DNA from: Stutzerimonas stutzeri
GTDB lineage: Bacteria; Pseudomonadota; Gammaproteobacteria; Pseudomonadales; Pseudomonadaceae
Direction: 5' to 3'
DNA length: 64,000 nucleotides
Assembly (NCBI RefSeq): GCF_000935215.1
Contig: NZ_JXXD01000027.1
Coordinates: 1-64,000 of the forward strand
The first letter of the stretch is position 1; the number at the start of each line of letters is the position of its first letter. The notes beneath the pieces were generated by a model that saw only the letters and a list, made by a program, of their open reading frames with translations, was not told the DNA's origin and did not search any database. Shown in pieces: positions 1-64,000 of this stretch. The translations under genes and the position numbers were made by a program.

Positions 1-739
1 AACGCTGGCTCGGGTGCCAGCGCCAGCCGATGCTCCAGTGCTCTGCTGTCGCCTGAATCTGGCAGATCGGCTGGCGCGGATCGAGCCACACCTGCGCCAG
101 CGTCGCCGACCCGGAGGGCAGGGTGGTCGCGCGTGTCGGTTCACTGGCGCGTGCGCCGATACCGGGAAGCCGTTCCAGGGGCAGCTGGCCTTGCGTGGTC
201 CAGTAAAGCGGCTTCTCAGACAGCTGCTCAGCCAGTTGGGTACGGCTGGGTTGGTCCAGCGTTTCGCTCTTGTTCATCAGCAGCAGGCCGGCTTGGACCA
301 GGGCCTGCTGCTGGCTGTCGGGCAGGGGTTCGCCGCGGCTGAGGGCGGCCGCATCCAGTACCAGCACGGTTGGCTGGACGCTCAGCACGTTCTGCCATGG
401 CGGTTGCCTAAGCTGCCGCAGCAATTCCGCCGGGTGGCCCAGGCCGGAGGGCTCGATCAGCAAGCGGTCTGGTTTTGCCTGACGCAGCAGGCGCGCCAGG
501 CCGACCTGAAATGGCACGCCGTTGACGCAGCACAGGCAGCCGCCGGGGATCTCGGCCAGGCTGATGCCGTCTGCCTCGGTCTTCAGCAACGCGGCGTCCA
601 GGCCGATCTGGCCGAACTCGTTGATCAGGACCGCCCAGCGTTCGCCGGCTGGCTTCTGATCGAGCAGATGGCGAATCAGGCTGGTTTTGCCGGCGCCAAG
701 CGGGCCGCCGATGAGATGGGTAGGGATATGTTCGAGCAT
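1..739 (-). CDS. CobW/COG0523-family GTPase, partial (cut by left edge)
   Basis: A P-loop metallochaperone-type GTPase of the CobW/YjiA/ZigA superfamily; the members studied deliver or insert metal, often zinc. The frame shows Walker A GGPLGAGKT at residues 11-19 and the diagnostic CxCC metal site (GCLCC, about residues 67-71), then an NK-type guanine-binding stretch (MNKSE). About 246 codons lie in the window and the C-terminus runs off the left edge, so the CobW C-terminal domain is only partly seen. No clear ribosome site decides the start: ATG at 739 gives the usual short N-terminus before the P-loop, while ATG at 757 would add six residues. It is divergent from the small secreted gene at 828. 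The metal and client are not determined. Confidence 0.85.
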   Translation of the reverse strand, partial: MLEHIPTHLIGGPLGAGKTSLIRHLLDQKPAGERWAVLINEFGQIGLDAALLKTEADGISLAEIPGGCLCCVNGVPFQVGLARLLRQAKPDRLLIEPSGLGHPAELLRQLRQPPWQNVLSVQPTVLVLDAAALSRGEPLPDSQQQALVQAGLLLMNKSETLDQPSRTQLAEQLSEKPLYWTTQGQLPLERLPGIGARASEPTRATTLPSGSATLAQVWLDPRQPICQIQATAEHWSIGWRWHPSQR

Positions 740-827
740 GGCGGCTATGGTGCGCATTTTGCGCTGGGTCTGAAAGGGGCGGGTGGCTCATGTTAAAGTC
801 GCCGGCGATTCTCGGAGAGGTGAAATC

Positions 828-1190
828 GTGCGGTTACCGTTCTTGCTGACAGCCCTGTGCGGCCTGCTCGTCGCTGGCGACGTGATGGCCGAAGCGTGCG
901 TCATTAACAGCCACGACGACCGCGTGGCAGTGAAGCTTTGCCAGGCGAACATCAACATTCCCGCAGAGCTGTTCCGCACCGGCTTCTGTCAGCCGCAGCT
1001 TAAGGATCACGAAGTCGAAGTGGAGTTCGTCGATCAGTGCCCGGACGGGGCCTTCGGTGTCTGCCGCAACGCGCAGGTGTCGAACATGCCGTACCGGCAG
1101 GACATTCACTATTACGGTATCGCCAGTGATGCGCGCTTTCTCCAGCCCGCTTGCGAGCAGAACAACCAGGGCAGCTGGGAGAAGAACTGA
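828..1190 (+). CDS. Small secreted protein of unknown function
   Basis: Encodes about 120 residues. The chosen start is GTG at 828, preceded by GGAGAGG at 814-820, seven bases upstream. This start puts a clean signal peptide at the N-terminus (RLPFLLTALCGLLVAGDVMA, then EAC), so export to the periplasm is likely. The mature part has six cysteines (motifs EACVI, KLCQ, GFCQ, DQCP, GVCR, PACE), which suggests up to three disulfides. An in-frame ATG at 783 would hide the signal peptide and is not preferred. No family was recognised. It is divergent from the CobW-like GTPase and convergent with the DUF3617 gene. Confidence 0.7.
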   Translation: MRLPFLLTALCGLLVAGDVMAEACVINSHDDRVAVKLCQANINIPAELFRTGFCQPQLKDHEVEVEFVDQCPDGAFGVCRNAQVSNMPYRQDIHYYGIASDARFLQPACEQNNQGSWEKN

Positions 1191-1211
1191 CTCCCGCCCA
1201 GCAACCATGGG

Positions 1212-1227
1212 GGTTTCACGTGGAACC
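1212..1227. promoter_or_regulatory. Candidate parS (ParB-binding) site
   Basis: The 16-mer GGTTTCACGTGGAACC sits in the 60-bp gap between two convergent genes. It consists of the two ParB half-site variants GTTTCAC and GTGGAAC joined head to head, and lies within a nearly perfect 20-bp palindrome at 1210-1229. Pseudomonas parS sites are of the form TGTTCCACGTGGAACA and cluster near oriC. Other window genes have Pseudomonas counterparts on both sides of the origin, which fits. A weak terminator hairpin is the alternative, but there is no T-run after it. Confidence 0.6.
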
Positions 1228-1250
1228 CCGGCTGATTTCCCGGTTGCCTT

Positions 1251-1775
1251 CTACCGAGCCGGTTTCAATGCGCCGCAATCGTCCGCTATCCAGCGCGCGT
1301 GGGATTCGATTCGCGAGGTACCGGTCTCGCTGCCTTGGCGGTATTCACTTTCCACGGTACTGACGAATTCCTTGTCGCTGATGAAGCGCGTCTCGCCCTG
1401 ACCTCGGGCATCAGGGCACTCGAACCTGAATTTCCACAGCTTGTCGCCACGCTCGGTGATCTCCTGGGTACAGGCCGGGTCATCCTGGAAGGGCAGCTCA
1501 TCGGACTCCACCTGAGCCTGGCTCAGACAGATCTGCACGCCCTTGCCGCCGAGTTTCACGCCCTGCGCGGCGAGCATCTCCTCCATCATCCGGCGCTGGT
1601 CGGCGGGCAGGTTCTCCATCTGCGCCAGCATCGCGTCCATGCCCGGCATCTGCTGGCCGTCCACCTGTATATCGCCGCTGCTGAATTCCCAGAGGCCCGG
1701 CAGAATCTGCGCATGGGCTGGCAGCAGTGTCAGGGAGAGAAGCGCGAAAGCGGCCAGACGTGGCAGTTGGGTCAT
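1251..1775 (-). CDS. DUF3617 family secreted protein
   Basis: A protein of 174 residues with an N-terminal signal peptide (LAAFALLSLTLLPAHA). The mature start (QILPGLWEFSS) matches the 'GLWE' opening common in DUF3617 proteins. A Met/Gln-rich helical segment follows (about residues 45-75), then a Cys-containing C-terminal half (QICLSQ, DPACT, FECPD, ADDCG) that could form disulfides. The start at ATG 1775 is supported by GGAGG a few bases upstream (1782-1787 region); longer in-frame starts would bury the signal peptide. The function of DUF3617 proteins is unknown and they are presumed periplasmic. It is divergent from the FecI-like gene. Confidence 0.75.
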   Translation of the reverse strand: MTQLPRLAAFALLSLTLLPAHAQILPGLWEFSSGDIQVDGQQMPGMDAMLAQMENLPADQRRMMEEMLAAQGVKLGGKGVQICLSQAQVESDELPFQDDPACTQEITERGDKLWKFRFECPDARGQGETRFISDKEFVSTVESEYRQGSETGTSRIESHARWIADDCGALKPAR

Positions 1776-1900
1776 GAGCGTGCCTCCGGAGATGGGTTGT
1801 TCCTTCAGCCTAGTCGAGCTTTTTCTGCACCGTGCTCGAACGGACGTCGGTCGACAAAAGAACGCGACACAGCGATTGCCGATGGATTTGTGCTGTTGAG

Positions 1901-1920
1901 AAGCGTTAGCATTAACGCTT
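1901..1920. promoter_or_regulatory. Perfect inverted repeat upstream of the fecI-like gene
   Basis: AAGCGTTA-GCAT-TAACGCTT is a perfect 8-bp inverted repeat with a 4-bp centre, ending 21 bases before the chosen ATG of the FecI-like sigma gene. Its position fits an operator. Iron-starvation sigma genes are usually Fur-repressed, and the core GTTAGCATTAAC is AT-rich like a degenerate Fur box, but the match to the Fur consensus is only partial. The regulator is therefore an inference. Confidence 0.4.
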
Positions 1921-1941
1921 GCAGCGCTCATGGGAGGCCGC

Positions 1942-2457
1942 ATGGCAACTGAAGGTATGGTTCGACAGCAGATGCTGCATCGGCTCTATGCCGAGCATCA
2001 CGGCTGGCTTAACGGCTGGCTGCGGCGCCAGCTGGGCTGTAATCAGCGGGCGGCCGACCTCGCGCAGGACACCTTCGTGCGGGTGATGACCAAGGATCAG
2101 GACATGGGCGCCATCCGCGAACCCAGAGCCTACCTGCATACCATCGCCAAGGGCCTGTTGATCAACCATTGGCGGCGCCGACAGATCGAGCAGGCCTATC
2201 TTGATGCGCTGGCACTGCAACCCGAGCCCGTGGCGCCATCGCCGGAATCCCAGGCGTTGATCGTCGAAACCTTGCTGCAGGTCGACGCCATGCTGGCCCA
2301 GCTGCCGGCGAAGGTGCGCAGCGCCTTTCTCATGTCGCAGCTGCAGGGCATGACCTACGCCGCAATCGCCATCGAACTCGGCGTTTCCGCGCGGATGGTG
2401 AAGAAGTACATGGCTCAGGCCATGCTGCATTGCCTGCTGCTGGTGGCGGAGGACTGA
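1942..2457 (+). CDS. FecI-like ECF RNA polymerase sigma factor
   Basis: An extracytoplasmic-function sigma factor of 171 residues, iron-starvation (FecI) subgroup, expected to direct RNA polymerase to the downstream receptor gene when ferric siderophore is sensed. Region 2 is visible as LYAEHHGWLNGWLRRQLG and the DLAQDTFVRV motif (about residues 15-50). The INHWRRRQIE linker follows, and region 4 with its helix-turn-helix (QGMTYAAIAIELGVSARMVKK) sits near the C-terminus. ATG at 1942 follows GGGAGG at 1932-1937; ATG at 1930 is an alternative. Its stop overlaps the start of the fecR-like gene (TGATG), so the two are translationally coupled. Order and spacing are those of a classic FecI-FecR-receptor cell-surface signalling unit. 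Confidence 0.9.
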   Translation: MATEGMVRQQMLHRLYAEHHGWLNGWLRRQLGCNQRAADLAQDTFVRVMTKDQDMGAIREPRAYLHTIAKGLLINHWRRRQIEQAYLDALALQPEPVAPSPESQALIVETLLQVDAMLAQLPAKVRSAFLMSQLQGMTYAAIAIELGVSARMVKKYMAQAMLHCLLLVAED

Positions 2458-3419
2458 TGGGCATCGATTACCGCGTGCTGCAGGAAGCGGCGAAGTGGTT
2501 TGCCGTGTTGCAGTCCGGTGCGGCCAGCGCTGGCGAGCGCCAGGCCTGGAGCGCGTGGCTGGAACAGCCGGAACATGCGCGCGCGTGGGCCAAGGTCGAA
2601 CGCATCAGTGGCCAGTTCCAGCCGCTGGCCGACGATGCCGTCGGGCGCACTGCCGGCGCGATGTTGCACAGCCGCCAATCGAACCGTCGCCAGGCACTGA
2701 AGGTGCTGTCCGTGCTTTGTAGCGGCGCGGCACTGAGCCTGGCCGGCGGATCGCTGCCCTGGCGACAGTGGACAGCCGATGAGCGGACCGCGGTTGGTGA
2801 GGTGCGCGATCTGCGCCTGGCTGATGGCTCGCAGCTCTGGCTGAACACCGATACCGCGGTGGATATTGCCGATGACGCGACCGCGCGCAGGCTGGCGCTT
2901 TACCACGGTGAGCTGCTGGTCGATGCCTCGCCCAGCCAAGGCGGGCGGCCGTTGCTGCTGACCAGTCGTGAAGGTCGCGTGCGCAGCGAGCAGGCCGCGC
3001 GTTTCTCGCTGCGCCAGGAAGATGGCCATACCCGCCTGAGCGTGTTCGCCGGCGCTGTGGATATCCAGCTGGATGGCTTAGGCATCACCCGTGTGGCGGC
3101 CGGGCAGCAGACCGATTTCAGTCGCCGCTACATCGCCCCCCTGTCGGCGGCCCGCGCCGAACATCAGGCCTGGGCGAGCGGCGTATTACTGGCCGACAAC
3201 CAGCGCCTGGAAGATTTCCTCGTCGAACTGTCGCGCTATCGACACGGCTATCTCGGCTGCGATCCGCGTATCGCCGATCTGCGGGTGGTCGGCGCCTTTC
3301 CCCTCGGTGACACCGAGCGTGTGCTGGATGCGCTGGCGGCGACGCTGCCGGTGCGAATCGAGCGGCGCATGGCCTGGTGGGTCAGCCTCGAACCTGCCGC
3401 GGCACGGGGTGGCGTGTAG
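2457..3419 (+). CDS. FecR-like transmembrane anti-sigma factor
   Basis: A 320-residue regulator that holds the FecI-like sigma factor inactive, or primes it, depending on contact with the receptor's N-terminal domain. The N-terminal cytoplasmic segment (DUF4880-like: REGION with EAAKWFAVL and WSAWLEQPEHARAWA, residues about 7-45) precedes a short hydrophobic span near residues 80-100 (LSVLCSGAALSLAGG). The periplasmic FecR domain follows, with the hallmark EVRDLRLADGSQLWLNTDTAVD, and a C-terminal receptor-contact region ends the protein (YLGCDPRIADLRVVGAF). The ATG overlaps the sigma-factor stop, so the two are made together. A 99-bp gap separates it from the receptor gene. Confidence 0.9.
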   Translation: MGIDYRVLQEAAKWFAVLQSGAASAGERQAWSAWLEQPEHARAWAKVERISGQFQPLADDAVGRTAGAMLHSRQSNRRQALKVLSVLCSGAALSLAGGSLPWRQWTADERTAVGEVRDLRLADGSQLWLNTDTAVDIADDATARRLALYHGELLVDASPSQGGRPLLLTSREGRVRSEQAARFSLRQEDGHTRLSVFAGAVDIQLDGLGITRVAAGQQTDFSRRYIAPLSAARAEHQAWASGVLLADNQRLEDFLVELSRYRHGYLGCDPRIADLRVVGAFPLGDTERVLDALAATLPVRIERRMAWWVSLEPAAARGGV

Positions 3420-3431
3420 TTCGTTGCGGGC

Positions 3432-3450
3432 GCGAATAAAAAATATTCGC
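3432..3450. promoter_or_regulatory. Inverted repeat in the fecR-receptor gap
   Basis: GCGAATA-AAAAA-TATTCGC is a perfect 7-bp inverted repeat with an A5 centre, 13 bases after the fecR stop and about 70 bases before the receptor ATG. It could be an operator for separate expression of the receptor, or a weak transcript hairpin. No FecI-type promoter could be assigned with confidence in this gap. Confidence 0.35.
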
Positions 3451-3518
3451 ATCTGCAGTTCCCTTTCTTCGATCTGGTTGGGCATAGGGCTAAATCCGTC
3501 ACTCGAACAGGAACACCC

Positions 3519-6011
3519 ATGCGCTCGACCGCCTTGCCGTTCATTCCCAATCGCTCCCGCGCCTTGGCGCTCGGCATTCGTGCCGCGCTGCTGTGCCTGC
3601 CGCTGGCCAGCGTCGTGCCCGGCGCTGCCATGGCGCAGTCTGCGACCCAGCAGGTGGTGCGCAGCTACGACATTCCCGCCGGCCCGCTCTCCAGCGTACT
3701 GAGCCGTTTCGCCGGTGAAGCAGGTGTGCTGCTCTCGGTGGATGGCAGCCTGCTGCAGGGCATGGACAGCAACGGCCTGCAAGGGCAGTACGGCGTTGAC
3801 GACGGTTTCGCTGCGCTGCTGCAGGGTAGCGGCCTGCAAGCCGTCCGCGACAGCCAGGGCAACTACTCGCTAGCGCGCCGCAGCGCGCAGACCGACGCCG
3901 TCGAACTGCAACCGATGACCGTCGAAGGCTTCGCCTTGGGCAACGCGCTGGGTTCGATGGAAGGCTACAACGCGACCCACAGCAGCGTGGCGACCAAGAC
4001 CAGTATGCCGTTGGCAGAGACTTCGCAGACCGTTTCGGTGGTCACCCGCCAGCAGATCGAGGATCAGGGCTCACGCTCGATCGCCCAGGCGGTGCGCTAC
4101 ACGCCGGGCCTGATGAGTACGCCGTACGGTGCGACGACGCGCTACGACTATGTAGCCATGCGCGGCATCACCGATGGCTCGGTGGACAACCTTTACCTCG
4201 ACGGTCAGAAGCTGCTGGGCGACAGCGGCACCTACAGCAGTCTGCAGGTCGATCCGTACTTCATCGAGCGCATCGACATCCTCAAGGGACCGTCCTCGGT
4301 CCTCTATGGCCGCAGCCTGCCCGGCGGCCTGGTGGCGATGACCAGCAAGAAGCCGCAGAAGGAAGCCAGCCGCCAGCTGCAGTTCTCCTACGGCAGCAAT
4401 GATTACAAGCAGGCAGCGTTCGATTTCACCGGGCCTCTGGATGACGAGCGCATCAGTTATCGATTGGTCGGCGTGGCCAAGGATGCCGACAACCAGGTCG
4501 ATGGAATCGAGGAGCAACGCTTTGCGGTGATGCCCTCGGTGAGCATCGACTTCACCGAAGACACCCGCCTGACCCTGCTGGCGATGCTGCAACGCGATCC
4601 GGAGAGCGGCTACCACGGCGGATTACCGGCCGATGGCACGGTGACGTCGCGCAACGGTCAGCGCATCTCGCGCAGCTTCTTCGAGGGCGACGAGGACTAC
4701 GAGAAGTTCGAGCGCGACCAGCAGATGATCGGCTATCAGCTCGAGCACCGTTTCAACGATGTCGTTTCGGCGCGGCAGAACTTCCAGTACCTGGACTCCA
4801 CCGTGGACTCGGGGCAGGTCTATCAGTACGGCTACGTCGCCCCAGGTTCCGATGAACTGGTGCGCTACTACACCGGGGCCGACGAAGCGCTGCACGCCTG
4901 GACCATCGACAACCAGTTGCAGTTCCTCTTCGATACCGGCGCACTCAGCCATACCCTGGTGACCGGCCTCGACTACCAGCGGCGCAAGGCCAAGGTGGTT
5001 TACGACGCAGCCTACGGCCTGCCCTCGGTCAATCCCTACACCGGTGCCGTAGGTGCGGGCAGCCCGGTGTTCTACCACCAGTACGACGAAACCCGTGAGC
5101 TGGAGCAGACGGGCCTCTATGTGCAGGACCTGATCAGCCTCGGCAACTGGCGCTTCTCGCTGGGTGTTCGCCAGGATTGGGTGGACGTCTCGTTCGATCA
5201 CACCAACGATGCGAGCTACGGCGATCAGTCCGATAGCGCCAAGCTCGAGCAATTCACCGGTCGCGTTGGTGTGCTCTACGCCTTTGATAACGGCCTGTCG
5301 CCCTACGCCAGCTACTCCGAGTCGTTCAATCCCAACGCAACTGCGGCCTATAACGCGAATGGCAGCGGCGGCTTCGACATCACACTGCTTGATCCGACTG
5401 AAGGCGAACAGTACGAGGTGGGCCTGAAGTATCAGCCGCTGGGCACCGACGATCTCTACACCATCTCCTACTTCGACTTGAAGCAGTCGAACCTGGCGAA
5501 CAAGGATTCCAACGAGAATTTCTACCGCGCGGTGGGCGAACTTACCTCCAAAGGCGTGGAAGTCGAAGCTCGTCTGCGGCCGCTGGAACAGGTCAATGTC
5601 ATCGCCAGCTATACCTACATGGACGTCGAGTATTCCAAGGACTTCACCGGTGCTGCCGGCGTCAACAATCGCGGCAACACGCCCAACGCGGTGGCGCGCA
5701 ACATGGCCTCGCTGTGGACCGACTACACCTTCGACCGAGGGCCGTTGGCCGGTTTGCAGGTGGGAGGTGGCGCACGCTACTTCGGCAAGAGTTGGGCTGA
5801 CGCGGAGAACACTCTGCGCATTCCGTCCTACACGCTGTACGACGCCATGCTTGGTTATGACCTGTCTCGCGTCGGGCTGCAGGGTGTCGGCGTGCGCCTG
5901 AACCTGAACAACCTCACCGATGAGAAGTACGTCGCCGCGTGCAACAGCCTGAGCCAGTGCTACTACGGCGAGGAGCGCAATGTCATGGCTACAGTGACCT
6001 ACGACTTCTGA
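3519..6011 (+). CDS. TonB-dependent siderophore receptor with signalling (STN) domain
   Basis: An 830-residue outer-membrane transporter for a ferric siderophore, also acting as signal transducer. A signal peptide (about residues 1-40, ending AAMA-QS) is followed by a secretin/TonB N-terminal STN domain (YDIPAGPLSSVLSRFAGEAGV, about 50-120). The plug domain (ETSQTVSVVTRQQIEDQG, then IDILKGPSSVLYGR) and a long beta-barrel come next, and the protein ends in the aromatic residue Phe (TVTYDF) typical of barrel insertion. The STN domain and the upstream FecI/FecR pair predict autoinduction by the cognate ligand. The family resembles ferrichrome/ferrioxamine/ferripyoverdine receptors; the substrate cannot be read from sequence. 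A strong terminator follows. Confidence 0.93.
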   Translation: MRSTALPFIPNRSRALALGIRAALLCLPLASVVPGAAMAQSATQQVVRSYDIPAGPLSSVLSRFAGEAGVLLSVDGSLLQGMDSNGLQGQYGVDDGFAALLQGSGLQAVRDSQGNYSLARRSAQTDAVELQPMTVEGFALGNALGSMEGYNATHSSVATKTSMPLAETSQTVSVVTRQQIEDQGSRSIAQAVRYTPGLMSTPYGATTRYDYVAMRGITDGSVDNLYLDGQKLLGDSGTYSSLQVDPYFIERIDILKGPSSVLYGRSLPGGLVAMTSKKPQKEASRQLQFSYGSNDYKQAAFDFTGPLDDERISYRLVGVAKDADNQVDGIEEQRFAVMPSVSIDFTEDTRLTLLAMLQRDPESGYHGGLPADGTVTSRNGQRISRSFFEGDEDYEKFERDQQMIGYQLEHRFNDVVSARQNFQYLDSTVDSGQVYQYGYVAPGSDELVRYYTGADEALHAWTIDNQLQFLFDTGALSHTLVTGLDYQRRKAKVVYDAAYGLPSVNPYTGAVGAGSPVFYHQYDETRELEQTGLYVQDLISLGNWRFSLGVRQDWVDVSFDHTNDASYGDQSDSAKLEQFTGRVGVLYAFDNGLSPYASYSESFNPNATAAYNANGSGGFDITLLDPTEGEQYEVGLKYQPLGTDDLYTISYFDLKQSNLANKDSNENFYRAVGELTSKGVEVEARLRPLEQVNVIASYTYMDVEYSKDFTGAAGVNNRGNTPNAVARNMASLWTDYTFDRGPLAGLQVGGGARYFGKSWADAENTLRIPSYTLYDAMLGYDLSRVGLQGVGVRLNLNNLTDEKYVAACNSLSQCYYGEERNVMATVTYDF

Positions 6012-6024
6012 TCAACGCTGAACT

Positions 6025-6060
6025 GCCGCCGGCCCCACAGGGCCGGCGGCTTTGTGCTTT
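6025..6060 (+). terminator. Rho-independent terminator after the receptor gene
   Basis: A perfect 10-bp GC stem, GCCGCCGGCC at 6025-6034 pairing with GGCCGGCGGC at 6041-6050, has a 6-nt loop and is followed by TTTGTGCTTT. It should end most transcripts of the receptor. The PepSY gene downstream then needs read-through or its own promoter. Confidence 0.8.
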
Positions 6061-6081
6061 CTGAAGGACGGACAACCGACG

Positions 6082-7287
6082 ATGCGTTCCATTCTCGTGC
6101 TCCTGCACCGCTACATCGGCCTGGCCACGGCGATCTTCCTGTTTCTCGCCGGCATTACCGGCAGCATCCTGGCCTTCCATCACGAGCTGGACGAATGGCT
6201 CAACCCGGAGTTCTACCACACCACCAGTGAGGGACCGGTGCTGGCGCCGGGAACGTTGGTGGAACGCGTCGAGCAGGCCAACCCGCGTATGCAGGTCTGG
6301 TACATGGAGTTTCCCAGTGAGCCCGGTCACGCCGCTTTGATGGCGCTGGTGCCGCGTAACGATCCGGCGACTGGCAAGCCGTATGGCGAGCGCCCGGTGG
6401 TGCAGTACGTCGATGCGGTGAGCGGCGACCCGGTGGGCACGCGCTACTGGGGCGATTGCTGCTTCTCGCGCAAGAACTTCGTGCCCTTCATCCTCGAGTT
6501 TCACTACAACCTGTCGCTGCCGGGCAACTGGGGGCTGTGGTTGATGGGTATCGTGGCGATCGCCTGGGTGATCGATTGCTTCGTCTCGCTGGTGCTGACC
6601 TTTCCTCGTGGCCGGCCGTTCTTTTCCAAGTGGTGGACGTCCTGGAAGATCAAGCGCCAGCGCATGAACCACGACGTACACCGCGCCGGCGGCCTGTGGC
6701 TGTGGCTGCTGCTCACGCCGGTGGCGGTCAGCAGCGTGGCGATGAACCTGCCGGAGCAGGTGTTCAAGCCGGTGGTATCACTGTTCTCGCCCGTTGAGCC
6801 GAGCGTCTACGAGGCCCGCGGGCGGATGCCGGTAGAGCAACTGGGCACCACCGCTTACGACTTCCACCAGGCGTACGACTACGCCATGCAGCACGCCGCC
6901 GAACTCGGCCTGACCGAAGCGATCACCGAGCTGTACTACAGCTTCGAGTACAACTTCTATGGCGCCGGCTTCGGCGAGCACGACAGCAATCAGGGCAACG
7001 CCTGGCTGTTCTTCCATGGAACCGACGGTCGTCTGCTGGGGCAGGAGATTTCCGGCCAGGGCACGCTGGGGCAGCAGTTCCATCTGCTGCAGCCGGCGAT
7101 CCATGGCGGGCGCATCCTTGGCCTACCAGGGCGCATCCTCATCGCCGTGCTGGGCGTGGCGATCGCGGTGTTGTCGGTCACCGGTGTGGTGATCTGGTGG
7201 CGCAAGCGACGAGCACGCATCAGCGCGGTGCTGCGTGAACCTCGCAGGGGGAGTGCAGCGCCGGTTAGTCCGGTCGGTGAGCCATGA
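6082..7287 (+). CDS. PepSY-associated transmembrane protein (PiuB/iron-uptake type)
   Basis: A 401-residue inner-membrane protein of the PepSY-TM family, commonly found beside siderophore receptors and thought to take part in periplasmic ferrisiderophore reduction or processing. An N-terminal membrane helix follows RSILVLLHRYIGLATA (residues 1-35, with HRY and the HHELDEWL turn). Central helices lie around 155-185 (GLWLMGIVAIAWVIDCFVSLVL) and 205-225, and the last helix is near 360-385 (ILIAVLGVAIAVLSVTGVVIWW), followed by a basic cytoplasmic tail. Conserved membrane-proximal histidines (HRY, FHYNLSLPG, NHDVHRAGG) are the likely heme or metal ligands. The start at 6082 follows AAGGACGG. Function beyond iron uptake is inferred from context. 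Confidence 0.82.
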   Translation: MRSILVLLHRYIGLATAIFLFLAGITGSILAFHHELDEWLNPEFYHTTSEGPVLAPGTLVERVEQANPRMQVWYMEFPSEPGHAALMALVPRNDPATGKPYGERPVVQYVDAVSGDPVGTRYWGDCCFSRKNFVPFILEFHYNLSLPGNWGLWLMGIVAIAWVIDCFVSLVLTFPRGRPFFSKWWTSWKIKRQRMNHDVHRAGGLWLWLLLTPVAVSSVAMNLPEQVFKPVVSLFSPVEPSVYEARGRMPVEQLGTTAYDFHQAYDYAMQHAAELGLTEAITELYYSFEYNFYGAGFGEHDSNQGNAWLFFHGTDGRLLGQEISGQGTLGQQFHLLQPAIHGGRILGLPGRILIAVLGVAIAVLSVTGVVIWWRKRRARISAVLREPRRGSAAPVSPVGEP

Positions 7288-7305
7288 TGGTCATGAGGTG
7301 AAGTG

Positions 7306-7542
7306 CCCCCTCGACCCTATGCTGGGCGCCCCAGCCGTCTCTCCGGAGGGGCGAGGGGGTTGGATCGCAGAGGTATGTGAGTATTACGGCAGTGTTCGAT
7401 GATTGTGCAGCCAAAGATGGTTGCTGCGCCGTGCTGACGTCCGAAGCGTGCCGCCTCTGGGCCGGGCGTTGATTCGCCAGAGCCTGCGCCATCATCGAAC
7501 AGCCCCCTCGCCCCTTGTGGGGAGAGAGCTAGGGAGAGGGGG
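7306..7542. repeat. REPIN-like pair of inverted palindromic repeats
   Basis: This 319-bp gap between convergent genes (7288-7606) contains two related palindromes in opposite orientation. Unit 1 (7306-7359) opens CCCCCTCG and closes CGAGGGGG. Unit 2 (7503-7542) opens CCCCCTCG and closes GAGGGGG. Just inside them lies another inverted pair, TGTTCGATGAT at 7393-7403 and ATCATCGAACA at 7491-7501. Read on the reverse strand, unit 2 aligns with unit 1 over the CTCTCC...GGGGCGAGGGGG half. This is the architecture of a REPIN/BIME, a non-autonomous repeat mobilised by RAYT transposases in Pseudomonas. No RAYT gene is in the window. Nothing else was recognised in the gap. Confidence 0.6.
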
Positions 7543-7606
7543 CGGGCTTCCAGGCCCAGCGCCAGCTACGGTCCGTACTCCGCGAACGCCAAAAGGCTCG
7601 CTTTCC

Positions 7607-8242
7607 TCACTCCGCCTGCTTGACCAGCTCAGGCAACTGCTCTGCCAGTTTCTGCACCCGCAAAGGCGAGCGGATAAAGCCCTGCTGCCGACCATCCGGG
7701 CCGATCAGGACCAGGTTGCCGCTGTGGTCGACGGTGTAGTTTTCCTTGCTGGTATCGCCGGGTATGAAGGGAATGCCGACGCCGTTGGCCAGGGTCTGGA
7801 TATCGTCCAGCGGGCCGGTCAGGCCCTGGAAACCGGCGTTGAAGTAGCCGAGGTATTCCTTGAGCTTTTCCGGCGTGTCGCGATTCGGATCGACGCTGAC
7901 GAGGATGATGCGCAGTTGGTCGCGCACGGCGTCCGGCAGCATGCCGTTGAGTTGGCGCAGTTCGGCCAGGGTAGTGGGGCAGATGTCCGGGCAGAAGGTG
8001 TAGCCGAAGAACAGCAGCGTCCACTGCCCGTCCAGTTCGTTCAGTGTTACCGCTTCGCCGTCCTGGTCCGTCAGGCTCAGCGACGGCACCGTGCGGCTCT
8101 GCGGCAGCACGACGATGCCGGCATCCAGCAACTGCGTGGGGTCGAGCTGGCGCTGGCTGTTGAGCACCTTGGAAACCGTCAGCCCGACGACCAGCGCGAT
8201 CAGCGCCACGAGAATGAAGACGGTTTTCTGGATGCGGGTCAT
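7607..8242 (-). CDS. SCO1/SenC/PrrC-type copper chaperone for cytochrome oxidase
   Basis: A 211-residue membrane-anchored thioredoxin-fold protein that helps load copper into the CuA site of cytochrome oxidase subunit II. One N-terminal helix (VFILVALIALVVGLTVSKVL, residues 8-27) tethers it to the inner membrane with the domain in the periplasm. The copper motif CxxxC is intact (TFCPDICP, about residues 75-82), and the distal conserved His lies in the ENYTVDHSGNLVLIGPDG segment. It is the last gene of the minus-strand block surf1-hypothetical-ctaA-ctaB-sco and starts 21 bases after the ctaB stop, so co-transcription is likely. Confidence 0.93.
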   Translation of the reverse strand: MTRIQKTVFILVALIALVVGLTVSKVLNSQRQLDPTQLLDAGIVVLPQSRTVPSLSLTDQDGEAVTLNELDGQWTLLFFGYTFCPDICPTTLAELRQLNGMLPDAVRDQLRIILVSVDPNRDTPEKLKEYLGYFNAGFQGLTGPLDDIQTLANGVGIPFIPGDTSKENYTVDHSGNLVLIGPDGRQQGFIRSPLRVQKLAEQLPELVKQAE

Positions 8243-8263
8243 GAACGTCCTTTGGGCGACTAT

Positions 8264-9163
8264 CTAGAAATCGAGCAGCAGATAATGATCAACCAGCAGC
8301 GCGATGAACAGCGCGAACAGGTACCAGATGCTGAATTTGAAGGTCTTGATTGCCGCATGTGGCCGGCTGTCGCGGTACAGCGCGATCGTCCAGTAGAGGA
8401 AGCGTGCACCCAGCAACGCTGCGGCGGCGAGGTACAGCGGGCCGCTCATGTGAATGGCGAACGGCATGAAGCTGACCGCCAGCAGCATCACCGTGTAGAG
8501 CAGGATGTGCACCTTGGTGTAGTGCACGCCGTGGGTCACCGGCAGCATCGGCACGTTGACCTTGGCGTACTCGTCCTTGCGGTGAATCGCCAGCGCCCAG
8601 AAGTGCGGCGGCGTCCAGGCGAAGATGATCAGCACCAACAGCAGCGGTTCGGCGGTGACCTGGCCGGTCACCGCGACCCAGCCGAGCAGCGGCGGTGCGG
8701 CGCCGGCGAGTCCGCCGATGACGATGTTCTGCGGCGTGGCGCGTTTGAGAAAGCCGGTATAGATCACCGCGTAGCCGATCAGCGAGGCCAGGGTCAGCCA
8801 GGCGGCGAGGGCATTGGTGAAGGTCAGCAGCAGGGCCAGCCCGCTGACGCCGAGGACGAAGGCGAAGGTCAGTGCCGCCGCTGGCGAGACCCGGCCTTCG
8901 GCCAGGGGGCGCTTGTGGGTGCGGGCCATCACCGAATCGATCTGCCGGTCCACCACATGGTTCACCGCCGCCGCGCCACCGGCACACAGGGCGATGCCCA
9001 GATTGCCGAACAGCAGCACCGTCCAGGGCACGCCGGCGCGGGTGGCGAGGAACATGCCCACCAGCGAGGTGATGAGCATCAGCAGCACCACCTTCGGCTT
9101 GGTCAGCTCCAGGTAGTCGCGCCAGCTGGCCTGGGCGCTGCGTTCGCTGAGTAGAGTCGCCAT
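8264..9163 (-). CDS. cyoE/ctaB: Protoheme IX farnesyltransferase (heme O synthase)
   Basis: A 299-residue UbiA-superfamily prenyltransferase that farnesylates heme B to heme O, the precursor of the heme A used by the aa3 oxidase encoded upstream. The first aspartate-rich motif is present (NHVVDRQIDSVMARTHKRPL, about residues 70-90) and the second polar loop is present (WAL..HRKDEYAKVNVPMLP, about 185-205), set among eight or nine predicted membrane helices. The chosen start is ATG 9163, preceded by AGGAGAA; longer readings upstream belong to another frame of ctaA. It follows ctaA by 17 bases and is followed by sco. Confidence 0.95.
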   Translation of the reverse strand: MATLLSERSAQASWRDYLELTKPKVVLLMLITSLVGMFLATRAGVPWTVLLFGNLGIALCAGGAAAVNHVVDRQIDSVMARTHKRPLAEGRVSPAAALTFAFVLGVSGLALLLTFTNALAAWLTLASLIGYAVIYTGFLKRATPQNIVIGGLAGAAPPLLGWVAVTGQVTAEPLLLVLIIFAWTPPHFWALAIHRKDEYAKVNVPMLPVTHGVHYTKVHILLYTVMLLAVSFMPFAIHMSGPLYLAAAALLGARFLYWTIALYRDSRPHAAIKTFKFSIWYLFALFIALLVDHYLLLDF

Positions 9164-9180
9164 GGGGGTTCTCCTTGTGG

Positions 9181-10236
9181 TCATGCGCGGGGCAGATCGA
9201 GCTGCCCCGTCGTGTTCGAAATCGATGCTGGCTCGGTTTGCCGGGCGGCATGTGCAGGCTGGCGCAGCCGGTAATTGACCAGTACCAGCACCAGCAGCAG
9301 CGCGGCACCGCCGCCGTTGTGCGCTACGGCGACCGCCAGCGGCAGGTTGAGCAGCACGTTGCTGATGCCCAGCCCGACCTGCAGCGCCAGCGCGGCGATG
9401 AGCAGCCCCGCCAGCCGGCCGAGTCCGCGGCGCATGAGCATGGCGGCCAGCAGCAGCAACAGCAGCGTCACGCACAGTGCGCCGATGCGGTGGCTGACAT
9501 GGATGGCCGTGCGTGCCTCGCCATAGAGCAGGCCGCCGAGGTAATTCGGGCCGATGTCGTGATGGGTCAGGTTGAAGGCGTTGGCGAAGTCCATCCGCGG
9601 CCACCATTCGCCGTGGCAGGTGGGAAAATCGGTGCACGCCACCGCTGCATAGTTGCTGCTGACCCAGCCGCCGAGTGCGATCTGGGCGACCACCGCGAGC
9701 ATGGCGATGCCGGCGAATTTGCGTAGCCGACCGTCGATGGCTGGCAACGGAGCAAAGGCGCCGGACAGCCGCAGGCACAGCAGGAACAGCAGGCTGAGGG
9801 TGGTGAAGCCGCCGAGCAGGTGCGCGGTAACCACCTGCGGCCAGAGCTGCAGGGTCACTGTCCACATGCCGAAGATCGCCTGGGCGATGACCACCGCGAG
9901 CAGTAGCAGCGGCAACTTCACCGGCTGCCCGGGTTGGCTGCGACGGCGTACCGCCTGCGCCGCCATGGCGAGAATCACCAGCCCCAGCGCGCCGGCTAAA
10001 TAGCGATGGATCATCTCGTTCCAGCCCTTGGTCACTTCCAGTGGCGCCTCGGGAAAGCGCAGCGCGGCGAGGTTCTGCTTTTGCTCGCTCATGGGCACGG
10101 CGAGAAAACCGTAGCAGCCTGGCCAGTCAGGGCAGCCGAGGCCGGCGTGGGTCAACCGCGTATAGGCACCGAGCAGCACGACCACCACCGCCAGCAGCGT
10201 GGCGATCAGGGCGAGGCGGTATCCGGGTTTGGCCAT
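9181..10236 (-). CDS. ctaA: Heme A synthase (COX15/CtaA)
   Basis: A 351-residue membrane monooxygenase oxidising heme O to heme A. It has eight predicted helices, with paired histidines for the heme cofactors in segments such as WNEMIHRYLAGALG, TAHLLGGFTTLSLLFLL, LTHHDIGPN and VSHRIGAL. The N-terminal YTRLTHAGLGCPDWPGCYG signature is diagnostic of the family; the second loop carries another Cys pair (AVACTDFPTCHGEWWP) that may form the periplasmic disulfide. It lies 52 bases downstream of the unknown membrane protein at 10289 and just upstream of the heme O synthase gene. Confidence 0.95.
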   Translation of the reverse strand: MAKPGYRLALIATLLAVVVVLLGAYTRLTHAGLGCPDWPGCYGFLAVPMSEQKQNLAALRFPEAPLEVTKGWNEMIHRYLAGALGLVILAMAAQAVRRRSQPGQPVKLPLLLLAVVIAQAIFGMWTVTLQLWPQVVTAHLLGGFTTLSLLFLLCLRLSGAFAPLPAIDGRLRKFAGIAMLAVVAQIALGGWVSSNYAAVACTDFPTCHGEWWPRMDFANAFNLTHHDIGPNYLGGLLYGEARTAIHVSHRIGALCVTLLLLLLAAMLMRRGLGRLAGLLIAALALQVGLGISNVLLNLPLAVAVAHNGGGAALLLVLVLVNYRLRQPAHAARQTEPASISNTTGQLDLPRA

Positions 10237-10288
10237 CGGTTTCTCCTTGGGCGGCCAGTTTGGGACCCCAGCGAAGCGGCAGAGTGCG

Positions 10289-10867
10289 TCAGCCGATCTG
10301 CGAGATCTTCAGCAGGTATTTCAGGTCATCGAGGATTGCCTTGCCGTCGGCGCCGGCGTCGTAGCGCAGCACCAGGTTGCCGTGCGGATCGACGATCCAA
10401 AGCTGTGGCGTGGCTGGCGCCTCGGGGTTGCGGGCATAGGCGGCGGCGTCGAGACCATGGCGTTGCAATTGCGGGTATTCGCGGCGCAGGCGCTGCTCGT
10501 AGGCTTCGTCCAGAGCGGTGGCGCTGGCCAGTGCGTGGCTGGCGCGGGCCGCTTCGCGGGCCAGGCCGATATTGATCTGGCGGGCCAGATAGACCAGCTG
10601 CTGGCACTGCGTTTCGCAGCCCTGCGGGGCGGTGACCAGCAGCTCCCAGCGCCGTTCGGAGTCGGCTGCAGTCACGCCGATGGCTGCGCGGTCCTGGCCG
10701 TTGGCGATCAGCACGCCGTCGTAGCTGCGGGTCTGCGGTACCCAGAAGCCGAAGCGATACATGGCCGAGGCCAGGAGCATCGGCCCCAGCACGACGCCGA
10801 GAATCAGCAGCAGTTGCAGCCGGCCACGACCGCGCTTCGGCTCACGGCCGGCAAGGGTTGGATTCAT
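10289..10867 (-). CDS. Membrane-anchored protein of the cytochrome oxidase cluster, unknown function
   Basis: A 192-residue protein with one N-terminal membrane span (LQLLLILGVVLGPMLLASA, about residues 17-35) after a basic leader, so the bulk faces the periplasm. The soluble part ends with PQLWIVDPHGNLVLRYDAG and a helical tail. This closely resembles the final strand-turn-helix of Sco-type thioredoxin folds, and there is a single CetqC pair (QGCETQCQQL, about 90-100) in the position where Sco has CxxxC. It may therefore be a diverged Sco/thioredoxin-like assembly factor. Its ATG (10867) overlaps the end of surf1 by 26 bases. The role is an inference from position and fold resemblance. Confidence 0.75.
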   Translation of the reverse strand: MNPTLAGREPKRGRGRLQLLLILGVVLGPMLLASAMYRFGFWVPQTRSYDGVLIANGQDRAAIGVTAADSERRWELLVTAPQGCETQCQQLVYLARQINIGLAREAARASHALASATALDEAYEQRLRREYPQLQRHGLDAAAYARNPEAPATPQLWIVDPHGNLVLRYDAGADGKAILDDLKYLLKISQIG

Positions 10868-11579
10868 CGTCGTCACTGTGCTTCTCCCGTGCCTGATGCA
10901 CGCCGAAGTAGATGAACAGCGCCAGCAGGGCGGCTGCCATGGCAAACCACTGCACGGCGTAGCCCAGATGCTGCGACGGGCGCATGCTGGTGATCGCCCA
11001 ATCGGCGCGGTAGGCGCTGGGGCCGGGCTCCAGACGCAATTCATGGATCACGCCTTCGCGGCCGGCCTGCTGCCACATCGCCTCGATGTCGACGTGGTTG
11101 ATCAGGCGCGGCCAGCCCTCGGCCGTGCGGTGGCTGAAGATGAACGGCTTTCCTGGCGGTACGTAGACCCAGGCAGCGAGCTTCAAAGACTGCGCTGGTG
11201 TGTCGAAGGCCGGCGGCACGCGGCGATCGGGCCAGGGAATCCAGCCGCGGTTGACCATTACCCAACGGTCGCTGAGCTCGTCATGAAAGGGCTGCAGCAG
11301 CTCTACGCCAACCTGGCCGTCACGGGTGCGGCTGTCGAGCAGGAAGCTGTGCTCGGCATCGAAACGACCCTGCAGATGCACGCGGGAAAAGGCCGGCTGG
11401 GCGCTGCTTTCGATCTGCTCCGGTGACAGCGGCGCAGCTTGCTGCCTCGCCTCCTGGCGTGCCAGCAGATCGCGCTTCTGTTCGCCGCGCTCCAGCTGCC
11501 AAAAGCCCAGCCAGACCAGCATCGGCAGCATGGCCAGCACCAGCAGGGTAGGCAGCAGCCCCGGCCTGAAGCCGCTCAT
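10842..11579 (-). CDS. SURF1 family cytochrome oxidase assembly protein
   Basis: A 245-residue Surf1/Shy1-type assembly factor that handles heme A for insertion into subunit I. The pattern is classic: an N-terminal membrane helix (LLPTLLVLAMLPMLVWLGFWQLERGEQK, residues 8-35, with the conserved WQLxRxxxK), a periplasmic domain containing VMVNRGWIPWPDRR, and a C-terminal helix (YAVQWFAMAAALLALFIYFGV). ATG 11579 is the start. Upstream, a small membrane gene points the opposite way (start 11650), so the surf1-to-sco block must have its own promoter in the 70-bp gap at 11580-11649. Confidence 0.92.
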   Translation of the reverse strand: MSGFRPGLLPTLLVLAMLPMLVWLGFWQLERGEQKRDLLARQEARQQAAPLSPEQIESSAQPAFSRVHLQGRFDAEHSFLLDSRTRDGQVGVELLQPFHDELSDRWVMVNRGWIPWPDRRVPPAFDTPAQSLKLAAWVYVPPGKPFIFSHRTAEGWPRLINHVDIEAMWQQAGREGVIHELRLEPGPSAYRADWAITSMRPSQHLGYAVQWFAMAAALLALFIYFGVHQAREKHSDDDESNPCRP

Positions 11580-11649
11580 GCCCGGCAGCCTGATGTGTCG
11601 ATACGGCTGGCTATACTCCACCCCCAATACCCCTGTCGTGGAATCGCTC

Positions 11650-11853
11650 ATGCTCAAGGCGGCGATCGTTCTGTTGTTAGTGGCCACGCTGGTCAGTCTG
11701 TTCAGTGGGTTGTTCTTTCTGGTCAGGGACGAGGGCCGCACCTCCCGCGTGATCACGGCCCTGTTCATCCGGGTCAGCCTCAGCGCACTGACCGTTGCGC
11801 TGATCGGCTGGGGTTTCTATACGGGGCAGCTGCGCCCCGCCTTTGGTTTCTGA
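11650..11853 (+). CDS. DUF2909 twin-helix membrane protein
   Basis: Only 67 residues, with two hydrophobic spans (AAIVLLLVATLVSLFSGLFF, residues 4-23, and LSALTVALIGWGFYTG, residues 44-59) joined by a polar loop (LVRDEGRTSR). It belongs to DUF2909, a family of unknown function found inside cox clusters. It is the only plus-strand gene in the oxidase region, sitting head to head with surf1 and tail to tail with cox3, which stops four bases beyond its own stop. This placement splits the oxidase genes into two minus-strand units and suggests a role, or at least linkage, in oxidase assembly. Confidence 0.8.
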   Translation: MLKAAIVLLLVATLVSLFSGLFFLVRDEGRTSRVITALFIRVSLSALTVALIGWGFYTGQLRPAFGF

Positions 11854-11857
11854 TTCG

Positions 11858-12754
11858 CTAGATCACATAGACGAAGACGAACAGCGCGATCCACACCACG
11901 TCGACGAAGTGCCAGTACCAGGCCGCTGCCTCGAAACCGAAGTGCTGTTCCGGGCTGAAATGCCCGCGCAGGATGCGCACCAGCATCACCGTGAGGATGA
12001 TCGCGCCCATGGTCACGTGGGCGCCGTGAAAGCCGGTGAGCATGAAGAAGGTTGCGCCATAGATGCCCGAGCCCAGGGTCAGCCCCAGTTCGGTGTAGGC
12101 ATGCACGTACTCCTCGATCTGCAGGACCAGGAACGCGGCGCCGAGCAGCACGGTCAGCGCCAGGCCAATCTTCAGGTGCTGGCGATTGTTCTTGCGCAGC
12201 GCGTGGTGCGCCCAGGTCAGGGTGAAGCTGGAGCTGACCAGCAGGATGGTGTTGATCAGCGGTAGGCCCCAGGCACTGATGGTGCCTTCCGGTGCCGGAT
12301 AGAGCTTGGGATCTGGGGTGTTGAGCAGCGGCCAGGTGTATTCGAAGCCGGGCCAGAGCATGTTGCTGATGCCCTTGTCGCCTTCGCCAGCCAGCCAGGG
12401 GCCGGCCCAGTAGCGGATGTAGAACAGCGCGCCGAAGAAGGCGAGGAAGAACATCACCTCCGAGAAGATGAACCAGCTCATGCCCCAGCGGAACGAGCGG
12501 TCCATCTGTGCGCTGTACAGCCCGGCGCGGCTTTCCTTCACCACAGCGCCGAACCAGCCGAACATCATGTAGGCGATCAGCAGCGCGCCGACGAAGAAGA
12601 TCATCGGCCCGCTGGACTCGTCACGCCCGGCTTTCAGGTCGTTGAACCAGCTACCCAGTCCGTAGAAGGTGACCAGCAGGGCGATGGTGGCGATGATCGG
12701 CCATTTGCTCTGATCAGGAACGTAATACTGCTCGTGGGTGGTCTGTTGGCTCAT
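11858..12754 (-). CDS. ctaE/coxC: Cytochrome c oxidase subunit III
   Basis: A 298-residue seven-helix subunit of the aa3 terminal oxidase; it stabilises proton uptake and the subunit I active site. Family hallmarks are visible: KWPIIATIALLVTFYGLGSWF near the N-terminus, RWGMSWFIFSEVMFFLAFFGALFYIRY in the middle, and the C-terminal FMLTGFHGAHVTMGAI and WHFVDVVWIALFVFVYV. ATG 12754 overlaps the stop of cox11 in the ATGA arrangement, so the two are translationally coupled. It is the last gene of the coxB-coxA-cox11-cox3 operon. Confidence 0.96.
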   Translation of the reverse strand: MSQQTTHEQYYVPDQSKWPIIATIALLVTFYGLGSWFNDLKAGRDESSGPMIFFVGALLIAYMMFGWFGAVVKESRAGLYSAQMDRSFRWGMSWFIFSEVMFFLAFFGALFYIRYWAGPWLAGEGDKGISNMLWPGFEYTWPLLNTPDPKLYPAPEGTISAWGLPLINTILLVSSSFTLTWAHHALRKNNRQHLKIGLALTVLLGAAFLVLQIEEYVHAYTELGLTLGSGIYGATFFMLTGFHGAHVTMGAIILTVMLVRILRGHFSPEQHFGFEAAAWYWHFVDVVWIALFVFVYVI

Positions 12755-13326
12755 TGCAGACTCTCCTTGGCCGGGGCCGATGTGGCGTTGACGGCCACCG
12801 GCGGCTGGCGGGACGTGATGTCGAACAGCGTGTAGGCAAGGGTCAGGTTGTGCACGTCGGCGGGCAGGTCGCGATCGACGATGAAGCGCACCGGCATTTC
12901 GATGCGCTCGCCCGGTTGCAGCACCTGCTGGGTGAAGCAGAAGCATTCGGTCTTGTGGAAGTAGGCCGCCGCCCGCGACGGCGAGACGCTGGGGATCGCC
13001 TGCGCGGTCATCGGCTTGTCGGTCGGGTTGTAGGCGACGAAACGAATCTCCTGGCTGGCGCCCGGGTGCACGCTGAGCTGGTCGGCCAGCGGGCCGAATT
13101 CCCAAAGCATGCCGGCGGCGTTGGTGGCGAGAAACTGCACCCGCACCGCGCGAGCTTCATCTGCGCTCTGCACGCCGGTGTAGGCACCGGCAGTCTTGCC
13201 GTTGATGCCGAAGGCCTGGCACATGACGTCGTAGATCGGCACCAGCAAGAAGCCGAAACCGAACATGCCGACCACGACGAACAGCAGGCGGCGGACCAGG
13301 CGCCGGGTGGGCAGGGACTCGTTCAT
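12751..13326 (-). CDS. ctaG: Cytochrome c oxidase assembly protein Cox11/CtaG
   Basis: A 191-residue copper-delivery factor for the CuB centre in subunit I. One N-terminal helix (LLFVVVGMFGFGFLLVPIYDVMCQAFG) leads into a periplasmic immunoglobulin-like domain. Conserved copper ligands are visible: the membrane-proximal Cys in DVMCQAFGING and the paired ECFCF motif (HKTECFCFTQQVL, about residues 110-122). It starts at ATG 13326, preceded by GGGGAGG, and overlaps cox3 by four bases. The stop of a 31-codon upstream frame overlaps its ATG. Confidence 0.94.
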   Translation of the reverse strand: MNESLPTRRLVRRLLFVVVGMFGFGFLLVPIYDVMCQAFGINGKTAGAYTGVQSADEARAVRVQFLATNAAGMLWEFGPLADQLSVHPGASQEIRFVAYNPTDKPMTAQAIPSVSPSRAAAYFHKTECFCFTQQVLQPGERIEMPVRFIVDRDLPADVHNLTLAYTLFDITSRQPPVAVNATSAPAKESLQ

Positions 13327-13418
13327 GAGAGCCTCCCCGCTTGGTGGGAGCGGGCCTTTTCGCGGTCGACCTGGCAGACCCGGCCGGGCCTGCCAGCGAC
13401 GCCCTGTTGCCTGCTCAC
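13323..13418 (-). CDS. Possible 31-residue coupling ORF between coxA and cox11
   Basis: The 88-bp gap between coxA and cox11 is fully spanned by one open frame. Its GTG (13418) overlaps the coxA stop (GTGA), and its TGA (13323-13325) overlaps the cox11 ATG (ATGA). The peptide is basic and begins MSRQQGVAGRPGRVCQVDRE, with no membrane span. It contains the cox11 ribosome-binding site (GGGGAGG, 13332-13338). The double stop-start overlap is what reinitiating ribosomes would use, so it may serve only to couple translation. Some other bacteria have a small assembly protein at this place in the operon, but that one is a membrane peptide, unlike this. Confidence 0.35.
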   Translation of the reverse strand: MSRQQGVAGRPGRVCQVDREKARSHQAGRLS

Positions 13419-15052
13419 GGCGTCAGCTCCCCGCCGGTGCCCTTACGGTGCTCGTGCACATCGCTCATGTCCGGTGGTGTCTGGAAGGTGTGGTAGGGCG
13501 CCGGCGACGGCACGCTCCATTCCAGCCCCTCGGCGCCGTCCCAGGGCTTGGCTGGTGCCGGTACGCCGCCGCGAATGCACTTGATGACGATGAACAGGAA
13601 CAGCAGCTGGGTGGCGCCGAACATAAAGGCGCCGACGCTGGAGACCATGTTGAAGTTGGCGAACATCATGTTGTAGTCGGGGATGCGCCGCGGCATGCCG
13701 GCCAGGCCGACGAAGTGCATCGGAAAGAACGCCAGGTTCATGCCGATGAAGCTCATCCAGAAATGCAGCTTGGCCAGGGTCTCGTCGTACATGTGCCCGG
13801 TCCACTTGGGCAGCCAGTAGTAGGCCGAGGCGAAGATGCCGAAGATCGCTCCCGGAACCAACACGTAGTGGAAGTGCGCCACCACGAAGTAGGTGTCGTG
13901 GTACTGGAAGTCCGCCGGGGCGATGGCCAGCATCAGCCCGGAGAAACCGCCGATGGTGAAGAGGATGACGAAGGCCACGGCGAACAGCATCGGCGCCTCG
14001 AAGGTCAGTGAGCCGCGCCACATCGTCGACACCCAGTTGAACACCTTCACCCCGGTGGGCACGGCGATCAGCATGGTGGCGTACATGAAGAACAGCTCGC
14101 CGGTCAGCGGGATGCCGACGGTGAACATGTGGTGCGCCCAGACGATGAAGGAGAGGAACGCGATCGCCCCGGTGGCGTAGACCATCGAGGTGTAGCCGAA
14201 CAGCGGCTTGCGGCTGAACGCCGGGATGATCGAGCTGACCGCGCCGAAGGCCGGCAGGATCATGATGTACACCTCGGGATGGCCGAAGAACCAGAACACG
14301 TGCTGGAACAGCACCGGGTCGCCGCCACCGGCCGCGCTGAAGAAGCTGGTGCCGAAGTGGATGTCCATCAGCATCATGGTCACCACTCCCGCCAGCACCG
14401 GCATCACTGCGATCAAGAGGAAGGCGGTGATCAGCCAGGTCCAGACGAACAGCGGCATCTTCATCAGGGTCATGCCTGGCGCACGCAGGTTGAGGATGGT
14501 GGCGATCACGTTGATCGCCCCCATGATCGAGCTGATGCCCATCAAGTGGATGGCGAAGATGAAGAAGGTCACCGATTCCGGCGCGTAGGTGGTCGACAGC
14601 GGCGCATAGAAGGTCCAGCCGAAGTTAGGCCCGCCACCCTCCATGAACAACGTCGAGACCAGCAGGCCGAAGGCTGCCGGCAGCAGCCAGAAGCTGAAGT
14701 TGTTCATCCGCGGCAGGGCCATGTCCGGCGCGCCGATCATCAGCGGGATCATCCAGTTGGCCAGGCCGACGAAGGCCGGCATCACCGCGCCGAAGACCAT
14801 GATCAGGCCGTGCATGGTGGTCATCTGGTTGAAGAATTCCGGCTGCACGATCTGCAGGCCCGGCTGGAACAGCTCGGCGCGGATGACCATGGCCATCGAG
14901 CCGCCGAGCAGGAAGGCGCAGAAGCTGAACCACAGGTACATCGAACCGATGTCCTTGTGGTTGGTGGTCAGCAGCCAGCGCGAGAGACCCTTGGCCGGGC
15001 CGTGGTGGTGGTCATGTCCGGCATGACCATGATCGTCGATCACTGCACTCAT
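13415..15052 (-). CDS. ctaD/coxA: Cytochrome c oxidase subunit I (aa3 type)
   Basis: The 545-residue catalytic subunit carrying heme a and the heme a3-CuB centre. Twelve helices are expected, and signature segments are present: TMHGLIMVFG (heme a ligand His), WFFGHPEVYIMILPAFG (CuB His plus the His-Tyr cross-link pair), WAHHMFTVG (CuB His-His) and YFVVAHFHYVLVPG (heme a/a3 His ligands). ATG 15052 is preferred to the overlapping GTG at 15055 because AAGAGGA lies seven bases upstream. The N-terminus has a His-rich stretch (DDHGHAGHDHHHGP) before helix I. It lies 12 bases downstream of coxB. Confidence 0.97.
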   Translation of the reverse strand: MSAVIDDHGHAGHDHHHGPAKGLSRWLLTTNHKDIGSMYLWFSFCAFLLGGSMAMVIRAELFQPGLQIVQPEFFNQMTTMHGLIMVFGAVMPAFVGLANWMIPLMIGAPDMALPRMNNFSFWLLPAAFGLLVSTLFMEGGGPNFGWTFYAPLSTTYAPESVTFFIFAIHLMGISSIMGAINVIATILNLRAPGMTLMKMPLFVWTWLITAFLLIAVMPVLAGVVTMMLMDIHFGTSFFSAAGGGDPVLFQHVFWFFGHPEVYIMILPAFGAVSSIIPAFSRKPLFGYTSMVYATGAIAFLSFIVWAHHMFTVGIPLTGELFFMYATMLIAVPTGVKVFNWVSTMWRGSLTFEAPMLFAVAFVILFTIGGFSGLMLAIAPADFQYHDTYFVVAHFHYVLVPGAIFGIFASAYYWLPKWTGHMYDETLAKLHFWMSFIGMNLAFFPMHFVGLAGMPRRIPDYNMMFANFNMVSSVGAFMFGATQLLFLFIVIKCIRGGVPAPAKPWDGAEGLEWSVPSPAPYHTFQTPPDMSDVHEHRKGTGGELTP

Positions 15053-15064
15053 CACCGAATCCTC

Positions 15065-16198
15065 TTACTGGGTGGCTTCTTCGGCCTGTTTGAAGTCGAG
15101 CACGTCTTTCGGCGTGACCATTTCGCCGGTCTCGTTGCCCCAGGCGTTGCGCTCGTAGGTGATGACCGCGGCCAGGTCGACTTCCGACAGCTGCTTGCCG
15201 AAGGCCGCCATGGCGGTGCCCGGCTTGCCGTTGACGACGATGTTGATGTGCGCCTCGATATCGCCGGTGGCGATAGCCGAGCCCTTGAGGGCCGGGAACA
15301 TCGGCGGGATGCCTTCGCCGCCGACCTGGTGACAGGACGCGCACGAGGTCTGGTAGATCTTCTCGCCGCGTTCAGTGAGTTCCGCCAGCGTCCAGTCCTT
15401 GCTGGTCAGTTCAGCCACCTTGGCGGCCTCTGCTTTCTTCTCGCCGAGCCAGGCGGCGTAGTCCTCGGCTGACTTGACCTCGACCACCACCGGCATGAAG
15501 CCATGGTCCTTGCCGCACAGTTCGGTGCACTGGCCGCGGTAGATGCCGGGCTCTTCGACGCGGGTCCAGGATTCGTTGATGAAGCCGGGGATGGCGTCCT
15601 TCTTCACCGCCAGATCCGGCACCCACCAGGAGTGGATCACGTCGGCCGCAGTGATCAGGAAGCGCACCTTGGCGCCGGCGGGAATCACCAGCGGCTCGTC
15701 GACTTCCAGCAGGTAGTTTTCACCCTTGGGCGCCTGGTTGTTGATCTGCTCGCGCGGCGTGGTGAGGTTGCTGAAGAACTCCACGTCCTCGCCCAAGTAC
15801 TTGTAGTGCCACTTCCACTGATAGCCGGTGATCTGCACATCGACGTCCGATTCGCTGGAGTCGTAGATGTGGATCAGCGTGCGCGTCGCCGGGACTGCCA
15901 TGCCCACCAGGATCAGTAGCGGGATGACCGTCCAGAGCACCTCGACGCGGGTGTTTTCGTGGAAGTGAGCGGAATGCTGACGCTTGGAGCGGCGGTGCGC
16001 GACCATCGACCAGATCATCACGCCGAATACCAGCACGCCGATGACCACACAGATCCAGAAGATCGTCATGTGCAGATCGAACACCGAACGGCTGACGTCG
16101 GTGGCGCCGGAGCGCATGTTCACGTCCCAGGCCGCCTGGGCCTGGCCAAATATTGCCGAAAGCCCAAGCCCCATCCAGATGCATGGATGTCGAGACAT
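15065..16198 (-). CDS. ctaC/coxB: Cytochrome c oxidase subunit II with fused cytochrome c domain
   Basis: A 377-residue electron-entry subunit. A signal peptide ends near AQAAW (about residue 23). Two membrane helices follow (to about residue 100), then the periplasmic cupredoxin domain with the complete CuA site CTELCGKDHGFM (CxxxCxxxHxxM, about residues 230-241). A C-terminal mono-heme cytochrome c domain carries the covalent attachment motif CASCH (about residue 293) and a distal methionine candidate (GTAMAAFGKQL). The fusion makes this a caa3-like subunit II, as in other Pseudomonas aa3 oxidases. It is the first gene of the operon, with a well-matched promoter about 170 bases upstream. 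Confidence 0.96.
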   Translation of the reverse strand: MSRHPCIWMGLGLSAIFGQAQAAWDVNMRSGATDVSRSVFDLHMTIFWICVVIGVLVFGVMIWSMVAHRRSKRQHSAHFHENTRVEVLWTVIPLLILVGMAVPATRTLIHIYDSSESDVDVQITGYQWKWHYKYLGEDVEFFSNLTTPREQINNQAPKGENYLLEVDEPLVIPAGAKVRFLITAADVIHSWWVPDLAVKKDAIPGFINESWTRVEEPGIYRGQCTELCGKDHGFMPVVVEVKSAEDYAAWLGEKKAEAAKVAELTSKDWTLAELTERGEKIYQTSCASCHQVGGEGIPPMFPALKGSAIATGDIEAHINIVVNGKPGTAMAAFGKQLSEVDLAAVITYERNAWGNETGEMVTPKDVLDFKQAEEATQ

Positions 16199-16370
16199 TG
16201 CGGGTTCCCCTTATGATTCTTGTTATCCCGCCGACCGCTTGTCTGGCCGCACAAAGGAGCTTGCTCGCTTCTGCGGTTTGACCACGCTTGGATCTGGCCT
16301 CCCCCAATTCCTGGTTGCCAGCCCTTGCTCTGTATGCGCAGTCGGAGTCCATCAGTACGCTTACGAACGG

Positions 16371-16398
16371 AGTATAGACAGCGATTGCAACCTGGCAA
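16371..16398 (-). promoter_or_regulatory. Sigma-70-type promoter of the coxB operon
   Basis: On the minus strand TTGCCA (16393-16398) and TATACT (16371-16376) are separated by 16 bases, close to the sigma-70 consensus. Transcription would start near 16364 and give a leader of about 165 bases before coxB. The -35 element sits just outside the stop of the small membrane gene at 16401, so this is the first place a promoter can lie. Confidence 0.55.
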
Positions 16399-16400
16399 TT

Positions 16401-16664
16401 TTACATAGCGCTCGCCCCCGCCTTGACGTCATCGGGATGGTCGTTTTTCTTCACGCCACGAATGTTCATCAGCGCCAGACATACCTGCAGCGTAATCAGC
16501 GCCCAGGCACCGGCGTACCAGCCCCATACCACCCACAGAACGTTACTCAACAAGAAGCACCAGAAGCCGACGGTACGTCGACGTGGTTGCAGGGAGCCGA
16601 TGAGCCACGCAGCGATTACCGTGACCACCATGGCGGGCCATTGCACCAGATCAATCCACTCCAC
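16401..16664 (-). CDS. Small PQ-loop-like membrane protein
   Basis: A protein of 87 residues from GTG 16664, which is preceded by TTGGAGG four bases upstream. It has three hydrophobic spans (MVVTVIAAWLIGSL, VGFWCFLLSNVLWVVWGWYAG, WALITLQVCLALMNIRGV) with a polar C-terminal tail. A proline-glutamine pair occurs early (SLQPRRR, with QP rather than PQ), and the three-helix size resembles half of a PQ-loop/SWEET unit. An ATG at 16751 would add 29 unlikely residues. Function is unknown. It is upstream of the cox operon in the same direction, but the cox promoter immediately follows it. Confidence 0.65.
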   Translation of the reverse strand: MEWIDLVQWPAMVVTVIAAWLIGSLQPRRRTVGFWCFLLSNVLWVVWGWYAGAWALITLQVCLALMNIRGVKKNDHPDDVKAGASAM

Positions 16665-16898
16665 GTTGCCTCCAACACCAAGAATGCGGCGCATGGAGGC
16701 GCCGCTGGACTCAGATTGGTACGTTGCCTGCTGGGGATAGTTCCGTGGCAATAGGGCGCAGTGCTTTGAAAATCGCGGCCAGTTACGTTAGCGAAAAATG
16801 ATGCTGTAAAACTGTAGCCGCAGCCAAAACATCGGCGGCGTTCGTCGTCTGGCTTCCATGTCGGCAGGCCCAGGAACGCGGCGGCTGTAGCGCCAACT

Positions 16899-17486
16899 TC
16901 AGCCGGCTTTAGCTTTCGCGCGGCGTCGTGCGGGACGGTCCGCTCGGCTCAGATAAACATCGATCACTGCGCTTTCACCCAGCAGCGGGCGGGCGTGCTC
17001 GAATAGGCTCATATAGAGGATATCCACTGCTGTGAAGCGCTCGCCGAGAATGTACGGGCCGTGACCCAAAGCCTCCTCGATATGGCTCATCATCGCTTGG
17101 TAAAGGCGTGCCATGGCCGCATCTCGCTCCAAGGCCTGGTTGCCCTTCATGTAAATCAACGGTTCGGTCAACCCGACCTGATAGAACAGCCAGGTTATAT
17201 AGCGCGCCCGCAGGGGGTCGCCGACCGGCACGCCAATCCTGGATTGTGGAAATAGGTCCGTGAGATACAGCGCAACGGCTCCGGTCTCGCTGATCACCTG
17301 GCCGCCATGCTCCAGCGCCGGAGTAAAGCCGTGCGGGTGAGGATTACGGGGGTCCGCTTCGCCATCGCCCACGTTCGGATCACTTACGACCTGAAGCTCA
17401 TAATCAGCGCCCAGCTCTTCCAGAAGCCAGACAATGCGCGACGAAAAAGAGCCAGGAGCGTGGTACAGCTTCAAATTGCCAGGCAT
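16899..17486 (-). CDS. Glutathione S-transferase family protein
   Basis: A 195-residue GST-like protein. The N-terminal thioredoxin-fold domain (KLYHAPGSFSSRIVWLLEELGADYELQVV, residues 4-32, with Ser in the usual activating position) includes the glutathione-binding segment HGFTPALEHGGQVISETGAVALYLTDLF (cis-Pro and the ES/ET pair). An all-helical C-terminal domain follows. The chosen start is ATG 17486, with GGAGG upstream; further upstream codons are poorly supported. The C-terminus is short and strongly basic (RPARRRAKAKAG) instead of the usual final helix, which may reflect recent 3' end change. Substrate unknown. Confidence 0.85.
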   Translation of the reverse strand: MPGNLKLYHAPGSFSSRIVWLLEELGADYELQVVSDPNVGDGEADPRNPHPHGFTPALEHGGQVISETGAVALYLTDLFPQSRIGVPVGDPLRARYITWLFYQVGLTEPLIYMKGNQALERDAAMARLYQAMMSHIEEALGHGPYILGERFTAVDILYMSLFEHARPLLGESAVIDVYLSRADRPARRRAKAKAG

Positions 17487-17653
17487 CGCGATATTTCCTC
17501 CGAAGTCAGATCGGCCACCGTCTTCGAGCGTGGCGGCCAGACAATTCAGGCTAGCCCAGCGCCGCTGTATTCGCACATTCGGGTTATCCAAAATCCACCG
17601 AAACAACGCTGCTGCTTGCTTATGCGCGTTCGGTCAAGGTTAAAAGCTGGCGT

Positions 17654-18718
17654 TTAAAGCAAGTTCATCTGCTGACCTGGCGGCGCGAAGCGGCTGCAAT
17701 CCAGGCCGAAGTTCTGCTCGCGGCGGTTGTAGCCCAGACGTCGGCAAGCCAGCTGAAAGCGCTGGCCGAGCAGCTCGGCGAATTGGCCCTCGCCGCGCAT
17801 GCGGCTGCCAAAGCGGCTGTCGTACTCCTTGCCGCCGCGTGACTGGCGCACCAGGCTCATGACATGAGCGGCACGCTGCGGAAAATGCTCCTGCAGCCAT
17901 TCATCGAACAGCGTCGCCACTTCGTGGGGCAGGCGCAGCAGCACATAGCCGGCCGAGCGCGCACCGGCCTCGCGGGCGGCTTCGAGCAAGTGCTCAAGCT
18001 CCATGTCGTTGATCATCGGAATCATCGGCGCGCACATCACGCTGACCGGCACGCCAGCCTCATGCAGGGTGCGCAACACCCGCAGCCGCGCCGAGGGTGA
18101 GGCCGCGCGCGGCTCCATGATGCGTTTCAGCTCGTCGTCCAGCGTGGTCAGGCTGACCGAAACGCTGACCAGCTGCTGCTCGGCCAACGGCACCAGCAGA
18201 TCGAGATCGCGCAGCACCAGCGAACCCTTGGTAATGATGTGCACCGGGTGCTTGAAGCGCAGCAGGATCTCCAGCGCCTGGCGCGTCAGCCGCTGCTCGC
18301 GCTCCAGCGGTTGATAGGCGTCGGTGTTCACCCCCAGGGCGATCGGTTGCGGCACGTAGCCCGGCTTGGAAAGTTCCTGTTCGAGGCGCTCGGCGAGGTT
18401 GGTCTTGGCGATCAGCCGCGTCTCGAAGTCGATGCCCGGCGACAGGTCCCAATAGGCATGACTGGGCCGCGCGAAGCAGTAGATGCAGCCGTGTTCGCAG
18501 CCTCGATAGGGATTGACCGAGCGATCGAAACCCACGTCAGGCGACTGGTTACGGGTCAGTACGCTCTTGGCCGTCTCCAGGCGCACTTCGGTGGCGCGGG
18601 TCGGCGGCACGTCCTGTTCCCAGCCGTCGTCGTACGCCTCGCTGCGTGTCGGCGCGAAACGGTTGTCCGGGTTGATCGCAGTGCCGCGGCCGCGTGGTGT
18701 GGCACGGGGGAAGCTCAT
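17654..18718 (-). CDS. PA0069-family radical SAM protein (SplB-like), SOS-controlled
   Basis: A 354-residue radical S-adenosylmethionine enzyme related to spore photoproduct lyase. The [4Fe-4S] motif CxxxCxxC is intact (CEHGCIYC, about residues 74-81, then FARPSHAYW). A TIM-barrel follows, with KTNLAERLEQEL, GVNTDAYQPLE and ITKGSLVLRDLDLL, and the C-terminal Cys-containing segment ends the protein. A perfect LexA box lies 19 bases before the start codon. The orthologue PA0069 belongs to the P. aeruginosa LexA regulon, so a DNA-damage role is likely, but the reaction is not established. It is monocistronic here. Confidence 0.9.
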   Translation of the reverse strand: MSFPRATPRGRGTAINPDNRFAPTRSEAYDDGWEQDVPPTRATEVRLETAKSVLTRNQSPDVGFDRSVNPYRGCEHGCIYCFARPSHAYWDLSPGIDFETRLIAKTNLAERLEQELSKPGYVPQPIALGVNTDAYQPLEREQRLTRQALEILLRFKHPVHIITKGSLVLRDLDLLVPLAEQQLVSVSVSLTTLDDELKRIMEPRAASPSARLRVLRTLHEAGVPVSVMCAPMIPMINDMELEHLLEAAREAGARSAGYVLLRLPHEVATLFDEWLQEHFPQRAAHVMSLVRQSRGGKEYDSRFGSRMRGEGQFAELLGQRFQLACRRLGYNRREQNFGLDCSRFAPPGQQMNLL

Positions 18719-18736
18719 GGGGTGTCGGTCCGATTA

Positions 18737-18752
18737 CTGTTCATTCATACAG
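18737..18752. promoter_or_regulatory. LexA (SOS) box
   Basis: CTGT-TCATTCAT-ACAG matches the gamma-proteobacterial LexA consensus CTGT(N8)ACAG exactly. It lies within a longer perfect inverted repeat, CGATTACTGT at 18731-18740 and ACAGTAATCG at 18749-18758. It lies 19 bases upstream of the radical SAM ATG, where bound LexA would block transcription. The acyltransferase start is 265 bases away on the other side and is less likely to be controlled by it. Confidence 0.88.
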
Positions 18753-19017
18753 TAATCGTCTCGACGACAGCGCGCCAGCGCCGCTGATCGGTGCTGCCTG
18801 CTACCGCCTGTCGGTTGGCTCGGGAACATTTGCGCTGCGCTCGGGACAAAGGGGCTGACCGGGTAACGCTTGCACGAGCGAGCGACGCCTGTCGTGGCGG
18901 CCGGCAAACAACAAGGACGATCGGAGCGCGGTGCGCGACCGATCCGGCAGTACCGGCATGCACCGCTTGCGTGCGCCCCTTTTCTTAGTCACTGCCGTTA
19001 CTCGTCAGGAGCAGACC

Positions 19018-20088
19018 ATGCATCCCACCGGCTCTTTCCACACCCGGGAGAATAATTTCGACTTCCTGCGCTTCTTCGCTGCGGCGCTGGTGCTGTTCGC
19101 CCACAGCTATCCGCTGGTTGGCCGCCGTGGAGATGAACCCCTGACGTTGCTCACCGGCTACGAAAAGGGCGGCTCGATCGCCGTCGGCATCTTCTTCGTG
19201 ATGAGCGGTTATCTGATAGCCTCGTCCTGGCTGGCCAGCAGCAGCCCGAAAAGCTTCCTGATCAAGCGGGCGCTGCGCATCTTTCCGGCGTTGATCGTCG
19301 CGGTATTGCTCTCGGTGTTTGTCATCGGGCCGCTGGTCACCCATCTGACCCTCGGCCAGTATCTCGCGGCCGACGGCACCTGGACCTATCTGCAGAACAT
19401 CCTCTTGGTGACACGCTACGAGCTGCCCGGCGTATTCATCGGCAACGTCTACCCCGACGTGGTCAATGGCTCGCTGTGGACGTTGCCGCTGGAAGTGTTG
19501 ATGTACATCGGCGTGATGATTCTCGGGCTGACCGGTTTCCTCACGCGCCGGCTGATCTTCCTGCCGATTGCCGTGCTCGCCGTCGGGCATTTCTGGCTGC
19601 TGGGCAAGCTGGGGATCGAGTCCTACTTCATCAAGAACATCTTCAAGCTGGGCTTGCTCTATTACAGCGGCGCGGCGCTGTTCCTCTATCGCGACGACAT
19701 CCCCTGGCGTGGCTGGATCGCGGCGTTGTTGTTCGCCGCACTGGTGGCGACCTTCCGTACCGATATCGGCCCGCTGGTGTACTTCATTGCGTTGCCGTAT
19801 CTGGTGCTCTACCTGGCCTACGCGCCGCTGCCGCTTATTTCGCGCTTCGGCAAGTACGGCGATTTTTCCTATGGCCTGTACATCTACGCCTTCCCGTTCC
19901 AGCAGCTGACCATCTACCTGTTCGGCCCGCAGGTCGGCGTGCTCGGTCTGACGCTGATCGCCTTCGTGCCGACGTTGATCCTCGCCGCACTGTCCTGGCA
20001 CCTGATCGAAGCGCCGGCGATGAAGCTCAAGCGCCTGTTTGCTTCGCCACCGCAGCCGGGGCGGGCGACGCCGAAGGTCGAAGGCTGA
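19018..20088 (+). CDS. Acyltransferase 3 family membrane protein (OafA/YrhL type)
   Basis: A 356-residue integral membrane O-acyltransferase, expected to acetylate or otherwise acylate a surface sugar or lipid. The N-terminus has the family's opening NNFDFLRFFAAALVLFAHSYPL with the catalytic-type His (FAHS, about residue 29), then the VGIFFVMSGYLIASS and IKRALRIFPALIV signatures. About ten helices follow. ATG 19018 is supported by CAGGAG six bases upstream. No polysaccharide genes adjoin it, so the acceptor is unknown; O-antigen or peptidoglycan acetylation are possibilities. A strong terminator follows at 20111. Confidence 0.88.
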   Translation: MHPTGSFHTRENNFDFLRFFAAALVLFAHSYPLVGRRGDEPLTLLTGYEKGGSIAVGIFFVMSGYLIASSWLASSSPKSFLIKRALRIFPALIVAVLLSVFVIGPLVTHLTLGQYLAADGTWTYLQNILLVTRYELPGVFIGNVYPDVVNGSLWTLPLEVLMYIGVMILGLTGFLTRRLIFLPIAVLAVGHFWLLGKLGIESYFIKNIFKLGLLYYSGAALFLYRDDIPWRGWIAALLFAALVATFRTDIGPLVYFIALPYLVLYLAYAPLPLISRFGKYGDFSYGLYIYAFPFQQLTIYLFGPQVGVLGLTLIAFVPTLILAALSWHLIEAPAMKLKRLFASPPQPGRATPKVEG

Positions 20089-20110
20089 TTTGGACTGATA
20101 CAAAAACACG

Positions 20111-20140
20111 GAACCCGCCACTTGGCGGGTTCTTTGTTTT
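20111..20140 (+). terminator. Rho-independent terminator after the acyltransferase
   Basis: GAACCCGCCA at 20111-20120 pairs with TGGCGGGTTC at 20123-20132 around a tight loop and is followed by TTTGTTTT. The A-rich sequence on the other side (ACAAAAACAC) lets it also terminate the convergent DUF1835 transcript. Confidence 0.8.
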
Positions 20141-20182
20141 AGAGCTTGGGCGCGCCGAGTCTTGGCCGTGAAGTGAAGTCTT

Positions 20183-20962
20183 TCACCTCATGACTCGGCG
20201 CACCTGCAGATCACGGTAACCGGCTGTTGGATCGCCCTGTACCTCCAGACGCCCTGCGGCAGCCAGTACGCGGGCGCGCCAGTAGAGGAAGAAATCCGTG
20301 GGAAAGAAGCCGTCGCAATGGCCCATGACCTCGGCCATCGCACGCGCCAGCGGAGCGAATTCGTCGGGGCTTGCAGCGACCAGCGCCGCGTCGATCAGCC
20401 GATAATCCTCGCCCCGAAACACCCCCTCGAACCAGCGGCGAATGTCATGCGAGCTGGCGCACTGCTCGTGCCAGACCGCAGCGAGTTCAGCCTGGCGAGA
20501 CGCGGGAACCGCCTGTGGGCTGTATAGCGCCGCCAGTGCCTCGGGCGAATGCATGGACACCGCCTTGCGCTGGCCGGCGCGGCTGTCTCCGGTGCCGCAA
20601 GCGACTTCGTGCAACCCGCAGCTGGAGCCCTGCAGCAGCGCGGCGATGCGAGCCAGCAGTAGCTGTTCGGATGCGCTGTCGCCGTGCCAGACCGTTACGG
20701 CTGCAGCCTGTTTGGCTAGGTTGGCTAGCCAGTGTGCATCAGCCGCTAGCTCATCGGCGAACACCGGGCGTGGCGCCACCTCTGCGGGCCAGACCTGCTC
20801 CCAGAATGCGGTGCGAGCAGCGCAAGGCGCACGATCCACGTCATTCAGCGGTCCGACAGCCAGGTCGTCGCGCAACACCCGCACCTGTACCTCGGGCTCG
20901 AGCCTGGCCAGCAGCGTACGTACGCTGTCGCCGGCCAGGTCGCCGCAGGTCAGGTGCAGCAC
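20183..20962 (-). CDS. DUF1835 domain protein
   Basis: A 259-residue protein with the DUF1835 opening MLHLTCGDLAGDSVRTLL and the internal VRVLRDDLAVGPLND segment (about residues 25-42), and a C-terminal DUF3658-like helical part (DYRLIDAALVA...CDGFFPTDFFLYWRARVL). The function of this family is unknown. It follows the yheV-like gene by five bases in the same direction and may be co-expressed with prlC-yheV. In Pseudomonas the same neighbours (prlC, zinc-ribbon protein, this gene) recur, which is family knowledge. Confidence 0.8.
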   Translation of the reverse strand: MLHLTCGDLAGDSVRTLLARLEPEVQVRVLRDDLAVGPLNDVDRAPCAARTAFWEQVWPAEVAPRPVFADELAADAHWLANLAKQAAAVTVWHGDSASEQLLLARIAALLQGSSCGLHEVACGTGDSRAGQRKAVSMHSPEALAALYSPQAVPASRQAELAAVWHEQCASSHDIRRWFEGVFRGEDYRLIDAALVAASPDEFAPLARAMAEVMGHCDGFFPTDFFLYWRARVLAAAGRLEVQGDPTAGYRDLQVRRVMR

Positions 20963-20967
20963 AGTGG

Positions 20968-21246
20968 CTACTCGGGCTTCTTCAACTTTGGATTAGGAAA
21001 GAACTGCACCGATTGCACCTGCGGGTTGGCCGGCTTGGGCTGGACTTTGTTGACTCGCGTGCCCAGCTCCATCGGTACCGACTGGCCCTGGGCGTTGAGC
21101 GTGTCGGCGTAGCCGCAGTCGATGCATTCGCGGTGCGGCACGCCGTCGACGTCCCACATCTTGATGCAGTCCGTGCCGCTGCACGCGGGGCACACGGCCC
21201 CGGCGATGAAGCGCTTGGTGGTGACACGGGTTACTTCGTCGTTCAT
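20968..21246 (-). CDS. yheV: YheV-family zinc-ribbon protein
   Basis: A 92-residue protein with a four-cysteine zinc ribbon: CPACSGTDC (about residues 19-27) and ECIDCGYAD (about residues 40-48), followed by a polar tail ending NPKLKKPE. YheV is a small conserved partner of the oligopeptidase gene prlC in gammaproteobacteria; its biochemical role is not known. Its ATG (21246) overlaps the prlC stop by four bases (ATGA), so the two are translationally coupled. Confidence 0.9.
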   Translation of the reverse strand: MNDEVTRVTTKRFIAGAVCPACSGTDCIKMWDVDGVPHRECIDCGYADTLNAQGQSVPMELGTRVNKVQPKPANPQVQSVQFFPNPKLKKPE

Positions 21247-23294
21247 GCCGCGGCCTCCGCTACCAGCCCGAGGTGGCGCAGCAGGGCGTCGATGGACGGC
21301 TCGCGGCCTCGGAAATCGACGAACAGTACCATCGGCTCCTGGGAGCCGCCACGGGCCAGGATCGCCTCGCGGAAGGCGCGCCCGGTCTCGGAGTTGAACA
21401 CGCCTTCTTCCTCGAAGCGCGAGAAGGCATCGGACGACAGCACCTCGGCCCACTTGTAGCTGTAGTAACCGGCCGCGTAACCGCCAGAGAAGATATGCGC
21501 AAAGCTGTTGGGGAAGCGGTTGTAGACCGGCGGGCGCATCACCGAGACCTCGTCGCGGATGTGCTCGAGTACCTGCAGCACGCTGCGGCCGTCGCCGTGG
21601 GTGGCGTGCAGTTCGAAGTCGAACAGGGAGAACTCCAGCTGGCGCGCCATCATCATGCCGGACTGGAAGTTCTTCGCCGCCAGCATCATGTCCAGTTTGT
21701 CCTGCGGCAGGCGCTCGCCGGTCTGGTAGTGGCCGGAGATGTGCGCCAGGCCTTCGGGGTCCCAGCACCAGTTCTCCATGAACTGGCTCGGCAGCTCCAC
21801 GGCATCCCAGGCCACGCCATTGATGCCCGAGGCGCCGGCGTGCTCGACCTGGGTCAGCAGGTGGTGCAGGCCATGGCCGAATTCGTGGAACAGCGTGGTG
21901 ACTTCATCGTGGGTCAGCAGCGCCGGGCGCTCACCCACCGGCGGGGTGAAGTTGCAGACCAGGTTGGCCACCGGTGTCTGCAGCGTGCCAGCGGCGGTAC
22001 GGCGCTTGTCGCGGGCGCCATCCATCCAGGCGCCGCCGCGCTTGTTCGGCCGCGCATAGAGGTCGAAGAAGAAGCGCCCGACGTGCTGGCCGTTCTCGGT
22101 GATCTCGAACAGACGCACTTCCGGATGCCAGCCGTCGAAGCCTTCCAGCTCATGAATCTCGATGCCGTACAGGCGCTGGACGATACAGAACAGCCCGGAC
22201 AGCACCTTGTCGATCGGGAAGTAGGCGCGCAGTTCTTCCTGGTTCAGGCTGTAGCGCTGCTGGCGCAGCTTCTCGGCGTAGTAGCCGAGGTCCCAGCTCT
22301 GCAGATCGTCCAGGCCCTGCTCGGCGGCGAAGGCGCGCAGTTCGGCCAGGTCGCGCTCGGCGAACGGCTTGCTGCGCACCGCCAGGTCACGCAGGAAACT
22401 CAGCACCTGCTCGGTGGATTCGGCCATCTTGGTCGCCAGCGACAGCTCGGCGAAGTTGCCGTAGCCGAGCAGCCCGGCCAGCTCGTGGCGCAGCTCGAGG
22501 ATCTCGGCCATTACCGGGCCGTTGTCGAACTGCCCGGCATTCGGGCCCTGGTCCGAGGCGCGGGTGCAGTAGGCGGCGTAGACCTCCTCGCGCAGGTCGC
22601 GGTTGTCGGCGTAGGTCATCACCGCGTAGTAGCTGGGGAATTCCAGACTGATCAGCCAGCCGTCGAGATCCTTCGCCTTGGCTGCCTCGGCCATCTGTGC
22701 CTTGGCCGAATCGGTGATACCGGCCAGCAGGCTTTCGTCGGTGATGTGCCGGGTCCAGCCCTGGGTGGCGTCCAGCAGCTGGTTGGAGAATTTGCTGCCC
22801 AGCTCCGCGAGCTTCATCTGGATGGCGCCGAAGCGTTGCTGCTCGACCGGCGGCAGGTCGATGCCGGACAGGCGGAAGTCACGCAGCGAATGCTCGAGGA
22901 TGGTCTTCTGCGCCACCTCGAAGCCAGCCGCCGCGGGGCTCGCGGCCAATGCCTGGTAGGCCTCGAACAGGTCGCGGTTCTGTCCGAGTTCGGTGTAGTA
23001 GGCCGACAGCTTGGGCAGGCAGGCCTCATAGGCGGTACGCAGCTCCGGGCTGTTGCACACCGAGTTCAAATGGCCGACCGGGCCCCAGGCGCGGCCCAGA
23101 CGGTCGTTCAGTTCGTCGAGGCCGACCACCAGGGTCTGCCAGTCCAGGCTGTCGGCCGGGCGGCTAAGCAGTTCCTGGATCGCCACGCGGTTGTCGCCGA
23201 GGATGGTGTCGATGGCCGGCTCGACGTGCTCCGGGCGGATCTCGGAGTAGGGTGGCAGATCGAAATCTTGCAGCAGGGGATTGTTCGCGCTCAC
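21243..23294 (-). CDS. prlC: Oligopeptidase A (M3 zinc metallopeptidase)
   Basis: A 683-residue cytoplasmic peptidase that degrades signal peptides and other short peptides. The zinc site HEFGH (first His about residue 470) is intact within TLFHEFGHGLHHLL, with the third ligand Glu downstream (ELPSQFMENW). The GTG at 23294 is chosen because AAGGTG lies six bases upstream and the protein then begins MSANNPLLQDFDLP, the usual family N-terminus; GTG 23303 would add three residues. It is coupled to yheV. Confidence 0.95.
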   Translation of the reverse strand: MSANNPLLQDFDLPPYSEIRPEHVEPAIDTILGDNRVAIQELLSRPADSLDWQTLVVGLDELNDRLGRAWGPVGHLNSVCNSPELRTAYEACLPKLSAYYTELGQNRDLFEAYQALAASPAAAGFEVAQKTILEHSLRDFRLSGIDLPPVEQQRFGAIQMKLAELGSKFSNQLLDATQGWTRHITDESLLAGITDSAKAQMAEAAKAKDLDGWLISLEFPSYYAVMTYADNRDLREEVYAAYCTRASDQGPNAGQFDNGPVMAEILELRHELAGLLGYGNFAELSLATKMAESTEQVLSFLRDLAVRSKPFAERDLAELRAFAAEQGLDDLQSWDLGYYAEKLRQQRYSLNQEELRAYFPIDKVLSGLFCIVQRLYGIEIHELEGFDGWHPEVRLFEITENGQHVGRFFFDLYARPNKRGGAWMDGARDKRRTAAGTLQTPVANLVCNFTPPVGERPALLTHDEVTTLFHEFGHGLHHLLTQVEHAGASGINGVAWDAVELPSQFMENWCWDPEGLAHISGHYQTGERLPQDKLDMMLAAKNFQSGMMMARQLEFSLFDFELHATHGDGRSVLQVLEHIRDEVSVMRPPVYNRFPNSFAHIFSGGYAAGYYSYKWAEVLSSDAFSRFEEEGVFNSETGRAFREAILARGGSQEPMVLFVDFRGREPSIDALLRHLGLVAEAAA

Positions 23295-23552
23295 GGGGGA
23301 CACCTTGTGACGAAAGGGATTGCAGGCCGCTTACTTGAGTGAGGCTGGACAGGCCAGCGCGCAGGCAGATGTCCTAGATGGACGCGCTGCCGCGCTTTTT
23401 CAACGCCGGGCGACGAAACGCGCCGCCGGGCAAGCAGCCGGTAGTTAACTCTGACCACGCCAGGCGGCATGCTGCTCAGGCCTGGTTTACCGCGGCAATG
23501 CCGGCCATCTTAATTACAATCGCACCTCCCCGCAGCCAAAGAGGTTTCTATC

Positions 23553-24089
23553 GTGGCGATACGCAGCTTCCAAAACAGCACTCCACAATTGGGCGAGCGC
23601 GTGTTCGTCGACGACTCCGCCGTGGTCATCGGCGATGTCGAGATCGGTGCCGACAGTTCGGTCTGGCCGCTGACGGTGATCCGCGGCGACATGCACCGCA
23701 TCCGCATCGGCGCGCGCTCGAGCATCCAGGACGGCAGCGTGCTGCACATCACCCACGCCGGGTCGTACAACCCGGACGGCTTTCCGCTGAGCATCGGCGA
23801 CGAAGTCACCGTCGGCCACAAGGTCACGCTGCACGGCTGCACCCTGGGCAATCGCATCCTGGTCGGTATGGGCTCGATCGTGATGGACGGCGCGGTGGTC
23901 GAGGATGAAGTGATTATCGGCGCCGGCAGCCTGGTGCCGCCGGGCAAGACGTTGGAAAGCGGCTATCTCTACGTTGGCAGCCCGGTAAAGCAGGCCCGTC
24001 CGCTGACCGAAAAGGAGCGCAGCTTCTTCAGTTACACCGCCGGCAACTACGTGAAGCTCAAGGACCAGCACATCGCTGAGCGCGGCTGA
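23553..24089 (+). CDS. Gamma carbonic anhydrase family protein (YrdA-like)
   Basis: A 178-residue left-handed beta-helix protein made of hexapeptide repeats (I-G-x-x-x-x periodicity from about residue 25 to 130). The three zinc-ligand histidines of gamma-class carbonic anhydrases are in place (VLHITHA about 64-69, TVGHKVTLHGC about 87-97). Many YrdA-type members bind metal but show little or no anhydrase activity, so the catalytic role is uncertain. The start is GTG 23553, preceded by AGAGG. It is divergent from prlC across a 258-bp gap in which no RNA gene was recognised. Confidence 0.9.
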   Translation: MAIRSFQNSTPQLGERVFVDDSAVVIGDVEIGADSSVWPLTVIRGDMHRIRIGARSSIQDGSVLHITHAGSYNPDGFPLSIGDEVTVGHKVTLHGCTLGNRILVGMGSIVMDGAVVEDEVIIGAGSLVPPGKTLESGYLYVGSPVKQARPLTEKERSFFSYTAGNYVKLKDQHIAERG

Positions 24090-24095
24090 TCCTGC

Positions 24096-24521
24096 TCACT
24101 TGGCGAACAGCTGACTCATGTCCTTGAATGCCTTGAACTCCAGCGCATTGCCGCAGGGGTCGAGCAGGAACATCGTTGCCTGTTCGCCGACCTGGCCCTG
24201 GAAGCGCACGTAGGGCTCGATGACGAAGCGCGTGCCGCGCGCCTTCAGCCGCTCGGCCAGTGCCTCCCATTGCTCCCAGCCAAGCACCACACCGAAGTGC
24301 GGCACCGGCACGTCGTGGCCGTCCACCGGGTTGCTATGCGCCGCCTCCTGATGCGGCATCTTCGGTGCTTCGTGGATCACCAGCTGGTGGCCGAAGAAAT
24401 CGAAATCCACCCAGTGCTCGCTGCTGCGGCCCTCGGCGCAGCCGAACGCCTCGCCGTAGAAGGTGCGGGCGGCGGCCAGATCGTGGACGGGAATGGCGAG
24501 GTGGAAGGGCGAAAGCGTCAT
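24096..24521 (-). CDS. VOC (glyoxalase/dioxygenase fold) family protein
   Basis: A 141-residue protein with two beta-alpha-beta-beta-beta modules. The N-terminal module starts [24 protein letters not shown] and includes the [21 protein letters not shown] metal-side strands. The second has [20 protein letters not shown] and ends with [16 protein letters not shown], where the final E is the typical metal ligand. The start at ATG 24521 follows AGGAG eight bases upstream; GTG 24530 is less likely. It is convergent with the carbonic anhydrase gene six bases away. Substrate unknown. Confidence 0.85.
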
Positions 24522-24617
24522 AGATGGCACTCCTGAGCATGGGACGCTTCGAGTCTAGAGCCTTTTTCCACCGATCGGCCTACGCTCAGCAGAACAGAGA
24601 CGAAAGGAGAGCCGTCG

Positions 24618-25601
24618 ATGCGCGCCATGTTGCTGGAACAGATTGGCCAACCGCTGCAGCTGCGCGAACTGCCCGAGCCGCAAGCGGGGCCAGGGGAGCT
24701 GCGGGTCAAGGTACTGGCTTGCGGCGTCTGTCGCACCGACCTGCACGTGGTGGACGGCGAGTTGCCGGAGGCGCCGCTGCCGATCATCCCGGGTCACGAG
24801 ATTGTCGGCCGCGTCGATGCGCTGGGCGAAGGCGTCAGCGGTTTCGAGCTAGGCCAGCGGGTCGGCATTCCCTGGCTCGGGCATACCTGCGGCACCTGCA
24901 GCTATTGCCAGCACGCCGAGGAAAACCTCTGCGATGCGCCGCAGTTCACCGGCTACACGCGGCCGGGCGGTTATGCCGAATACGTGGTGGCCGACGCGCG
25001 CTTCGCCTTTGCCCTCGGCGAGGAGGGCGATGCCGTGGCACTGGCGCCGCTGCTCTGCGCTGGGCTGATCGGCTGGCGTTCGCTGGTCAAGGCCGGTGAT
25101 GGCAAACGTCTCGGGCTGTACGGTTTCGGCGCCGCGGCACATATCGTCATGCAGGTGGCGCGTTGGCAGGGGCGCGACGTGTATGCCTTCAGCCGCCCGG
25201 GCGATGTGGCCGCGCAGGATTTCGCTCGTTCGCTGGGTGCGGTTTGGGCCGGGGATTCAGGGGAGCTGCCACCGGTGCCGCTGGATGCGGCGATCATCTA
25301 TGCACCGGCCGGTGAGCTGGTGCCGGCGGCGCTGCGAGCCGTGCGCAAGGGCGGCCGGGTGGTCTGTGCCGGCATCCACATGAGCGACATTCCGAGCTTC
25401 CCCTACGACATCCTCTGGCAGGAGCGCGAGCTGGTTTCGGTGGCCAACCTGACCCGTCAGGACGGCCTGGACTTCTTCCCGGTCGCCGCGCAGGTCGGCA
25501 TTCATACCGAAACCCATGCCTATCCGCTGGAACAGGCCAACCAGGCGCTGGACGATCTGCGCCATGGACGCTTCCAGGGCGCGGCAGTGCTGGTGCCGTG
25601 A
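24618..25601 (+). CDS. Zinc-dependent alcohol dehydrogenase
   Basis: A 327-residue medium-chain dehydrogenase/reductase, probably using NAD(P)H. Catalytic zinc ligands are visible in CGVCRTDLHVVDGELP (Cys about residue 37) and GHEIVGRVDALG (His-Glu). The four structural-zinc cysteines are in the loop CGTCSYCQHAEENLC (about residues 92-106). The nucleotide-binding fold starts at LGLYGFGAAAHIVMQVA. Length and the short C-terminus fit the AdhA/propanol-preferring group. The gene has a good AAAGGAG site. Its physiological alcohol is not known. Confidence 0.9.
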   Translation: MRAMLLEQIGQPLQLRELPEPQAGPGELRVKVLACGVCRTDLHVVDGELPEAPLPIIPGHEIVGRVDALGEGVSGFELGQRVGIPWLGHTCGTCSYCQHAEENLCDAPQFTGYTRPGGYAEYVVADARFAFALGEEGDAVALAPLLCAGLIGWRSLVKAGDGKRLGLYGFGAAAHIVMQVARWQGRDVYAFSRPGDVAAQDFARSLGAVWAGDSGELPPVPLDAAIIYAPAGELVPAALRAVRKGGRVVCAGIHMSDIPSFPYDILWQERELVSVANLTRQDGLDFFPVAAQVGIHTETHAYPLEQANQALDDLRHGRFQGAAVLVP

Positions 25602-25653
25602 AGAGCATGCTGCGCGAGCCATTTCGTGGGCCCGCGTCCTGATATGGCTTGGT

Positions 25654-25750
25654 CGTAGGGTGGATCGCGCTTTATCGATCCACGGGGTGGGGAACCACGG
25701 GTTAGCCGAGCGGGGGCTCGGTGGTTGTAAAAGGCGACATCCACCCTACG
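25654..25750. repeat. Palindromic dispersed repeat, copy A
   Basis: A 97-bp element bounded by a perfect 12-bp terminal inverted repeat, CGTAGGGTGGAT at 25654-25665 and ATCCACCCTACG at 25739-25750. Internal arms such as GCGCTTTATCGATCCAC and GTGGTTGTAAAAGGCGAC match the two arms of copy B at 39391 when that copy is reversed. It fits a REPIN/MITE-type non-autonomous element between the alcohol dehydrogenase and metQ. Confidence 0.75.
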
Positions 25751-25764
25751 GCCAAAAAACGAAA

Positions 25765-25783
25765 AACCCCGCCGAGGCGGGGT
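25765..25783. terminator. Bidirectional terminator between adh and metQ
   Basis: AACCCCGCC at 25765-25773 pairs with GGCGGGGTT at 25776-25784 around a very small loop. It is preceded by AAAAAACGAAA and followed by TGTT, so on the minus strand it ends the metQIN transcript with a run of T and on the plus strand it may stop the dehydrogenase transcript. Confidence 0.7.
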
Positions 25784-25807
25784 TTGTTCAGCGCAACGCG
25801 GTCACGG

Positions 25808-26578
25808 TCAGAAGGCCGGAACGACGGCACCCTTGTACTTTTCCTCGATGAACTTGCGCACTTCTTCGCTGTGCAGTGCGGCGGCCAGTTTCTGCATGGC
25901 GTCGCTGTCCTTGTTGTCCGGACGGGCAACCAGGATGTTCACGTAGGGCGAGTCGCTGCCTTCGATGACCAGGGCGTCCTGGGTCGGGTTCAGCTTGGCC
26001 TCCAGCGCGTAGTTGGTGTTGATCAGCGCCAAGTCGACCTGGGTCAGCACGCGCGGCAGGGTCGCGGCTTCCAGCTCACGCACCTTGATGTTCTTCGGGT
26101 TTTCGGCGATGTCCTTCGGCGTGGCGGTGATGCCGGCACCATCTTTCAGCGTGATCACGCCTGCCTTGGCCAGCAGCAGCAGCGCGCGGCCGCCGTTGGT
26201 GGCGTCGTTGGGAATGACCACGGTGGCGCCACTGGGCAGCTCGTCCAGCGACTTGACCTTGCTCGAGTAGGCACCGAAGGGCTCGATGTGCACACCGGCA
26301 ACGCTGACCAGATCGGTGCCCTTGCCCTTGTTGAACTCATCCAGGTACGGCTGGTGCTGGAAGAAATTGGCGTCCAGGCGCTTCTCGGCGACCTGGATGT
26401 TCGGCTGCACGTAGTCGGTGAAGACCTTCACGTTCAGCTCCACGCCTTGCTCGGCCAGCTGCGGCTTGACGAACTCCAGCAGCTCGGCGTGTGGCACGGC
26501 GGTGGCGGCCACGGTCAGGGTTTCGGCCTGCGCGGAAAACGCGGCAACGGCGGCCAGGGCGACAATCAGTTTCTTCAT
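25808..26578 (-). CDS. metQ: D-methionine ABC transporter substrate-binding protein
   Basis: A 256-residue NlpA/MetQ-family binding protein that captures methionine for the MetNI permease. A Sec signal peptide (KKLIVALAAVAAFSAQA, residues 2-18) is followed by ETLTVAATAVPHAELLEFVKP, the usual MetQ opening, then FQHQPYLDEFN, PNDATNGGRALLLL and ALINTNYAL. Unlike most MetQ proteins there is no lipobox cysteine at the cleavage site (SAQAET), so it is predicted to be a free periplasmic protein. It is downstream of metI in the same direction but separated by a 207-bp MITE-like insertion. Confidence 0.93.
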   Translation of the reverse strand: MKKLIVALAAVAAFSAQAETLTVAATAVPHAELLEFVKPQLAEQGVELNVKVFTDYVQPNIQVAEKRLDANFFQHQPYLDEFNKGKGTDLVSVAGVHIEPFGAYSSKVKSLDELPSGATVVIPNDATNGGRALLLLAKAGVITLKDGAGITATPKDIAENPKNIKVRELEAATLPRVLTQVDLALINTNYALEAKLNPTQDALVIEGSDSPYVNILVARPDNKDSDAMQKLAAALHSEEVRKFIEEKYKGAVVPAF

Positions 26579-26631
26579 CGTTCGGTTCCTTCAGAGGTAG
26601 ATCGGGGTGCGAATTTCGCTCGCCCTAGCAA

Positions 26632-26838
26632 GCCGTCGAAAAACTAGCTGCGTTGGTAATACTGCGTTAAAAACAGGCTCGGGTGCGAGCTCAGTCGGAC
26701 TGCTCATTTAGAGTACTAAACTCCGCGTCCTCGCCTGTTTTGACTCGTTGCACTCGCCCTTCGGGCCAGCCTTTGGCTGTTACTCCCCCTGGTCGTAGCG
26801 CCTTGTCTTGCCTGCCTCGCCTACGTTTTTTCAACGGC
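26632..26838. mobile_element. MITE-like element between metI and metQ
   Basis: This 207-bp stretch has imperfect terminal inverted repeats: GCCGTCGAAAAAC at 26632-26644 and, reversed, GCCGTTGAAAAAACG at the right end (26824-26838). A second inverted pair lies inside (AAAACAGGC 26670-26678 and GCCTGTTTT 26733-26741). It has no coding capacity and differs from both neighbouring genes. It occupies most of the metI-metQ gap (26579-26849), so any metI-metQ read-through transcript must cross it. Confidence 0.6.
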
Positions 26839-26849
26839 CTGCTGATGGT

Positions 26850-27527
26850 TCATTTACGCGAAAAATGGGTGACCAGCCTGTCGCCGACGCTTTGCAGCAC
26901 CTGCACCAGCACCAGCAGCAGGACCACGGTGACGACCATCACGTCGGTCTGGAAGCGCTGGTAGCCGAAGCGGATGGCCAGGTCGCCGAGGCCGCCGGCA
27001 CCCACCACACCGGCCATTGCGGTGTAGGACACCAGGGTGATGGCGGTGACGGTAATGGCGGCGATGATGCCCGGACGCGCTTCCGGCAGCAATGCGCTGA
27101 AGATGATCTGCCGCGTCGTGGCACCCATCGCCTGGGTCGCCTCGATGATGCCGCGGTCCACCTCGCGCAGCGCGGTTTCCACCAGGCGCGCGAAGAACGG
27201 GGCGGCGCCCACCACCAGCGGTGGAATGGCCCCGGCCACGCCCAGTGAGGTGCCGGTGATCAGCACGGTGAAGGGAATCATCACGATCAAGAGAATGATG
27301 AACGGCAGCGAGCGCAGCACGTTGACCACGAAGGACAGCGCGGCATACAGCGGGGCATTTTCGAACAGCTGACGCGGGCCGCAGAGAAACAGCAGCACGC
27401 CCAGCGGCAGGCCGAGAAGGATGGTGAACAGCAGCGAGCCGCCGAGCATCAGCAGAGTGTCCAGGGTGGCCAGCCAGATTTCGTACCAGTCGACATTGCC
27501 CAACAAAGAACTAAACAACGCGTCCAT
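26850..27527 (-). CDS. metI: D-methionine ABC transporter permease
   Basis: A 225-residue inner-membrane permease with five predicted helices. The MetI N-terminus (WLATLDTLLMLGGSLLFTILLGLPLGVLLF) is present and the cytoplasmic EAA-like loop that contacts the ATPase MetN is visible as EATQAMGATTRQIIFSALLPEARPGIIAA. The N-terminal ATG shares one base with the metN stop, so the pair is translationally coupled. It imports methionine with MetN and MetQ. Confidence 0.95.
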   Translation of the reverse strand: MDALFSSLLGNVDWYEIWLATLDTLLMLGGSLLFTILLGLPLGVLLFLCGPRQLFENAPLYAALSFVVNVLRSLPFIILLIVMIPFTVLITGTSLGVAGAIPPLVVGAAPFFARLVETALREVDRGIIEATQAMGATTRQIIFSALLPEARPGIIAAITVTAITLVSYTAMAGVVGAGGLGDLAIRFGYQRFQTDVMVVTVVLLLVLVQVLQSVGDRLVTHFSRK

Positions 27528-28534
27528 CAGCGCAATACCTCCACATGCACGTCAGCGGCCTGCAGTTGTGCCATTGCCGCTGCCATGTCACCGCCGATCA
27601 GCGCCAGCGTGAGCTGGCCGTAGGGGGTGTCCTTGATGCGGTCGATGCGCCCGGACAGGATGCTGTAGTCGACCCCGGTTTCACGGGCGACCGTGCCCAG
27701 CAGAGGCTTGTAGGTGGCGTCGCCCTGGAAGGTCAGGCGCAGGATGCGACCCGGCACATGAGCGAAATCGTCGTGCAGCTCGCTTTCATCCATCGCCTCG
27801 TCTTCCAGCACGAAGCGCTGGGTAGTCGGATGCTTGGGATGCAGGAACACCTCGGTGACCGGCCCCTGTTCGACGATGGCACCGGCATCCATCACCGCGA
27901 CGCGGTCGCAGACGCGGCGGATCACGTCCATCTCGTGGGTGATCAGCACGATGGTCAGCTTCAGCTCGCGGTTGATCTCGGCCAGCAGCTGCAGCACCGA
28001 GGCGGTGGTCTGCGGATCGAGGGCGCTGGTCGCCTCGTCGCAGAGCAGGATGCTCGGCTCGGTGGCCAGCGCACGGGCAATACCGACGCGCTGCTTCTGA
28101 CCACCGGAGAGCTGCGCCGGATACTTGCGCGCGTGGTCCTTGAGGCCGACACGGTCGAGCAGGGCGGCGACGCGGGCGTCGATCTCACTGCGCGAGCGGA
28201 TGCCGGCCAGGCGCAGCGGCATGGCGACGTTGTCGGCCACGGTCTTGGACATCAGCAGGTTGAAGTGCTGGAAGATCATCCCGACGCGCTGGCGGAAGCG
28301 CCGCAGGCCGTCGGCCTCCAGCGCGGTGACATCTTCGCCGTTGACCAGGATGCGCCCCCCGGAGGGTTCCTCGAGGCGGTTGATCAGACGCAGCAGCGTG
28401 CTCTTGCCGGCGCCAGAATGGCCGATCAGGCCGAAGACTTCACCGGAGGCGATCTCCAGCTGCGTCGGCTGCAGGGCAGGGACGTCTCTGCCGCCGGTCC
28501 GATAGGTTTTGTGGACTTGATGGAATTCGATCAC
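27527..28534 (-). CDS. metN: D-methionine ABC transporter ATP-binding protein
   Basis: A 335-residue ABC ATPase with Walker [10 protein letters not shown] (about residues 38-46), Q-loop ([14 protein letters not shown]), signature LSGGQKQR and Walker [13 protein letters not shown], followed by the His switch (ITHEMDV). A C-terminal NIL/ACT-like domain (from about residue 265, [18 protein letters not shown]) is the regulatory domain through which methionine inhibits transport in this family. GTG 28534, with AAGG upstream, gives the standard length. No S-box or other riboswitch was seen in the 264-bp upstream region. Confidence 0.95.
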
Positions 28535-28798
28535 GGGCGAACCTTGTGGGTGCGGCGTTCGTTGCCGGGATATTCGGCGAAAGCCGGGCATTCTACCCGT
28601 TTGCCGGCGAGGTCGCTTGTCTGTGCCGTTCCGATTGAGCAAATGCATCGGGCTTATAGCCAAAGCAAATCGGTTCGGCCGGCAACCATGTAGCCGCTAT
28701 GGGGGTCACTAACCGGTACGCCGTGAATTGATCACGCATCAGGTCCAGACCGTGGCCCGATCGTTCGCGGTTCAGCTCACCGCTAATGGAGGCCCATC

Positions 28799-30934
28799 AT
28801 GACCGAAAAGACCCCTAAACAGAGCGAGCTGGCCGGCACCGATACCGTCGACCGTGCCAACCACAACGCCAAGCTCGACCAACTGGAAGAATTTCGCAGC
28901 GACGCCACCGGCGAGGCGCTGCGCACCAACCAGGGCGTAAAGATCGCCGACAACCAGAACACCCTCAAGGCCGGCGACCGTGGGCCCTCGCTGCTCGAAG
29001 ACTTCATCATGCGCGAGAAGCTCACCCACTTTGACCACGAGCGCATCCCCGAGCGCATCGTGCATGCGCGTGGTTCGGCGGCGCACGGTGTGTTCGTCAG
29101 CTACGCCGACCACAGCTGGCTGACCAAGGCCTCGTTCCTCGCCGCCGAAGGCAAGGAAACCCCGGTCTTCACGCGCTTCTCCACTGTGCAGGGCTCGCGC
29201 GGCTCGGCAGACACCGTGCGCGACGTGCGCGGCTTCGCCACCAAGTTCTACACCGACGAGGGCAACTTCGATCTGGTCGGCAACAACATGCCAGTGTTCT
29301 TCATTCAGGACGCGATCAAGTTTCCGGACTTCGTGCATGCGGTGAAACCCGAGCCGCACAACGAGATCCCGCAGGCACAGTCGGCTCACGACAGCTTCTG
29401 GGACTTCGTCTCGTTGACCCCGGAATCGGCGCACATGGTGCTCTGGACCATGTCCGACCGCGCCCTGCCGCGCAGCTTCCGGGCGATGGAAGGCTTTGGC
29501 GTGCACACCTTCCGCCTGATCAACGCCGAGGGCGTCAGCCGCTTCGTCAAGTTTCACTGGAAGCCGGTCGCGGGCGCCTTCTCGCTGGTCTGGGACGAGA
29601 CGCTGAAGATTGCCGGCAAGGACCCGGACTTCAATCGCCGCGACATGTGGGAGTCCATCGAGATGGGCGACTACTTCGAGTGGGAGCTGGGCGTGCAGGT
29701 GGTGGAAGAGGCCGACGAGCACAAGTTCGATTTCGACCTGCTCGACCCAACCAAGCTCATTCCCGAGGAGCTGGTGCCGGTGCAGAAGCTCGGCAAGATG
29801 ACCCTCAACCGCAACCCGGACAACTTCTTCGCCGAGACCGAGCAGGCCGCCTTCCACATTGGCCACATCGTGCCGGGCATCGACTTCACCAATGACCCGC
29901 TGCTGCAGGGCCGGCTGTTCTCCTACACCGACACCCAGCTGCTGCGTCTCGGTGGGCCGAACTTCCACGAGATCCCGATCAACCGTCCGTTGTGCCCGTT
30001 CCACAACAACCAGCGCGACGCCTTCCATCGCCAGACGATCCACAAGGGCCGCGCCAACTACGAGCCCAACTCGATCGACAGTGGCTGGCCCAAGGAAACC
30101 CCGCCGGCGGCCCAGGGCGGCGGCTTCGAGAGCTATCCGGAGCGGGTCGAGGGCCACAAGATCCGCAACCGCAGCGAATCCTTCGGCGACCACTTCTCCC
30201 AGGCGACGCTGTTCTGGAACAGCATGAGCGCGCCGGAGAAGGAGCACATCATCGGCGCCTACACCTTCGAGCTGGGCAAGGTGGAGCGGGTGTTCATCCG
30301 CGAACGCCAGGTCAACGAGATCCTCGCCAATATCGACCTGGAGCTGGCCCGCCGTGTCGCCGAGAACCTGGGTCTGCCGGCGCCGAGCGCACCGACCGTG
30401 ACGCCGAAGACGCCAACCCCGCAGGATTCGCCGGCGCTGAGCCTGATGAACCATGCACCGGGCAACATCAAGTCGCGCAAGGTGGCCATCCTGGTAGCGA
30501 ACGGCGTCGATGGTGCGGCGATCGATGCGTTCAAGGCCAAGCTGGCCTCGGAGGGCGCGCTGGCAAAGATCATCGGCCCGTCACCGGCGCCGGTGAAAAC
30601 GGCGGACGGCAAGATGCTGCCGGTCGACGCCGCGATGGATGGCATGCCCTCGGTGATGTTCGACGCCGTGTTCGTCCCCGGCGGCGCCGATGCGGCGGCG
30701 GCCATGGCCAAGTCCGGCGAGGCCAAGCACTACGTGCTGGAGGCCTACAAGCACCTGAAACCTATCGTCATGCTCGGTGCGGCGCGGCCGCTGCTGGCAT
30801 CGCTCGGCCTGCAACCCGACAGCGGTCTGCTGGAGGGTGACGATGTGGACGGTGTGTTCGGCAACTTCGCCCAGGCGCTTGGCCAGCATCGCGTCTGGTC
30901 CCGCGAGGCCGCCGCGGAGGCCATCCCCGCCTGA
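28799..30934 (+). CDS. katE: Large-subunit monofunctional catalase (HPII type)
   Basis: A 711-residue heme catalase that dismutates hydrogen peroxide. Active-site features are visible: catalytic His89 in [13 protein letters not shown], the distal Asn in [20 protein letters not shown], and the proximal heme ligand Tyr376 in [18 protein letters not shown]. The extra C-terminal flavodoxin-like/GATase-1-like domain (about residues 555-700, [18 protein letters not shown]) marks the large-subunit clade. The usual GATase nucleophile is replaced ([12 protein letters not shown]), as in other HPII enzymes. GGAGG precedes the ATG. A strong terminator follows at 30995. HPII genes are typically stationary-phase controlled, not tested here. 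Confidence 0.96.
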
Positions 30935-30994
30935 GGTTTGCGCGAGGTTCGAGCGAGCACCAGCCCGCTCGAACCTGGCGGCGAGCCATCGACA

Positions 30995-31030
30995 CAGAAC
31001 GCCGGCGCATACCGGCGTTCTGCTTTTTTT
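30995..31030 (+). terminator. Rho-independent terminator after katE
   Basis: CAGAACGCCGG at 30995-31005 pairs perfectly with CCGGCGTTCTG at 31012-31022 around a six-base loop and is followed by C and seven T. It is a textbook terminator for the catalase transcript. Confidence 0.9.
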
Positions 31031-31133
31031 ACTTGGTTAACTCGCCGCAAAGGCCCGCAATAGACACAGGTCATGGTCTCGCTGATCTGGCTTGCCCATG
31101 CTGAAGGCGTCTGTCAGCGGATGGAGCCATACC

Positions 31134-32621
31134 ATGAGCGATACCCCTAACGTAGCCCTTCGCCAAGGTCTGCTCGGCATCCCGATCGGTCTGTTGGTGG
31201 CCGTACTGGCACTGATTGGCGTGCTGCTGATGCCGTTGCCGGCCGATCTGCCCGTGGCCGGCCAGCGAGTTCTGGCCATCCTGGTGTTCGCGGTGGTGGT
31301 GTGGATCACCGAAGCGGTGTCCTATGAGGTCAGCGCGATCATGATCACCGCGCTGCTGGCGTTCCTCATCGGTACGGCGCCTACGCTGGAAAACCCCGAG
31401 GTCGTCTACGGCACCTCAAAGGCGATCGGCATGGGGCTTTCCGGCTTCGCCAATCCGGCATTGGCGCTGGTAGCCGGAGCCCTGTTCATCGCTGCGGCGA
31501 TGACCCTGACCGGGCTCGACCGGCGCATTGCGCTGATGACCCTATCCAGGGTCGGCACCAGTTCGCGGCATATCCTCGGCGGCACGCTGGTGGTCATCGT
31601 CCTGCTCAGCCTGGTTGTCCCCAGCGCCACGGCGCGCGCCGCCTGCGTGGTGCCGATCATGCTTGGCATCATCACCGCATTCGGGATCGACAAGCGTTCG
31701 AACTTCGCCGCCGGCATGATGATCATCGTCGCCCAGGGCACCAGCATCTGGAACATCGGCATCCAGACCGCAGCGGCGCAGAACCTGCTGCTGGTGGGCT
31801 TCATGGACAAACTGCTGGGTGAGCGAGTCAGCTGGATCGACTGGCTCATCGCCGGCGCACCCTGGGCCGTGCTGATGTCCTTCGTGCTGCTGTTCATCGT
31901 GCTCAAGCTGCTGCCGCCGGAAACCGAGCGGATAGCCGGTGGCAAGGAAGCCGTGGCACGCTCGCTCGCCGAACTTGGGCCGATGACCTCGGCGCAGAAA
32001 CGCCTGCTCGCCGTGTCCATCGGGTTGCTGCTGTGCTGGGCCACCGAGGGCAAGCTGCACAGTTTCGACACCACCAGCACCACCTACGCGGGCCTGGTGA
32101 TCCTGATGCTGCCGCGCATCGGCGTGATGAACTGGAAGGAGGTTCAGACGCGAGTGCCTTGGGGCACGGTGATCGTCTTTGGTGTCGGGATCAGCCTCGG
32201 CACGGTATTGCTCACGACCCAGGCCGGACAGTGGCTCGGCGCGCAGGTGGGCGCTCATACCGGGCTTGGCGTGGTTGGGCCGCTGGGCATCTTCGCCATT
32301 CTCGGCGCCTTCCTCATCGTGATCCACCTGGGCTTTGCCAGTGCCACGGCGCTGACCTCGGCCATGCTGCCGATCCTGATCTCGGTGTTGCTCAGCCTGC
32401 CAGGGGATTTCAGCCGGCTGGGGATGACCATGCTGCTCGGCTTCGTGGTCAGCTATGGCTTTATCCTGCCGATCAACGCGCCGCAGAACATGGTTTGCCT
32501 GGGCACCGAGACCTTCAGCGCCCGGCAATTCGCCAAGGTCGGCGTGCTGGTAACGCTGATCGGCTATCTGAGCATGTTGCTGTTCGCGATGACCTGGTGG
32601 CGCTGGCTGGGTTGGATCTGA
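31134..32621 (+). CDS. DASS/SLC13-family anion:sodium symporter
   Basis: A 495-residue membrane transporter of the divalent-anion/sodium symporter family, probably for di- or tricarboxylates or sulfate. Duplicated halves are seen: each has a hairpin with the VPSATARAACVVPI or GFASATALTSAMLPI motif (family SNT/SAT-type substrate and sodium site) and WITEAVSYEVSAIMI near the front. About 11-12 helices are predicted. ATG 31134 is supported by GGATGGAG. The substrate cannot be read from sequence. No regulator adjoins it. Confidence 0.88.
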   Translation: MSDTPNVALRQGLLGIPIGLLVAVLALIGVLLMPLPADLPVAGQRVLAILVFAVVVWITEAVSYEVSAIMITALLAFLIGTAPTLENPEVVYGTSKAIGMGLSGFANPALALVAGALFIAAAMTLTGLDRRIALMTLSRVGTSSRHILGGTLVVIVLLSLVVPSATARAACVVPIMLGIITAFGIDKRSNFAAGMMIIVAQGTSIWNIGIQTAAAQNLLLVGFMDKLLGERVSWIDWLIAGAPWAVLMSFVLLFIVLKLLPPETERIAGGKEAVARSLAELGPMTSAQKRLLAVSIGLLLCWATEGKLHSFDTTSTTYAGLVILMLPRIGVMNWKEVQTRVPWGTVIVFGVGISLGTVLLTTQAGQWLGAQVGAHTGLGVVGPLGIFAILGAFLIVIHLGFASATALTSAMLPILISVLLSLPGDFSRLGMTMLLGFVVSYGFILPINAPQNMVCLGTETFSARQFAKVGVLVTLIGYLSMLLFAMTWWRWLGWI

Positions 32622-32663
32622 GCAGCCCTACATTTCGGATCGACGCCTGGCAGCACTGATGCG

Positions 32664-33176
32664 CTAGGCGTTCTTGCCCGGTAGCGCCTCCAGCTCGCGC
32701 CAGTGCAGGAACAGGCGCAGATCGAACTCGATCTGCCCGTAGCCGGGCAGCATGTGTTCGCAGAGCTTGTAGAAGGCGCGGTTGTGCTCGCTTTCGCGCA
32801 GGTGGGCGAGCTCATGCACCACGATCATCTTGAGGAATTCCGGCGCTGCCTCGCGAAACAGTGCGGCGACGCGGATCTCCTTTTTCGCCTTGAGCTTGCC
32901 ACCCTGCACCCGTGACACCGCGGTATGCAGGCCCAGCGCGCGATGGGTCAGGTCGAGGCGATTGTCATAGAGCACCTTGTCGATCGGCGGCGCGCTTTTC
33001 AGGTGGTCCTGCTTGAGCTGCTGCACGTAACCATACAGCGCCTTGTCGCTCTGCACCTGATGGCGGCCGGGGTAGCGCCGCTCGAGGTACTCGCCCAGGC
33101 GGTTGTCGGCGATCAGCTGGCGTACCTGAGCCAGCAGCGGCTCGGGGTAGCCGCGCAGGTACTTGAGATCGGTCAT
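32664..33176 (-). CDS. YgjP-like zinc metallopeptidase-domain protein
   Basis: A 170-residue protein of the YgjP/WLM-type gluzincin family. The zinc motif HELAH is intact within MIVVHELAHLRESEHNRAFYKL, where the later HxxxF supplies the third ligand, and the terminal part (CEHMLPGYGQIEFDLRLFLHWREL) is typical of this family. The physiological substrate is unknown. It ends the minus-strand run zur-znuC-znuB and starts four bases after the znuB stop region, so its expression may respond to zinc; the link is inferred from position only. Confidence 0.82.
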   Translation of the reverse strand: MTDLKYLRGYPEPLLAQVRQLIADNRLGEYLERRYPGRHQVQSDKALYGYVQQLKQDHLKSAPPIDKVLYDNRLDLTHRALGLHTAVSRVQGGKLKAKKEIRVAALFREAAPEFLKMIVVHELAHLRESEHNRAFYKLCEHMLPGYGQIEFDLRLFLHWRELEALPGKNA

Positions 33177-33180
33177 GGCC

Positions 33181-33966
33181 TCAGGCCCGCTTCGGCCAGG
33201 CGAAGCTGAGCAGGAACAACGCGGCGGCGCTGACCACGATGGACGGCCCGGCCGGGGTGTCCTCGTACCACGACAGCGTCAGCCCCAGGCACACCGCGAC
33301 GATACCCAGCAGGCTGGCACCGAAGGCCATCTGCTCCGGCGTGCGCGCATGGCGTTGCGCCGCGGCGGCAGGAATGATCAGCAGCGAGGTGATCAGCAGC
33401 ACGCCGACGATCTTCATCGCCACGGCGATCACCACGGCGATCAGCAGCATCAGCGCCAGGCGGATACCGGCCACCGGCAACCCTTCGACCTTGGCCAGCT
33501 CCTCGTGCACGGTGATCGCCAAGAGTGGCCGCCACAGCGGAATTAGCATCAGCAGCACCAGGGCGCTGCCGCCGATGATCCAGGCCAGGTCGCTCGGTCC
33601 CACGGCGAGCAGATCGCCGAACAGATAGCCCATCAGGTCGATGCGCACGTCATCCATGAAGCTCAGCGACACCAGGCCCAGCGACAGCGTGCTGTGGGCG
33701 AGGATGCCGAGCAGCGTGTCCGAGGCCAGCGGCTGGCGCTGCTGCAGGGTGACCAGCAAGAGCGCGAGCAGCACGCAGCCGACGGTCACCGCCAGGGTCA
33801 GGTTGACGTCGAGCATCAGCCCGAGGGCGACGCCGAACAGCGCGGCGTGGGACAGGGTGTCGCCGAAATAGGCCATGCGCCGCCAGACGACGAAAGAGCC
33901 GAGCTGGCCGGCGACCAGCGCCAGGGCGAGGCCGGCGAGCAGGGCGTTGAGAAGGAAATCGGGCAT
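33181..33966 (-). CDS. znuB: High-affinity zinc ABC transporter permease
   Basis: A 261-residue ABC-3 family permease with seven or eight helices. Family features include GQLGSFVVWRRMAYFGDTLSHAALFGVALG at the N-terminus (the conserved GDxLSHA motif) and VGVLLITSLLIIPAAAAQRHA near the ATPase-contacting loop. It imports Zn(II) delivered by ZnuA, powered by ZnuC. It lies 12 bases downstream of znuC and just upstream of the YgjP-like gene. Confidence 0.95.
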   Translation of the reverse strand: MPDFLLNALLAGLALALVAGQLGSFVVWRRMAYFGDTLSHAALFGVALGLMLDVNLTLAVTVGCVLLALLLVTLQQRQPLASDTLLGILAHSTLSLGLVSLSFMDDVRIDLMGYLFGDLLAVGPSDLAWIIGGSALVLLMLIPLWRPLLAITVHEELAKVEGLPVAGIRLALMLLIAVVIAVAMKIVGVLLITSLLIIPAAAAQRHARTPEQMAFGASLLGIVAVCLGLTLSWYEDTPAGPSIVVSAAALFLLSFAWPKRA

Positions 33967-33978
33967 CGGAGGCTCTGT

Positions 33979-34749
33979 CTAGTGCTTGCAGTTCGGGCCG
34001 TGGACGTGGGGTTTGCCGGTCACCACGCTGCCGTGCAGGTCGTGGCTGTGATCGTGCTGGTGGTGGTAGATCGCCAGGCTGCGTGCGTCCTGGCCGAACA
34101 GCTCGACGAAGGCCGGGTCGCTGCTGACCTGCTCCGGATGCCCCGAGCAGCAGACGTGGCGATTGAGGCAGACCACCTGGTCGGTGGCGCTCATCACCAG
34201 ATGCAGGTCGTGGGAAACCATCAGCACGCCGCAGCCGTAACGGTCGCGCAGTACGCCGATCAACCGGTACAGCTCGGCCTGGCCAGCCACGTCCACACCC
34301 TGTACGGGTTCATCCAGCACTAGCAGTTCCGGTTCGCGCAGCAGGGCGCGGGCGAGCAGCACACGCTGCATCTCGCCGCCGGAAATCTTCTGCAGCGGGC
34401 TGTCGATGACGTGTTCGGCACCGACTTCGCCCAGCGCCGCCAACGCACGGGCACGGTCGACGCCGGGCACCAGGCGCAAAAAGCGCAGCACCGACAAGGG
34501 CAGGGTGGGGTCCACGTGGAGCTTCTGCGGCATGTAGCCGACACGCAGCTTCGGCTTGCGCCAGACCTGGCCGCGATCGGGTTTCAGCAGGCCGAGCACT
34601 GCCCGTACCAGCGTGGTCTTGCCGGCGCCATTGGGGCCGATCAGGGTGACGATCTCGCCGCGATGCACCTGCAGTTGCGCGCCTTCCAGCACGTTCTGGT
34701 TGGCGAAGCGCACGTGGATGTCATCCAGCCGCAGCAGCACCTCGCTCAT
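33979..34749 (-). CDS. znuC: Zinc ABC transporter ATP-binding protein with His-rich tail
   Basis: A 256-residue ABC ATPase with Walker [10 protein letters not shown] (about residues 38-46), signature ISGGEMQRV (about 142) and Walker [13 protein letters not shown], plus the switch MVSHDLHLV. Its last 35 or so residues are unusually His-rich ([12 protein letters not shown], then HVHGPNC), which is a plausible zinc-binding sensor or buffer on the cytoplasmic side. ATG 34749 overlaps the zur stop by four bases. Longer in-frame readings upstream run through zur in another frame and are not real. Confidence 0.94.
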
Positions 34750-35231
34750 GCGGCTTTCCGGCAGTTTGAGCAGAGGCCGACCACTTCCACGGTCTGCCCC
34801 TCGACGGCGAAGCCGACGCTGGCGGCGGCGCTGTCGATGGCCTCGGCGATGGCGCGTTGCTCGAGTTCGATGGCGGTGTGGCAGTGCCGGCAGATGAGGA
34901 ACTGGCCCTGGTGTGGATGCTCCGGACGGTTGCAGCCGATGAAGGCGTTGAGCGACGCGATGCGATGCACCAGGCCGTTCTCCAGCAGGAAATCCAGCGC
35001 GCGGTAGACGGTGGGCGGCGCGGCGCGGCGGCCATCCTGCTCGCTCAGTACGGCGAGGATGTCGTAGGCGCCGAGCGGCCTGTGGCTTTGCCAGACCAGC
35101 TCCAGCACACGCTTGCGCAGGGCGGTCAGGCGTACGCCCTGGCGCGCGCAGAGGCTGTCGGCTTCGGCCAGCGCGTGGCTGACGCAATGGTCATGGTCGT
35201 GGGGCGTACAGGCCAGCGGGGTCTTGGACAT
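34746..35231 (-). CDS. zur: Zinc uptake regulator (Fur family)
   Basis: A 161-residue Fur-family repressor. The winged-helix ([23 protein letters not shown], about residues 38-60, and [20 protein letters not shown] as recognition region) is followed by the dimerisation domain with the structural zinc cysteine pairs CRHCH (about 114-118) and CSNCRK (about 153-158). With zinc it should repress znuA and its own operon. The N-terminus contains extra metal-binding potential ([12 protein letters not shown]). It starts the divergent zur-znuC-znuB-(ygjP) operon. Confidence 0.94.
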
Positions 35232-35254
35232 GAGCGGCGACGTGTTGGGGTAGA

Positions 35255-35270
35255 GACGTTATTATGTACC
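35255..35270. promoter_or_regulatory. Candidate Zur operator in the zur-znuA gap
   Basis: The only AT-rich palindromic stretch in the 64-bp divergent gap is GACGTTATTATGTACC, which resembles a truncated Zur box (GTTATANTATAAC core). One operator here could control both the zur-znuCB and znuA promoters. The match is partial and the -10 elements may overlap it. Confidence 0.42.
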
Positions 35271-35295
35271 AATTCCCCCCGTACGAGTGACGCCC

Positions 35296-36321
35296 GTGAA
35301 TCGTCTTTTTTCCCTTCCCTTGCTCGCGGCGCTGGTTGCTGGCGCCGCGTCCGCCCACGCCGAAGTCCGCGTGCTGACCAGCATCAAGCCGCTGCAGCTG
35401 ATCGCCGCGGCGGTTCAGGATGGCGTCGGTGAGCCTGACGTTCTGCTGCCGGCCAGCGCTTCGGCGCATCATTACTCGCTGCGACCGTCCGACGTACGGC
35501 GTATCCGCGATGCGCAGCTGTTCTACTGGATCGGCCCGGATCTGGAGAGCTTCCTGCCGCGCGCACTGAGCGCTCGTGAAGGCACGACCGTAGCGGTGCA
35601 GGACGTGCCAAAACTGACTCTGCGTCGTTTTGGTGATGCGCACGCGGACGACGAGGCTGAACATCACGATCACGACGATCACGACGATCACGACGATCAC
35701 GACGATCACGACGGCCATGACCATGATGCTCACGAGCATGACGAAGCCGCACATGGCGAGACCGCCCATGCCGACGAGCACGACCATGACCATCGGCCGG
35801 GCACGCTCGATGCGCACCTGTGGCTGCTGCCAGCCAACGCCCTGATCATCGCCGAGCGCATGGCCGCTGACCTGGCCGCCGCCGACCCGGCCAACGCACA
35901 GCGCTACCAGGCCAACTCGGCGGCCTTCGCCCAGCGCATCGAGGCGCTCGACGCCCGCCTCAAGCAGCGCTTCAGCAAGGTGCAGAACAAGCCGTTCTTC
36001 GTTTTCCACGAGGCCTACGACTACTTCGAGGCGGCCTACGGCCTGCGCCATGCCGGCGTGTTCAGTGCCGGTGGCGAGTCGCAACCCGGCGCCCGGCATG
36101 TCGCGGCGATGCGCGAACGCTTGCAGCAGGCCGGGCCGAGCTGCGTATTCAGCGAACCGCCGGCGCGTCCGCGACTGGCTGAAACGCTGACCGCCGGCTT
36201 GCCGGTGAAGATGGCGGAGCTGGACGTGCTCGGTGTCGGCCTGGCGACCGATGCGCAGGGCTACGAAAAGTTGCTGGAAGGCCTCGGCGACACCCTGGCG
36301 GACTGCCTGGAGTCGCTGTGA
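35296..36321 (+). CDS. znuA: Periplasmic zinc-binding protein of the zinc ABC transporter
   Basis: A 341-residue cluster A-I substrate-binding protein. A signal peptide (LFSLPLLAALVAGAASAHA) is followed by the EVRVLTSIKPLQLIAAAVQDG opening and the conserved zinc ligands: His in ASAHHYSLRPSD, His in LDAHLWLLP, His in FVFHEAYDYF. A long flexible His/Asp loop spans roughly residues 115-170, the zinc-trapping loop typical of ZnuA, built partly from an exact 9-bp DNA repeat. GTG 35296 is chosen over GTG 35287 on spacing from the weak ACGAG site. A hairpin follows at 36329. Confidence 0.94.
   Translation: MNRLFSLPLLAALVAGAASAHAEVRVLTSIKPLQLIAAAVQDGVGEPDVLLPASASAHHYSLRPSDVRRIRDAQLFYWIGPDLESFLPRALSAREGTTVAVQDVPKLTLRRFGDAHADDEAEHHDHDDHDDHDDHDDHDGHDHDAHEHDEAAHGETAHADEHDHDHRPGTLDAHLWLLPANALIIAERMAADLAAADPANAQRYQANSAAFAQRIEALDARLKQRFSKVQNKPFFVFHEAYDYFEAAYGLRHAGVFSAGGESQPGARHVAAMRERLQQAGPSCVFSEPPARPRLAETLTAGLPVKMAELDVLGVGLATDAQGYEKLLEGLGDTLADCLESL
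35671..35706 (+). repeat. 9-bp tandem repeat encoding the His-Asp-Asp loop of ZnuA
   Basis: CACGACGAT occurs four times without mismatch at 35671-35706, flanked by partial units (CACGAT at 35665 and CACGACGGC at 35707). Each unit adds His-Asp-Asp to the metal-binding loop. Slippage would change loop length in steps of three residues without shifting frame. Confidence 0.85.
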
Positions 36322-36328
36322 TACCGGG

Positions 36329-36352
36329 CCCGGCCTGATCTGACAGGCCGGG
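36329..36352. terminator. Hairpin between convergent znuA and aminotransferase genes
   Basis: CCCGGCCTG at 36329-36337 pairs perfectly with CAGGCCGGG at 36344-36352. It is a strong stem but lacks a clear T-run (followed by TTGCC), so it is a probable but imperfect terminator for both converging transcripts. Confidence 0.5.
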
Positions 36353-36372
36353 TTGCCTCCCGCAGCGCTATG

Positions 36373-37698
36373 TCAGCCAGCCTTGCGGATACCGTCGGCG
36401 AGCAACTCCATCATCTGGTCGATCTCGGCCTTCTCGACGATCAGCGCCGGCGACAGCGCAATGGTGTCGCCGCTGGCGCGTACCAGCAGGCCCTTCTCGA
36501 AACATTCCCGGAACACCTCGTAACCGCGCTTGCCGACGCCATCGGCATGGGCAGCGAACTGGATACCCGCGACCAGCCCGACCGTGCGGATGTCGATCAC
36601 GTTGGGCAGGTCCCTGAGGCTGAACAGTGCTTCCTGCCAGTAGGGCTCCAGGTCGATGGCCTTCTGGAACAGGTTCTCCTGCTGATAGATCTGCTGGGTC
36701 GCCAGTGCCGCTGCGCAGGCCACCGGATGCCCGGAGTAGGTGTAGCCGTGGAAGAACTCGATGACGCTTTCCGGTCCCTTCATGAACGCATCGAACAGGT
36801 GGTCGGCGACCAGCACCGCGCCCATGGGAATCGCGCCGTTGGTCAGGCCCTTGGCGCAGGTGAGGATGTCCGGCGCCACGCCCCAGCGCTGGGCGGCGAA
36901 GGCTTCGCCGACACGGCCGAAGCCGGTGATGACCTCATCGAAGATCAGCAGGATGCCGTGCTTGGCGGTGATCTCGCGCAGACGCTGCAGATAGCCCACC
37001 GGCGGCAGGATGACCCCGGCCGAGCCGGACATCGGCTCGACGATCACCGCGGCGATGTTCTCCGCGCCATGCAGCACCACCAGCCGCTCCAGTTCATCGG
37101 CGCGCTCCACGCCATGCTGCGGCAGGCCGCGGCTGAAGGCGTTGCGCTGCAGATCGAGGGTGTGCGGCAGGTGATCGACGCCCGGCAGCATCGGGCCGAA
37201 GGCGCGGCGGTTGTTGGCCATGCCGCCCACCGACATGCCGCCGAAACCGACGCCGTGATAGGCCAGCTCGCGGCCGATCAGCCGCGTACGCGAGCCCTGA
37301 CCGATGGCGCGCTGATAGGCCAGGGCGATCTTCAGCGCGGTATCCGCCGACTCCGATCCGGAGTTGGTGAAGAACACCCGGTTCAGTCCTTCGGGGCTGA
37401 TGGCGGCGAGTTTCTCGGCCAGCTCGAAAGGTAGCGGATGGCCCATCTGAAAGGTCGGCGCGAAGTCCATCTTGGCGATCTGCTTGCTCACCGCTTCGCT
37501 GATCTCGCGCCGGCCATGGCCGGCATTGCAGCACCAGAGCCCGGCCGTGCCGTCGAGTACCTGGCGGCCGTCGCTCGCCGTGTAATACATGCCCTCGGCG
37601 CTCTCCAGCAGGCGCGGCGTGGCCTTGAACTGGCGGTTGGCGGTGAAGGGCATCCAGAAGTGATCGGGCGAGGCGTTGGGATGGAAATCCTGTGACAT
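36373..37698 (-). CDS. Omega-amino acid:pyruvate aminotransferase (class III)
   Basis: A 441-residue PLP-dependent class III transaminase. The opening HFWMPFTANRQFKATPRLL is characteristic of the omega-amino acid:pyruvate group. The PLP Asp lies in LLIFDEVITGFGRVG (about residue 250) and the Schiff-base Lys in LTCAKGLTNGAIPMGAV (about residue 282). Likely substrates are beta-alanine, GABA or putrescine-type amines with pyruvate as acceptor. It is divergent from the aldehyde dehydrogenase, an arrangement also known for PA5313-PA5312, where the pair serves polyamine and arginine-derived amine catabolism. Confidence 0.9.
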   Translation of the reverse strand: MSQDFHPNASPDHFWMPFTANRQFKATPRLLESAEGMYYTASDGRQVLDGTAGLWCCNAGHGRREISEAVSKQIAKMDFAPTFQMGHPLPFELAEKLAAISPEGLNRVFFTNSGSESADTALKIALAYQRAIGQGSRTRLIGRELAYHGVGFGGMSVGGMANNRRAFGPMLPGVDHLPHTLDLQRNAFSRGLPQHGVERADELERLVVLHGAENIAAVIVEPMSGSAGVILPPVGYLQRLREITAKHGILLIFDEVITGFGRVGEAFAAQRWGVAPDILTCAKGLTNGAIPMGAVLVADHLFDAFMKGPESVIEFFHGYTYSGHPVACAAALATQQIYQQENLFQKAIDLEPYWQEALFSLRDLPNVIDIRTVGLVAGIQFAAHADGVGKRGYEVFRECFEKGLLVRASGDTIALSPALIVEKAEIDQMMELLADGIRKAG

Positions 37699-37889
37699 GG
37701 GGCTGGCTCCGGGTGGCGAGCGGCTATGCTGCGACGGCGAGCCGCAGGGTTTTCATCGAGTCTATGTTTAATAAAACGAACAAAACAAGGCGATAGACCG
37801 GCCGTTCGTAAAAAATATTGATAGGGTCCGCGCCGCTGGTTTAGGGTGCCTTTTCCACAGCCCGAAGACCTGACTAGAGAGGATGCACC

Positions 37890-39383
37890 ATGCCCACCCT
37901 GACCCTCGCCGACTGGCAACAGCGTGCCCGCGACCTGCACATCGAAGGTCGCGCCTTTATCCAGGGTGAGTATTGCGCCGCGGCGGACGGCGGCCAGTTC
38001 GACTGCATCAGTCCGGTGGACGGGCGGGTGCTGGCGCAGGTCGCCAGCTGCGACCAGGCCGACGCCGAGCGCGCGGTGGCCAGTGCCCGTGCCGCATTCG
38101 ATGCCGGCAGCTGGTCGCGTTTGGCACCGGCCAAGCGCAAGGCGGTGCTGATCCGCTTTGCCGATCTGCTGGAAGCCCACCGCGAGGAGCTGGCGCTGCT
38201 GGAGACCCTCGACATGGGCAAGCCGATCGGCGACTCGCTGGCGGTGGACATCCCCGGCGCCGCGCGGGCGCTGCGCTGGAGCGGCGAGGCGATCGACAAG
38301 ATCTACGACGAAGTGGCGGCCACGCCCCACGACCAGCTGGGCCTGGTTACCCGCGAGCCGGTCGGCGTGGTGGCGGCTATCGTGCCGTGGAATTTCCCGC
38401 TGATGATGGCCTGCTGGAAGCTCGGCCCGGCGCTGGCCACCGGCAATTCGGTGGTGCTCAAGCCCTCCGAGAAGTCGCCGCTGACCGCCATCCGCATTGC
38501 CCAGCTGGCGATCGACGCCGGCATTCCGGCCGGCGTGCTCAACGTGCTGCCGGGCTACGGCCACACCGTCGGCAAGGCGCTGGCGCTGCACATGGACGTC
38601 GATACCCTGGTCTTCACCGGTTCCACGCGGGTCGCCAAGCAGCTGATGATCTATGCCGGCGAATCGAACATGAAGCGCGTCTGGCTGGAGGCCGGCGGCA
38701 AGAGCCCGAACATCGTCTTTGCCGACGCGCCCGATCTCGAAGCAGCAGCTCAGGCTGCGGCCGGCGCCATTGCCTTTAACCAGGGCGAGGTCTGCACCGC
38801 CGGCTCGCGCCTGCTGGTGGAGCGTTCGATCAGGGAGCGCTTCCTGCCCATGGTGGTCGAGGCCCTCAAGGGCTGGAAACCGGGCAATCCGCTGGATCCG
38901 GCGACCAACGTCGGCGCGCTGGTGGATACCCAGCAGCTGAACACCGTACTCGGCTATATCGAAGCCGGTCGTGGGGCGGGTGCGCAGGTGCTGATCGGCG
39001 GCCAGCGTACGCTGGAGGAAACCGGCGGGCTGTACGTCGAGCCGACCATCTTCGATGGCGTCGACAACGCGATGAAGATCGCGCAGGAGGAAATTTTCGG
39101 TCCGGTGCTGTCGGTGATCACCTTCGACAGCGCCGAGGAAGCGATCGCGATCGCCAACGACACGCCCTATGGCCTGGCCGCGGCGGTGTGGACCGCCGAC
39201 CTGTCCAAGGCGCACCGCACCGCCCGGGCGCTGCGCGCCGGCAGCGTGTGGGTCAACCAGTACGATGGCGGCGACATGACCGCGCCGTTCGGCGGCTTCA
39301 AGCAGTCCGGCAACGGCCGCGACAAGTCGCTGCACGCCTTCGACAAGTACACCGAGCTGAAGGCGACCTGGATCCAGCTCTGA
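37890..39383 (+). CDS. kauB: Aldehyde dehydrogenase of polyamine/4-guanidinobutyrate catabolism
   Basis: A 497-residue NAD(P)-dependent aldehyde dehydrogenase, KauB/PuuC type, oxidising aminoaldehydes such as 4-guanidinobutyraldehyde or gamma-glutamyl-aminobutyraldehyde. The general-base Glu is in WLEAGGKSPNIVFA (about residue 268), the nucleophilic Cys in NQGEVCTAGSRLLVE (about residue 302), and the cofactor region is VVAAIVPWNFPLMM and FTGSTRVAKQL. AGAGAGGA precedes the ATG. The N-terminus (TLADWQQRARDLHIEGRAFI) agrees closely with Pseudomonas KauB. A palindromic repeat with a T-run follows and may end the transcript. Confidence 0.92.
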   Translation: MPTLTLADWQQRARDLHIEGRAFIQGEYCAAADGGQFDCISPVDGRVLAQVASCDQADAERAVASARAAFDAGSWSRLAPAKRKAVLIRFADLLEAHREELALLETLDMGKPIGDSLAVDIPGAARALRWSGEAIDKIYDEVAATPHDQLGLVTREPVGVVAAIVPWNFPLMMACWKLGPALATGNSVVLKPSEKSPLTAIRIAQLAIDAGIPAGVLNVLPGYGHTVGKALALHMDVDTLVFTGSTRVAKQLMIYAGESNMKRVWLEAGGKSPNIVFADAPDLEAAAQAAAGAIAFNQGEVCTAGSRLLVERSIRERFLPMVVEALKGWKPGNPLDPATNVGALVDTQQLNTVLGYIEAGRGAGAQVLIGGQRTLEETGGLYVEPTIFDGVDNAMKIAQEEIFGPVLSVITFDSAEEAIAIANDTPYGLAAAVWTADLSKAHRTARALRAGSVWVNQYDGGDMTAPFGGFKQSGNGRDKSLHAFDKYTELKATWIQL

Positions 39384-39390
39384 CGGCATC

Positions 39391-39466
39391 CGTAGGTGGG
39401 TGTCGCTTTTTACATCCACCTTGTTGCACAGCCATGGTGGATCGATGAAGCGTGATCCACCCTACG
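39391..39466. repeat. Palindromic dispersed repeat, copy B (inverse of copy A)
   Basis: A 76-bp element bounded by CGTAGGTGGGT at 39391-39401 and ATCCACCCTACG at 39455-39466. Reversed, its right arm reads CGTAGGGTGGATCACGCTTC and its left arm TTTTTACATCC matches the right arm of copy A at 25654, so the two copies are in opposite orientation. It is followed by GTTTTTTG and could double as the kauB terminator. Confidence 0.75.
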
Positions 39467-39483
39467 GTTTTTTGAGCATTCAG

Positions 39484-40892
39484 CTAGCTTTGCCCCCACT
39501 GCCCGCTGCGGCGCATTGCGCCCCAGTGGTGCTTGCGACGCGAGAACCATTGCCAGAGCCCGCGGCAGCGCCAGACGGTATTCAGCTGGCGGTAGCCGAA
39601 GTTTTCCAGCACGGCCATCAGAAACAGCTGCAGCATGTCGCGCCGACGGCTGTAGACGCGGAACGACATGGTTTCCAGCAGCAGGCCGTTGACCGACAGC
39701 AGGATGCCCATGCCGATCGCCACCAGCAGGAAGGCCGCCAGCGCCGCGTAGGACACCGCGCCGAAGGCGAAGCCGGCGAGCATGAAGCCGTAGCCGACCA
39801 GCTCGATCAGCGGGCCGATCCATTCGAACAGCGCCATGAACGGCCAGGCCAACCAGCCCGGCGTGCCGCCACGCAGGCTGAAGGCCAGCCGCGCATGCCG
39901 GCTCAGGCTTTCGGCCAGGCCGCGTTGCCAGCGGCTGCGCTGGCGGCCCAGGGTGCCGAGGTCTTCCGGGCATTCGGTCCAGCAGATCGGGTCCGGCAGG
40001 TAACGGATGCGGTAGGGGATGCGTTTCTCGCGGTGATAGCGATGCAGCCGCACCACCAGCTCCATGTCCTCGCCGACGGTATCGGTGCGATAGCCGCCGA
40101 CCGCCATCACCCGTTCGCGGTCGAACAGGCCAAAGGCGCCGGAGATGATCAGCACGGCATTGAGCGGCGACCAGCCGAGACGGCCGAAGAGAAACGCACG
40201 CAGGTATTCGACGATCTGGAAGCGCGCCAGCCAGTTGCGTGGCAACCCGGCCTGGATAAGAAAGCCGCCGCGCACCTGCGAGCCGTTGGCGATGCGCACG
40301 GTGCCGCCGGCGGCGATGGTGCGTTCGTCCTCGAGGAAGGGCTGCACCACGCGCAGGAGGCTATCGCGCTGCAGGATCGAGTCGGCGTCGACACCGCAGA
40401 ACAGGCCGTAGCGCGCGGCATTGATACCGGCATTCAACGCATCGGCCTTGCCGCCGTTGGCCTTGTCCACCACCCGCAGATTGGCGTAGCGCCGCGAACG
40501 ATAGATGAGATGGCCTGCACCGGTTGGTGGGCCACGGCCTGGCGCAGCGGCTCGGGGTGCGGCACCAGGTCGAATTCCTCGATCAGCACGGCGAGGGTGT
40601 TGTCCTTCGAACCGTCGTTGATCACCACGATCTCGAACTCGGGATACTGCAGCTGCAGCATCGAGCGCACCGAGGTGCGGATGGTCGCTTCCTCGTTGAA
40701 CGCCGGCATCAGCACCGATACCGGAGGCTCCACACCCAGGTAGGGCGCCAATTCGCCGGTTTCCGCCCGTTGCCGGATGTAGCCCATGAGGCTTGCCATC
40801 GACAGCATGTTGAGCAGCAGGTACATGCCGTTGAGCAGCAGGAAATAGAGGATGAATGCGATCTGCAACCACCACAGCCAGGTATCGGTCAC
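39484..40892 (-). pseudogene. Processive family-2 glycosyltransferase, frameshifted by a 5-bp duplication
   Basis: Together two frames encode one intact-looking membrane glycosyltransferase of the PgaC/BcsA/YaiP type. The first frame (40892 to about 40510) has a TM helix (LQIAFILYFLLLNGMYLLLNML), the GT-A start (PVSVLMPAFNEEATIR) and VVINDGSKDNT. The second frame (about 40505 to 39484) has the DxD region FCGVDADSI, GEDMEL, the processive motif QRSRWQRG and C-terminal TM helices. The break coincides with a perfect tandem AGATG AGATG at 40503-40512; removing one copy restores HQPVQAIYRSRRYANL. The gene ends a ten-gene minus-strand run and its ATG overlaps the HEAT-protein stop. As sequenced, no full-length enzyme can be made. 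Confidence 0.85.
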
Positions 40893-42013
40893 CGGCGCAC
40901 CTCCGCGATGGCGCGGCGCAGGGCGTCCCTGCCGTAACGATCACGAACCTGTTCAAGCATATGCTGCAGCCCCTCCAGCGTTGCGCCCGGCATCGCCGCG
41001 AGGCTGTCGGCCGCCGCCTGGCGCACCCACCAGCTGCTGTCCGATAGCAGCGGCAGGAACAGTTCGCTGTCTTCGCGGCGTGCCTGTTTGTGCAATGCCT
41101 GCAGCGCCGCCAGACGCACGGTGTCCTGTTCATGCTGCAGGGCGCGTAGCAGGCGGTGGCGGTCGCGCGGGTCGCCGAGTTCGCACAGGCAGCGCAGCGC
41201 TACCTGCAGATATTCTGCCGGTGCGCCTTCGTCCAGCCGGGCACGGGCCCAAGGCGCGGCGTGGCGGGGATCGCCCTGCACGAGCAGGGGAACCAGACGC
41301 TCGCGACGCGGATCTTCCGAGGAGGACAGCACGATCAGCAGCGGCGTGGTCACGGCCTGTTCGCCAGCCTGCTGGCAGAGACTGATCAGCCGCGGCAGCG
41401 CCCAGTCGGGGCGATTCACCGCCGCCGGCAGGATCAGCGCCATGGCTTTGCTGGCGTCCATCGCCACCAGGGTCTGGGCGGCGGAGAGGGCGACGATGGA
41501 GTTGCGGCTCAGCAGTAGCGGTTGCACCGCCTGCCAGTGCGCGGGGTCAGCCAGATGCCGCAGGCAGGTCAGGCCGATCAGCTTGCTGCGCACTCTCCCG
41601 CGCAGCAGGATCAAGGCCTGGCGGTCCATGCCCAGAGCGATCAGCGCGCGGTTCATGCGCTCGCGTGCGGCCCCGCGCAACTGTAGCTGGGTGCGGTTCC
41701 ACTGCAGCAGGAACCACAGCTGTCGCCGCCGTGGCAATGGCGCATGGCTGGGCGGGAGTTCGTCGCTCAAGCTGCAGAGGGCGAAGAAGGGCCGCCACTG
41801 TTCGTTGAACTGCTGCCGGCGTACGGTGCGCCGGCGTGATACCTCACCGAGCAGCAGAACCTGCAGCAGCACCAGCACCGTCAGTGCGCCGAGGCCGAAG
41901 GCGCAGTACAGCGCCAGTTGCAGCATGCGGTCTTCCTGCCAGAGCTGCGCCCAGGCGTTCGCCGATGCTTCGCACAGCCAGTGGGGGCAGCGCGCCAGCC
42001 ATTCAGAAAGCAT
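40889..42013 (-). CDS. Membrane-anchored HEAT-repeat protein
   Basis: A 374-residue protein with one membrane helix near the N-terminus (LQLALYCAFGLGALTVLVLLQVLLL, about residues 31-55), then a large alpha-helical solenoid. Repeating pairs of helices of about 30-35 residues can be followed from residue 130 to the end, for example LTCLRHLADPAHWQAVQPLL, IVALSAAQTLVAMD, LQVALRCLCELGDPRDRHRLL and WWVRQAAADSLAAMPGATLE, the form of HEAT or PBS-lyase repeats. It lies between the outer-membrane barrel gene (11-bp overlap) and the glycosyltransferase gene (ATGA overlap). A scaffold role linking synthase and export pore is inferred from context. Confidence 0.8.
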   Translation of the reverse strand: MLSEWLARCPHWLCEASANAWAQLWQEDRMLQLALYCAFGLGALTVLVLLQVLLLGEVSRRRTVRRQQFNEQWRPFFALCSLSDELPPSHAPLPRRRQLWFLLQWNRTQLQLRGAARERMNRALIALGMDRQALILLRGRVRSKLIGLTCLRHLADPAHWQAVQPLLLSRNSIVALSAAQTLVAMDASKAMALILPAAVNRPDWALPRLISLCQQAGEQAVTTPLLIVLSSSEDPRRERLVPLLVQGDPRHAAPWARARLDEGAPAEYLQVALRCLCELGDPRDRHRLLRALQHEQDTVRLAALQALHKQARREDSELFLPLLSDSSWWVRQAAADSLAAMPGATLEGLQHMLEQVRDRYGRDALRRAIAEVRR

Positions 42014-43139
42014 GACGCAGGCCGAGCTGCAGCCATTGCCGGTCGTAGTAGCTGCCCTGCTGGTGATGGCCGATTTCCCAGCTCAGCGCCCAGCGGCTGT
42101 CGAACCAGTGGCGACCTTGCAGGCTGATGGCGCGCACGTCGCTGGTGATCAGCTGCTGTTCCTCCACCGCTTCTTCCTCGCCGACGGTCAGGCGCAGGCC
42201 GGCGTAGCTCAGGCCCTGGTAGTAGTAGTCCAGCGCTAGGTCATGACCGATCGGCGTTCCGGCATTGGCGACATCGGTGACGTTCAGCGTGTAGCCGGCG
42301 CGCCAGGCGTTCCAGTAGCGTTCGGCGCTCAGCGCCAGGCGGTCGACCCGGGTGGTCTCGTACTCGGTGCGGCGGACACTGACGGCGCCGAGGTAACCGT
42401 CCGGTAGCCGCCGCTGCAGGCGCAGATCGGCATGCCACTCGGGAAGGAAATAGGGCGACGGCTGGTAGCCGACCTCCGGTTGCAGGGTCCAGTTCTCGTC
42501 CAGCGCAATGACGGCGCCGGCTTCGACGCCTTCGTCCCACTCGCCGAAGCGTTGCTCGCGTGTCAGCGCGCCATACCAGCCGAGACTCTCCGGTTTCGTC
42601 GAGGCGTAGTCCAGGCGCTGGCTGCGCCAGTTGTCAAAGCCGCTGTCGAGCCAGTCCTGGCGAGCGGAGATTTCCAGTTCGTGGCGTCGCCTGGTCGCGG
42701 CGTCGACCACCGGCACGGGCGCCGCTGCGGTGCTGGGCACGGTCAGCGCAGCACGGGCCTGCTGGATCACCTGCTGCACCTCGGCATAGTCCGGGGCGAG
42801 CTGGGCGGCGCGCTCGAGCGATTCCAGCGCCCGTTGCGGATGACCGGCCCAGAGTAGCGCCTGGCCCTCGCCGAGCAGATAGTCGGCGTTGTCCGGCTGT
42901 TGCTGCAGCAGGCGGCGATAGATCGGCAGCGCCTGTTCAGGGCGGCCTTGCCAGCTCAATACGCGGGCGAGCAGGAACTGCGCCGCGGTGTCGTCCGGCT
43001 GCCCGGCCAGATGCGCCTGCAGCGTGGCCTCGGCCGCGTCCAGTTGTTGCGCCTGGACCTGCCGCTCGGCGGTAGCGACGTCCGCCAGCGCCGCACTGCA
43101 TGGCAGCGCCAGGGCAATCAGCATGGCCGCTCGCTTCAT
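42003..43139 (-). CDS. YaiO-family outer-membrane barrel with N-terminal TPR region
   Basis: A 378-residue exported protein. The signal peptide (RAAMLIALALPCSAALA) is followed by tetratricopeptide-like repeats (LDAAEATLQAHLAGQPDDTAAQFLLARVLSWQGR..., about residues 30-140) and then a C-terminal part with alternating, aromatic-ended beta strands (YaiO domain, about residues 155-378) that ends LGLRHAF, with the terminal Phe expected of outer-membrane barrels. In E. coli, yaiO neighbours the glycosyltransferase gene yaiP. Here it sits two genes upstream of the broken glycosyltransferase, so it is the likely export pore or periplasmic chaperone of that polysaccharide system. Confidence 0.8.
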   Translation of the reverse strand: MKRAAMLIALALPCSAALADVATAERQVQAQQLDAAEATLQAHLAGQPDDTAAQFLLARVLSWQGRPEQALPIYRRLLQQQPDNADYLLGEGQALLWAGHPQRALESLERAAQLAPDYAEVQQVIQQARAALTVPSTAAAPVPVVDAATRRRHELEISARQDWLDSGFDNWRSQRLDYASTKPESLGWYGALTREQRFGEWDEGVEAGAVIALDENWTLQPEVGYQPSPYFLPEWHADLRLQRRLPDGYLGAVSVRRTEYETTRVDRLALSAERYWNAWRAGYTLNVTDVANAGTPIGHDLALDYYYQGLSYAGLRLTVGEEEAVEEQQLITSDVRAISLQGRHWFDSRWALSWEIGHHQQGSYYDRQWLQLGLRHAF

Positions 43140-43525
43140 CGGCGGCCCCTCAGCAGTCGGCGGATGCGCGCCAGCAGTTCCTCCGGCTGGAAGGGCTTGG
43201 TCACGTAGTCGTCGGCGCCGAGTTCCAGTGCTCGGACGATGTCCACTTCACGGGCCTTGGCCGTCAGCATCAGCACCGGCACGCTGTCCCAGCCGGGCTG
43301 CGCCCGCAGCCGTTCGATGAGTTCCAGGCCGTCATGGTAGGGCAGCATGATGTCCATCAGCGTCAGGTCCGGCGGCTCGCCCTGAGCGAAGTACTCCAGT
43401 GCCTGCCGCCCATCGGCGGCGTGGTCGACCACGAAGCCGTGACGTTCGAGCATGTAGCGGATGAGAAAGGCGATGTCTTCTTCGTCTTCCACCATGAGAA
43501 TGCGTTTGCTGGCGGATTCGCTCAT
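43136..43525 (-). CDS. Stand-alone receiver (REC) protein, downstream of hybrid kinase
   Basis: A 129-residue single-domain response regulator with all key residues: acidic pair in MVEDEED, phospho-acceptor Asp in LTLMDIMLP (about residue 57), Thr in VLMLTAKA and Lys in YVTKPFQ. It has no output domain, so it must act by phosphotransfer or protein contact. Its stop overlaps the barrel gene start and its start overlaps the hybrid-kinase stop (four bases each). It is one of three lone REC proteins in the operon. Confidence 0.92.
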   Translation of the reverse strand: MSESASKRILMVEDEEDIAFLIRYMLERHGFVVDHAADGRQALEYFAQGEPPDLTLMDIMLPYHDGLELIERLRAQPGWDSVPVLMLTAKAREVDIVRALELGADDYVTKPFQPEELLARIRRLLRGRR

Positions 43526-46393
43526 GGGTGAGCCTCGTCGGTTTCGTGTGTGTGCCCCGGCGGCCAGTGTTGCAGCAGGTGCTGGATCAGCCTGGCCAGC
43601 TCATCGCCGTCGTGACGGGATTTCACCAGTTGGCGCAGCGCCAGGCGGTCGTCCTGAATCGGGGTGTCGAGCGCGGAAAAGATGATCACCGGCGGCGGTG
43701 GGACGCTCTGCGCGAGCTGGTCGAACAGCTCGGTACCCTGACCGTCCGGCAGCATCAGGTCGATGATGGCCAGGTCGAACGTCTGTGCCGCGATCAGCTC
43801 GCGCGCTTCGTGCAGCGTCGCGGCGCCGGAAAGGTCGACGTCGAGCACGGCAATCTGCCTGGCCAGCAGCACCCGCAGGTCGTCATCGTCCTCGACGTGC
43901 AGGATGCGCGGCCGGTGTCCACCCAGCTGCAGACAAGCGCGGATGACGTCCATCACCCGCGAGGGGTCGATCGGTTTGTGCAGCCAGTCGATCACGCCCA
44001 CCGCGCCGCCGCGCAGCGTGCCGTCGTCGTCATCGCGGCGCTGCGGCTGCAGGCTGACGATCAGCACCGGCAGGTTGCGGTAGTTGTGCTGGCTGCGCAG
44101 GCTCTGCAGGAAGGCCGCGCTGTTTTCGTCATCCAGCGCCGGGCTGAGGGTCAGTGCCTCGATGTCGAACTGCTGCAACAGCCGGCGTGCCTCGGCTGCG
44201 GTGCCGCTGATCAAGGTCGCGTAGCCATGCTGCTGCAGCGCCGCGGCCAGCTGCTCGGCCGCATGGGTGTCCGGCTCGAGGATGAGGATCAACGCAGCAT
44301 TGTCAGGCTGGGTTGCTCTGGCTGGCGGCGTAGTGGGGCGCTGCAGCGGCGCCGCGGATCGCACCTCCAGCGGCAGCTGCAGCCAGAAGCGCGAGCCGTG
44401 ACCTTCCTGGGAGTCGAAACCGATCTGTCCGTGCATCTGCTGCACCAGCGAGCGGGTGATCGCCAGTCCCAGCCCGGTGCCGCCGCGCTGGCGGGCGTCG
44501 GAGGAATCGGCCTGGGCGAAGCGCTCGAAGATGCGCCCACGGAAAGCCTCCGGAATCCCCGGCCCCTGATCCTGTACGCCGAGTTCCAGCACGTTGTCAT
44601 GGTGACGTAGATCGACCGTCACGCTGCCGCCGGCGGGGGAATGCTTGATCGCGTTGGACAGCAGGTTGGCCATCACCTGGGCGAAGCGGTCGGGGTCGAC
44701 CATGGCTTCGCTCGACAGCGACTCATCGGCGCCCACCAGCGTGAGATTGACGTCGTAGTCGCGGGCGTACGGCTGGATATCCGACAGCGCCTGCTGCACC
44801 AGCGCGCGCACGTCATGGTGGCCGAAGTTGAAGGCCAGGCGTCCGGCTTCGAGTTTTTCGATGTCGAGGATGTCGTTGATCAGGCGCACCAGGCGTTCGC
44901 TGTTCTTGTGAGCGATATCCAGCAGCGGGCGGGCGTCGTCGCCGATATGTCCGGCAATGCCTCCGATCAGCATACCGAGGGCGCCGCGGATGGCGGTCAG
45001 CGGCGTGCGCAGTTCGTGGCTGACCGTCGAGATGAATTCCGTTTTCATCCATGCGTCGGCGCAGGGAGATGTCCACCGCCACCGTGACCACATGACAGGT
45101 ACGTGTCGAGATCCGCAGCGGGCGCTTGACCACCTGGAACCAGTGCTCCGCGCCATGGGCATCGGTCAGCGCGACCTCGGTGCTGCGCAGATCGCCGCTG
45201 CCTCCCGCCAGTTCGGCCAGCTCTTCGTCACCCAGCAGCAGCGGTTGCAGCCGCACGGCAGACGGCACCTCGTCGGGGCGGCGCTGCTCGATGTCCTGCG
45301 GGCGCACGTCCAGCAGGGCCGCGAGCGCCGAATTGCAGAGCAGGAAACGACCCTGGGCGTCGCGAACGAAGATCAGGTTCTCGTCGGTGTCGACCACGCG
45401 GCGGAGAAAGACCTGCTGGTCATGCAGGCTGTCGCGGTTGCGCTGCAGTTCGCTGACGTCGCGCGCGATGGCCAGATGATCGCCCAGCCCGGTGGGCGTC
45501 AGACGAACCTCGAAGGTGCGCTGGGTCTGCAGCTCGCACCAGGTCTTCTGGCGCAGTGCGCCCTCGTCGGTCTGATTGAGCAGCTCGATGAGCAAGGGTT
45601 CGATCGCTTCCGGCGGCGGTGCGCGGCGCGGGGTGCCTCGCGAAATGCTCGACACCTGCTGCCGCTCATCGACCGCGTAGAGGTGGTCCGGGATGGCCTG
45701 CAGCAGCGCCCCGAGGCGTGCCTCGCCGGCCTGGGCGCTGCGGGCGAGCTGCTGGCGAATCTGCAGATTCCGCTGCAAGGCCCAGAAGGCCGCCAGAAAC
45801 AGCCCGATCACCACCAGCGTGCCGATCAGTGCCAGTTGCTGCGCGCGCTCGGTGGTGCGTGCCACGGCTGCGCTGGCGGCGGCCAGGTGGCTGCGCTCGT
45901 GCTGCTCGACGGCGTTGAGCAGTGCGCGCAGGCGGTCCATCAGCAGGTGCCCGCCGGCCTCGCGCAGACGCTCCACGGCAGCCTGCAGCCCGGCCTCGCG
46001 GCGGGTTTGCATGTTGCCGGCGGCAACTTCGAGGCGGTCGGCGATGGTCGCATCGAGGGTCCGGAACCAGCGTCGGTCGGGATAATCACGTCCTTCGACC
46101 TGGCGCTGCAGGCTGCGTCGGTTGCCTTCCAGTTGTCTGAGGCCACGTTCGTAGGGTTCGAGATAGGTGGGGTCGCCGGTGAGGATGAAACCGCGCGAAC
46201 CGGTTTCGATGTCCTGTAACGAAGAAAAGATCGCCTGGACCGAGGTGATGATTTCCAGGCTGTGGCTGACCGAGCGATTGGTCTGCAACAGCGCTTCCTG
46301 CGTGCGCTTGCCTTGCCAGCCAAGCGCGACGAGCAACAGAAACGCAGCGAGAAAGGCGATTGAATGCCAACCGATCGCGAGTCTTGCGGGCAA
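43522..46393 (-). pseudogene. Hybrid sensor histidine kinase (CHASE3-PAS-PAS-HisKA-HATPase-REC-REC), frameshifted
   Basis: Two frames together encode a kinase of about 950 residues. The first, from TTG 46393 with AAGGAG upstream, carries a TM helix, a CHASE3 periplasmic domain (QDIETGSRGFILTGDPTYLE), a second TM (LALIGTLVVIGLFLAAFWAL) and two PAS domains, and runs in frame to about 45050. The second frame holds the HisKA phospho-His (TEFISTVSHELRTP), the HATPase (NAIKHSP, GTGLGL) and two C-terminal REC domains. The switch occurs in ATGGATGAAAACGG (45041-45053): a +4 near-duplication (ATGG/ATGA) or one extra base. Removing it gives RRMKTEF or RRMDKTEF. As sequenced the sensor half and catalytic half are separate. 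An ATG at the junction could start the catalytic half alone, but no ribosome site precedes it. Confidence 0.8.
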
Positions 46394-46525
46394 ATCGGAC
46401 TCCTTCCGCCGGGGATGACTGCACAGAATCCCCAGTTGCCTCGCTACCGCGTGGTCACCGGGATGAACTCAGTGTAGTCAGACCTGCACGAACCACAGCG
46501 GTTCGCCGCCGAAAGGGCCGGGCGC

Positions 46526-48163
46526 TCAGCGCTGGGCGATTTGCACCTGGTTGCGGCCGTTGTGCTTGGCCACGTACAGCGCCTGGTCGGCATGCTCGAG
46601 CAGCAGGCCGGAGGCGCTCTGGCCGTCGGTCTCGCAGATGCCGGCACTGAAGGTCACGCGGAACTCCTGGTCGCCGGCATTGAAGCTCAGCGCAGCGAAG
46701 CGCACGCGGATTTCGTCGAAAATGCGTCGGGCCTGCAGGGCCGAGCATTCGGGCAACACGGCGACGAACTCCTCGCCACCGTAGCGGCCGAGGCTGTCGA
46801 TACGCCGCAAGCGCTGGCGCAGCAGGTTGGCCAGGGCGCGGATCACATTGTCGCCGGCGGCGTGCCCGTAGGTGTCGTTGATCTGCTTGAAATGATCGAG
46901 GTCGAGCATCACCACGCTGGCGGGTTTGCCGGTGCGGGTGGTGCGCTGCACTTCCAACGCCAGCTGTTCCTTGATATCAGCGTGCTTGAGCAGGCCGGTC
47001 AGGCTGTCGCGGGCCAGCGCCGTACTCAGCGAGCGCGCACGCTGTGCGTGGGAATACACCGCGGCCACCAGCGCGGTATCGCTGATCGGTTTGGTGATGA
47101 AATCGTCGCCGGCCTTGAGCAGTGCGGCCATCTGCCGGTGGGTATCGGTCTCGGCGGAAAGGTAGATGATCGTCACCCGCAGCCATTCGTCATGCAGGCG
47201 GATCATCTGCGCCAGCTCTGGCCCCGAGCAGTCCGGCATGTTGACGTCCAGCAGCAGCACCTCGGGGTTGAAGCTGCGCATGGTTTCCAGCACGCGGGTC
47301 GGCTCGGTGAGTATCTGCACCTGCATCTGTGCGTTGCGCAGCACCAGGCTGTAGCGTGCCGCCAGCTCCGCATCGTCATCGACGATCAGCACACGGAAGG
47401 GTTCGCCCTGCTGTCGATCGAGGCAGCGCTCCAGGCTGTTCTCCAGCTGGGTGATATCCAGCGGGCGGACGAAGAAGCCCTGCGCACCGGCGCGCACCGC
47501 AGCCAGCTGGCTGGCGAAATCGGCCCGGTCGTGGATGAGCAGCAGCGGCAGTGGCTGCTCGAGGCCTTGCTGCAGAGCGGCGAGCGCCTCGAAATCGCTG
47601 TCCTGCTGCACGCTGACGATCAGTGCGTCGGGCAGCTCATCGGCTACGGCCTGTTGCAGTGCGGCGAAATTGGGCCACTGGCTGACCAGATAGCCGAAGT
47701 TGCGCAGGGTCACCGCCATGCTGGCGCCCGCGACCGGATCGGCCTTCATCAGGTAGATGCGACAGCCGGGTGCCGGCTCTTCGTGATGCTCCGGCAGTTC
47801 CGCCGCGCCGTGGCGTTCCTGGCCGGGGGTTTCACTGGCCAAGTGCAGCACCGCGCGGGCGAAGGCCTCGGCGGCGCGGCTGCCCGGCTTGGCCGAATCA
47901 AGCCAGCGATCAGCCCGCTGCTCCAGCTGCCTGGCGCGCTCCCCGAGCTTGGCGAAGCCGAAGGTGCCGGCGGCGCCGGCCAGCCGATGCAGGCGCTCGC
48001 GGATGCTCAGCATCACTAGCCGGCGGCTGGCGGTGGCACGGGTCTGCTGCAGATCCTGGGCGAGCGTGGCGAGGTCGGTCAGGTCGGCCTGCAGGCGCTC
48101 GCCGAACTGCTGTTCCAGCTGCGCCAGTTGCGCCTGCAGCGCCAGGCGGGTGCGATCATCCAT
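46526..48163 (-). CDS. Hpt-REC-REC-GGDEF response regulator (diguanylate cyclase)
   Basis: A 545-residue protein that should make cyclic di-GMP in response to phosphorelay input. The N-terminal Hpt domain (phospho-His candidate in RLHRLAGAAGTFG, about residue 60) is followed by a first REC that looks degenerate (IYLMKADPV, no phospho-Asp at IVSVQQD) and a second, intact REC (LIVDDDAE, VLLLDVNMPD, IIYLSAETD, FITKPI). The GGDEF domain has an intact active site GGEEF at 462-466 and an inhibitory site RRID at 453-456 in the standard five-residue spacing. ATG 48163 with GGAGG is chosen; it overlaps the upstream REC gene by eight bases. It is the only domain in the operon with a known output activity. 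Confidence 0.92.
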   Translation of the reverse strand: MDDRTRLALQAQLAQLEQQFGERLQADLTDLATLAQDLQQTRATASRRLVMLSIRERLHRLAGAAGTFGFAKLGERARQLEQRADRWLDSAKPGSRAAEAFARAVLHLASETPGQERHGAAELPEHHEEPAPGCRIYLMKADPVAGASMAVTLRNFGYLVSQWPNFAALQQAVADELPDALIVSVQQDSDFEALAALQQGLEQPLPLLLIHDRADFASQLAAVRAGAQGFFVRPLDITQLENSLERCLDRQQGEPFRVLIVDDDAELAARYSLVLRNAQMQVQILTEPTRVLETMRSFNPEVLLLDVNMPDCSGPELAQMIRLHDEWLRVTIIYLSAETDTHRQMAALLKAGDDFITKPISDTALVAAVYSHAQRARSLSTALARDSLTGLLKHADIKEQLALEVQRTTRTGKPASVVMLDLDHFKQINDTYGHAAGDNVIRALANLLRQRLRRIDSLGRYGGEEFVAVLPECSALQARRIFDEIRVRFAALSFNAGDQEFRVTFSAGICETDGQSASGLLLEHADQALYVAKHNGRNQVQIAQR

Positions 48164-48545
48164 GCTCGGCCTCCCAGATCTGCCGCAACTGGTTGGCAAG
48201 TTGCAGCGGATCGAACGGCTTGCCCAACACCTGACGTACGCCGAGCTGGCGCAGCTCCTGCAGCCGTTCGGGCTGCAGGTGGCCGGTGAGAAACACCACG
48301 GGCGTCTGCTGCAGGTCGACCAGATCGGCCAGTTGGCGAACCAGCTCGATGCCGTCCATCTGCGGCAGCATCACATCGAGCAGGATCAGGTCGGGGGCGA
48401 AGGCCTGTACCTGGTCGAGCGCGGCCTGGCCGGACTGACAGCTGAGCACTTCGAAGCCGCCGAGCTTTTCCAGCGCGATACGCGTCACCACTTGGATGGA
48501 CGGTACGTCTTCGACGTGCAGGATGCGCTTGAGCTGTTTCATCAC
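48156..48545 (-). CDS. Stand-alone receiver (REC) protein paired with kinase 2
   Basis: A 129-residue receiver with acidic pair (HVEDVPS), phospho-Asp in LILLDVMLPQMDG (about residue 55), Thr in VVFLTGH and Lys in VLGKPFDPLQL. It closely resembles the REC at 51035 (shared ILHVED, EVLSC, GQAALDQVQAFAPD-type and KPFDP stretches), so the two probably arose by duplication together with their kinases. Its start overlaps the kinase stop by four bases, and its stop overlaps the Hpt-GGDEF start. Confidence 0.92.
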   Translation of the reverse strand: MMKQLKRILHVEDVPSIQVVTRIALEKLGGFEVLSCQSGQAALDQVQAFAPDLILLDVMLPQMDGIELVRQLADLVDLQQTPVVFLTGHLQPERLQELRQLGVRQVLGKPFDPLQLANQLRQIWEAEHG

Positions 48546-50953
48546 GGGCTCTCCTTGGCCTGGCCTTGTATGGGTAGTTCGAACCAGAAGCAGGCGCCCT
48601 GGCCGGGCTCGGATTCGAAGCCGATCTGCCCGCCCATGTGCTCGATCAGCTCCTTGCTGATCGCCAGGCCCAGTCCGGTTCCGCCTTGCTGGCGGCTGTC
48701 GGACGAGTCGGCCTGGGCGAACTTCTGGAATACCCGCGCACGAAATTCGTCGGAAATGCCCGGGCCCTGGTCTCGGACGCTGACCCGTACCCGGTCGTCA
48801 CTGACCTGCGCCGACAGCTCGACCCGTTCACCGGCCGGGGAAAACTTCGCCGCGTTGGACAGCAGGTTGCTCAGCACCTGCTGTAGGCGCATGGCATCGA
48901 CCGTCACGCTCACTGCCGGGCAGGCGCCGAGGTGCAGCTGCACGCCATGCCGTTCGGCATAGCTGCCGTTGCTGCGCAGGGCCAGCTCCAGCTGGGGTTG
49001 CAGCGGTTGTTCGAGCATGTCGAAGCGCATCTTGCCGGCGTGCAGCTTGTCCATGTCCAGCAGGTCGTCGATCAGCGCGCTCAGGCGCTGGCTGTTCTGC
49101 TGGGCGATCTCCAGCAGTTCGTGCATCGACTCGGGCACTTCGCCCATGACGTTCGAGCAGATCAACGCCAGCGCGCCGGTGATGGACGTCAGCGGCGTGC
49201 GCAGCTCATGGCTGACGGTGGAGATGAACTCGCGCTGCAGGCGTTCGATGCGCTTGCGTTCGGTGATGTCGTGCAGCACGACGACCGCGCCCATGCGCTG
49301 GCCATCGGAGGTGTACAGCGGGTCGGCGTTGGACAGTACGTGCCGCGGTGCGCCATTGCTCAGCAGCACCATCTCGTGGTCGATGACGTGCTCGCCATTG
49401 AGGGCGCGGCGCAGGGGAATCTCTTCGGGTTTCAGCGGGGTGACGCCATCGGCGCGGTACAGCCGGTAATGGCGGGCCCATTCGCTCGGCGATAACGGGG
49501 CGACATCGGCGCCATGCCACTGCTTGGCCTTCTCGTTGAACAGGGTCAGATTGCCTTCGGCATCGCAGGCGATCACCGCTTCACTCAGCGCCTCGAGCAG
49601 GCGCCGGTTCATCTCCTGCTGTTTGTCCAGCTCCAGCTGCTCGGCCTTGCGCGCGGTGATATCGGTAACGAAGCCGTGCCAGAGCACCGAGCCGTCGACC
49701 TGCTGCAGCGGGGTTGCCCGCGCCTCGACCCAGATCAGCCCCTTGTGCGGGTGCTCGACACGGTGCTCGCTGTGCCAGGGCGTGAGTTCACGAGCCGCCT
49801 GGCGGATGCTGAGCAACAGGGCGCTGCGGTCGGGGCCGTGGACCCGGCCGACGATCGGCGCAAAGCTGCTGGCCAGCTGCGCCGGGCTGAGCCCGTAGAT
49901 CTGCTCGACCCCTTCACTGACATAGGGAAAGCACGCCGGTCCATCGGCGCGCCAATGGAACTGGAAGAGCATGCCCGGGACCTGCGCGGCGATCTGCTGC
50001 AGGCGCAGTTGCAACTGCTCCTGATAGGCCAGGTCGTAGGCGTTGACCAGGTAGCCGCGCAGGTGCTCCTGCTCGTCATGGATCGCGGTCACGCCCAGCA
50101 GCACCGGCACCTCGTTGCCGTTCTGGTGGCGCAGGCGCCATTCGGACATGTCGCGCCGCCCGCGGTGAAGCGGCGCGGTCAGCACCGAGAAATCGGCCTC
50201 GAGCGGTATCTGCAACTCGCTGGAGAGCAGCAGCGCCCGGCGCTGCAGTGCCTCCGGGCAGAACAGCGCAGCGGTCAGTGGATGGCCGACCAGCGCCTGT
50301 TCGCTGTAGCCGAGCAGGCGCTCGGCGGTCGGGTTGACGCTGGTGACGACGCCGTCAGGTCGGGTCACCAGTACCGCGCTGGAGGCACTGTCGAGGATCG
50401 CCTGTTGCAGTGCCGCCTGCTCGGCGTGACGGTGCGCCAGCAGATGCTGCTCGAACAGGCGGATCACCTGGCGTCCGAGGCGCTCCAGGGTCTCGCGCTG
50501 TTGAGCGCTGAGCCGCCGCGGCTGGCGGTCGATCACGCACAGGGTGCCGAGGTTGTAGCCATCCGGCGAGGTCAGCGGCGTGCCGGCATAGAAGCGGATA
50601 TGCGGATCGCCGAGCACCAGCGGGTTGTTGCAAAAACGCGGGTCCTGCAGCGTATCCGGTACCTCGAAGATCTCGTCGCCGGCGATGGTGTAGGTGCAGA
50701 AGGAGATCTCCCGCGAGGTCTCGCTGACGTCGAGGCCGACCCGGCTCTTGAACCACTGACGGCGGTCGTCGACCAGCGAGATCAGCGCGATGGGCGTGTC
50801 GCACATCTGCGCGGCAAGCGCGGTGAAGTCATCGAAGGCGCTGTCCTCGGGGGTGTCGAGGATTTCGTAGCGCAGCAACGCTGCCAGGCGTGACAGCTCG
50901 CGCGGCTGGACGGTGGATGGCATCGGCGTCGTGCTGTGTTGCGGTGACTCCAT
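48542..50953 (-). CDS. Cytoplasmic sensor histidine kinase (GAF-PAS-PAS-PAS-HisKA-HATPase), kinase 2
   Basis: An 803-residue soluble kinase without TM helices. It opens with a GAF domain of the type found in bacterial phytochrome-like/HK families (RYEILDTPEDSAFDDFTALAAQMC, IALISLVDDRRQWFKSRVGL, about residues 25-165). Three PAS domains follow (about 180-560), then HisKA with phospho-His near residue 582 (FISTVSHELRTPLTS) and a HATPase with NLLSNAAKFSP, DQGPGI and GTGLGLAISKELIEHM. The third-PAS-to-C-terminus portion is strikingly similar to kinase 1 at 51468. It is followed directly by its own lone REC gene. Confidence 0.93.
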   Translation of the reverse strand: MESPQHSTTPMPSTVQPRELSRLAALLRYEILDTPEDSAFDDFTALAAQMCDTPIALISLVDDRRQWFKSRVGLDVSETSREISFCTYTIAGDEIFEVPDTLQDPRFCNNPLVLGDPHIRFYAGTPLTSPDGYNLGTLCVIDRQPRRLSAQQRETLERLGRQVIRLFEQHLLAHRHAEQAALQQAILDSASSAVLVTRPDGVVTSVNPTAERLLGYSEQALVGHPLTAALFCPEALQRRALLLSSELQIPLEADFSVLTAPLHRGRRDMSEWRLRHQNGNEVPVLLGVTAIHDEQEHLRGYLVNAYDLAYQEQLQLRLQQIAAQVPGMLFQFHWRADGPACFPYVSEGVEQIYGLSPAQLASSFAPIVGRVHGPDRSALLLSIRQAARELTPWHSEHRVEHPHKGLIWVEARATPLQQVDGSVLWHGFVTDITARKAEQLELDKQQEMNRRLLEALSEAVIACDAEGNLTLFNEKAKQWHGADVAPLSPSEWARHYRLYRADGVTPLKPEEIPLRRALNGEHVIDHEMVLLSNGAPRHVLSNADPLYTSDGQRMGAVVVLHDITERKRIERLQREFISTVSHELRTPLTSITGALALICSNVMGEVPESMHELLEIAQQNSQRLSALIDDLLDMDKLHAGKMRFDMLEQPLQPQLELALRSNGSYAERHGVQLHLGACPAVSVTVDAMRLQQVLSNLLSNAAKFSPAGERVELSAQVSDDRVRVSVRDQGPGISDEFRARVFQKFAQADSSDSRQQGGTGLGLAISKELIEHMGGQIGFESEPGQGACFWFELPIQGQAKESP

Positions 50954-51034
50954 CGTCGGCGCCTTGCTGGTTCGGTGAAGGGCGTCCGGGTCGGGTCGGG
51001 TAGCGTGGCACGACCGGGGCTTAAGCAGTTCTGC

Positions 51035-51421
51035 CTAGTATCGGCCACTCAGCCAGATGCTGCGAATCTGCTCGGCCAGCTGCATCGGGTCGAACGGCTT
51101 GACGATCACGTCGCGCGCGCCCAGCTTGCGCAGGTGCTCGATCTCGCTCGGCTGCACCTTGGCGGTCATGAATGTTACCGGAATCCGTTCCAGGTCGATG
51201 CGCTCGCGCAGCCTGAGCAGCGTCTGCGGGCCGTCCATGCCCGGCATCATCACGTCCAGCAGGATGAAGTCGGGGGCGAAGGCTTCGACTTCCTCCAACG
51301 CCTGTGCACCAGAGGAGCAGGACAGCACCTCGTATCCGCCAACGGCCTCCAGGGCCAGTTTGGTCACCGCCTGAATCGACGGATCGTCTTCAACGTGCAG
51401 GATGCGCCTTAGCTCGGCCAT
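51035..51421 (-). CDS. Stand-alone receiver (REC) protein paired with kinase 1
   Basis: A 128-residue receiver with HVEDDPS (acidic pair), LLDVMMPGMDG (phospho-Asp about residue 54), VTFMTAK and VIVKPFDPMQLAEQIRSIW. No output domain. It lies 46 bases downstream of kinase 1 and 81 bases upstream of kinase 2 on the same strand. It is the sister of the REC at 48156. Confidence 0.92.
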   Translation of the reverse strand: MAELRRILHVEDDPSIQAVTKLALEAVGGYEVLSCSSGAQALEEVEAFAPDFILLDVMMPGMDGPQTLLRLRERIDLERIPVTFMTAKVQPSEIEHLRKLGARDVIVKPFDPMQLAEQIRSIWLSGRY

Positions 51422-51467
51422 TGTGCCTCCGGGGGTCGTTTGCGTGCGCGTCCGCTTAACGGAAGCA

Positions 51468-54431
51468 TCAGGATCGATCTTGCGCCAGCGGCGCGACTGG
51501 CAGTTCGCACCAGAAACAGGCGCCTTCGCCAGGCTCGGAATCGAAACCGATCCGGCCGTGCATGTGTTCGATCAGTTCCTTGCTGATGGCCAGGCCCAGG
51601 CCGGTGCCTTCCTTCTGGCGGCTGTCGGAGGAATCGGCCTGGGAGAATTTCTGGAATATCCGTGTGTGGAATTCAGGGGCAATGCCCGATCCCTGATCGC
51701 GTACCGAGATTCGCACCCAGTCATTGCGTCGCTCGCTGCCGAGCGTAACGGTGCCACCCTGCGGCGAGAATTTGACCGCATTGGAGATGAGATTGGCCAG
51801 TACCTGCTGCAACCGGTCGTCGTCTGCCATCAGCTGCACGTCCGGCGCTGGCAGCAGCTCCAGCGTGACGCCATGCTTGCTGGCGTAGCCCTGATTGGCG
51901 GCAATTGCCTGTTGCAGTTGCGCCGGCAGCGCATGCGCGCGCAGGTCGAGGGTCATCTTGCCGGCGACCAGCTTGTCCATGTCCAGCAGGTCGTCCACCA
52001 GGCGCCCCAGGCGCAGGCTGTTCTGGTGGGCGATGCTGATCATCTGGCGCATGTTTGGCGAGGGTTCGCCCAGGGCACCGCCGACGATCAGGCCGAGGGC
52101 GCCGGAGATCGATGTCAGTGGCGTACGCAGCTCGTGGCTGACGATGGACACCAGCTCACTCTTCATCCGCTCGATGCGCTTGCGTTCGGTGATGTCGCGC
52201 ACCAGGCCGATGAATCGGCGCTCGCCGTGGTGGTTGATCTGCGACACGCGCAACTCGATGGTGAAGGTTTCGCCGGTACGCCGCAGGGCGGTGAGTTCGC
52301 GGTTTTGTTCCAGCGCGCGAGGTATGCCGCGTCTTTCGTAGGTCTCCAGATAGCCGTCGTGGGCGGAGCGGTCCGGTTCGGGCATGAGCATCGACAGGTT
52401 GCGGCCGATGACCTCCGCGGCGCTGTAGCCGAAGATATGTTCGGCGGCATGGTTGAAGGTTTCGATGATGCCTCGGGCGTCGATGATGATGATGGCGTCG
52501 ATCACGTTGTCGATCAGCATGCTCAGGTAGCGCTCGCGCTCCTGCATCTCTTCCTTGGCCAGCGCCTGGTCGGTGACATCCCAGATGAAGCCGTCGCACC
52601 AGCCCACCGGGTCGTCGCGCTCGTGCAGTACGCGGGCTTTTTCGCGCACGTAGACGGTGCGGCCTTCGGCATTGATGAGGCGGTAGACGCCCTCGAAGGT
52701 GTCCTGCTCGGCGTGTTGCCGGGCCAGCTCGAGGTCGTCTGGGTGGATCAGGCTGGCGTAGCTGCGCACGCGGTCGCCGACGAAATCGCCGGCCGGGTAG
52801 CCGGTCAGGCGTTCGATGCCGTCGCTCAGGTAACTCATGCGCCGGCGGCCGTCGTTGCGGCAGCGGTAGACCACGCCCGGCAGGTTGCTGACCATGGCGC
52901 GGAAGCGGCTCTCGCTCTTCTGCAGCGCGCGGGTGGCTTCCATCAGTTCGGTGATCTCAGTCACGAAGCCGTGCCAGAGCACGGTGCCGTCAGGACGTCG
53001 CTCGGCGGTGGCACGTCCCTCGGCCCAGAGCAAACCGCGTTGCGGATGCTGGATGCGGAACTCCACCGAGCCGGTTGTCGACCCAGCAGCCACACGCAGC
53101 AGTGCGGCTTTCAGTCGTGGCAGATCCTGCGGGTGAACGTGCACCAGGGCCTGGGAAGCATCTTCCAGTAGCCGCTGCGGGTCGATGCCGTACAGGTCAC
53201 GTGCGCCCTCGCTGGCATAGAGGAAGGCATAACGGCCGTTGGCGAAGCGCTTGAGCTGAAACACCACGCCGGGCAACAGGCTGGCGATCTTCTGTGCGCG
53301 GTCGAGCAGGCGCTGGCGGCGTCGGCCCTGCTGTTGCTGGCTGAACTGATGCTGCAGCTGCGCGCCGATGCGCCGTTGCAGCAGTACCGCCAGGGTCAGC
53401 AGCAGCGCCTCGGCGATCAGCCAGGCCAGACTCCATTTGATCAGCAGCCGGCGCTCGGCCTGTTGGTGCTCCTGCTGCATCGCGGTGATGTCGCGCCAGA
53501 CCAGCGCCGCTGCCAGCAGCGGCGCCGATGGCTGGGCCCGACGGTCGCTGTGCAGGGGAATCTGATTGAGCATATAGGTGCGGCCGTCGGCACTCAGCAG
53601 GCGCAAGGCCAGGCCGCTCTCCGGCTCGGGCAACATGCCTTGCTGCGCCCAGTGCAGTATCTGCGTCGCCGAATGCTCGATCAGCAGCCAGTCGCCGTCG
53701 CTGCGCAGTTGCACGCCACTGGGGGATTCCACGTCCGCCGCCTGCAGTGCCTGACGCTTGACCACCAGCGCCAGCCCGGCAGCCAGCTGATCGCCCAGCT
53801 CGGGCAATTCCGGCAGCACGTTGTAGCCGACTTCCAGGGCGCCGATGATCTCGCCGGACTCGCTGTCGGTGGCACGCAAAGGAACGATGGCGCGACTGCT
53901 GGCGCCGAGCGCATTGACCTCCATGCCGTACTGCATGCTGCCTTCGCTCATCGCGCGGCGCAGCATCGGGCGCTGCGCCGCCATTGCGTCACCGAAGCGC
54001 TCCGGTTGCTGCATGCGCAGCAGGGCGACCCCAGCGTCGCTCCAGAAGATCTGCAACTGCAACGCGCCGTGGCGTTGCATGGCGCTCCAGGCCGGGCTCA
54101 ACGCGGCGCGCAGACGCTGGCGTGCCAGCTCGATACGTGCATCGCCCATGGCCCGGCCATCACGTAGCGCCGTATCGATCTGGCGTACCTGGCGCAGCAC
54201 TTCGGCATTGCCGGCCAGCGCCGTGGCGACCATGTCGGCCTGCCGTCGCTGATTGAGCTGCGCGCTCTGCAGCGCCAGGCTCTGCAGTTCGCCGTGGGTG
54301 TCGATTTCCAGGTGCCAGGCGGCATCGCGCGCGCGGTAGTCATTGAATGCCAGGCTACCGAACAGCAGCACGAGCAGCAGGCTGCCGAGCGTGAAGATCC
54401 AGTGGGGTGTGGTGATGCCGGCGTTCGTCAT
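51468..54431 (-). CDS. Membrane sensor histidine kinase (CACHE-PAS-PAS-PAS-HisKA-HATPase), kinase 1
   Basis: A 987-residue kinase. TM1 (WIFTLGSLLLVLLFGSLAF, about residues 10-28) and TM2 (WSLAWLIAEALLLTLAVLL, about 330-350) bracket a periplasmic dCACHE-like sensor (RMQQPERFGD, GMEVNALGASSRAIVPLR, IIGALEVGYNVLPEL). Three PAS domains follow, with phospho-His near residue 766 (LVSIVSHELRTPLTS) and a HATPase carrying NLISNAVKFSP, DQGSGI and GTGLGLAISKELIEHM. The start is uncertain: ATG 54431 sits just before TM1, and an in-frame ATG at 54563 would add 44 residues. It is first in the operon, so its promoter should lie in 54432-54747. Confidence 0.9.
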   Translation of the reverse strand: MTNAGITTPHWIFTLGSLLLVLLFGSLAFNDYRARDAAWHLEIDTHGELQSLALQSAQLNQRRQADMVATALAGNAEVLRQVRQIDTALRDGRAMGDARIELARQRLRAALSPAWSAMQRHGALQLQIFWSDAGVALLRMQQPERFGDAMAAQRPMLRRAMSEGSMQYGMEVNALGASSRAIVPLRATDSESGEIIGALEVGYNVLPELPELGDQLAAGLALVVKRQALQAADVESPSGVQLRSDGDWLLIEHSATQILHWAQQGMLPEPESGLALRLLSADGRTYMLNQIPLHSDRRAQPSAPLLAAALVWRDITAMQQEHQQAERRLLIKWSLAWLIAEALLLTLAVLLQRRIGAQLQHQFSQQQQGRRRQRLLDRAQKIASLLPGVVFQLKRFANGRYAFLYASEGARDLYGIDPQRLLEDASQALVHVHPQDLPRLKAALLRVAAGSTTGSVEFRIQHPQRGLLWAEGRATAERRPDGTVLWHGFVTEITELMEATRALQKSESRFRAMVSNLPGVVYRCRNDGRRRMSYLSDGIERLTGYPAGDFVGDRVRSYASLIHPDDLELARQHAEQDTFEGVYRLINAEGRTVYVREKARVLHERDDPVGWCDGFIWDVTDQALAKEEMQERERYLSMLIDNVIDAIIIIDARGIIETFNHAAEHIFGYSAAEVIGRNLSMLMPEPDRSAHDGYLETYERRGIPRALEQNRELTALRRTGETFTIELRVSQINHHGERRFIGLVRDITERKRIERMKSELVSIVSHELRTPLTSISGALGLIVGGALGEPSPNMRQMISIAHQNSLRLGRLVDDLLDMDKLVAGKMTLDLRAHALPAQLQQAIAANQGYASKHGVTLELLPAPDVQLMADDDRLQQVLANLISNAVKFSPQGGTVTLGSERRNDWVRISVRDQGSGIAPEFHTRIFQKFSQADSSDSRQKEGTGLGLAISKELIEHMHGRIGFDSEPGEGACFWCELPVAPLAQDRS

Positions 54432-54747
54432 CGGCGGGCCGGCCAGAGGCGCGAGGTGCTGCGCTCGACGTACGACGTTTGCATGAGCCGCAACTTTCCA
54501 GGGCAAAAAAGAAACAATGATAGCTCTATGCCAGTACGGCCGATAGCGTCTTTCGGAATGCACATCAGCATGGCGCTACGTGCCCAAAGCGTAGCGATTG
54601 CAGCCGAATCTGGCTAAAAAATCACCAGCTTTTAGACGGTCGGTCGGGCCGTTTCCTAGACTCGCCGACGCCTGGTGTTAGGCTGAAGGCAGGTGGACGC
54701 CAGCGGAGGTCGCTGGCGCACCGTTCTGCAAGAGGCACCCCGTTATT
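54432..54747. other. Divergent gap between the kinase operon and the desaturase
   Basis: A 316-bp stretch with no convincing gene. Its AT content is higher than its surroundings between about 54490 and 54660, as expected of a promoter region serving both directions. No perfect operator or terminator was found. A short frame here overlaps the start of kinase 1 but has no good ribosome site. Confidence 0.5.
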
Positions 54748-55938
54748 ATGTGGCACACCGGTTTACTCGACCTGTCGGTCTGGCAACTCATCGCGACCAC
54801 GCTGCTGCTGACTCACGTCACCATCGTCAGCGTAACGGTCTACCTGCACCGTTACTCGGCGCACCGCTCGCTGGAGCTGAATCCGGCGCTCAAGCATTTC
54901 TTCCGCTTCTGGCTGTGGCTGACCACGGCGATGAACACCCGCGAGTGGACTGCCATCCATCGCAAGCACCACGCCAAATGCGAGACCCCCGACGACCCGC
55001 ACAGCCCGGCGCACAAGGGTCTGAGCACGGTGCTGCGCAAGGGCGCCGAGCTGTACATGGAAGAGGGGAAGAACGAGGAAACCCTGCGCATCTACGGCAA
55101 GAACTGCCCGGACGACTGGATCGAGCGCAACCTCTATTCGCGCTTTCCCAATACCGGCATCGTGCTGATGCTGCTGATCGACCTGGCGCTGTTCGGCGCG
55201 CTCGGCCTCACCGTGTGGGCCGTGCAGATGATCTGGATTCCGTTCTGGGCCGCCGGCGTGGTCAACGGTCTCGGTCACGCGGTCGGCTATCGCAACTTCG
55301 AATGCCGTGATGCGGCGACCAACCTCCTGCCGTGGGGCATCCTCATCGGCGGCGAGGAGCTGCACAACAACCACCACACCTATCCGAACTCGGCCAAGCT
55401 GTCGGTGCGCAAATGGGAGTTCGACATGGGCTGGGCCTGGATTCGCCTGTTCAGCCTGCTGCGGCTGGCCAAGGTCAACCGTACCGCGCCGATCGCCCAC
55501 CGCATCGAGGGCAAGCAGCAGCTGGACATGGACAGCGCCATGGCGATCCTCAACAACCGTTTCCAGATCATGGCGCAGTATCGAAAGCTGGTCATCGTGC
55601 CGCTGGTGCGCCAGGAACTGGGCCGCGCCGACGCCACGCTGCGTCATCAACTGCGCCGGGCCAAGCGTCTGCTGGCGCGGGAGCCGAGTCTGCTGCAGCA
55701 GGAGCAGCAGGCGCACATCGACGACATGCTGGCGCAGAGCCAGTCGCTCAAGGTGATCTACGAGAAGCGTCTGGCGCTGCAGCAGATCTGGACGCGAACC
55801 AGCTCGAACGGCCACGAAATGCTGGCGGCGATCAAGCAGTGGGTGCACGAAGCGGAGGCCAGCGGCATCCAGTCGCTGCGCGAATTCGCCGAGCATCTGC
55901 GCACCTATTCACTGCGCCCGTCGGTCGCCATCGCCTGA
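54748..55938 (+). CDS. DesA-like fatty acyl desaturase (membrane di-iron)
   Basis: A 396-residue membrane desaturase that should introduce a Delta-9 double bond into acyl chains, most like the phospholipid desaturase PA0286. The three histidine boxes are present: HRYSAH at 34-39, HRKHH at 71-75 and HNNHH at 206-210, with two hydrophobic hairpins (about 10-35 and 135-175). The C-terminal 130 residues form a long charged helix region not needed for catalysis in shorter relatives. It is followed by a PAS-GGDEF gene, as PA0286 is followed by a c-di-GMP gene in P. aeruginosa, so the linkage is conserved. Confidence 0.9.
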   Translation: MWHTGLLDLSVWQLIATTLLLTHVTIVSVTVYLHRYSAHRSLELNPALKHFFRFWLWLTTAMNTREWTAIHRKHHAKCETPDDPHSPAHKGLSTVLRKGAELYMEEGKNEETLRIYGKNCPDDWIERNLYSRFPNTGIVLMLLIDLALFGALGLTVWAVQMIWIPFWAAGVVNGLGHAVGYRNFECRDAATNLLPWGILIGGEELHNNHHTYPNSAKLSVRKWEFDMGWAWIRLFSLLRLAKVNRTAPIAHRIEGKQQLDMDSAMAILNNRFQIMAQYRKLVIVPLVRQELGRADATLRHQLRRAKRLLAREPSLLQQEQQAHIDDMLAQSQSLKVIYEKRLALQQIWTRTSSNGHEMLAAIKQWVHEAEASGIQSLREFAEHLRTYSLRPSVAIA

Positions 55939-56062
55939 CCTTCCATCGGCTCAAGCACAAGGTCTGCAGCCGGCCGGAACTTTGCCTCTGGCCGGCTCTC
56001 TGAACAGCATTCTCAACATGCAGTACCGTCGCAATCGCGACGGTCGTTTCAGGAAGAAGGCT

Positions 56063-57061
56063 ATGCGGCTGGCGAGTAATCAGGGTGATTCGGGTATGGG
56101 CATGCTACCGGGCGGCGATGCGCAGACATTGCTCGCACTGATGCATGCGCGCGCGGAGGCTGCCCGCCTGGGCGAGCGCGAGCAACTGTTCAGCACCCTG
56201 CTGGGCGGCGTCAACGCCGTGCTCTGGGCGTTCGACTGGCAGGCGCAGCGGATGATCTACGTCAGCCCGGCCTACGAGCGCATCTTCGGTCGCTCGCCGG
56301 CCCTGCTGCTGGCCGATTACGGCGAGTGGCGCAATGCGATCTATCCGGATGACGTCGAGTTCGCGCAGAAGAGCATGCTCGCCGTGCTCGACGAGGGCGC
56401 GGTGGAAACCCGCGAGTACCGCATCATCCGTGGCGACGGGCAGTTGCGCTGGTTGAGCGACAAGTGTTTCCTCGGCCGCCGCGCCGATCGTGGCCAGGGC
56501 CCGATCATCGTGGGTATCGCCGAAGACATCACCGAGAAGAAGCAGCTCGAAGGCGAACTGCAGCGCCTGGCCACTACCGATGTGCTGACCCAGAGCAGCA
56601 ACCGCCGGCACTTCTTCGAATGCGCCCGCGGCGAGTTCGAGCGGGCGCGGCAGTTTGCTTCCTCGCTGGCGTTTCTGCTGCTGGATATCGATGACTTCAA
56701 GCGCATCAACGACACCCACGGCCACCAGATGGGCGATCAGGTGCTGCAGAAGGTGGCCCGCTGCGGCGCCGCCGTGCTGCGCCAGAGCGACCTGTTCGGA
56801 CGCATCGGCGGTGAGGAATTCGCCGCGGTACTGCCAGGCTGTCAGCCGGATCTGGCCGAACAGATCGCCGAACGCCTGCAGCGCGAGATCGAACGGGTGG
56901 TGTTTACCGCCGACAACGGCGAGCGTTTCCGCGTCACCGCCAGCCTGGGCCTGACCTACCTGAAAGCCAGCGATCCCGAGCTGAGCAGCGTGTTCGCCCG
57001 CGCCGACGCGGCGATGTACACCGCCAAGCGCCTGGGCAAGAACCAGGTGATCGTCGGCTAA
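56063..57061 (+). CDS. PAS-GGDEF diguanylate cyclase
   Basis: A 332-residue cytoplasmic protein with a PAS domain (about residues 45-165, VNAVLWAFDWQAQRMIYVSPAYERIFG to the IVGIAEDITEKKQ exit) and a GGDEF domain with active-site GGEEF at 249-253 and inhibitory-site RQSD at 240-243. No phosphodiesterase domain. ATG 56063, with AGGAAG six bases upstream, is chosen; a start at 55982 is possible. It follows the desaturase by 124 bases in the same direction. Its input signal is unknown. Confidence 0.9.
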   Translation: MRLASNQGDSGMGMLPGGDAQTLLALMHARAEAARLGEREQLFSTLLGGVNAVLWAFDWQAQRMIYVSPAYERIFGRSPALLLADYGEWRNAIYPDDVEFAQKSMLAVLDEGAVETREYRIIRGDGQLRWLSDKCFLGRRADRGQGPIIVGIAEDITEKKQLEGELQRLATTDVLTQSSNRRHFFECARGEFERARQFASSLAFLLLDIDDFKRINDTHGHQMGDQVLQKVARCGAAVLRQSDLFGRIGGEEFAAVLPGCQPDLAEQIAERLQREIERVVFTADNGERFRVTASLGLTYLKASDPELSSVFARADAAMYTAKRLGKNQVIVG

Positions 57062-57105
57062 TTGCGGCGGGCTGGCCGGGCTGGCTTGCCCGGCGCGCTC
57101 TGCCG

Positions 57106-57486
57106 TCACTGGCCAAGCTGCTGCCCGAAGCTCTCCATCTGCTGCTTGAACTCGGTGCATTTGGCCTGACGCTCGGACGCGGGGACATCCTTCCACTTTG
57201 CCTCGCTCTCCTTGACGCCGTCGGCAAAGGCCGTATCGAAAGTTGCCGGGTCCATCCCGGCGCGGGTCGCCTGGGTTTTTTGCTGCTCTCTATGCTCGGC
57301 AAGTTTCTCGTCGGTGTAGTCGTCGCAGACTTTAGCTGTCACATGCATGGCGCCACCAAACTTGGCCAGCTGCGCGTGCATGTTGGTCATCATCTGTTGA
57401 TTCGGCTCCTGCGCCTGAGTGGTCGAGCTGATCAGCGTGAGCGCTGCGGCGAGCGCCAGGGATGGCAGGTGGATGGCTGAAGACAT
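57106..57486 (-). CDS. Small exported protein of unknown function (helical)
   Basis: A 126-residue protein with a signal peptide (HLPSLALAAALTLISSTTQA) and a helical, Gln/Lys-rich mature part (QEPNQQMMTNMHAQLAKFGG to QMESFGQQLGQ) containing two cysteines (KVCDDY, AKCTEF) that could form one disulfide. AGGAGCA precedes ATG 57486. Convergent with the diguanylate cyclase gene. It is likely periplasmic; no family was recognised. Confidence 0.7.
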   Translation of the reverse strand: MSSAIHLPSLALAAALTLISSTTQAQEPNQQMMTNMHAQLAKFGGAMHVTAKVCDDYTDEKLAEHREQQKTQATRAGMDPATFDTAFADGVKESEAKWKDVPASERQAKCTEFKQQMESFGQQLGQ

Positions 57487-57566
57487 GATTGCTCCTATGA
57501 TCGGTATTTGTTTATTCGGTGCGTGGCGAGGCCTCAGTGGTTTCGGCCTGATGGTTGTGATTCGAC

Positions 57567-58166
57567 TCAGCGAAGCATTCGGTGAATGGCAATGGCTGCC
57601 TCGATCGCCTGGTCGTTGGTGATGTACTCCATGCTCTCCACTTTCTGCAGGGCGATACCGGCAGCCGTAGCGGTGACGGTGACCCGGCCGACGACCACCT
57701 GAGGGCCGATGATCCCCAGCTGAGCGCTGGGGTCCATACGCTTGCTGACATCTACCACGAAGCCGCCGATGTCCTCGGCGCGGGCGTCGTCATGGACCAT
57801 GCCCAGTTTGCGAAGCATCTGCTCGTCCGAGGGGGTTTCGTCGACAGAAATGGCGATGGAAAGGCCGCCGCCTTTGACGTGCTGGGAGATATCGCCGCTC
57901 TGCATTTCCCGGGAAAGCCAGGAGCAGCTGATGCCATAGACGGTCAGGTTGTCGTAACGGCCCCCATCGTCCAGATCCACCTGGGCCAGACCATCCAGAA
58001 GCGGCGTGAGTCGTGCCGCGATCCGTTCACACTTGGGCAGCTGTTCCAGCGTCGGAGCGGCATTAGCGGCCTTGGGAATGGATGCTGAGCCCTCTTCTTC
58101 GCTGCAGCCATTGGCTGCGAGAGCGAGCGACAGCAGCACGAACTGGACTGAACGGGGGATCGACAA
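57567..58166 (-). CDS. Putative lipoprotein of unknown function
   Basis: A 199-residue protein with a lipobox-like signal sequence (VLLSLALAANGC, Cys about residue 21), so it is probably lipid-anchored. The mature part has PKCERIAARLTPLLDGLA and a mixed alpha/beta end with QVVVGRVTVTATAAGIAL. The start is TTG 58166, with AGGA upstream at a slightly long spacing; the family was not recognised. It follows the gene at 58283 in the same direction and precedes the exported protein at 57106, forming a short run of exported unknowns. Confidence 0.65.
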   Translation of the reverse strand: MSIPRSVQFVLLSLALAANGCSEEEGSASIPKAANAAPTLEQLPKCERIAARLTPLLDGLAQVDLDDGGRYDNLTVYGISCSWLSREMQSGDISQHVKGGGLSIAISVDETPSDEQMLRKLGMVHDDARAEDIGGFVVDVSKRMDPSAQLGIIGPQVVVGRVTVTATAAGIALQKVESMEYITNDQAIEAAIAIHRMLR

Positions 58167-58282
58167 GAGGTGTTTCCTGGCGGGGCGCTGGGATGTGTGA
58201 CCGCACCAACGGTCAAGCGAACCCCAAATGTAGACCAGATCGACAGGGCTTCAAGTCAGCGGGGGCCTGCCGGGCTCTGGCA

Positions 58283-58960
58283 TCAGCGCGACTTGCGGTA
58301 TACGTCGTCGAAACGCACGTTGAGCCCGCCGCAGTGGCTGTTATCGGTCACCACCAGATTGCCGGCGACATGCTGCAGGGTCACCTGGCAGTCGTATTCG
58401 TCATCGCCTTCGCTGATCTTCAGCAGGTCGTCCGAGGGTCGAGCATGGCCGGAGAATGCCCCGACATGAACGATTGGCTCTCCGTAGCTGTTGAGGCCGC
58501 CTTGCCACAAGGCCTCGCCTTCAACGGTGAAGGGGCCGTCGGGCGAGGGTTGGGTAATGAGGATGCTGTTGCCTCCCGCGATGGGGTGCCAGCGGCCGAT
58601 CCAGTCGCCGGCCTTGGGTACCGGCGTAGCGTGGTCGATACGGACGTGGTGCGCCGGCAGCCAGCCGACGAACTCGCGCTTGCTGGAGAAATACCAGGCA
58701 CAAGCCCAGCCATCCGTCTCCTTGCCGACCAGCAGCTTGTCACCATTCACTAGATAGGCGCGTCGGATGCAGTATTCCTGCTCCGGGCAGCCAACCGCGT
58801 CATCGCGAAAATGCACGGGTTGATCTGCATTGGCTACAACCTCCGCATGCCTTACTTCGCCGGCGAAGGCCGGAAAGAAGCCATTGCGGCAGGAATACGG
58901 CTCGATAGCCTGCGCTGATGGCGCCAGCAGCATGCATAGCAGGATGGCTCTGATTCGCAC
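58283..58960 (-). CDS. Exported Cys-rich protein of unknown function
   Basis: A 225-residue exported protein. GTG 58960 is chosen because AGGAGA lies nine bases upstream and it gives a compact signal peptide (RIRAILLCMLLAPSAQA). Six cysteines (YSCRNG, VGCPEQEYC, WACAWYF, YDCQVT, SHCGGL) suggest a disulfide-rich periplasmic fold, possibly SH3-like (FVGWLPAHHVRI). In-frame ATGs at 58978 and 58987 are alternatives. No family was recognised. The start lies close to the 3' end of aguA, so it may be expressed with the agmatine genes or separately. Confidence 0.65.
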   Translation of the reverse strand: MRIRAILLCMLLAPSAQAIEPYSCRNGFFPAFAGEVRHAEVVANADQPVHFRDDAVGCPEQEYCIRRAYLVNGDKLLVGKETDGWACAWYFSSKREFVGWLPAHHVRIDHATPVPKAGDWIGRWHPIAGGNSILITQPSPDGPFTVEGEALWQGGLNSYGEPIVHVGAFSGHARPSDDLLKISEGDDEYDCQVTLQHVAGNLVVTDNSHCGGLNVRFDDVYRKSR

Positions 58961-59009
58961 GGTGCGCGGTCTCCTCATTACAGCCATGTTGACCCGCCCA
59001 GGGGATCAA

Positions 59010-60125
59010 CTACATGGCTGATCGGTTCAGCGGTGCCGGCTGCTGCTGGGTGATGCAGTGGATGTTGCCGCCGCCGAGGAGAATCTCGCGGCCAGGCACC
59101 ATGACGACCCGGTGCTCCGGAAAGACCTGCGCCAGGATGCGCTCGGCTTCGGCGTCCAGCGGGTCGCCGAAGGCTGGGGCGATGATGCCGCCGTTGACGA
59201 TGAGGAAGTTCACGTAGCTGCCGGCCAGGCGTATCGACGGGTCGCGCGGCTGGCTGCCATCCAGGGCGAGGACCCCGGCGCATTCTTCGGCAGTCGCATG
59301 CAGCGGGCCGGGAATCGGCATCTTGTGCACCGTCAGTGTGCGGCCCTTAGCGTCGCGAACGCTCTGCAGCACGGCCATGGCCGCCTGACAGCGCTCGAAG
59401 TTGGGGTCGTTCGCATCGTCGGTCCAGGCCAGCAGTACTTCGCCCGGGCGCACGAAGCAGCAGAAGTTGTCGACGTGGCCGTCGGTTTCATCGTTGAACA
59501 GGCCGTGCGGCAGCCAGATGATGCTGTCGACCGCCAGCTGTTCCCGCAGCACGCTCTCGATCTGCTCGCGGGACAGATGCGGGTTGCGATTGCGATTGAG
59601 CAGGCATTCCTCGGTGGTGATCAGCGTGCCCTCGCCGTCGACGTGGATCGAGCCGCCCTCGAGCACGAAGCCCTCGGTGCGGTAGCGGTCGCAGTATTCG
59701 AGTTCGAGGATCTTGCGCGCCACTTCGTCGTCGCGCTGCCAGTCGGCATAGAGGCCGCCGTCTTCACCGCCCCAGGCGTTGAACGTCCAGTCGACGCCGC
59801 GCAGGCCGCCTTGGTCGTCGATGACGAAGGTCGGCCCGGTATCGCGCACCCAGGCGTCGTCGGTGCTCAGTTCCACCACGCGGATGCGCGGATCGTCCAG
59901 TGCCGCGCGGGCTGCGAGGTACTGCTCGGCGCTGGCGCAGACGGTAACCGGCTCGAAGCGTGCAATGGCCTTGGCGACAGCGGTGAACGCGGCCTGCGCG
60001 GGCGCGCCGTTGTTACGCCAGTTGTCCGGGCGTTGCGGCCAGACCATCCAGGTCTGGCTGTGCGGTGCCCATTCGGCGGGCATGAAGTAGCCATCGGTAC
60101 GCGGCGTGGTGGTCAGGGTGGTCAT
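59010..60125 (-). CDS. aguA: Agmatine deiminase
   Basis: A 371-residue enzyme of the guanidine-group-modifying (PAD-like) family that converts agmatine to N-carbamoylputrescine and ammonia. Motifs include [15 protein letters not shown] at the start, [17 protein letters not shown], and the C-terminal catalytic-Cys segment [12 protein letters not shown] (Cys about residue 357), with the active-site His in [18 protein letters not shown] 60125 with GAGAG six bases upstream is chosen over ATG 60131. It is the second gene after aguB in the presumed aguBA operon. Confidence 0.95.
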
Positions 60126-60190
60126 CTGCATCTCTCATGAAGCGGGAAAGGACAGGCCTTTCCCGTGGTTCGTAGCGGCGGGCGCGCGGC

Positions 60191-61072
60191 TCACTCTGAA
60201 GGCTGCGAGCCGTCCAGGGTCCGGATCGAGCCGTAGAGATTCGGCCGGCGATCGCGGAACACGCCCCAGGCGCTGCGGATGTGTTCGAGCTGGTCGAGAT
60301 CGAACTGGTGCACCAGCACGCCCTCGCTGGTTTCGTCCATTTCCTCGACCTTGGCCCCGAACTGGTCGGCGATGAACGACGAACCGTAGAAGGTGATGTC
60401 GTAGCCGTCCTGCTCTTCGCGGCCGATGCGGTTGCTGGCGATCAGCGGCATCAGGTTGGCGCCGGCATGGCCCTGCTGTACGCGCTGCCAGTGGTCGCGC
60501 GAGGTGATGTTCGGGTCGTGCGGCTCGCTGCCGATGGCGGTCGGGTAGAACAGCAGTTCGGCGCCCATCAGCGCCATGCTGCGCGCGGTTTCGGGGAACC
60601 ACTGATCCCAGCAGATGGCCACGCCGATCTTGGCGTAGCGGGTGTTCCACACCTTGAAGCCGGTGTCGCCCGGGTTGAAGTAGTACTTCTCGTGATACCC
60701 GGGGCCATCCGGAATGTGGCTCTTGCGGTAGACGCCGAGCAGCTTGCCGTCGGCATCGATGATGGCGATGGAATTGAAGCGGGCGCGTCCGGCCAGCTCG
60801 AAGAAGCTGATCGGCAGCACCACCTGCAGCTCGGCGGCGACCTTCTGAAAATGCTGGATGGCCGGGTTTTCCTCGACCGGCGTCGCCAGCTGCAGGTACT
60901 CGGCGTTGGGCTTCTGGCAGAAGTAGGGCGTCTCGAACAGCTCCTGGATGAGGATGATCTGCGCGCCCTTGGCGGCGGCTTCGCGCACCAGCTTGTCGGC
61001 ATTGGCGATGTTGGCCTGGCTATCCCAGGAACAGGCCATCTGGGTGGCGGCAACGGTAACGACTCGGGACAT
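60191..61072 (-). CDS. aguB: N-carbamoylputrescine amidohydrolase
   Basis: A 293-residue nitrilase-superfamily enzyme that hydrolyses N-carbamoylputrescine to putrescine, CO2 and ammonia, completing the agmatine-to-putrescine route begun by AguA. The catalytic triad is in place: Glu in ILIQELFETPYF, Lys in GVYRKSHIPDGPGYHEKYYF, Cys in IGVAICWDQWFPE. It is the first gene of the aguBA unit, 131 bases from the 3' end of the regulator, and its promoter region contains a cluster of TATCGA motifs. It lies 65 bases upstream of aguA. Confidence 0.95.
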   Translation of the reverse strand: MSRVVTVAATQMACSWDSQANIANADKLVREAAAKGAQIILIQELFETPYFCQKPNAEYLQLATPVEENPAIQHFQKVAAELQVVLPISFFELAGRARFNSIAIIDADGKLLGVYRKSHIPDGPGYHEKYYFNPGDTGFKVWNTRYAKIGVAICWDQWFPETARSMALMGAELLFYPTAIGSEPHDPNITSRDHWQRVQQGHAGANLMPLIASNRIGREEQDGYDITFYGSSFIADQFGAKVEEMDETSEGVLVHQFDLDQLEHIRSAWGVFRDRRPNLYGSIRTLDGSQPSE

Positions 61073-61106
61073 GGAAACCTCGCGGCTGCAGTTGAAAGGG
61101 CGACGG

Positions 61107-61205
61107 CTATCGAAAGCGCAAATTTATTCGATAGTTATCTGGATTGGTAGAGGGCTGAACGCCGATAGAAAATAAATGGCTGACCGTTTATCGATATTTA
61201 TCGAT
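61107..61205. promoter_or_regulatory. Candidate AguR operator array upstream of aguBA
   Basis: The 131-bp gap between the regulator's stop and the aguB start contains CTATCGAA (61107-61114) and its inverse TTCGATAG (61127-61134), a further CGATAG at 61163-61168, and a direct repeat TTTATCGAT at 61187-61195 and 61197-61205, the last touching the aguR stop. Repeats of one TATCG core over 100 bp are what a TetR-family repressor site and promoter overlap would look like. AguR represses aguBA in P. aeruginosa (family knowledge); site identity here is an inference. Confidence 0.5.
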
Positions 61206-61855
61206 CAGTGGCTCAGTGTTTCCCGCTTCGGCAGGCATGGCGGCAGATACAGGCCGAGATAGGCATCGAATACACGCAGGCCTTCCTCGGCCATGCGTGG
61301 CGTCAGGCTGCCGTACAGCTGTATGGATCGAGCATAGACGCGGTCGCCGAGTTCCACGGCCATGGCGAACACATCGATGTCCTGCGGCAGAGGCGGCAGG
61401 GCGAAATGTCGCTCGAACACGGCCTGCATCGCCTGGCCGAGTTCCAGGTCCAGGCGCTGATCGGTCTGCGTTACCTCGCCGAGGCCGTGCTGCACGAGGA
61501 TCAGCTGGCGGGCGGCGCTGTCCTGCTCGTAGACCCCGAGCATGCGCTGTTCGATCAGTCGCGACAGGTCGCGCCAGCTGCTCAGGCTCTGGTGATCGAT
61601 GGGCTGCTCGAGGCTGTCCCTGAACGTTGCGTGCACATCGGCCGTCAGCGCCGCGAGCAATGCCGGCACGCCGGAGAAGAAGTGGTAGACGGAGGAGGGC
61701 GGAATGCCGGCGCGCTCCGCCACCGCGTACACCGATAGCGTCGCGGCGCCCTGCTCGGCGAGCAGTTCACGGGCGCTGGAGAGAATCTGGCGGATGCGCA
61801 CCTGGCTGCTGGCGCGCGGGCGGCGACTGGGCATCGCGGGGCTGGGCTTGGTCAT
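61205..61855 (-). CDS. aguR: TetR-family regulator of agmatine catabolism
   Basis: A 216-residue TetR-family repressor. The N-terminal helix-turn-helix runs from RIRQILSSARELLAEQGAATLSVYAVAERAGIPPSSVYHFF (about residues 20-62). The C-terminal ligand domain is helical. It sits upstream of aguBA in the same direction, matching the known order aguR-aguB-aguA, where the regulator responds to agmatine and N-carbamoylputrescine. ATG 61855 is chosen; a start at 61876 would add seven residues. The assignment as AguR rests on context. Confidence 0.85.
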   Translation of the reverse strand: MTKPSPAMPSRRPRASSQVRIRQILSSARELLAEQGAATLSVYAVAERAGIPPSSVYHFFSGVPALLAALTADVHATFRDSLEQPIDHQSLSSWRDLSRLIEQRMLGVYEQDSAARQLILVQHGLGEVTQTDQRLDLELGQAMQAVFERHFALPPLPQDIDVFAMAVELGDRVYARSIQLYGSLTPRMAEEGLRVFDAYLGLYLPPCLPKRETLSH

Positions 61856-61929
61856 CGGCCTATTTGAAGCCAGCACGGCGGCGGATGCAAACCGCCGTGG
61901 CGGTCGCCCCGCTGCACGCGGGCCTGCGG

Positions 61930-63303
61930 CTAGACGGTATGCAGATACCAGTTGTACTCAAGGTCCGAGATCGAGTGTTCGAACTCGGCCAGTTCGCTTT
62001 CCTTGCAGGCGACGAAGATGTCGATGTAGTCCGGGCTGATGTAGCGCGCCATGATCTCGCTGTCGTCCAGCTCGCGCAGGGCGTCGCGCAGGTTGGTCGG
62101 CAGGCTCTGCTCGACCTGCTCGTAGGAGTTGCCCTCGATGGGGTCATCCGGCTCGATCTTGTTGGTCAGGCCGTGGTGCACCCCGGCGAGGATGCCGGCG
62201 AGCAGCAGGTAGGGGTTGGCGTCGGCGCCGGCGACCCGATGTTCCACACGCACGGCGTCGGGGCTGTCGGTCGGTACACGCAGCGCCACGGTGCGGTTGT
62301 CCATGCCCCAGCACGGCGCATTGGGCACGTAGAACTGGGCGCCGAAACGGCGATAGGAATTTACGTTGGGGCAGAGGAAGGCCATCGAGGCCGCCATGGT
62401 CTGCTGCAGGCCGCCGATGGCGTGACGCAGCGGCTCGCTGTCCAGCGGATTCTCGGTGGCGAATATGTTGTTGCCATTCTTGTCGAGCAGCGAGATGTGC
62501 ACGTGCAGCCCGTTGCCGGCCTGTCCCGGATAGGGCTTGGCCATGAAGGTGGTGTCCATCTCGTGGTCGTAGGCGATGTTCTTGATCAGGCGCTTGAGCA
62601 GCACCGCGTAATCGCACGCCTTGATCGGATCGGCGACGTGATGCAGGTTGACCTCGAACTGCGCCGGGGCGCTTTCCTTGACGATGGCGTCGGCCGGAAT
62701 GCCCTGTTCCTTGGCGCCTTCGAGAATGTCCTGCAGGCAATCGACGTACTCGTCGAGATCGTCGATCAGATAGACCTGGGTCGAGTGTGGGCGCTTGCCG
62801 GAGATCGGCGAGCGCGGTGGCTGCGGCCGGCCGTTGATGTTCTCCTGATCGATCAGATAGAACTCGAGCTCGAAGGCGGCGCAGATGGTCAGGCCCAGCT
62901 CGTCGAACTTGCTCACCACCTGGCGCAAGACCTCGCGCGGGTCGGCGAAGAAGGGGTCGCCGTCGCGCTCGTGCATGGTCATCAGCAGCTGCGCAGTGGG
63001 ACGCTTCTGCCAGGGTTCCTTGCACAGCGTGTTGGGGATCGGGAAACAGGTGCGGTCGGAGTCGCCGATATCCATGCCCAGGCCGGTGCTTTCAACGGTG
63101 ATTCCGTTGATGTCGAGGGCGAACAGCGAAGCGGGGAGGTTGATGCCCTTTTCGTAGACCTTGTGCAGGCTGGCGCGCTCGATGCGCTTGCCGCGCACGA
63201 CTCCATTCATGTCGGTGATCAGCAGATCGACGTACTGAACCTCCGGATGTTCCTTGAGAAATGCGTTAGCTTCGTTGAGCTGAACGGCACGCGGCGGGGC
63301 CAT
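61930..63303 (-). CDS. spuI: Gamma-glutamylpolyamine synthetase (glutamine synthetase family)
   Basis: A 457-residue GS-family ligase joining glutamate to putrescine or another polyamine with ATP, the first step of the gamma-glutamylated polyamine route. Hallmarks: VDLLITDMNGVVRGKRIERA at the N-terminus, the LDINGITVE and LEFYLIDQENINGRPQPPRS segments, catalytic-domain FEVNLHHVADP, NGLHVHISLLDKNGNN and RVEHRVAGADANPYLLLAGILAG, and the characteristic end YNWYLHTV. Its neighbours (aguBA-aguR downstream, spuA divergent) match the P. aeruginosa PA0292-PA0297 order, so spuI is preferred over the second paralogue spuB, but this is not certain. Confidence 0.9.
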   Translation of the reverse strand: MAPPRAVQLNEANAFLKEHPEVQYVDLLITDMNGVVRGKRIERASLHKVYEKGINLPASLFALDINGITVESTGLGMDIGDSDRTCFPIPNTLCKEPWQKRPTAQLLMTMHERDGDPFFADPREVLRQVVSKFDELGLTICAAFELEFYLIDQENINGRPQPPRSPISGKRPHSTQVYLIDDLDEYVDCLQDILEGAKEQGIPADAIVKESAPAQFEVNLHHVADPIKACDYAVLLKRLIKNIAYDHEMDTTFMAKPYPGQAGNGLHVHISLLDKNGNNIFATENPLDSEPLRHAIGGLQQTMAASMAFLCPNVNSYRRFGAQFYVPNAPCWGMDNRTVALRVPTDSPDAVRVEHRVAGADANPYLLLAGILAGVHHGLTNKIEPDDPIEGNSYEQVEQSLPTNLRDALRELDDSEIMARYISPDYIDIFVACKESELAEFEHSISDLEYNWYLHTV

Positions 63304-63543
63304 GATGAATTACCTTAATTGTTAAAAATTTCAATCATCAGATGCTTGTCTGGGAGTCAATCGAAAAGCCTGTTCACTGTCAATAGTAGCCCGCCAGCGC
63401 CCCATGAGTGCCCACAATGGGCCTTTTTTGGGGCATCTCCGGTGCGCTGAATCCATCGCGCACCGGGCTAATGCTCGGGCTATTGTCTATAAAAATGAAC
63501 AAGACTACTCTCCGGTATGCCCCATTCGAACAACGAGTATCCC

Positions 63544-64000
63544 ATGCCTCGCAAGCCTCTGATCGGCGTTTCGGCCTGTACCAAGCAGATCGGACATCAC
63601 GGCTTCCACATCGCCGGTGACAAGTACCTGCGTGCCGCGGCGATTGCCGGCGTGCCGCTGGTGATTCCGGCGCTGGAGCTGATCGACCCGGCGACCCTGC
63701 TGGAGACCTTCGATGGCCTGCTGTTCACCGGCTCGCCCTCGAACGTCGAGCCACATCACTATGGCGGCCCGGCGAGCGAGACGGGCACCCATCACGATCC
63801 GTTGCGCGACCGTCTCACCCTGCCGCTGATTCGCGCGGCTGTCGAGGCGGGCATCCCGGTGTTCGGCATCTGCCGTGGGTTTCAGGAAATGAACGTGGCC
63901 TTTGGCGGCAGCCTGCACCAGAAGGTTCACGAAGCCGGCCCGTATCAGGACCACCGCGAACGTCCGGACGATCCATTGGAGGTGCAGTACGGACTCAGCC
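63544..64000 (+). CDS. spuA: Gamma-glutamyl-GABA hydrolase SpuA/PuuD, partial (cut by right edge)
   Basis: The first 152 codons of a class-I glutamine-amidotransferase-like hydrolase expected to split gamma-glutamyl-GABA into glutamate and GABA, completing the pathway begun by the divergent synthetase. The frame begins MPRKPLIGVSACTKQIG, contains LFTGSPSNVEPHHYGG and the nucleophile elbow GICRGFQE (Cys about residue 107), and stays open to the window edge. ATG 63544 with ACGAG upstream is chosen; an in-frame ATG at 63517 is possible. The 240-bp gap to spuI holds both promoters. Confidence 0.9.
   Translation, partial: MPRKPLIGVSACTKQIGHHGFHIAGDKYLRAAAIAGVPLVIPALELIDPATLLETFDGLLFTGSPSNVEPHHYGGPASETGTHHDPLRDRLTLPLIRAAVEAGIPVFGICRGFQEMNVAFGGSLHQKVHEAGPYQDHRERPDDPLEVQYGLS

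Follow-up and report, generated by a model that had tools for sequence, protein, structure and literature searches.

Results

Ten genes lie on the minus strand at positions 39484-54431 of the window (the whole 64,000-nucleotide stretch of Stutzerimonas stutzeri DNA that was analysed). Pfam matches and coordinates bore out the gene order and domains given in a first-pass annotation, but not all ten genes are intact, as the third kinase and the glycosyltransferase (GT) are each split into two ORFs. The locus consists of two modules. Module A starts with HK1 (51468-54431), a membrane sensor kinase with PAS, HisKA and HATPase domains and no receiver of its own; the match behind the periplasmic CACHE input ascribed to it is weak, dCache_3 scoring 23.4 bits where the cut-off is 25.7. 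It is followed by RECa (51035-51421), a lone receiver conserved in the genus, HK2 (48542-50953), a GAF-PAS-HisKA-HATPase kinase also without a receiver, and a second lone receiver, RECb (48156-48545). The module ends with a diguanylate cyclase (DGC; 46526-48163) which, from Pfam matches and catalytic residues, comprises an Hpt domain, a receiver without Asp, a complete receiver and a GGDEF domain.

A gap of 132 bases (46394-46525) forms the boundary with module B. This module contains HK3 (43522-46393), a frame-broken hybrid kinase with the domains CHASE3-PAS-HisKA-HATPase-REC-REC, assigned from Pfam, its ORFs and its relatives; RECc (43136-43525), a lone PhoB-type receiver without a DNA-binding domain; a TPR protein with a YaiO outer-membrane barrel (42003-43139), presumed to be the exporter; a HEAT-repeat protein (40889-42013), the candidate adaptor, in which a single N-terminal transmembrane helix precedes a HEAT solenoid; and a family-2 processive-type GT (39484-40892), also frame-broken. 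As claimed previously, no DNA-binding domain was among the Pfam matches of all ten genes. The junctions had been described as mostly overlapping by 4-11 bases, which holds for six of the nine (4, 8, 4, 4, 11 and 4 bases, with the DGC start at 48163, giving the 8-base overlap, preferred over 48199) and not for the remaining three, which are gaps of 46 (HK1-REC), 81 (REC-HK2) and 132 bases (DGC-HK3). The clustering of these genes is beyond chance, because the blocks are conserved throughout the genus. Rfam and tRNA scans gave no matches, and a scan for sigma-70 promoters and terminators gave no excess over shuffled sequences.

HK3 is present as two ORFs that overlap and differ in frame (46393-44813 and 45162-43522), owing to a 5-base deletion just before HisKA that is common to one of the two other assemblies of the species (L090). 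Sequencing error was rejected as the likely cause, since L090 is identical across the site. The GT is split into ORFs 40892-40434 and 41133-39484 by a tandem duplication of 5 bases, which is seen in this assembly only, in a comparison including 11 GT relatives, and may be an error or a recent mutation. Intact copies of HK3 and GT are present in relatives, with GT being intact in 36 of the 37 genus copies, and no longer repeat tract was seen at either indel site in the stretches inspected. Module B is probably inactive in the window strain. In another locus, L097, several genes were frameshifted, possibly reflecting a poor assembly.

Judged by domains and residues, all parts of a multi-step phosphorelay are present, namely kinase, receiver, Hpt with its His and terminal receiver with its Asp, with phosphotransfer between them predicted. 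The Hpt domain of the DGC scored 24.8 bits against a Pfam cut-off of 24.6, and Hpt domains occur at only 5 places in the 4.88 Mb genome of the window strain. The first receiver of the DGC has no phospho-acceptor Asp, the second alone being complete, and the GGEEF motif, the RxxD I-site, the Hpt His and the receiver Asp were invariant in 32/32 copies examined. The first receiver of HK3 carries Ser in place of Asp in all 24 genus copies examined. A tblastn search of plasmids with the DGC gave no match at 60% identity or above.

The GT motifs D-x-D, (T/G)ED and Q(Q/R)xRW were found in 23/23 genus copies examined and 11/11 diverse copies; the window gene is frame-broken, and D-x-D, GED and QRxRW were seen in its intact relatives. 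The nearest of the E. coli proteins compared was PgaC (28.5% identity over 284 aa). With the PgaC model TIGR03937, whose cut-off is 422.3, the two GT pieces scored 54.7 and 88.8 bits. The Pfam search of the ten genes returned no PilZ or MshEN domain, so no receptor is visible for the c-di-GMP step that had been assumed. PgaCD itself is not known to have either domain, and a PgaCD-like c-di-GMP site may be present in the synthase. The barrel was recognised by PF19413 (93.6 bits, cut-off 23.9) and TIGR04390 (144.7, cut-off 32); blastp against E. coli YaiO itself listed no match. The HEAT protein was modelled as a long N-terminal helix and a solenoid (pLDDT 95), with its hydropathy computed on the copy of a close relative. 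Its best matches in the fold search were designed alphaRep proteins, armadillo-type solenoids and importins, and searches of solved structures returned only generic HEAT, armadillo and designed repeats, and distant GTs. HEAT identities were 21-32%.

Among 56 genus genomes, scored by the GGDEF protein for module A and by HEAT for module B, module A was found in 51 and module B in 37. Both were present in 37, A without B in 14, B without A in none, and neither in 5, counts that come from genomes that are not phylogenetically independent. All 37 genomes with HEAT carry the Hpt protein of module A, and in 36 of them B directly follows A; in the other (G023) it lies elsewhere. The proposal that a multi-kinase phosphorelay with an Hpt-DGC adjoins a polysaccharide synthase and exporter is thus upheld in 36/37 genus genomes with the synthase unit. 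The blocks are conserved in synteny, although as two separable modules; a single ten-gene system does not agree with the 14/51 genomes having the module A cyclase without the module B HEAT, or with G023. In 15 genus loci no YaiO-HEAT-GT follows the DGC, and among these G024 retains HK3 and G066 retains HK3 and RECc. In 8 of the 49 genus loci having the next gene, no HK1 match reached the threshold applied. In G023 (L092) and in L134-L137, module B is accompanied by HK3 and RECc, not by the DGC.

For comparison across phyla, contigs were scanned and loci chosen by the GT alone, and the best 80 of them, ranked on GT similarity, were analysed, including 8 Stutzerimonas-like loci and two near-duplicates of one Solirubrobacter locus. 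Domains were called with profiles built from the window and its relatives, with a Pfam check on 39 proteins. A receiver protein was found at most 2.6 kb upstream of HEAT on the same strand in 54 of the 65 assessable loci among these 80, and in 45/56 when the Stutzerimonas-like loci and one duplicate were left out; the window has the same layout on one strand, RECc-YaiO-HEAT-GT. The 54 upstream receivers from the best 80 loci consisted of 41 lone receivers and 13 longer receiver proteins, with the phospho-acceptor Asp in 50 (Glu in the other 4) and the Lys in 53. In the 71 non-genus loci of the best 80, receiver density was 0.339/kb over the 2.5 kb preceding GT, fell to 0.110 in the adjacent upstream bin and was 0.030-0.050 in those beyond. 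Four Bacillota loci of the 80 (L185, L187, L191 and L193) have receiver-HEAT-GT and no YaiO match. At the remaining 11/65 assessable loci this position is without a receiver, so one is not always needed there; six of them have the order HEAT-GT-YaiO, four of these six being Stenotrophomonas or Thermomonas. No HEAT gene was nearby at 10 of the best 80 loci.

Cassette receivers grouped on a tree (15 label changes against a shuffled mean of 35.5, with none of 500 shuffles as low), a tree built on few columns with unsettled bootstrap. Seven of 47 fell outside the main group, including the lone receivers of L174, L175, L178 and L192 (Neomarinimicrobiota-type) and of L191 from Desulfosporosinus. The distances of receiver, HEAT and GT were correlated (n=47, r 0.64-0.92, 0/2000 permutations), which shared descent alone could give.

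Hpt domains were found at 15 of the 71 non-genus loci of the best 80, with 19 domains on the GT strand and 0 on the opposite strand, using our own profile, built partly from proteins later found with it. Pfam confirmed Hpt in 14/14 scanned of those 15 loci, one (L181) under the cut-off. At the other 56 none was found within the fetched stretch, and Luteimonas (L135) and L134 carry the hybrid HK3 type with no Hpt found nearby. Some distant Hpt domains are fused to receivers with GGDEF between. In Neomarinimicrobiota/FCB MAGs a comparable protein, Hpt-REC-GGDEF, adjoins the same synthase, and a Burkholderiales MAG has an Hpt-REC-REC-GGDEF protein there; therefore the link between Hpt or cyclase and synthase recurs in distant phyla. 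The C-terminal receivers of Hpt-REC-GGDEF-REC proteins (L174, L175, L178 and L192) group among the cassette receivers on the tree. At 10 of the best 80 loci GT has a GGDEF gene no more than 5 kb away (the Stutzerimonas cyclase is just beyond that distance), and the match is weak or partial at L177, L178, L180 and L197.

Discussion

Secreted polysaccharide synthases are often thought to be gated by c-di-GMP, and c-di-GMP had been taken as the only visible output of this locus. This is not supported by the survey of the best 80 loci, in which, among regulatory partners of the synthase, the receiver preceding HEAT-GT is the most constant (54/65), against 10/80 for a GGDEF gene within 5 kb. Module B could well be the Stutzerimonas copy of a widespread synthase cassette with receiver-HEAT-GT as its core and the YaiO exporter in two-membrane bacteria, a part of the best explanation as a whole for which our confidence is evenly balanced.

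The most likely mechanism, to which we give about an even chance, is one in which the phosphorelay ends on RECc, which would switch the synthase via the HEAT adaptor, with the Hpt-cyclase as the branch point and c-di-GMP as an optional second output. Module A would be a split His-Asp-His-Asp relay, made of HK1/HK2, the two lone receivers and Hpt-REC-REC-GGDEF, and its Hpt could pass phosphate both to the receiver of the same protein, resulting in more c-di-GMP, and to RECc, the synthase switch. As a hybrid kinase without Hpt, HK3 would need the module A Hpt to reach RECc. Phosphorylated RECc is predicted to bind the membrane adaptor at its cytosolic HEAT solenoid and would thereby switch the synthase on or off, c-di-GMP being an additional output and not the sole one.

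The model of the first-pass annotation, in which the inputs merge via Hpt onto the DGC and c-di-GMP directly activates the synthase, as in PgaCD, BcsA or NfrB, is unlikely but agrees with several observations. The catalytic, I-site and relay residues of the DGC are invariant, B adjoins A in 36/37 genus genomes, Hpt-GGDEF proteins stand beside the same synthase in other phyla, and PgaC, whose complex is activated by c-di-GMP, is the nearest of the compared E. coli proteins. However, the ten genes have no PilZ or MshEN domain, GGDEF genes are close to GT in few of the best 80 loci, four of these matches being weak or partial, and module B travels with HK3 and RECc and not the DGC in G023 and L134-L137. 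A further, quite improbable reading is that of two independent neighbours, with HK3 acting on RECc and the synthase, module A feeding the general c-di-GMP pool and their adjacency going back to one ancestral insertion. The 14/51 genomes with A without B, the B elsewhere in G023 and a Vreelandella CHASE3 kinase-REC-YaiO-HEAT-GT locus with no Hpt found near speak for it, but B never occurs without A in the 37 genus genomes, a hybrid HK3 needs an Hpt by phosphorelay logic, and Hpt proteins are found again beside cassettes of several phyla.

A locus that is decaying here, or in reversible on/off mutation, so that no function need be sought in the strain, seems very improbable. In its favour are the two separate 5-base indels, the HK3 indel shared by one of two conspecific assemblies and the disappearance of all or part of module B from other species, such as G024 (HK3 only) and G066 (HK3 and RECc only). 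However, neither site showed a longer repeat tract in the stretches inspected, and GT is intact in 36/37 genus copies with its catalytic residues conserved, therefore the system appears to be under selection in the genus.

Extending the RECc switch beyond the genus is more tentative, with somewhat more doubt than belief on our part: receiver-HEAT-GT2 would be a cross-phylum synthase class in which the phosphorylated receiver is an allosteric switch acting via the membrane HEAT adaptor, replacing c-di-GMP or beside it, with the Hpt-(REC)-(GGDEF)-REC fusions as cases of both outputs wired to one relay. If true, a conserved receiver and HEAT adaptor accompanying a PgaC-related synthase in genera that range from Stutzerimonas to Clostridium would mean that a two-component phosphorelay can control a synthase directly, at the post-translational level and with no DNA binding involved. 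It would also explain in simple terms why such clusters contain lone receivers and why Hpt-diguanylate cyclases adjoin some of them.

Searching open-access PubMed Central papers by the words used, we did not find the arrangement described, and the parts seen of PMC12419801 and PMC3826837 do not contain it. In E. coli, the GT2 synthase of NfrBA-YbcH, which has a TPR outer-membrane partner, is served by a local diguanylate cyclase, DgcJ, according to the part of the source consulted (PMC8669469). The window likewise has a local DGC beside such a synthase and partner; in contrast, it has no MshEN, and the annotated nfrB-nfrA-ybcH has no HEAT or receiver gene. Kinship of the window GT to NfrB was rejected (best E 0.14).

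The Stenotrophomonas and Thermomonas loci L156, L164, L165 and L169, with HEAT-GT-YaiO, resemble XagABCD. A sulfatase-like gene follows in both loci scanned (L156 and L164), and this order, by gene order alone, fits xagABCD, where xagB is the glycosyltransferase, as far as described in the section consulted (PMC3609779). Unlike the window, these four loci have no receiver found upstream. From the same source, expression of xag, a biofilm operon of Xanthomonas, was increased in an rpfG mutant (PMC3609779), and an excerpt of another records xagA as a pseudogene in one strain (PMC3826837).

The window DGC shares REC-REC-GGDEF, with GGEEF and RxxD, with PleD. PleD uses the Asp of its first receiver, whereas the window protein has it in the second and carries an N-terminal Hpt in addition, scoring 190.8 against the cut-off of 474 of the PleD equivalog model. 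With PgaCD/PgaABCD, the locus has in common a PgaC-related GT2 synthase and a TPR outer-membrane exporter, with the window GT scoring far below the cut-off of the PgaC_IcaA equivalog. Unlike that system, the ten genes include no PgaB- or PgaD-like gene, and have a HEAT adaptor and a lone receiver instead.

Gene content and frame breaks

Reading of the window by ORF and Pfam recovered ten coding units on the minus strand between 54431 and 39484, and these carry the domains that the first-pass annotation had named for them. They comprise module A, with the kinases HK1 and HK2, the receivers RECa and RECb and the Hpt-REC-REC-GGDEF diguanylate cyclase (DGC), and module B, with the CHASE3 hybrid kinase (HK3), the lone receiver RECc, the YaiO barrel, the HEAT membrane adaptor and the family-2 glycosyltransferase (GT). 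Two of the ten genes, HK3 and GT, are frame-broken. The frame of HK3 changes immediately before the HisKA domain, with 5 bases missing that are present in all 13 relatives' copies shown in the alignment, and that of GT changes within the catalytic domain, with 5 bases duplicated in tandem, a duplication that none of the 11 relatives' copies shown has.

Both breaks were compared with two further assemblies of this species. In G069 (locus L090), the sequence over the HK3 break is exactly that of the window and GT is intact; in G068 (L091) both genes are intact. Of the 37 genus copies that include module B, the window's is the only one in which GT is frame-broken. An environmental strain, Stutzerimonas kunmingensis DSM 25974 (L130), is one example with an intact locus. 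HK3 was detected in 40 loci; a frame break was called in 4 of them, counting the window, and one of the 4 (L097) has several disrupted genes. Only an HK3 remnant is left in L106, and the HK3 of L049 carries an early 1-base insertion, though it was scored intact in the genus locus table. The assembly of the window's genome consists of 397 contigs (4.88 Mb), and its closest relatives among the named genomes are Stutzerimonas.

Two modules within the genus

A close relative of the DGC (at least 60% identity) was found in 51 of 56 genus genomes and one of the HEAT protein (at least 63% identity) in 37, all 37 of which also have the cyclase; 14 genomes have the cyclase without HEAT and 5 have neither. 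Gene order was compared across 51 fetched genus loci and the window. Module B follows the DGC in 36 of 37 cases, one of which, G068, has its DGC truncated where the contig ends. In G023, the five genes HK3-RECc-YaiO-HEAT-GT form a block on a separate contig (L092), apart from the module A of that genome (L053). In 15 genus loci there is no YaiO-HEAT-GT behind the DGC, and 13 of these have, close by, the aldehyde dehydrogenase gene seen at the flank of the full locus. Partial loss of module B was also seen, leaving HK3 alone (L065, G024) or HK3 and RECc (L107, G066) beside module A. Of the 49 loci having RECa of module A, 8 gave no HK1 match at the threshold applied. All four junctions inside module B overlap and a 132-base gap separates the modules, a pattern which agrees with the two-module distribution.

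On the plus strand, the window carries a fatty-acid desaturase ORF (54748-55938), the C-terminal part of which is assigned by Pfam to the ISL3 transposase family. A fresh insertion could be ruled out because the ORF is kept at nearly full length in most genus loci; judged from this conservation, the ISL3-like part is either a C-terminal domain that is constant in this protein or a questionable match to the family. Adjoining it is a second diguanylate cyclase gene, PAS-GGDEF (55982-57061, plus strand, opposite to the ten-gene locus), and a GGDEF match at about this position recurs in many genus loci. A paralogue of the DGC (G000:C73:29303-30880, L074; 39% identity over 530 residues), with kinase and receiver domains nearby, recurs in most genus genomes compared.

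The receiver-HEAT-GT cassette beyond the genus

Among 369 genomes sampled from the class, the window's own included, a HEAT relative was found in 10 other genomes (21-32% identity), and in 8 of these 10 loci the HEAT or YaiO-HEAT genes stand behind a lone receiver. Named genomes were scanned with the GT alignment, and the best 80 loci by GT similarity, many of them MAGs, were compared. They are labelled Pseudomonadota, Nitrospira, Acidobacteria, Neomarinimicrobiota, Gemmatimonadota, Balneolaceae, Actinomycetota lineages, Bacillota, Myxococcota and others. HEAT adjoins GT in 70 of these 80 loci, 65 of which had enough upstream sequence for the receiver to be assessed; in 54 of the 65, a same-strand receiver protein, lone in 41 cases and longer in 13, begins the row no more than 2.6 kb upstream. 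Leaving out Stutzerimonas-like loci and one duplicate, the receiver is upstream in 45 of 56 loci. In 10 of the best 80, GT has a GGDEF gene no more than 5 kb away.

Four Bacillota loci (L185, L187, L191 and L193) show receiver-HEAT-GT with no YaiO match, as expected if YaiO is an outer-membrane exporter. Stenotrophomonas, Thermomonas and two further proteobacterial loci have HEAT-GT-YaiO with no receiver, followed by a sulfatase-like gene in both of the two scanned (L156 and L164). In Nitrospira (L144:1550-3939), a REC-Hpt-REC-HEAT row is kept together, with GT about 6 kb away. Blocks of CHASE3 kinase-REC-YaiO-HEAT-GT were observed in Luteimonas deserti (L135) and Vreelandella (L136-L137), with GTs 77-80% identical to that of Stutzerimonas, and module A was not seen in the fetched stretches of these loci. 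This suggests that module B may have been transferred between families.

In a tree of 47 cassette receivers (those upstream of HEAT) and 62 other receivers from the same loci, the cassette label required 15 changes, compared to a mean of 35.5 on shuffling (0 of 500 shuffles as low), and 40 of the 47 fall in one 54-row group (support 88/96). Outside it are the lone receivers of L174, L175, L178 and L192, also L161, L188 and L191. The C-terminal receivers of the four Hpt-REC-GGDEF-REC proteins, which belong to L174, L175, L178 and L192 as well, are inside the group, beside the Gemmatimonadota cassette receivers (branch 97/89). As these group with the cassette receivers and the lone ones do not, the cassette-type receiver in Neomarinimicrobiota seems to be part of the Hpt-cyclase fusion. 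Distances correlated between receiver and HEAT (r 0.64), receiver and GT (r 0.67) and HEAT and GT (r 0.92).

Possible route of the phosphorelay

The first-pass annotation had the kinases merging through Hpt onto one cyclase, with c-di-GMP as the sole visible output. As a genomic association, this link of relay, cyclase and synthase is real, but the synthase is accompanied most constantly by the receiver and not by the cyclase.

The chemistry would fit a relay from HK1/HK2 to RECa/RECb, then to Hpt and on to a receiver. In all 32 DGC copies examined, including the window, there is no variation in the Hpt His, the REC2 Asp, GGEEF or RxxD; in PleD, the first receiver is the one used. Also constant are the RECc Asp (22/22 copies examined), the HK3 His and second-receiver Asp (24/24) and the GT motifs D-x-D, GED and QRSRW (23/23), while the further GT motif DGSKD differs by one residue in one copy.

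HK3 is a hybrid kinase, and the sole Hpt at the locus sits in the DGC. As Hpt is fused or adjacent to the HEAT-neighbouring receiver in other phyla, the Stutzerimonas Hpt is inferred to serve RECc besides its own receiver. According to Pfam, a receiver protein with Hpt stands upstream of the cassette at several loci; it is Hpt-REC-GGDEF-REC followed by a lone receiver in L174, L175, L178 and L192, Hpt-REC in L152, Hpt-REC-REC in L181 (Hpt below cut-off) and L202, and Hpt-REC-partial GGDEF-REC in L197. Downstream in L140 is Hpt-REC-REC-GGDEF, the architecture of the window DGC, with two kinases and one lone receiver. Lone Hpt proteins occur in L144, L146, L195, L175 and L177, and in L151 Hpt terminates a hybrid kinase. 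With our own profile, Hpt with the His was found in 15 of 71 non-genus loci, 19 domains being on the GT strand and 0 opposite; in L180 and L186, the Hpt-like segments lack the His.

A single transmembrane helix is predicted in the HEAT protein (residues 37-55 in a relative's copy). Its solenoid was modelled with confidence (pLDDT 95.0, pTM 0.85), and the model matched only generic solenoids in structure and fold searches. On this model, it is placed where it could connect the cytosolic receiver with the membrane synthase.

Comparison with known systems

In the parts of the open-access PubMed Central literature consulted, including PMC3633832, PMC10333796 and PMC12419801, no description of a receiver-HEAT-GT cassette was found. 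In this literature, xagABCD is connected with biofilm (PMC3609779), xagA is given as a pseudogene in one strain (PMC3826837) and NfrB is under local c-di-GMP control (PMC8669469). When E. coli proteins were compared with GT, NfrB had no significant similarity, and the nearest was PgaC (E 1e-32), followed by YaiP (5e-8). PgaCD binds c-di-GMP without a PilZ domain.
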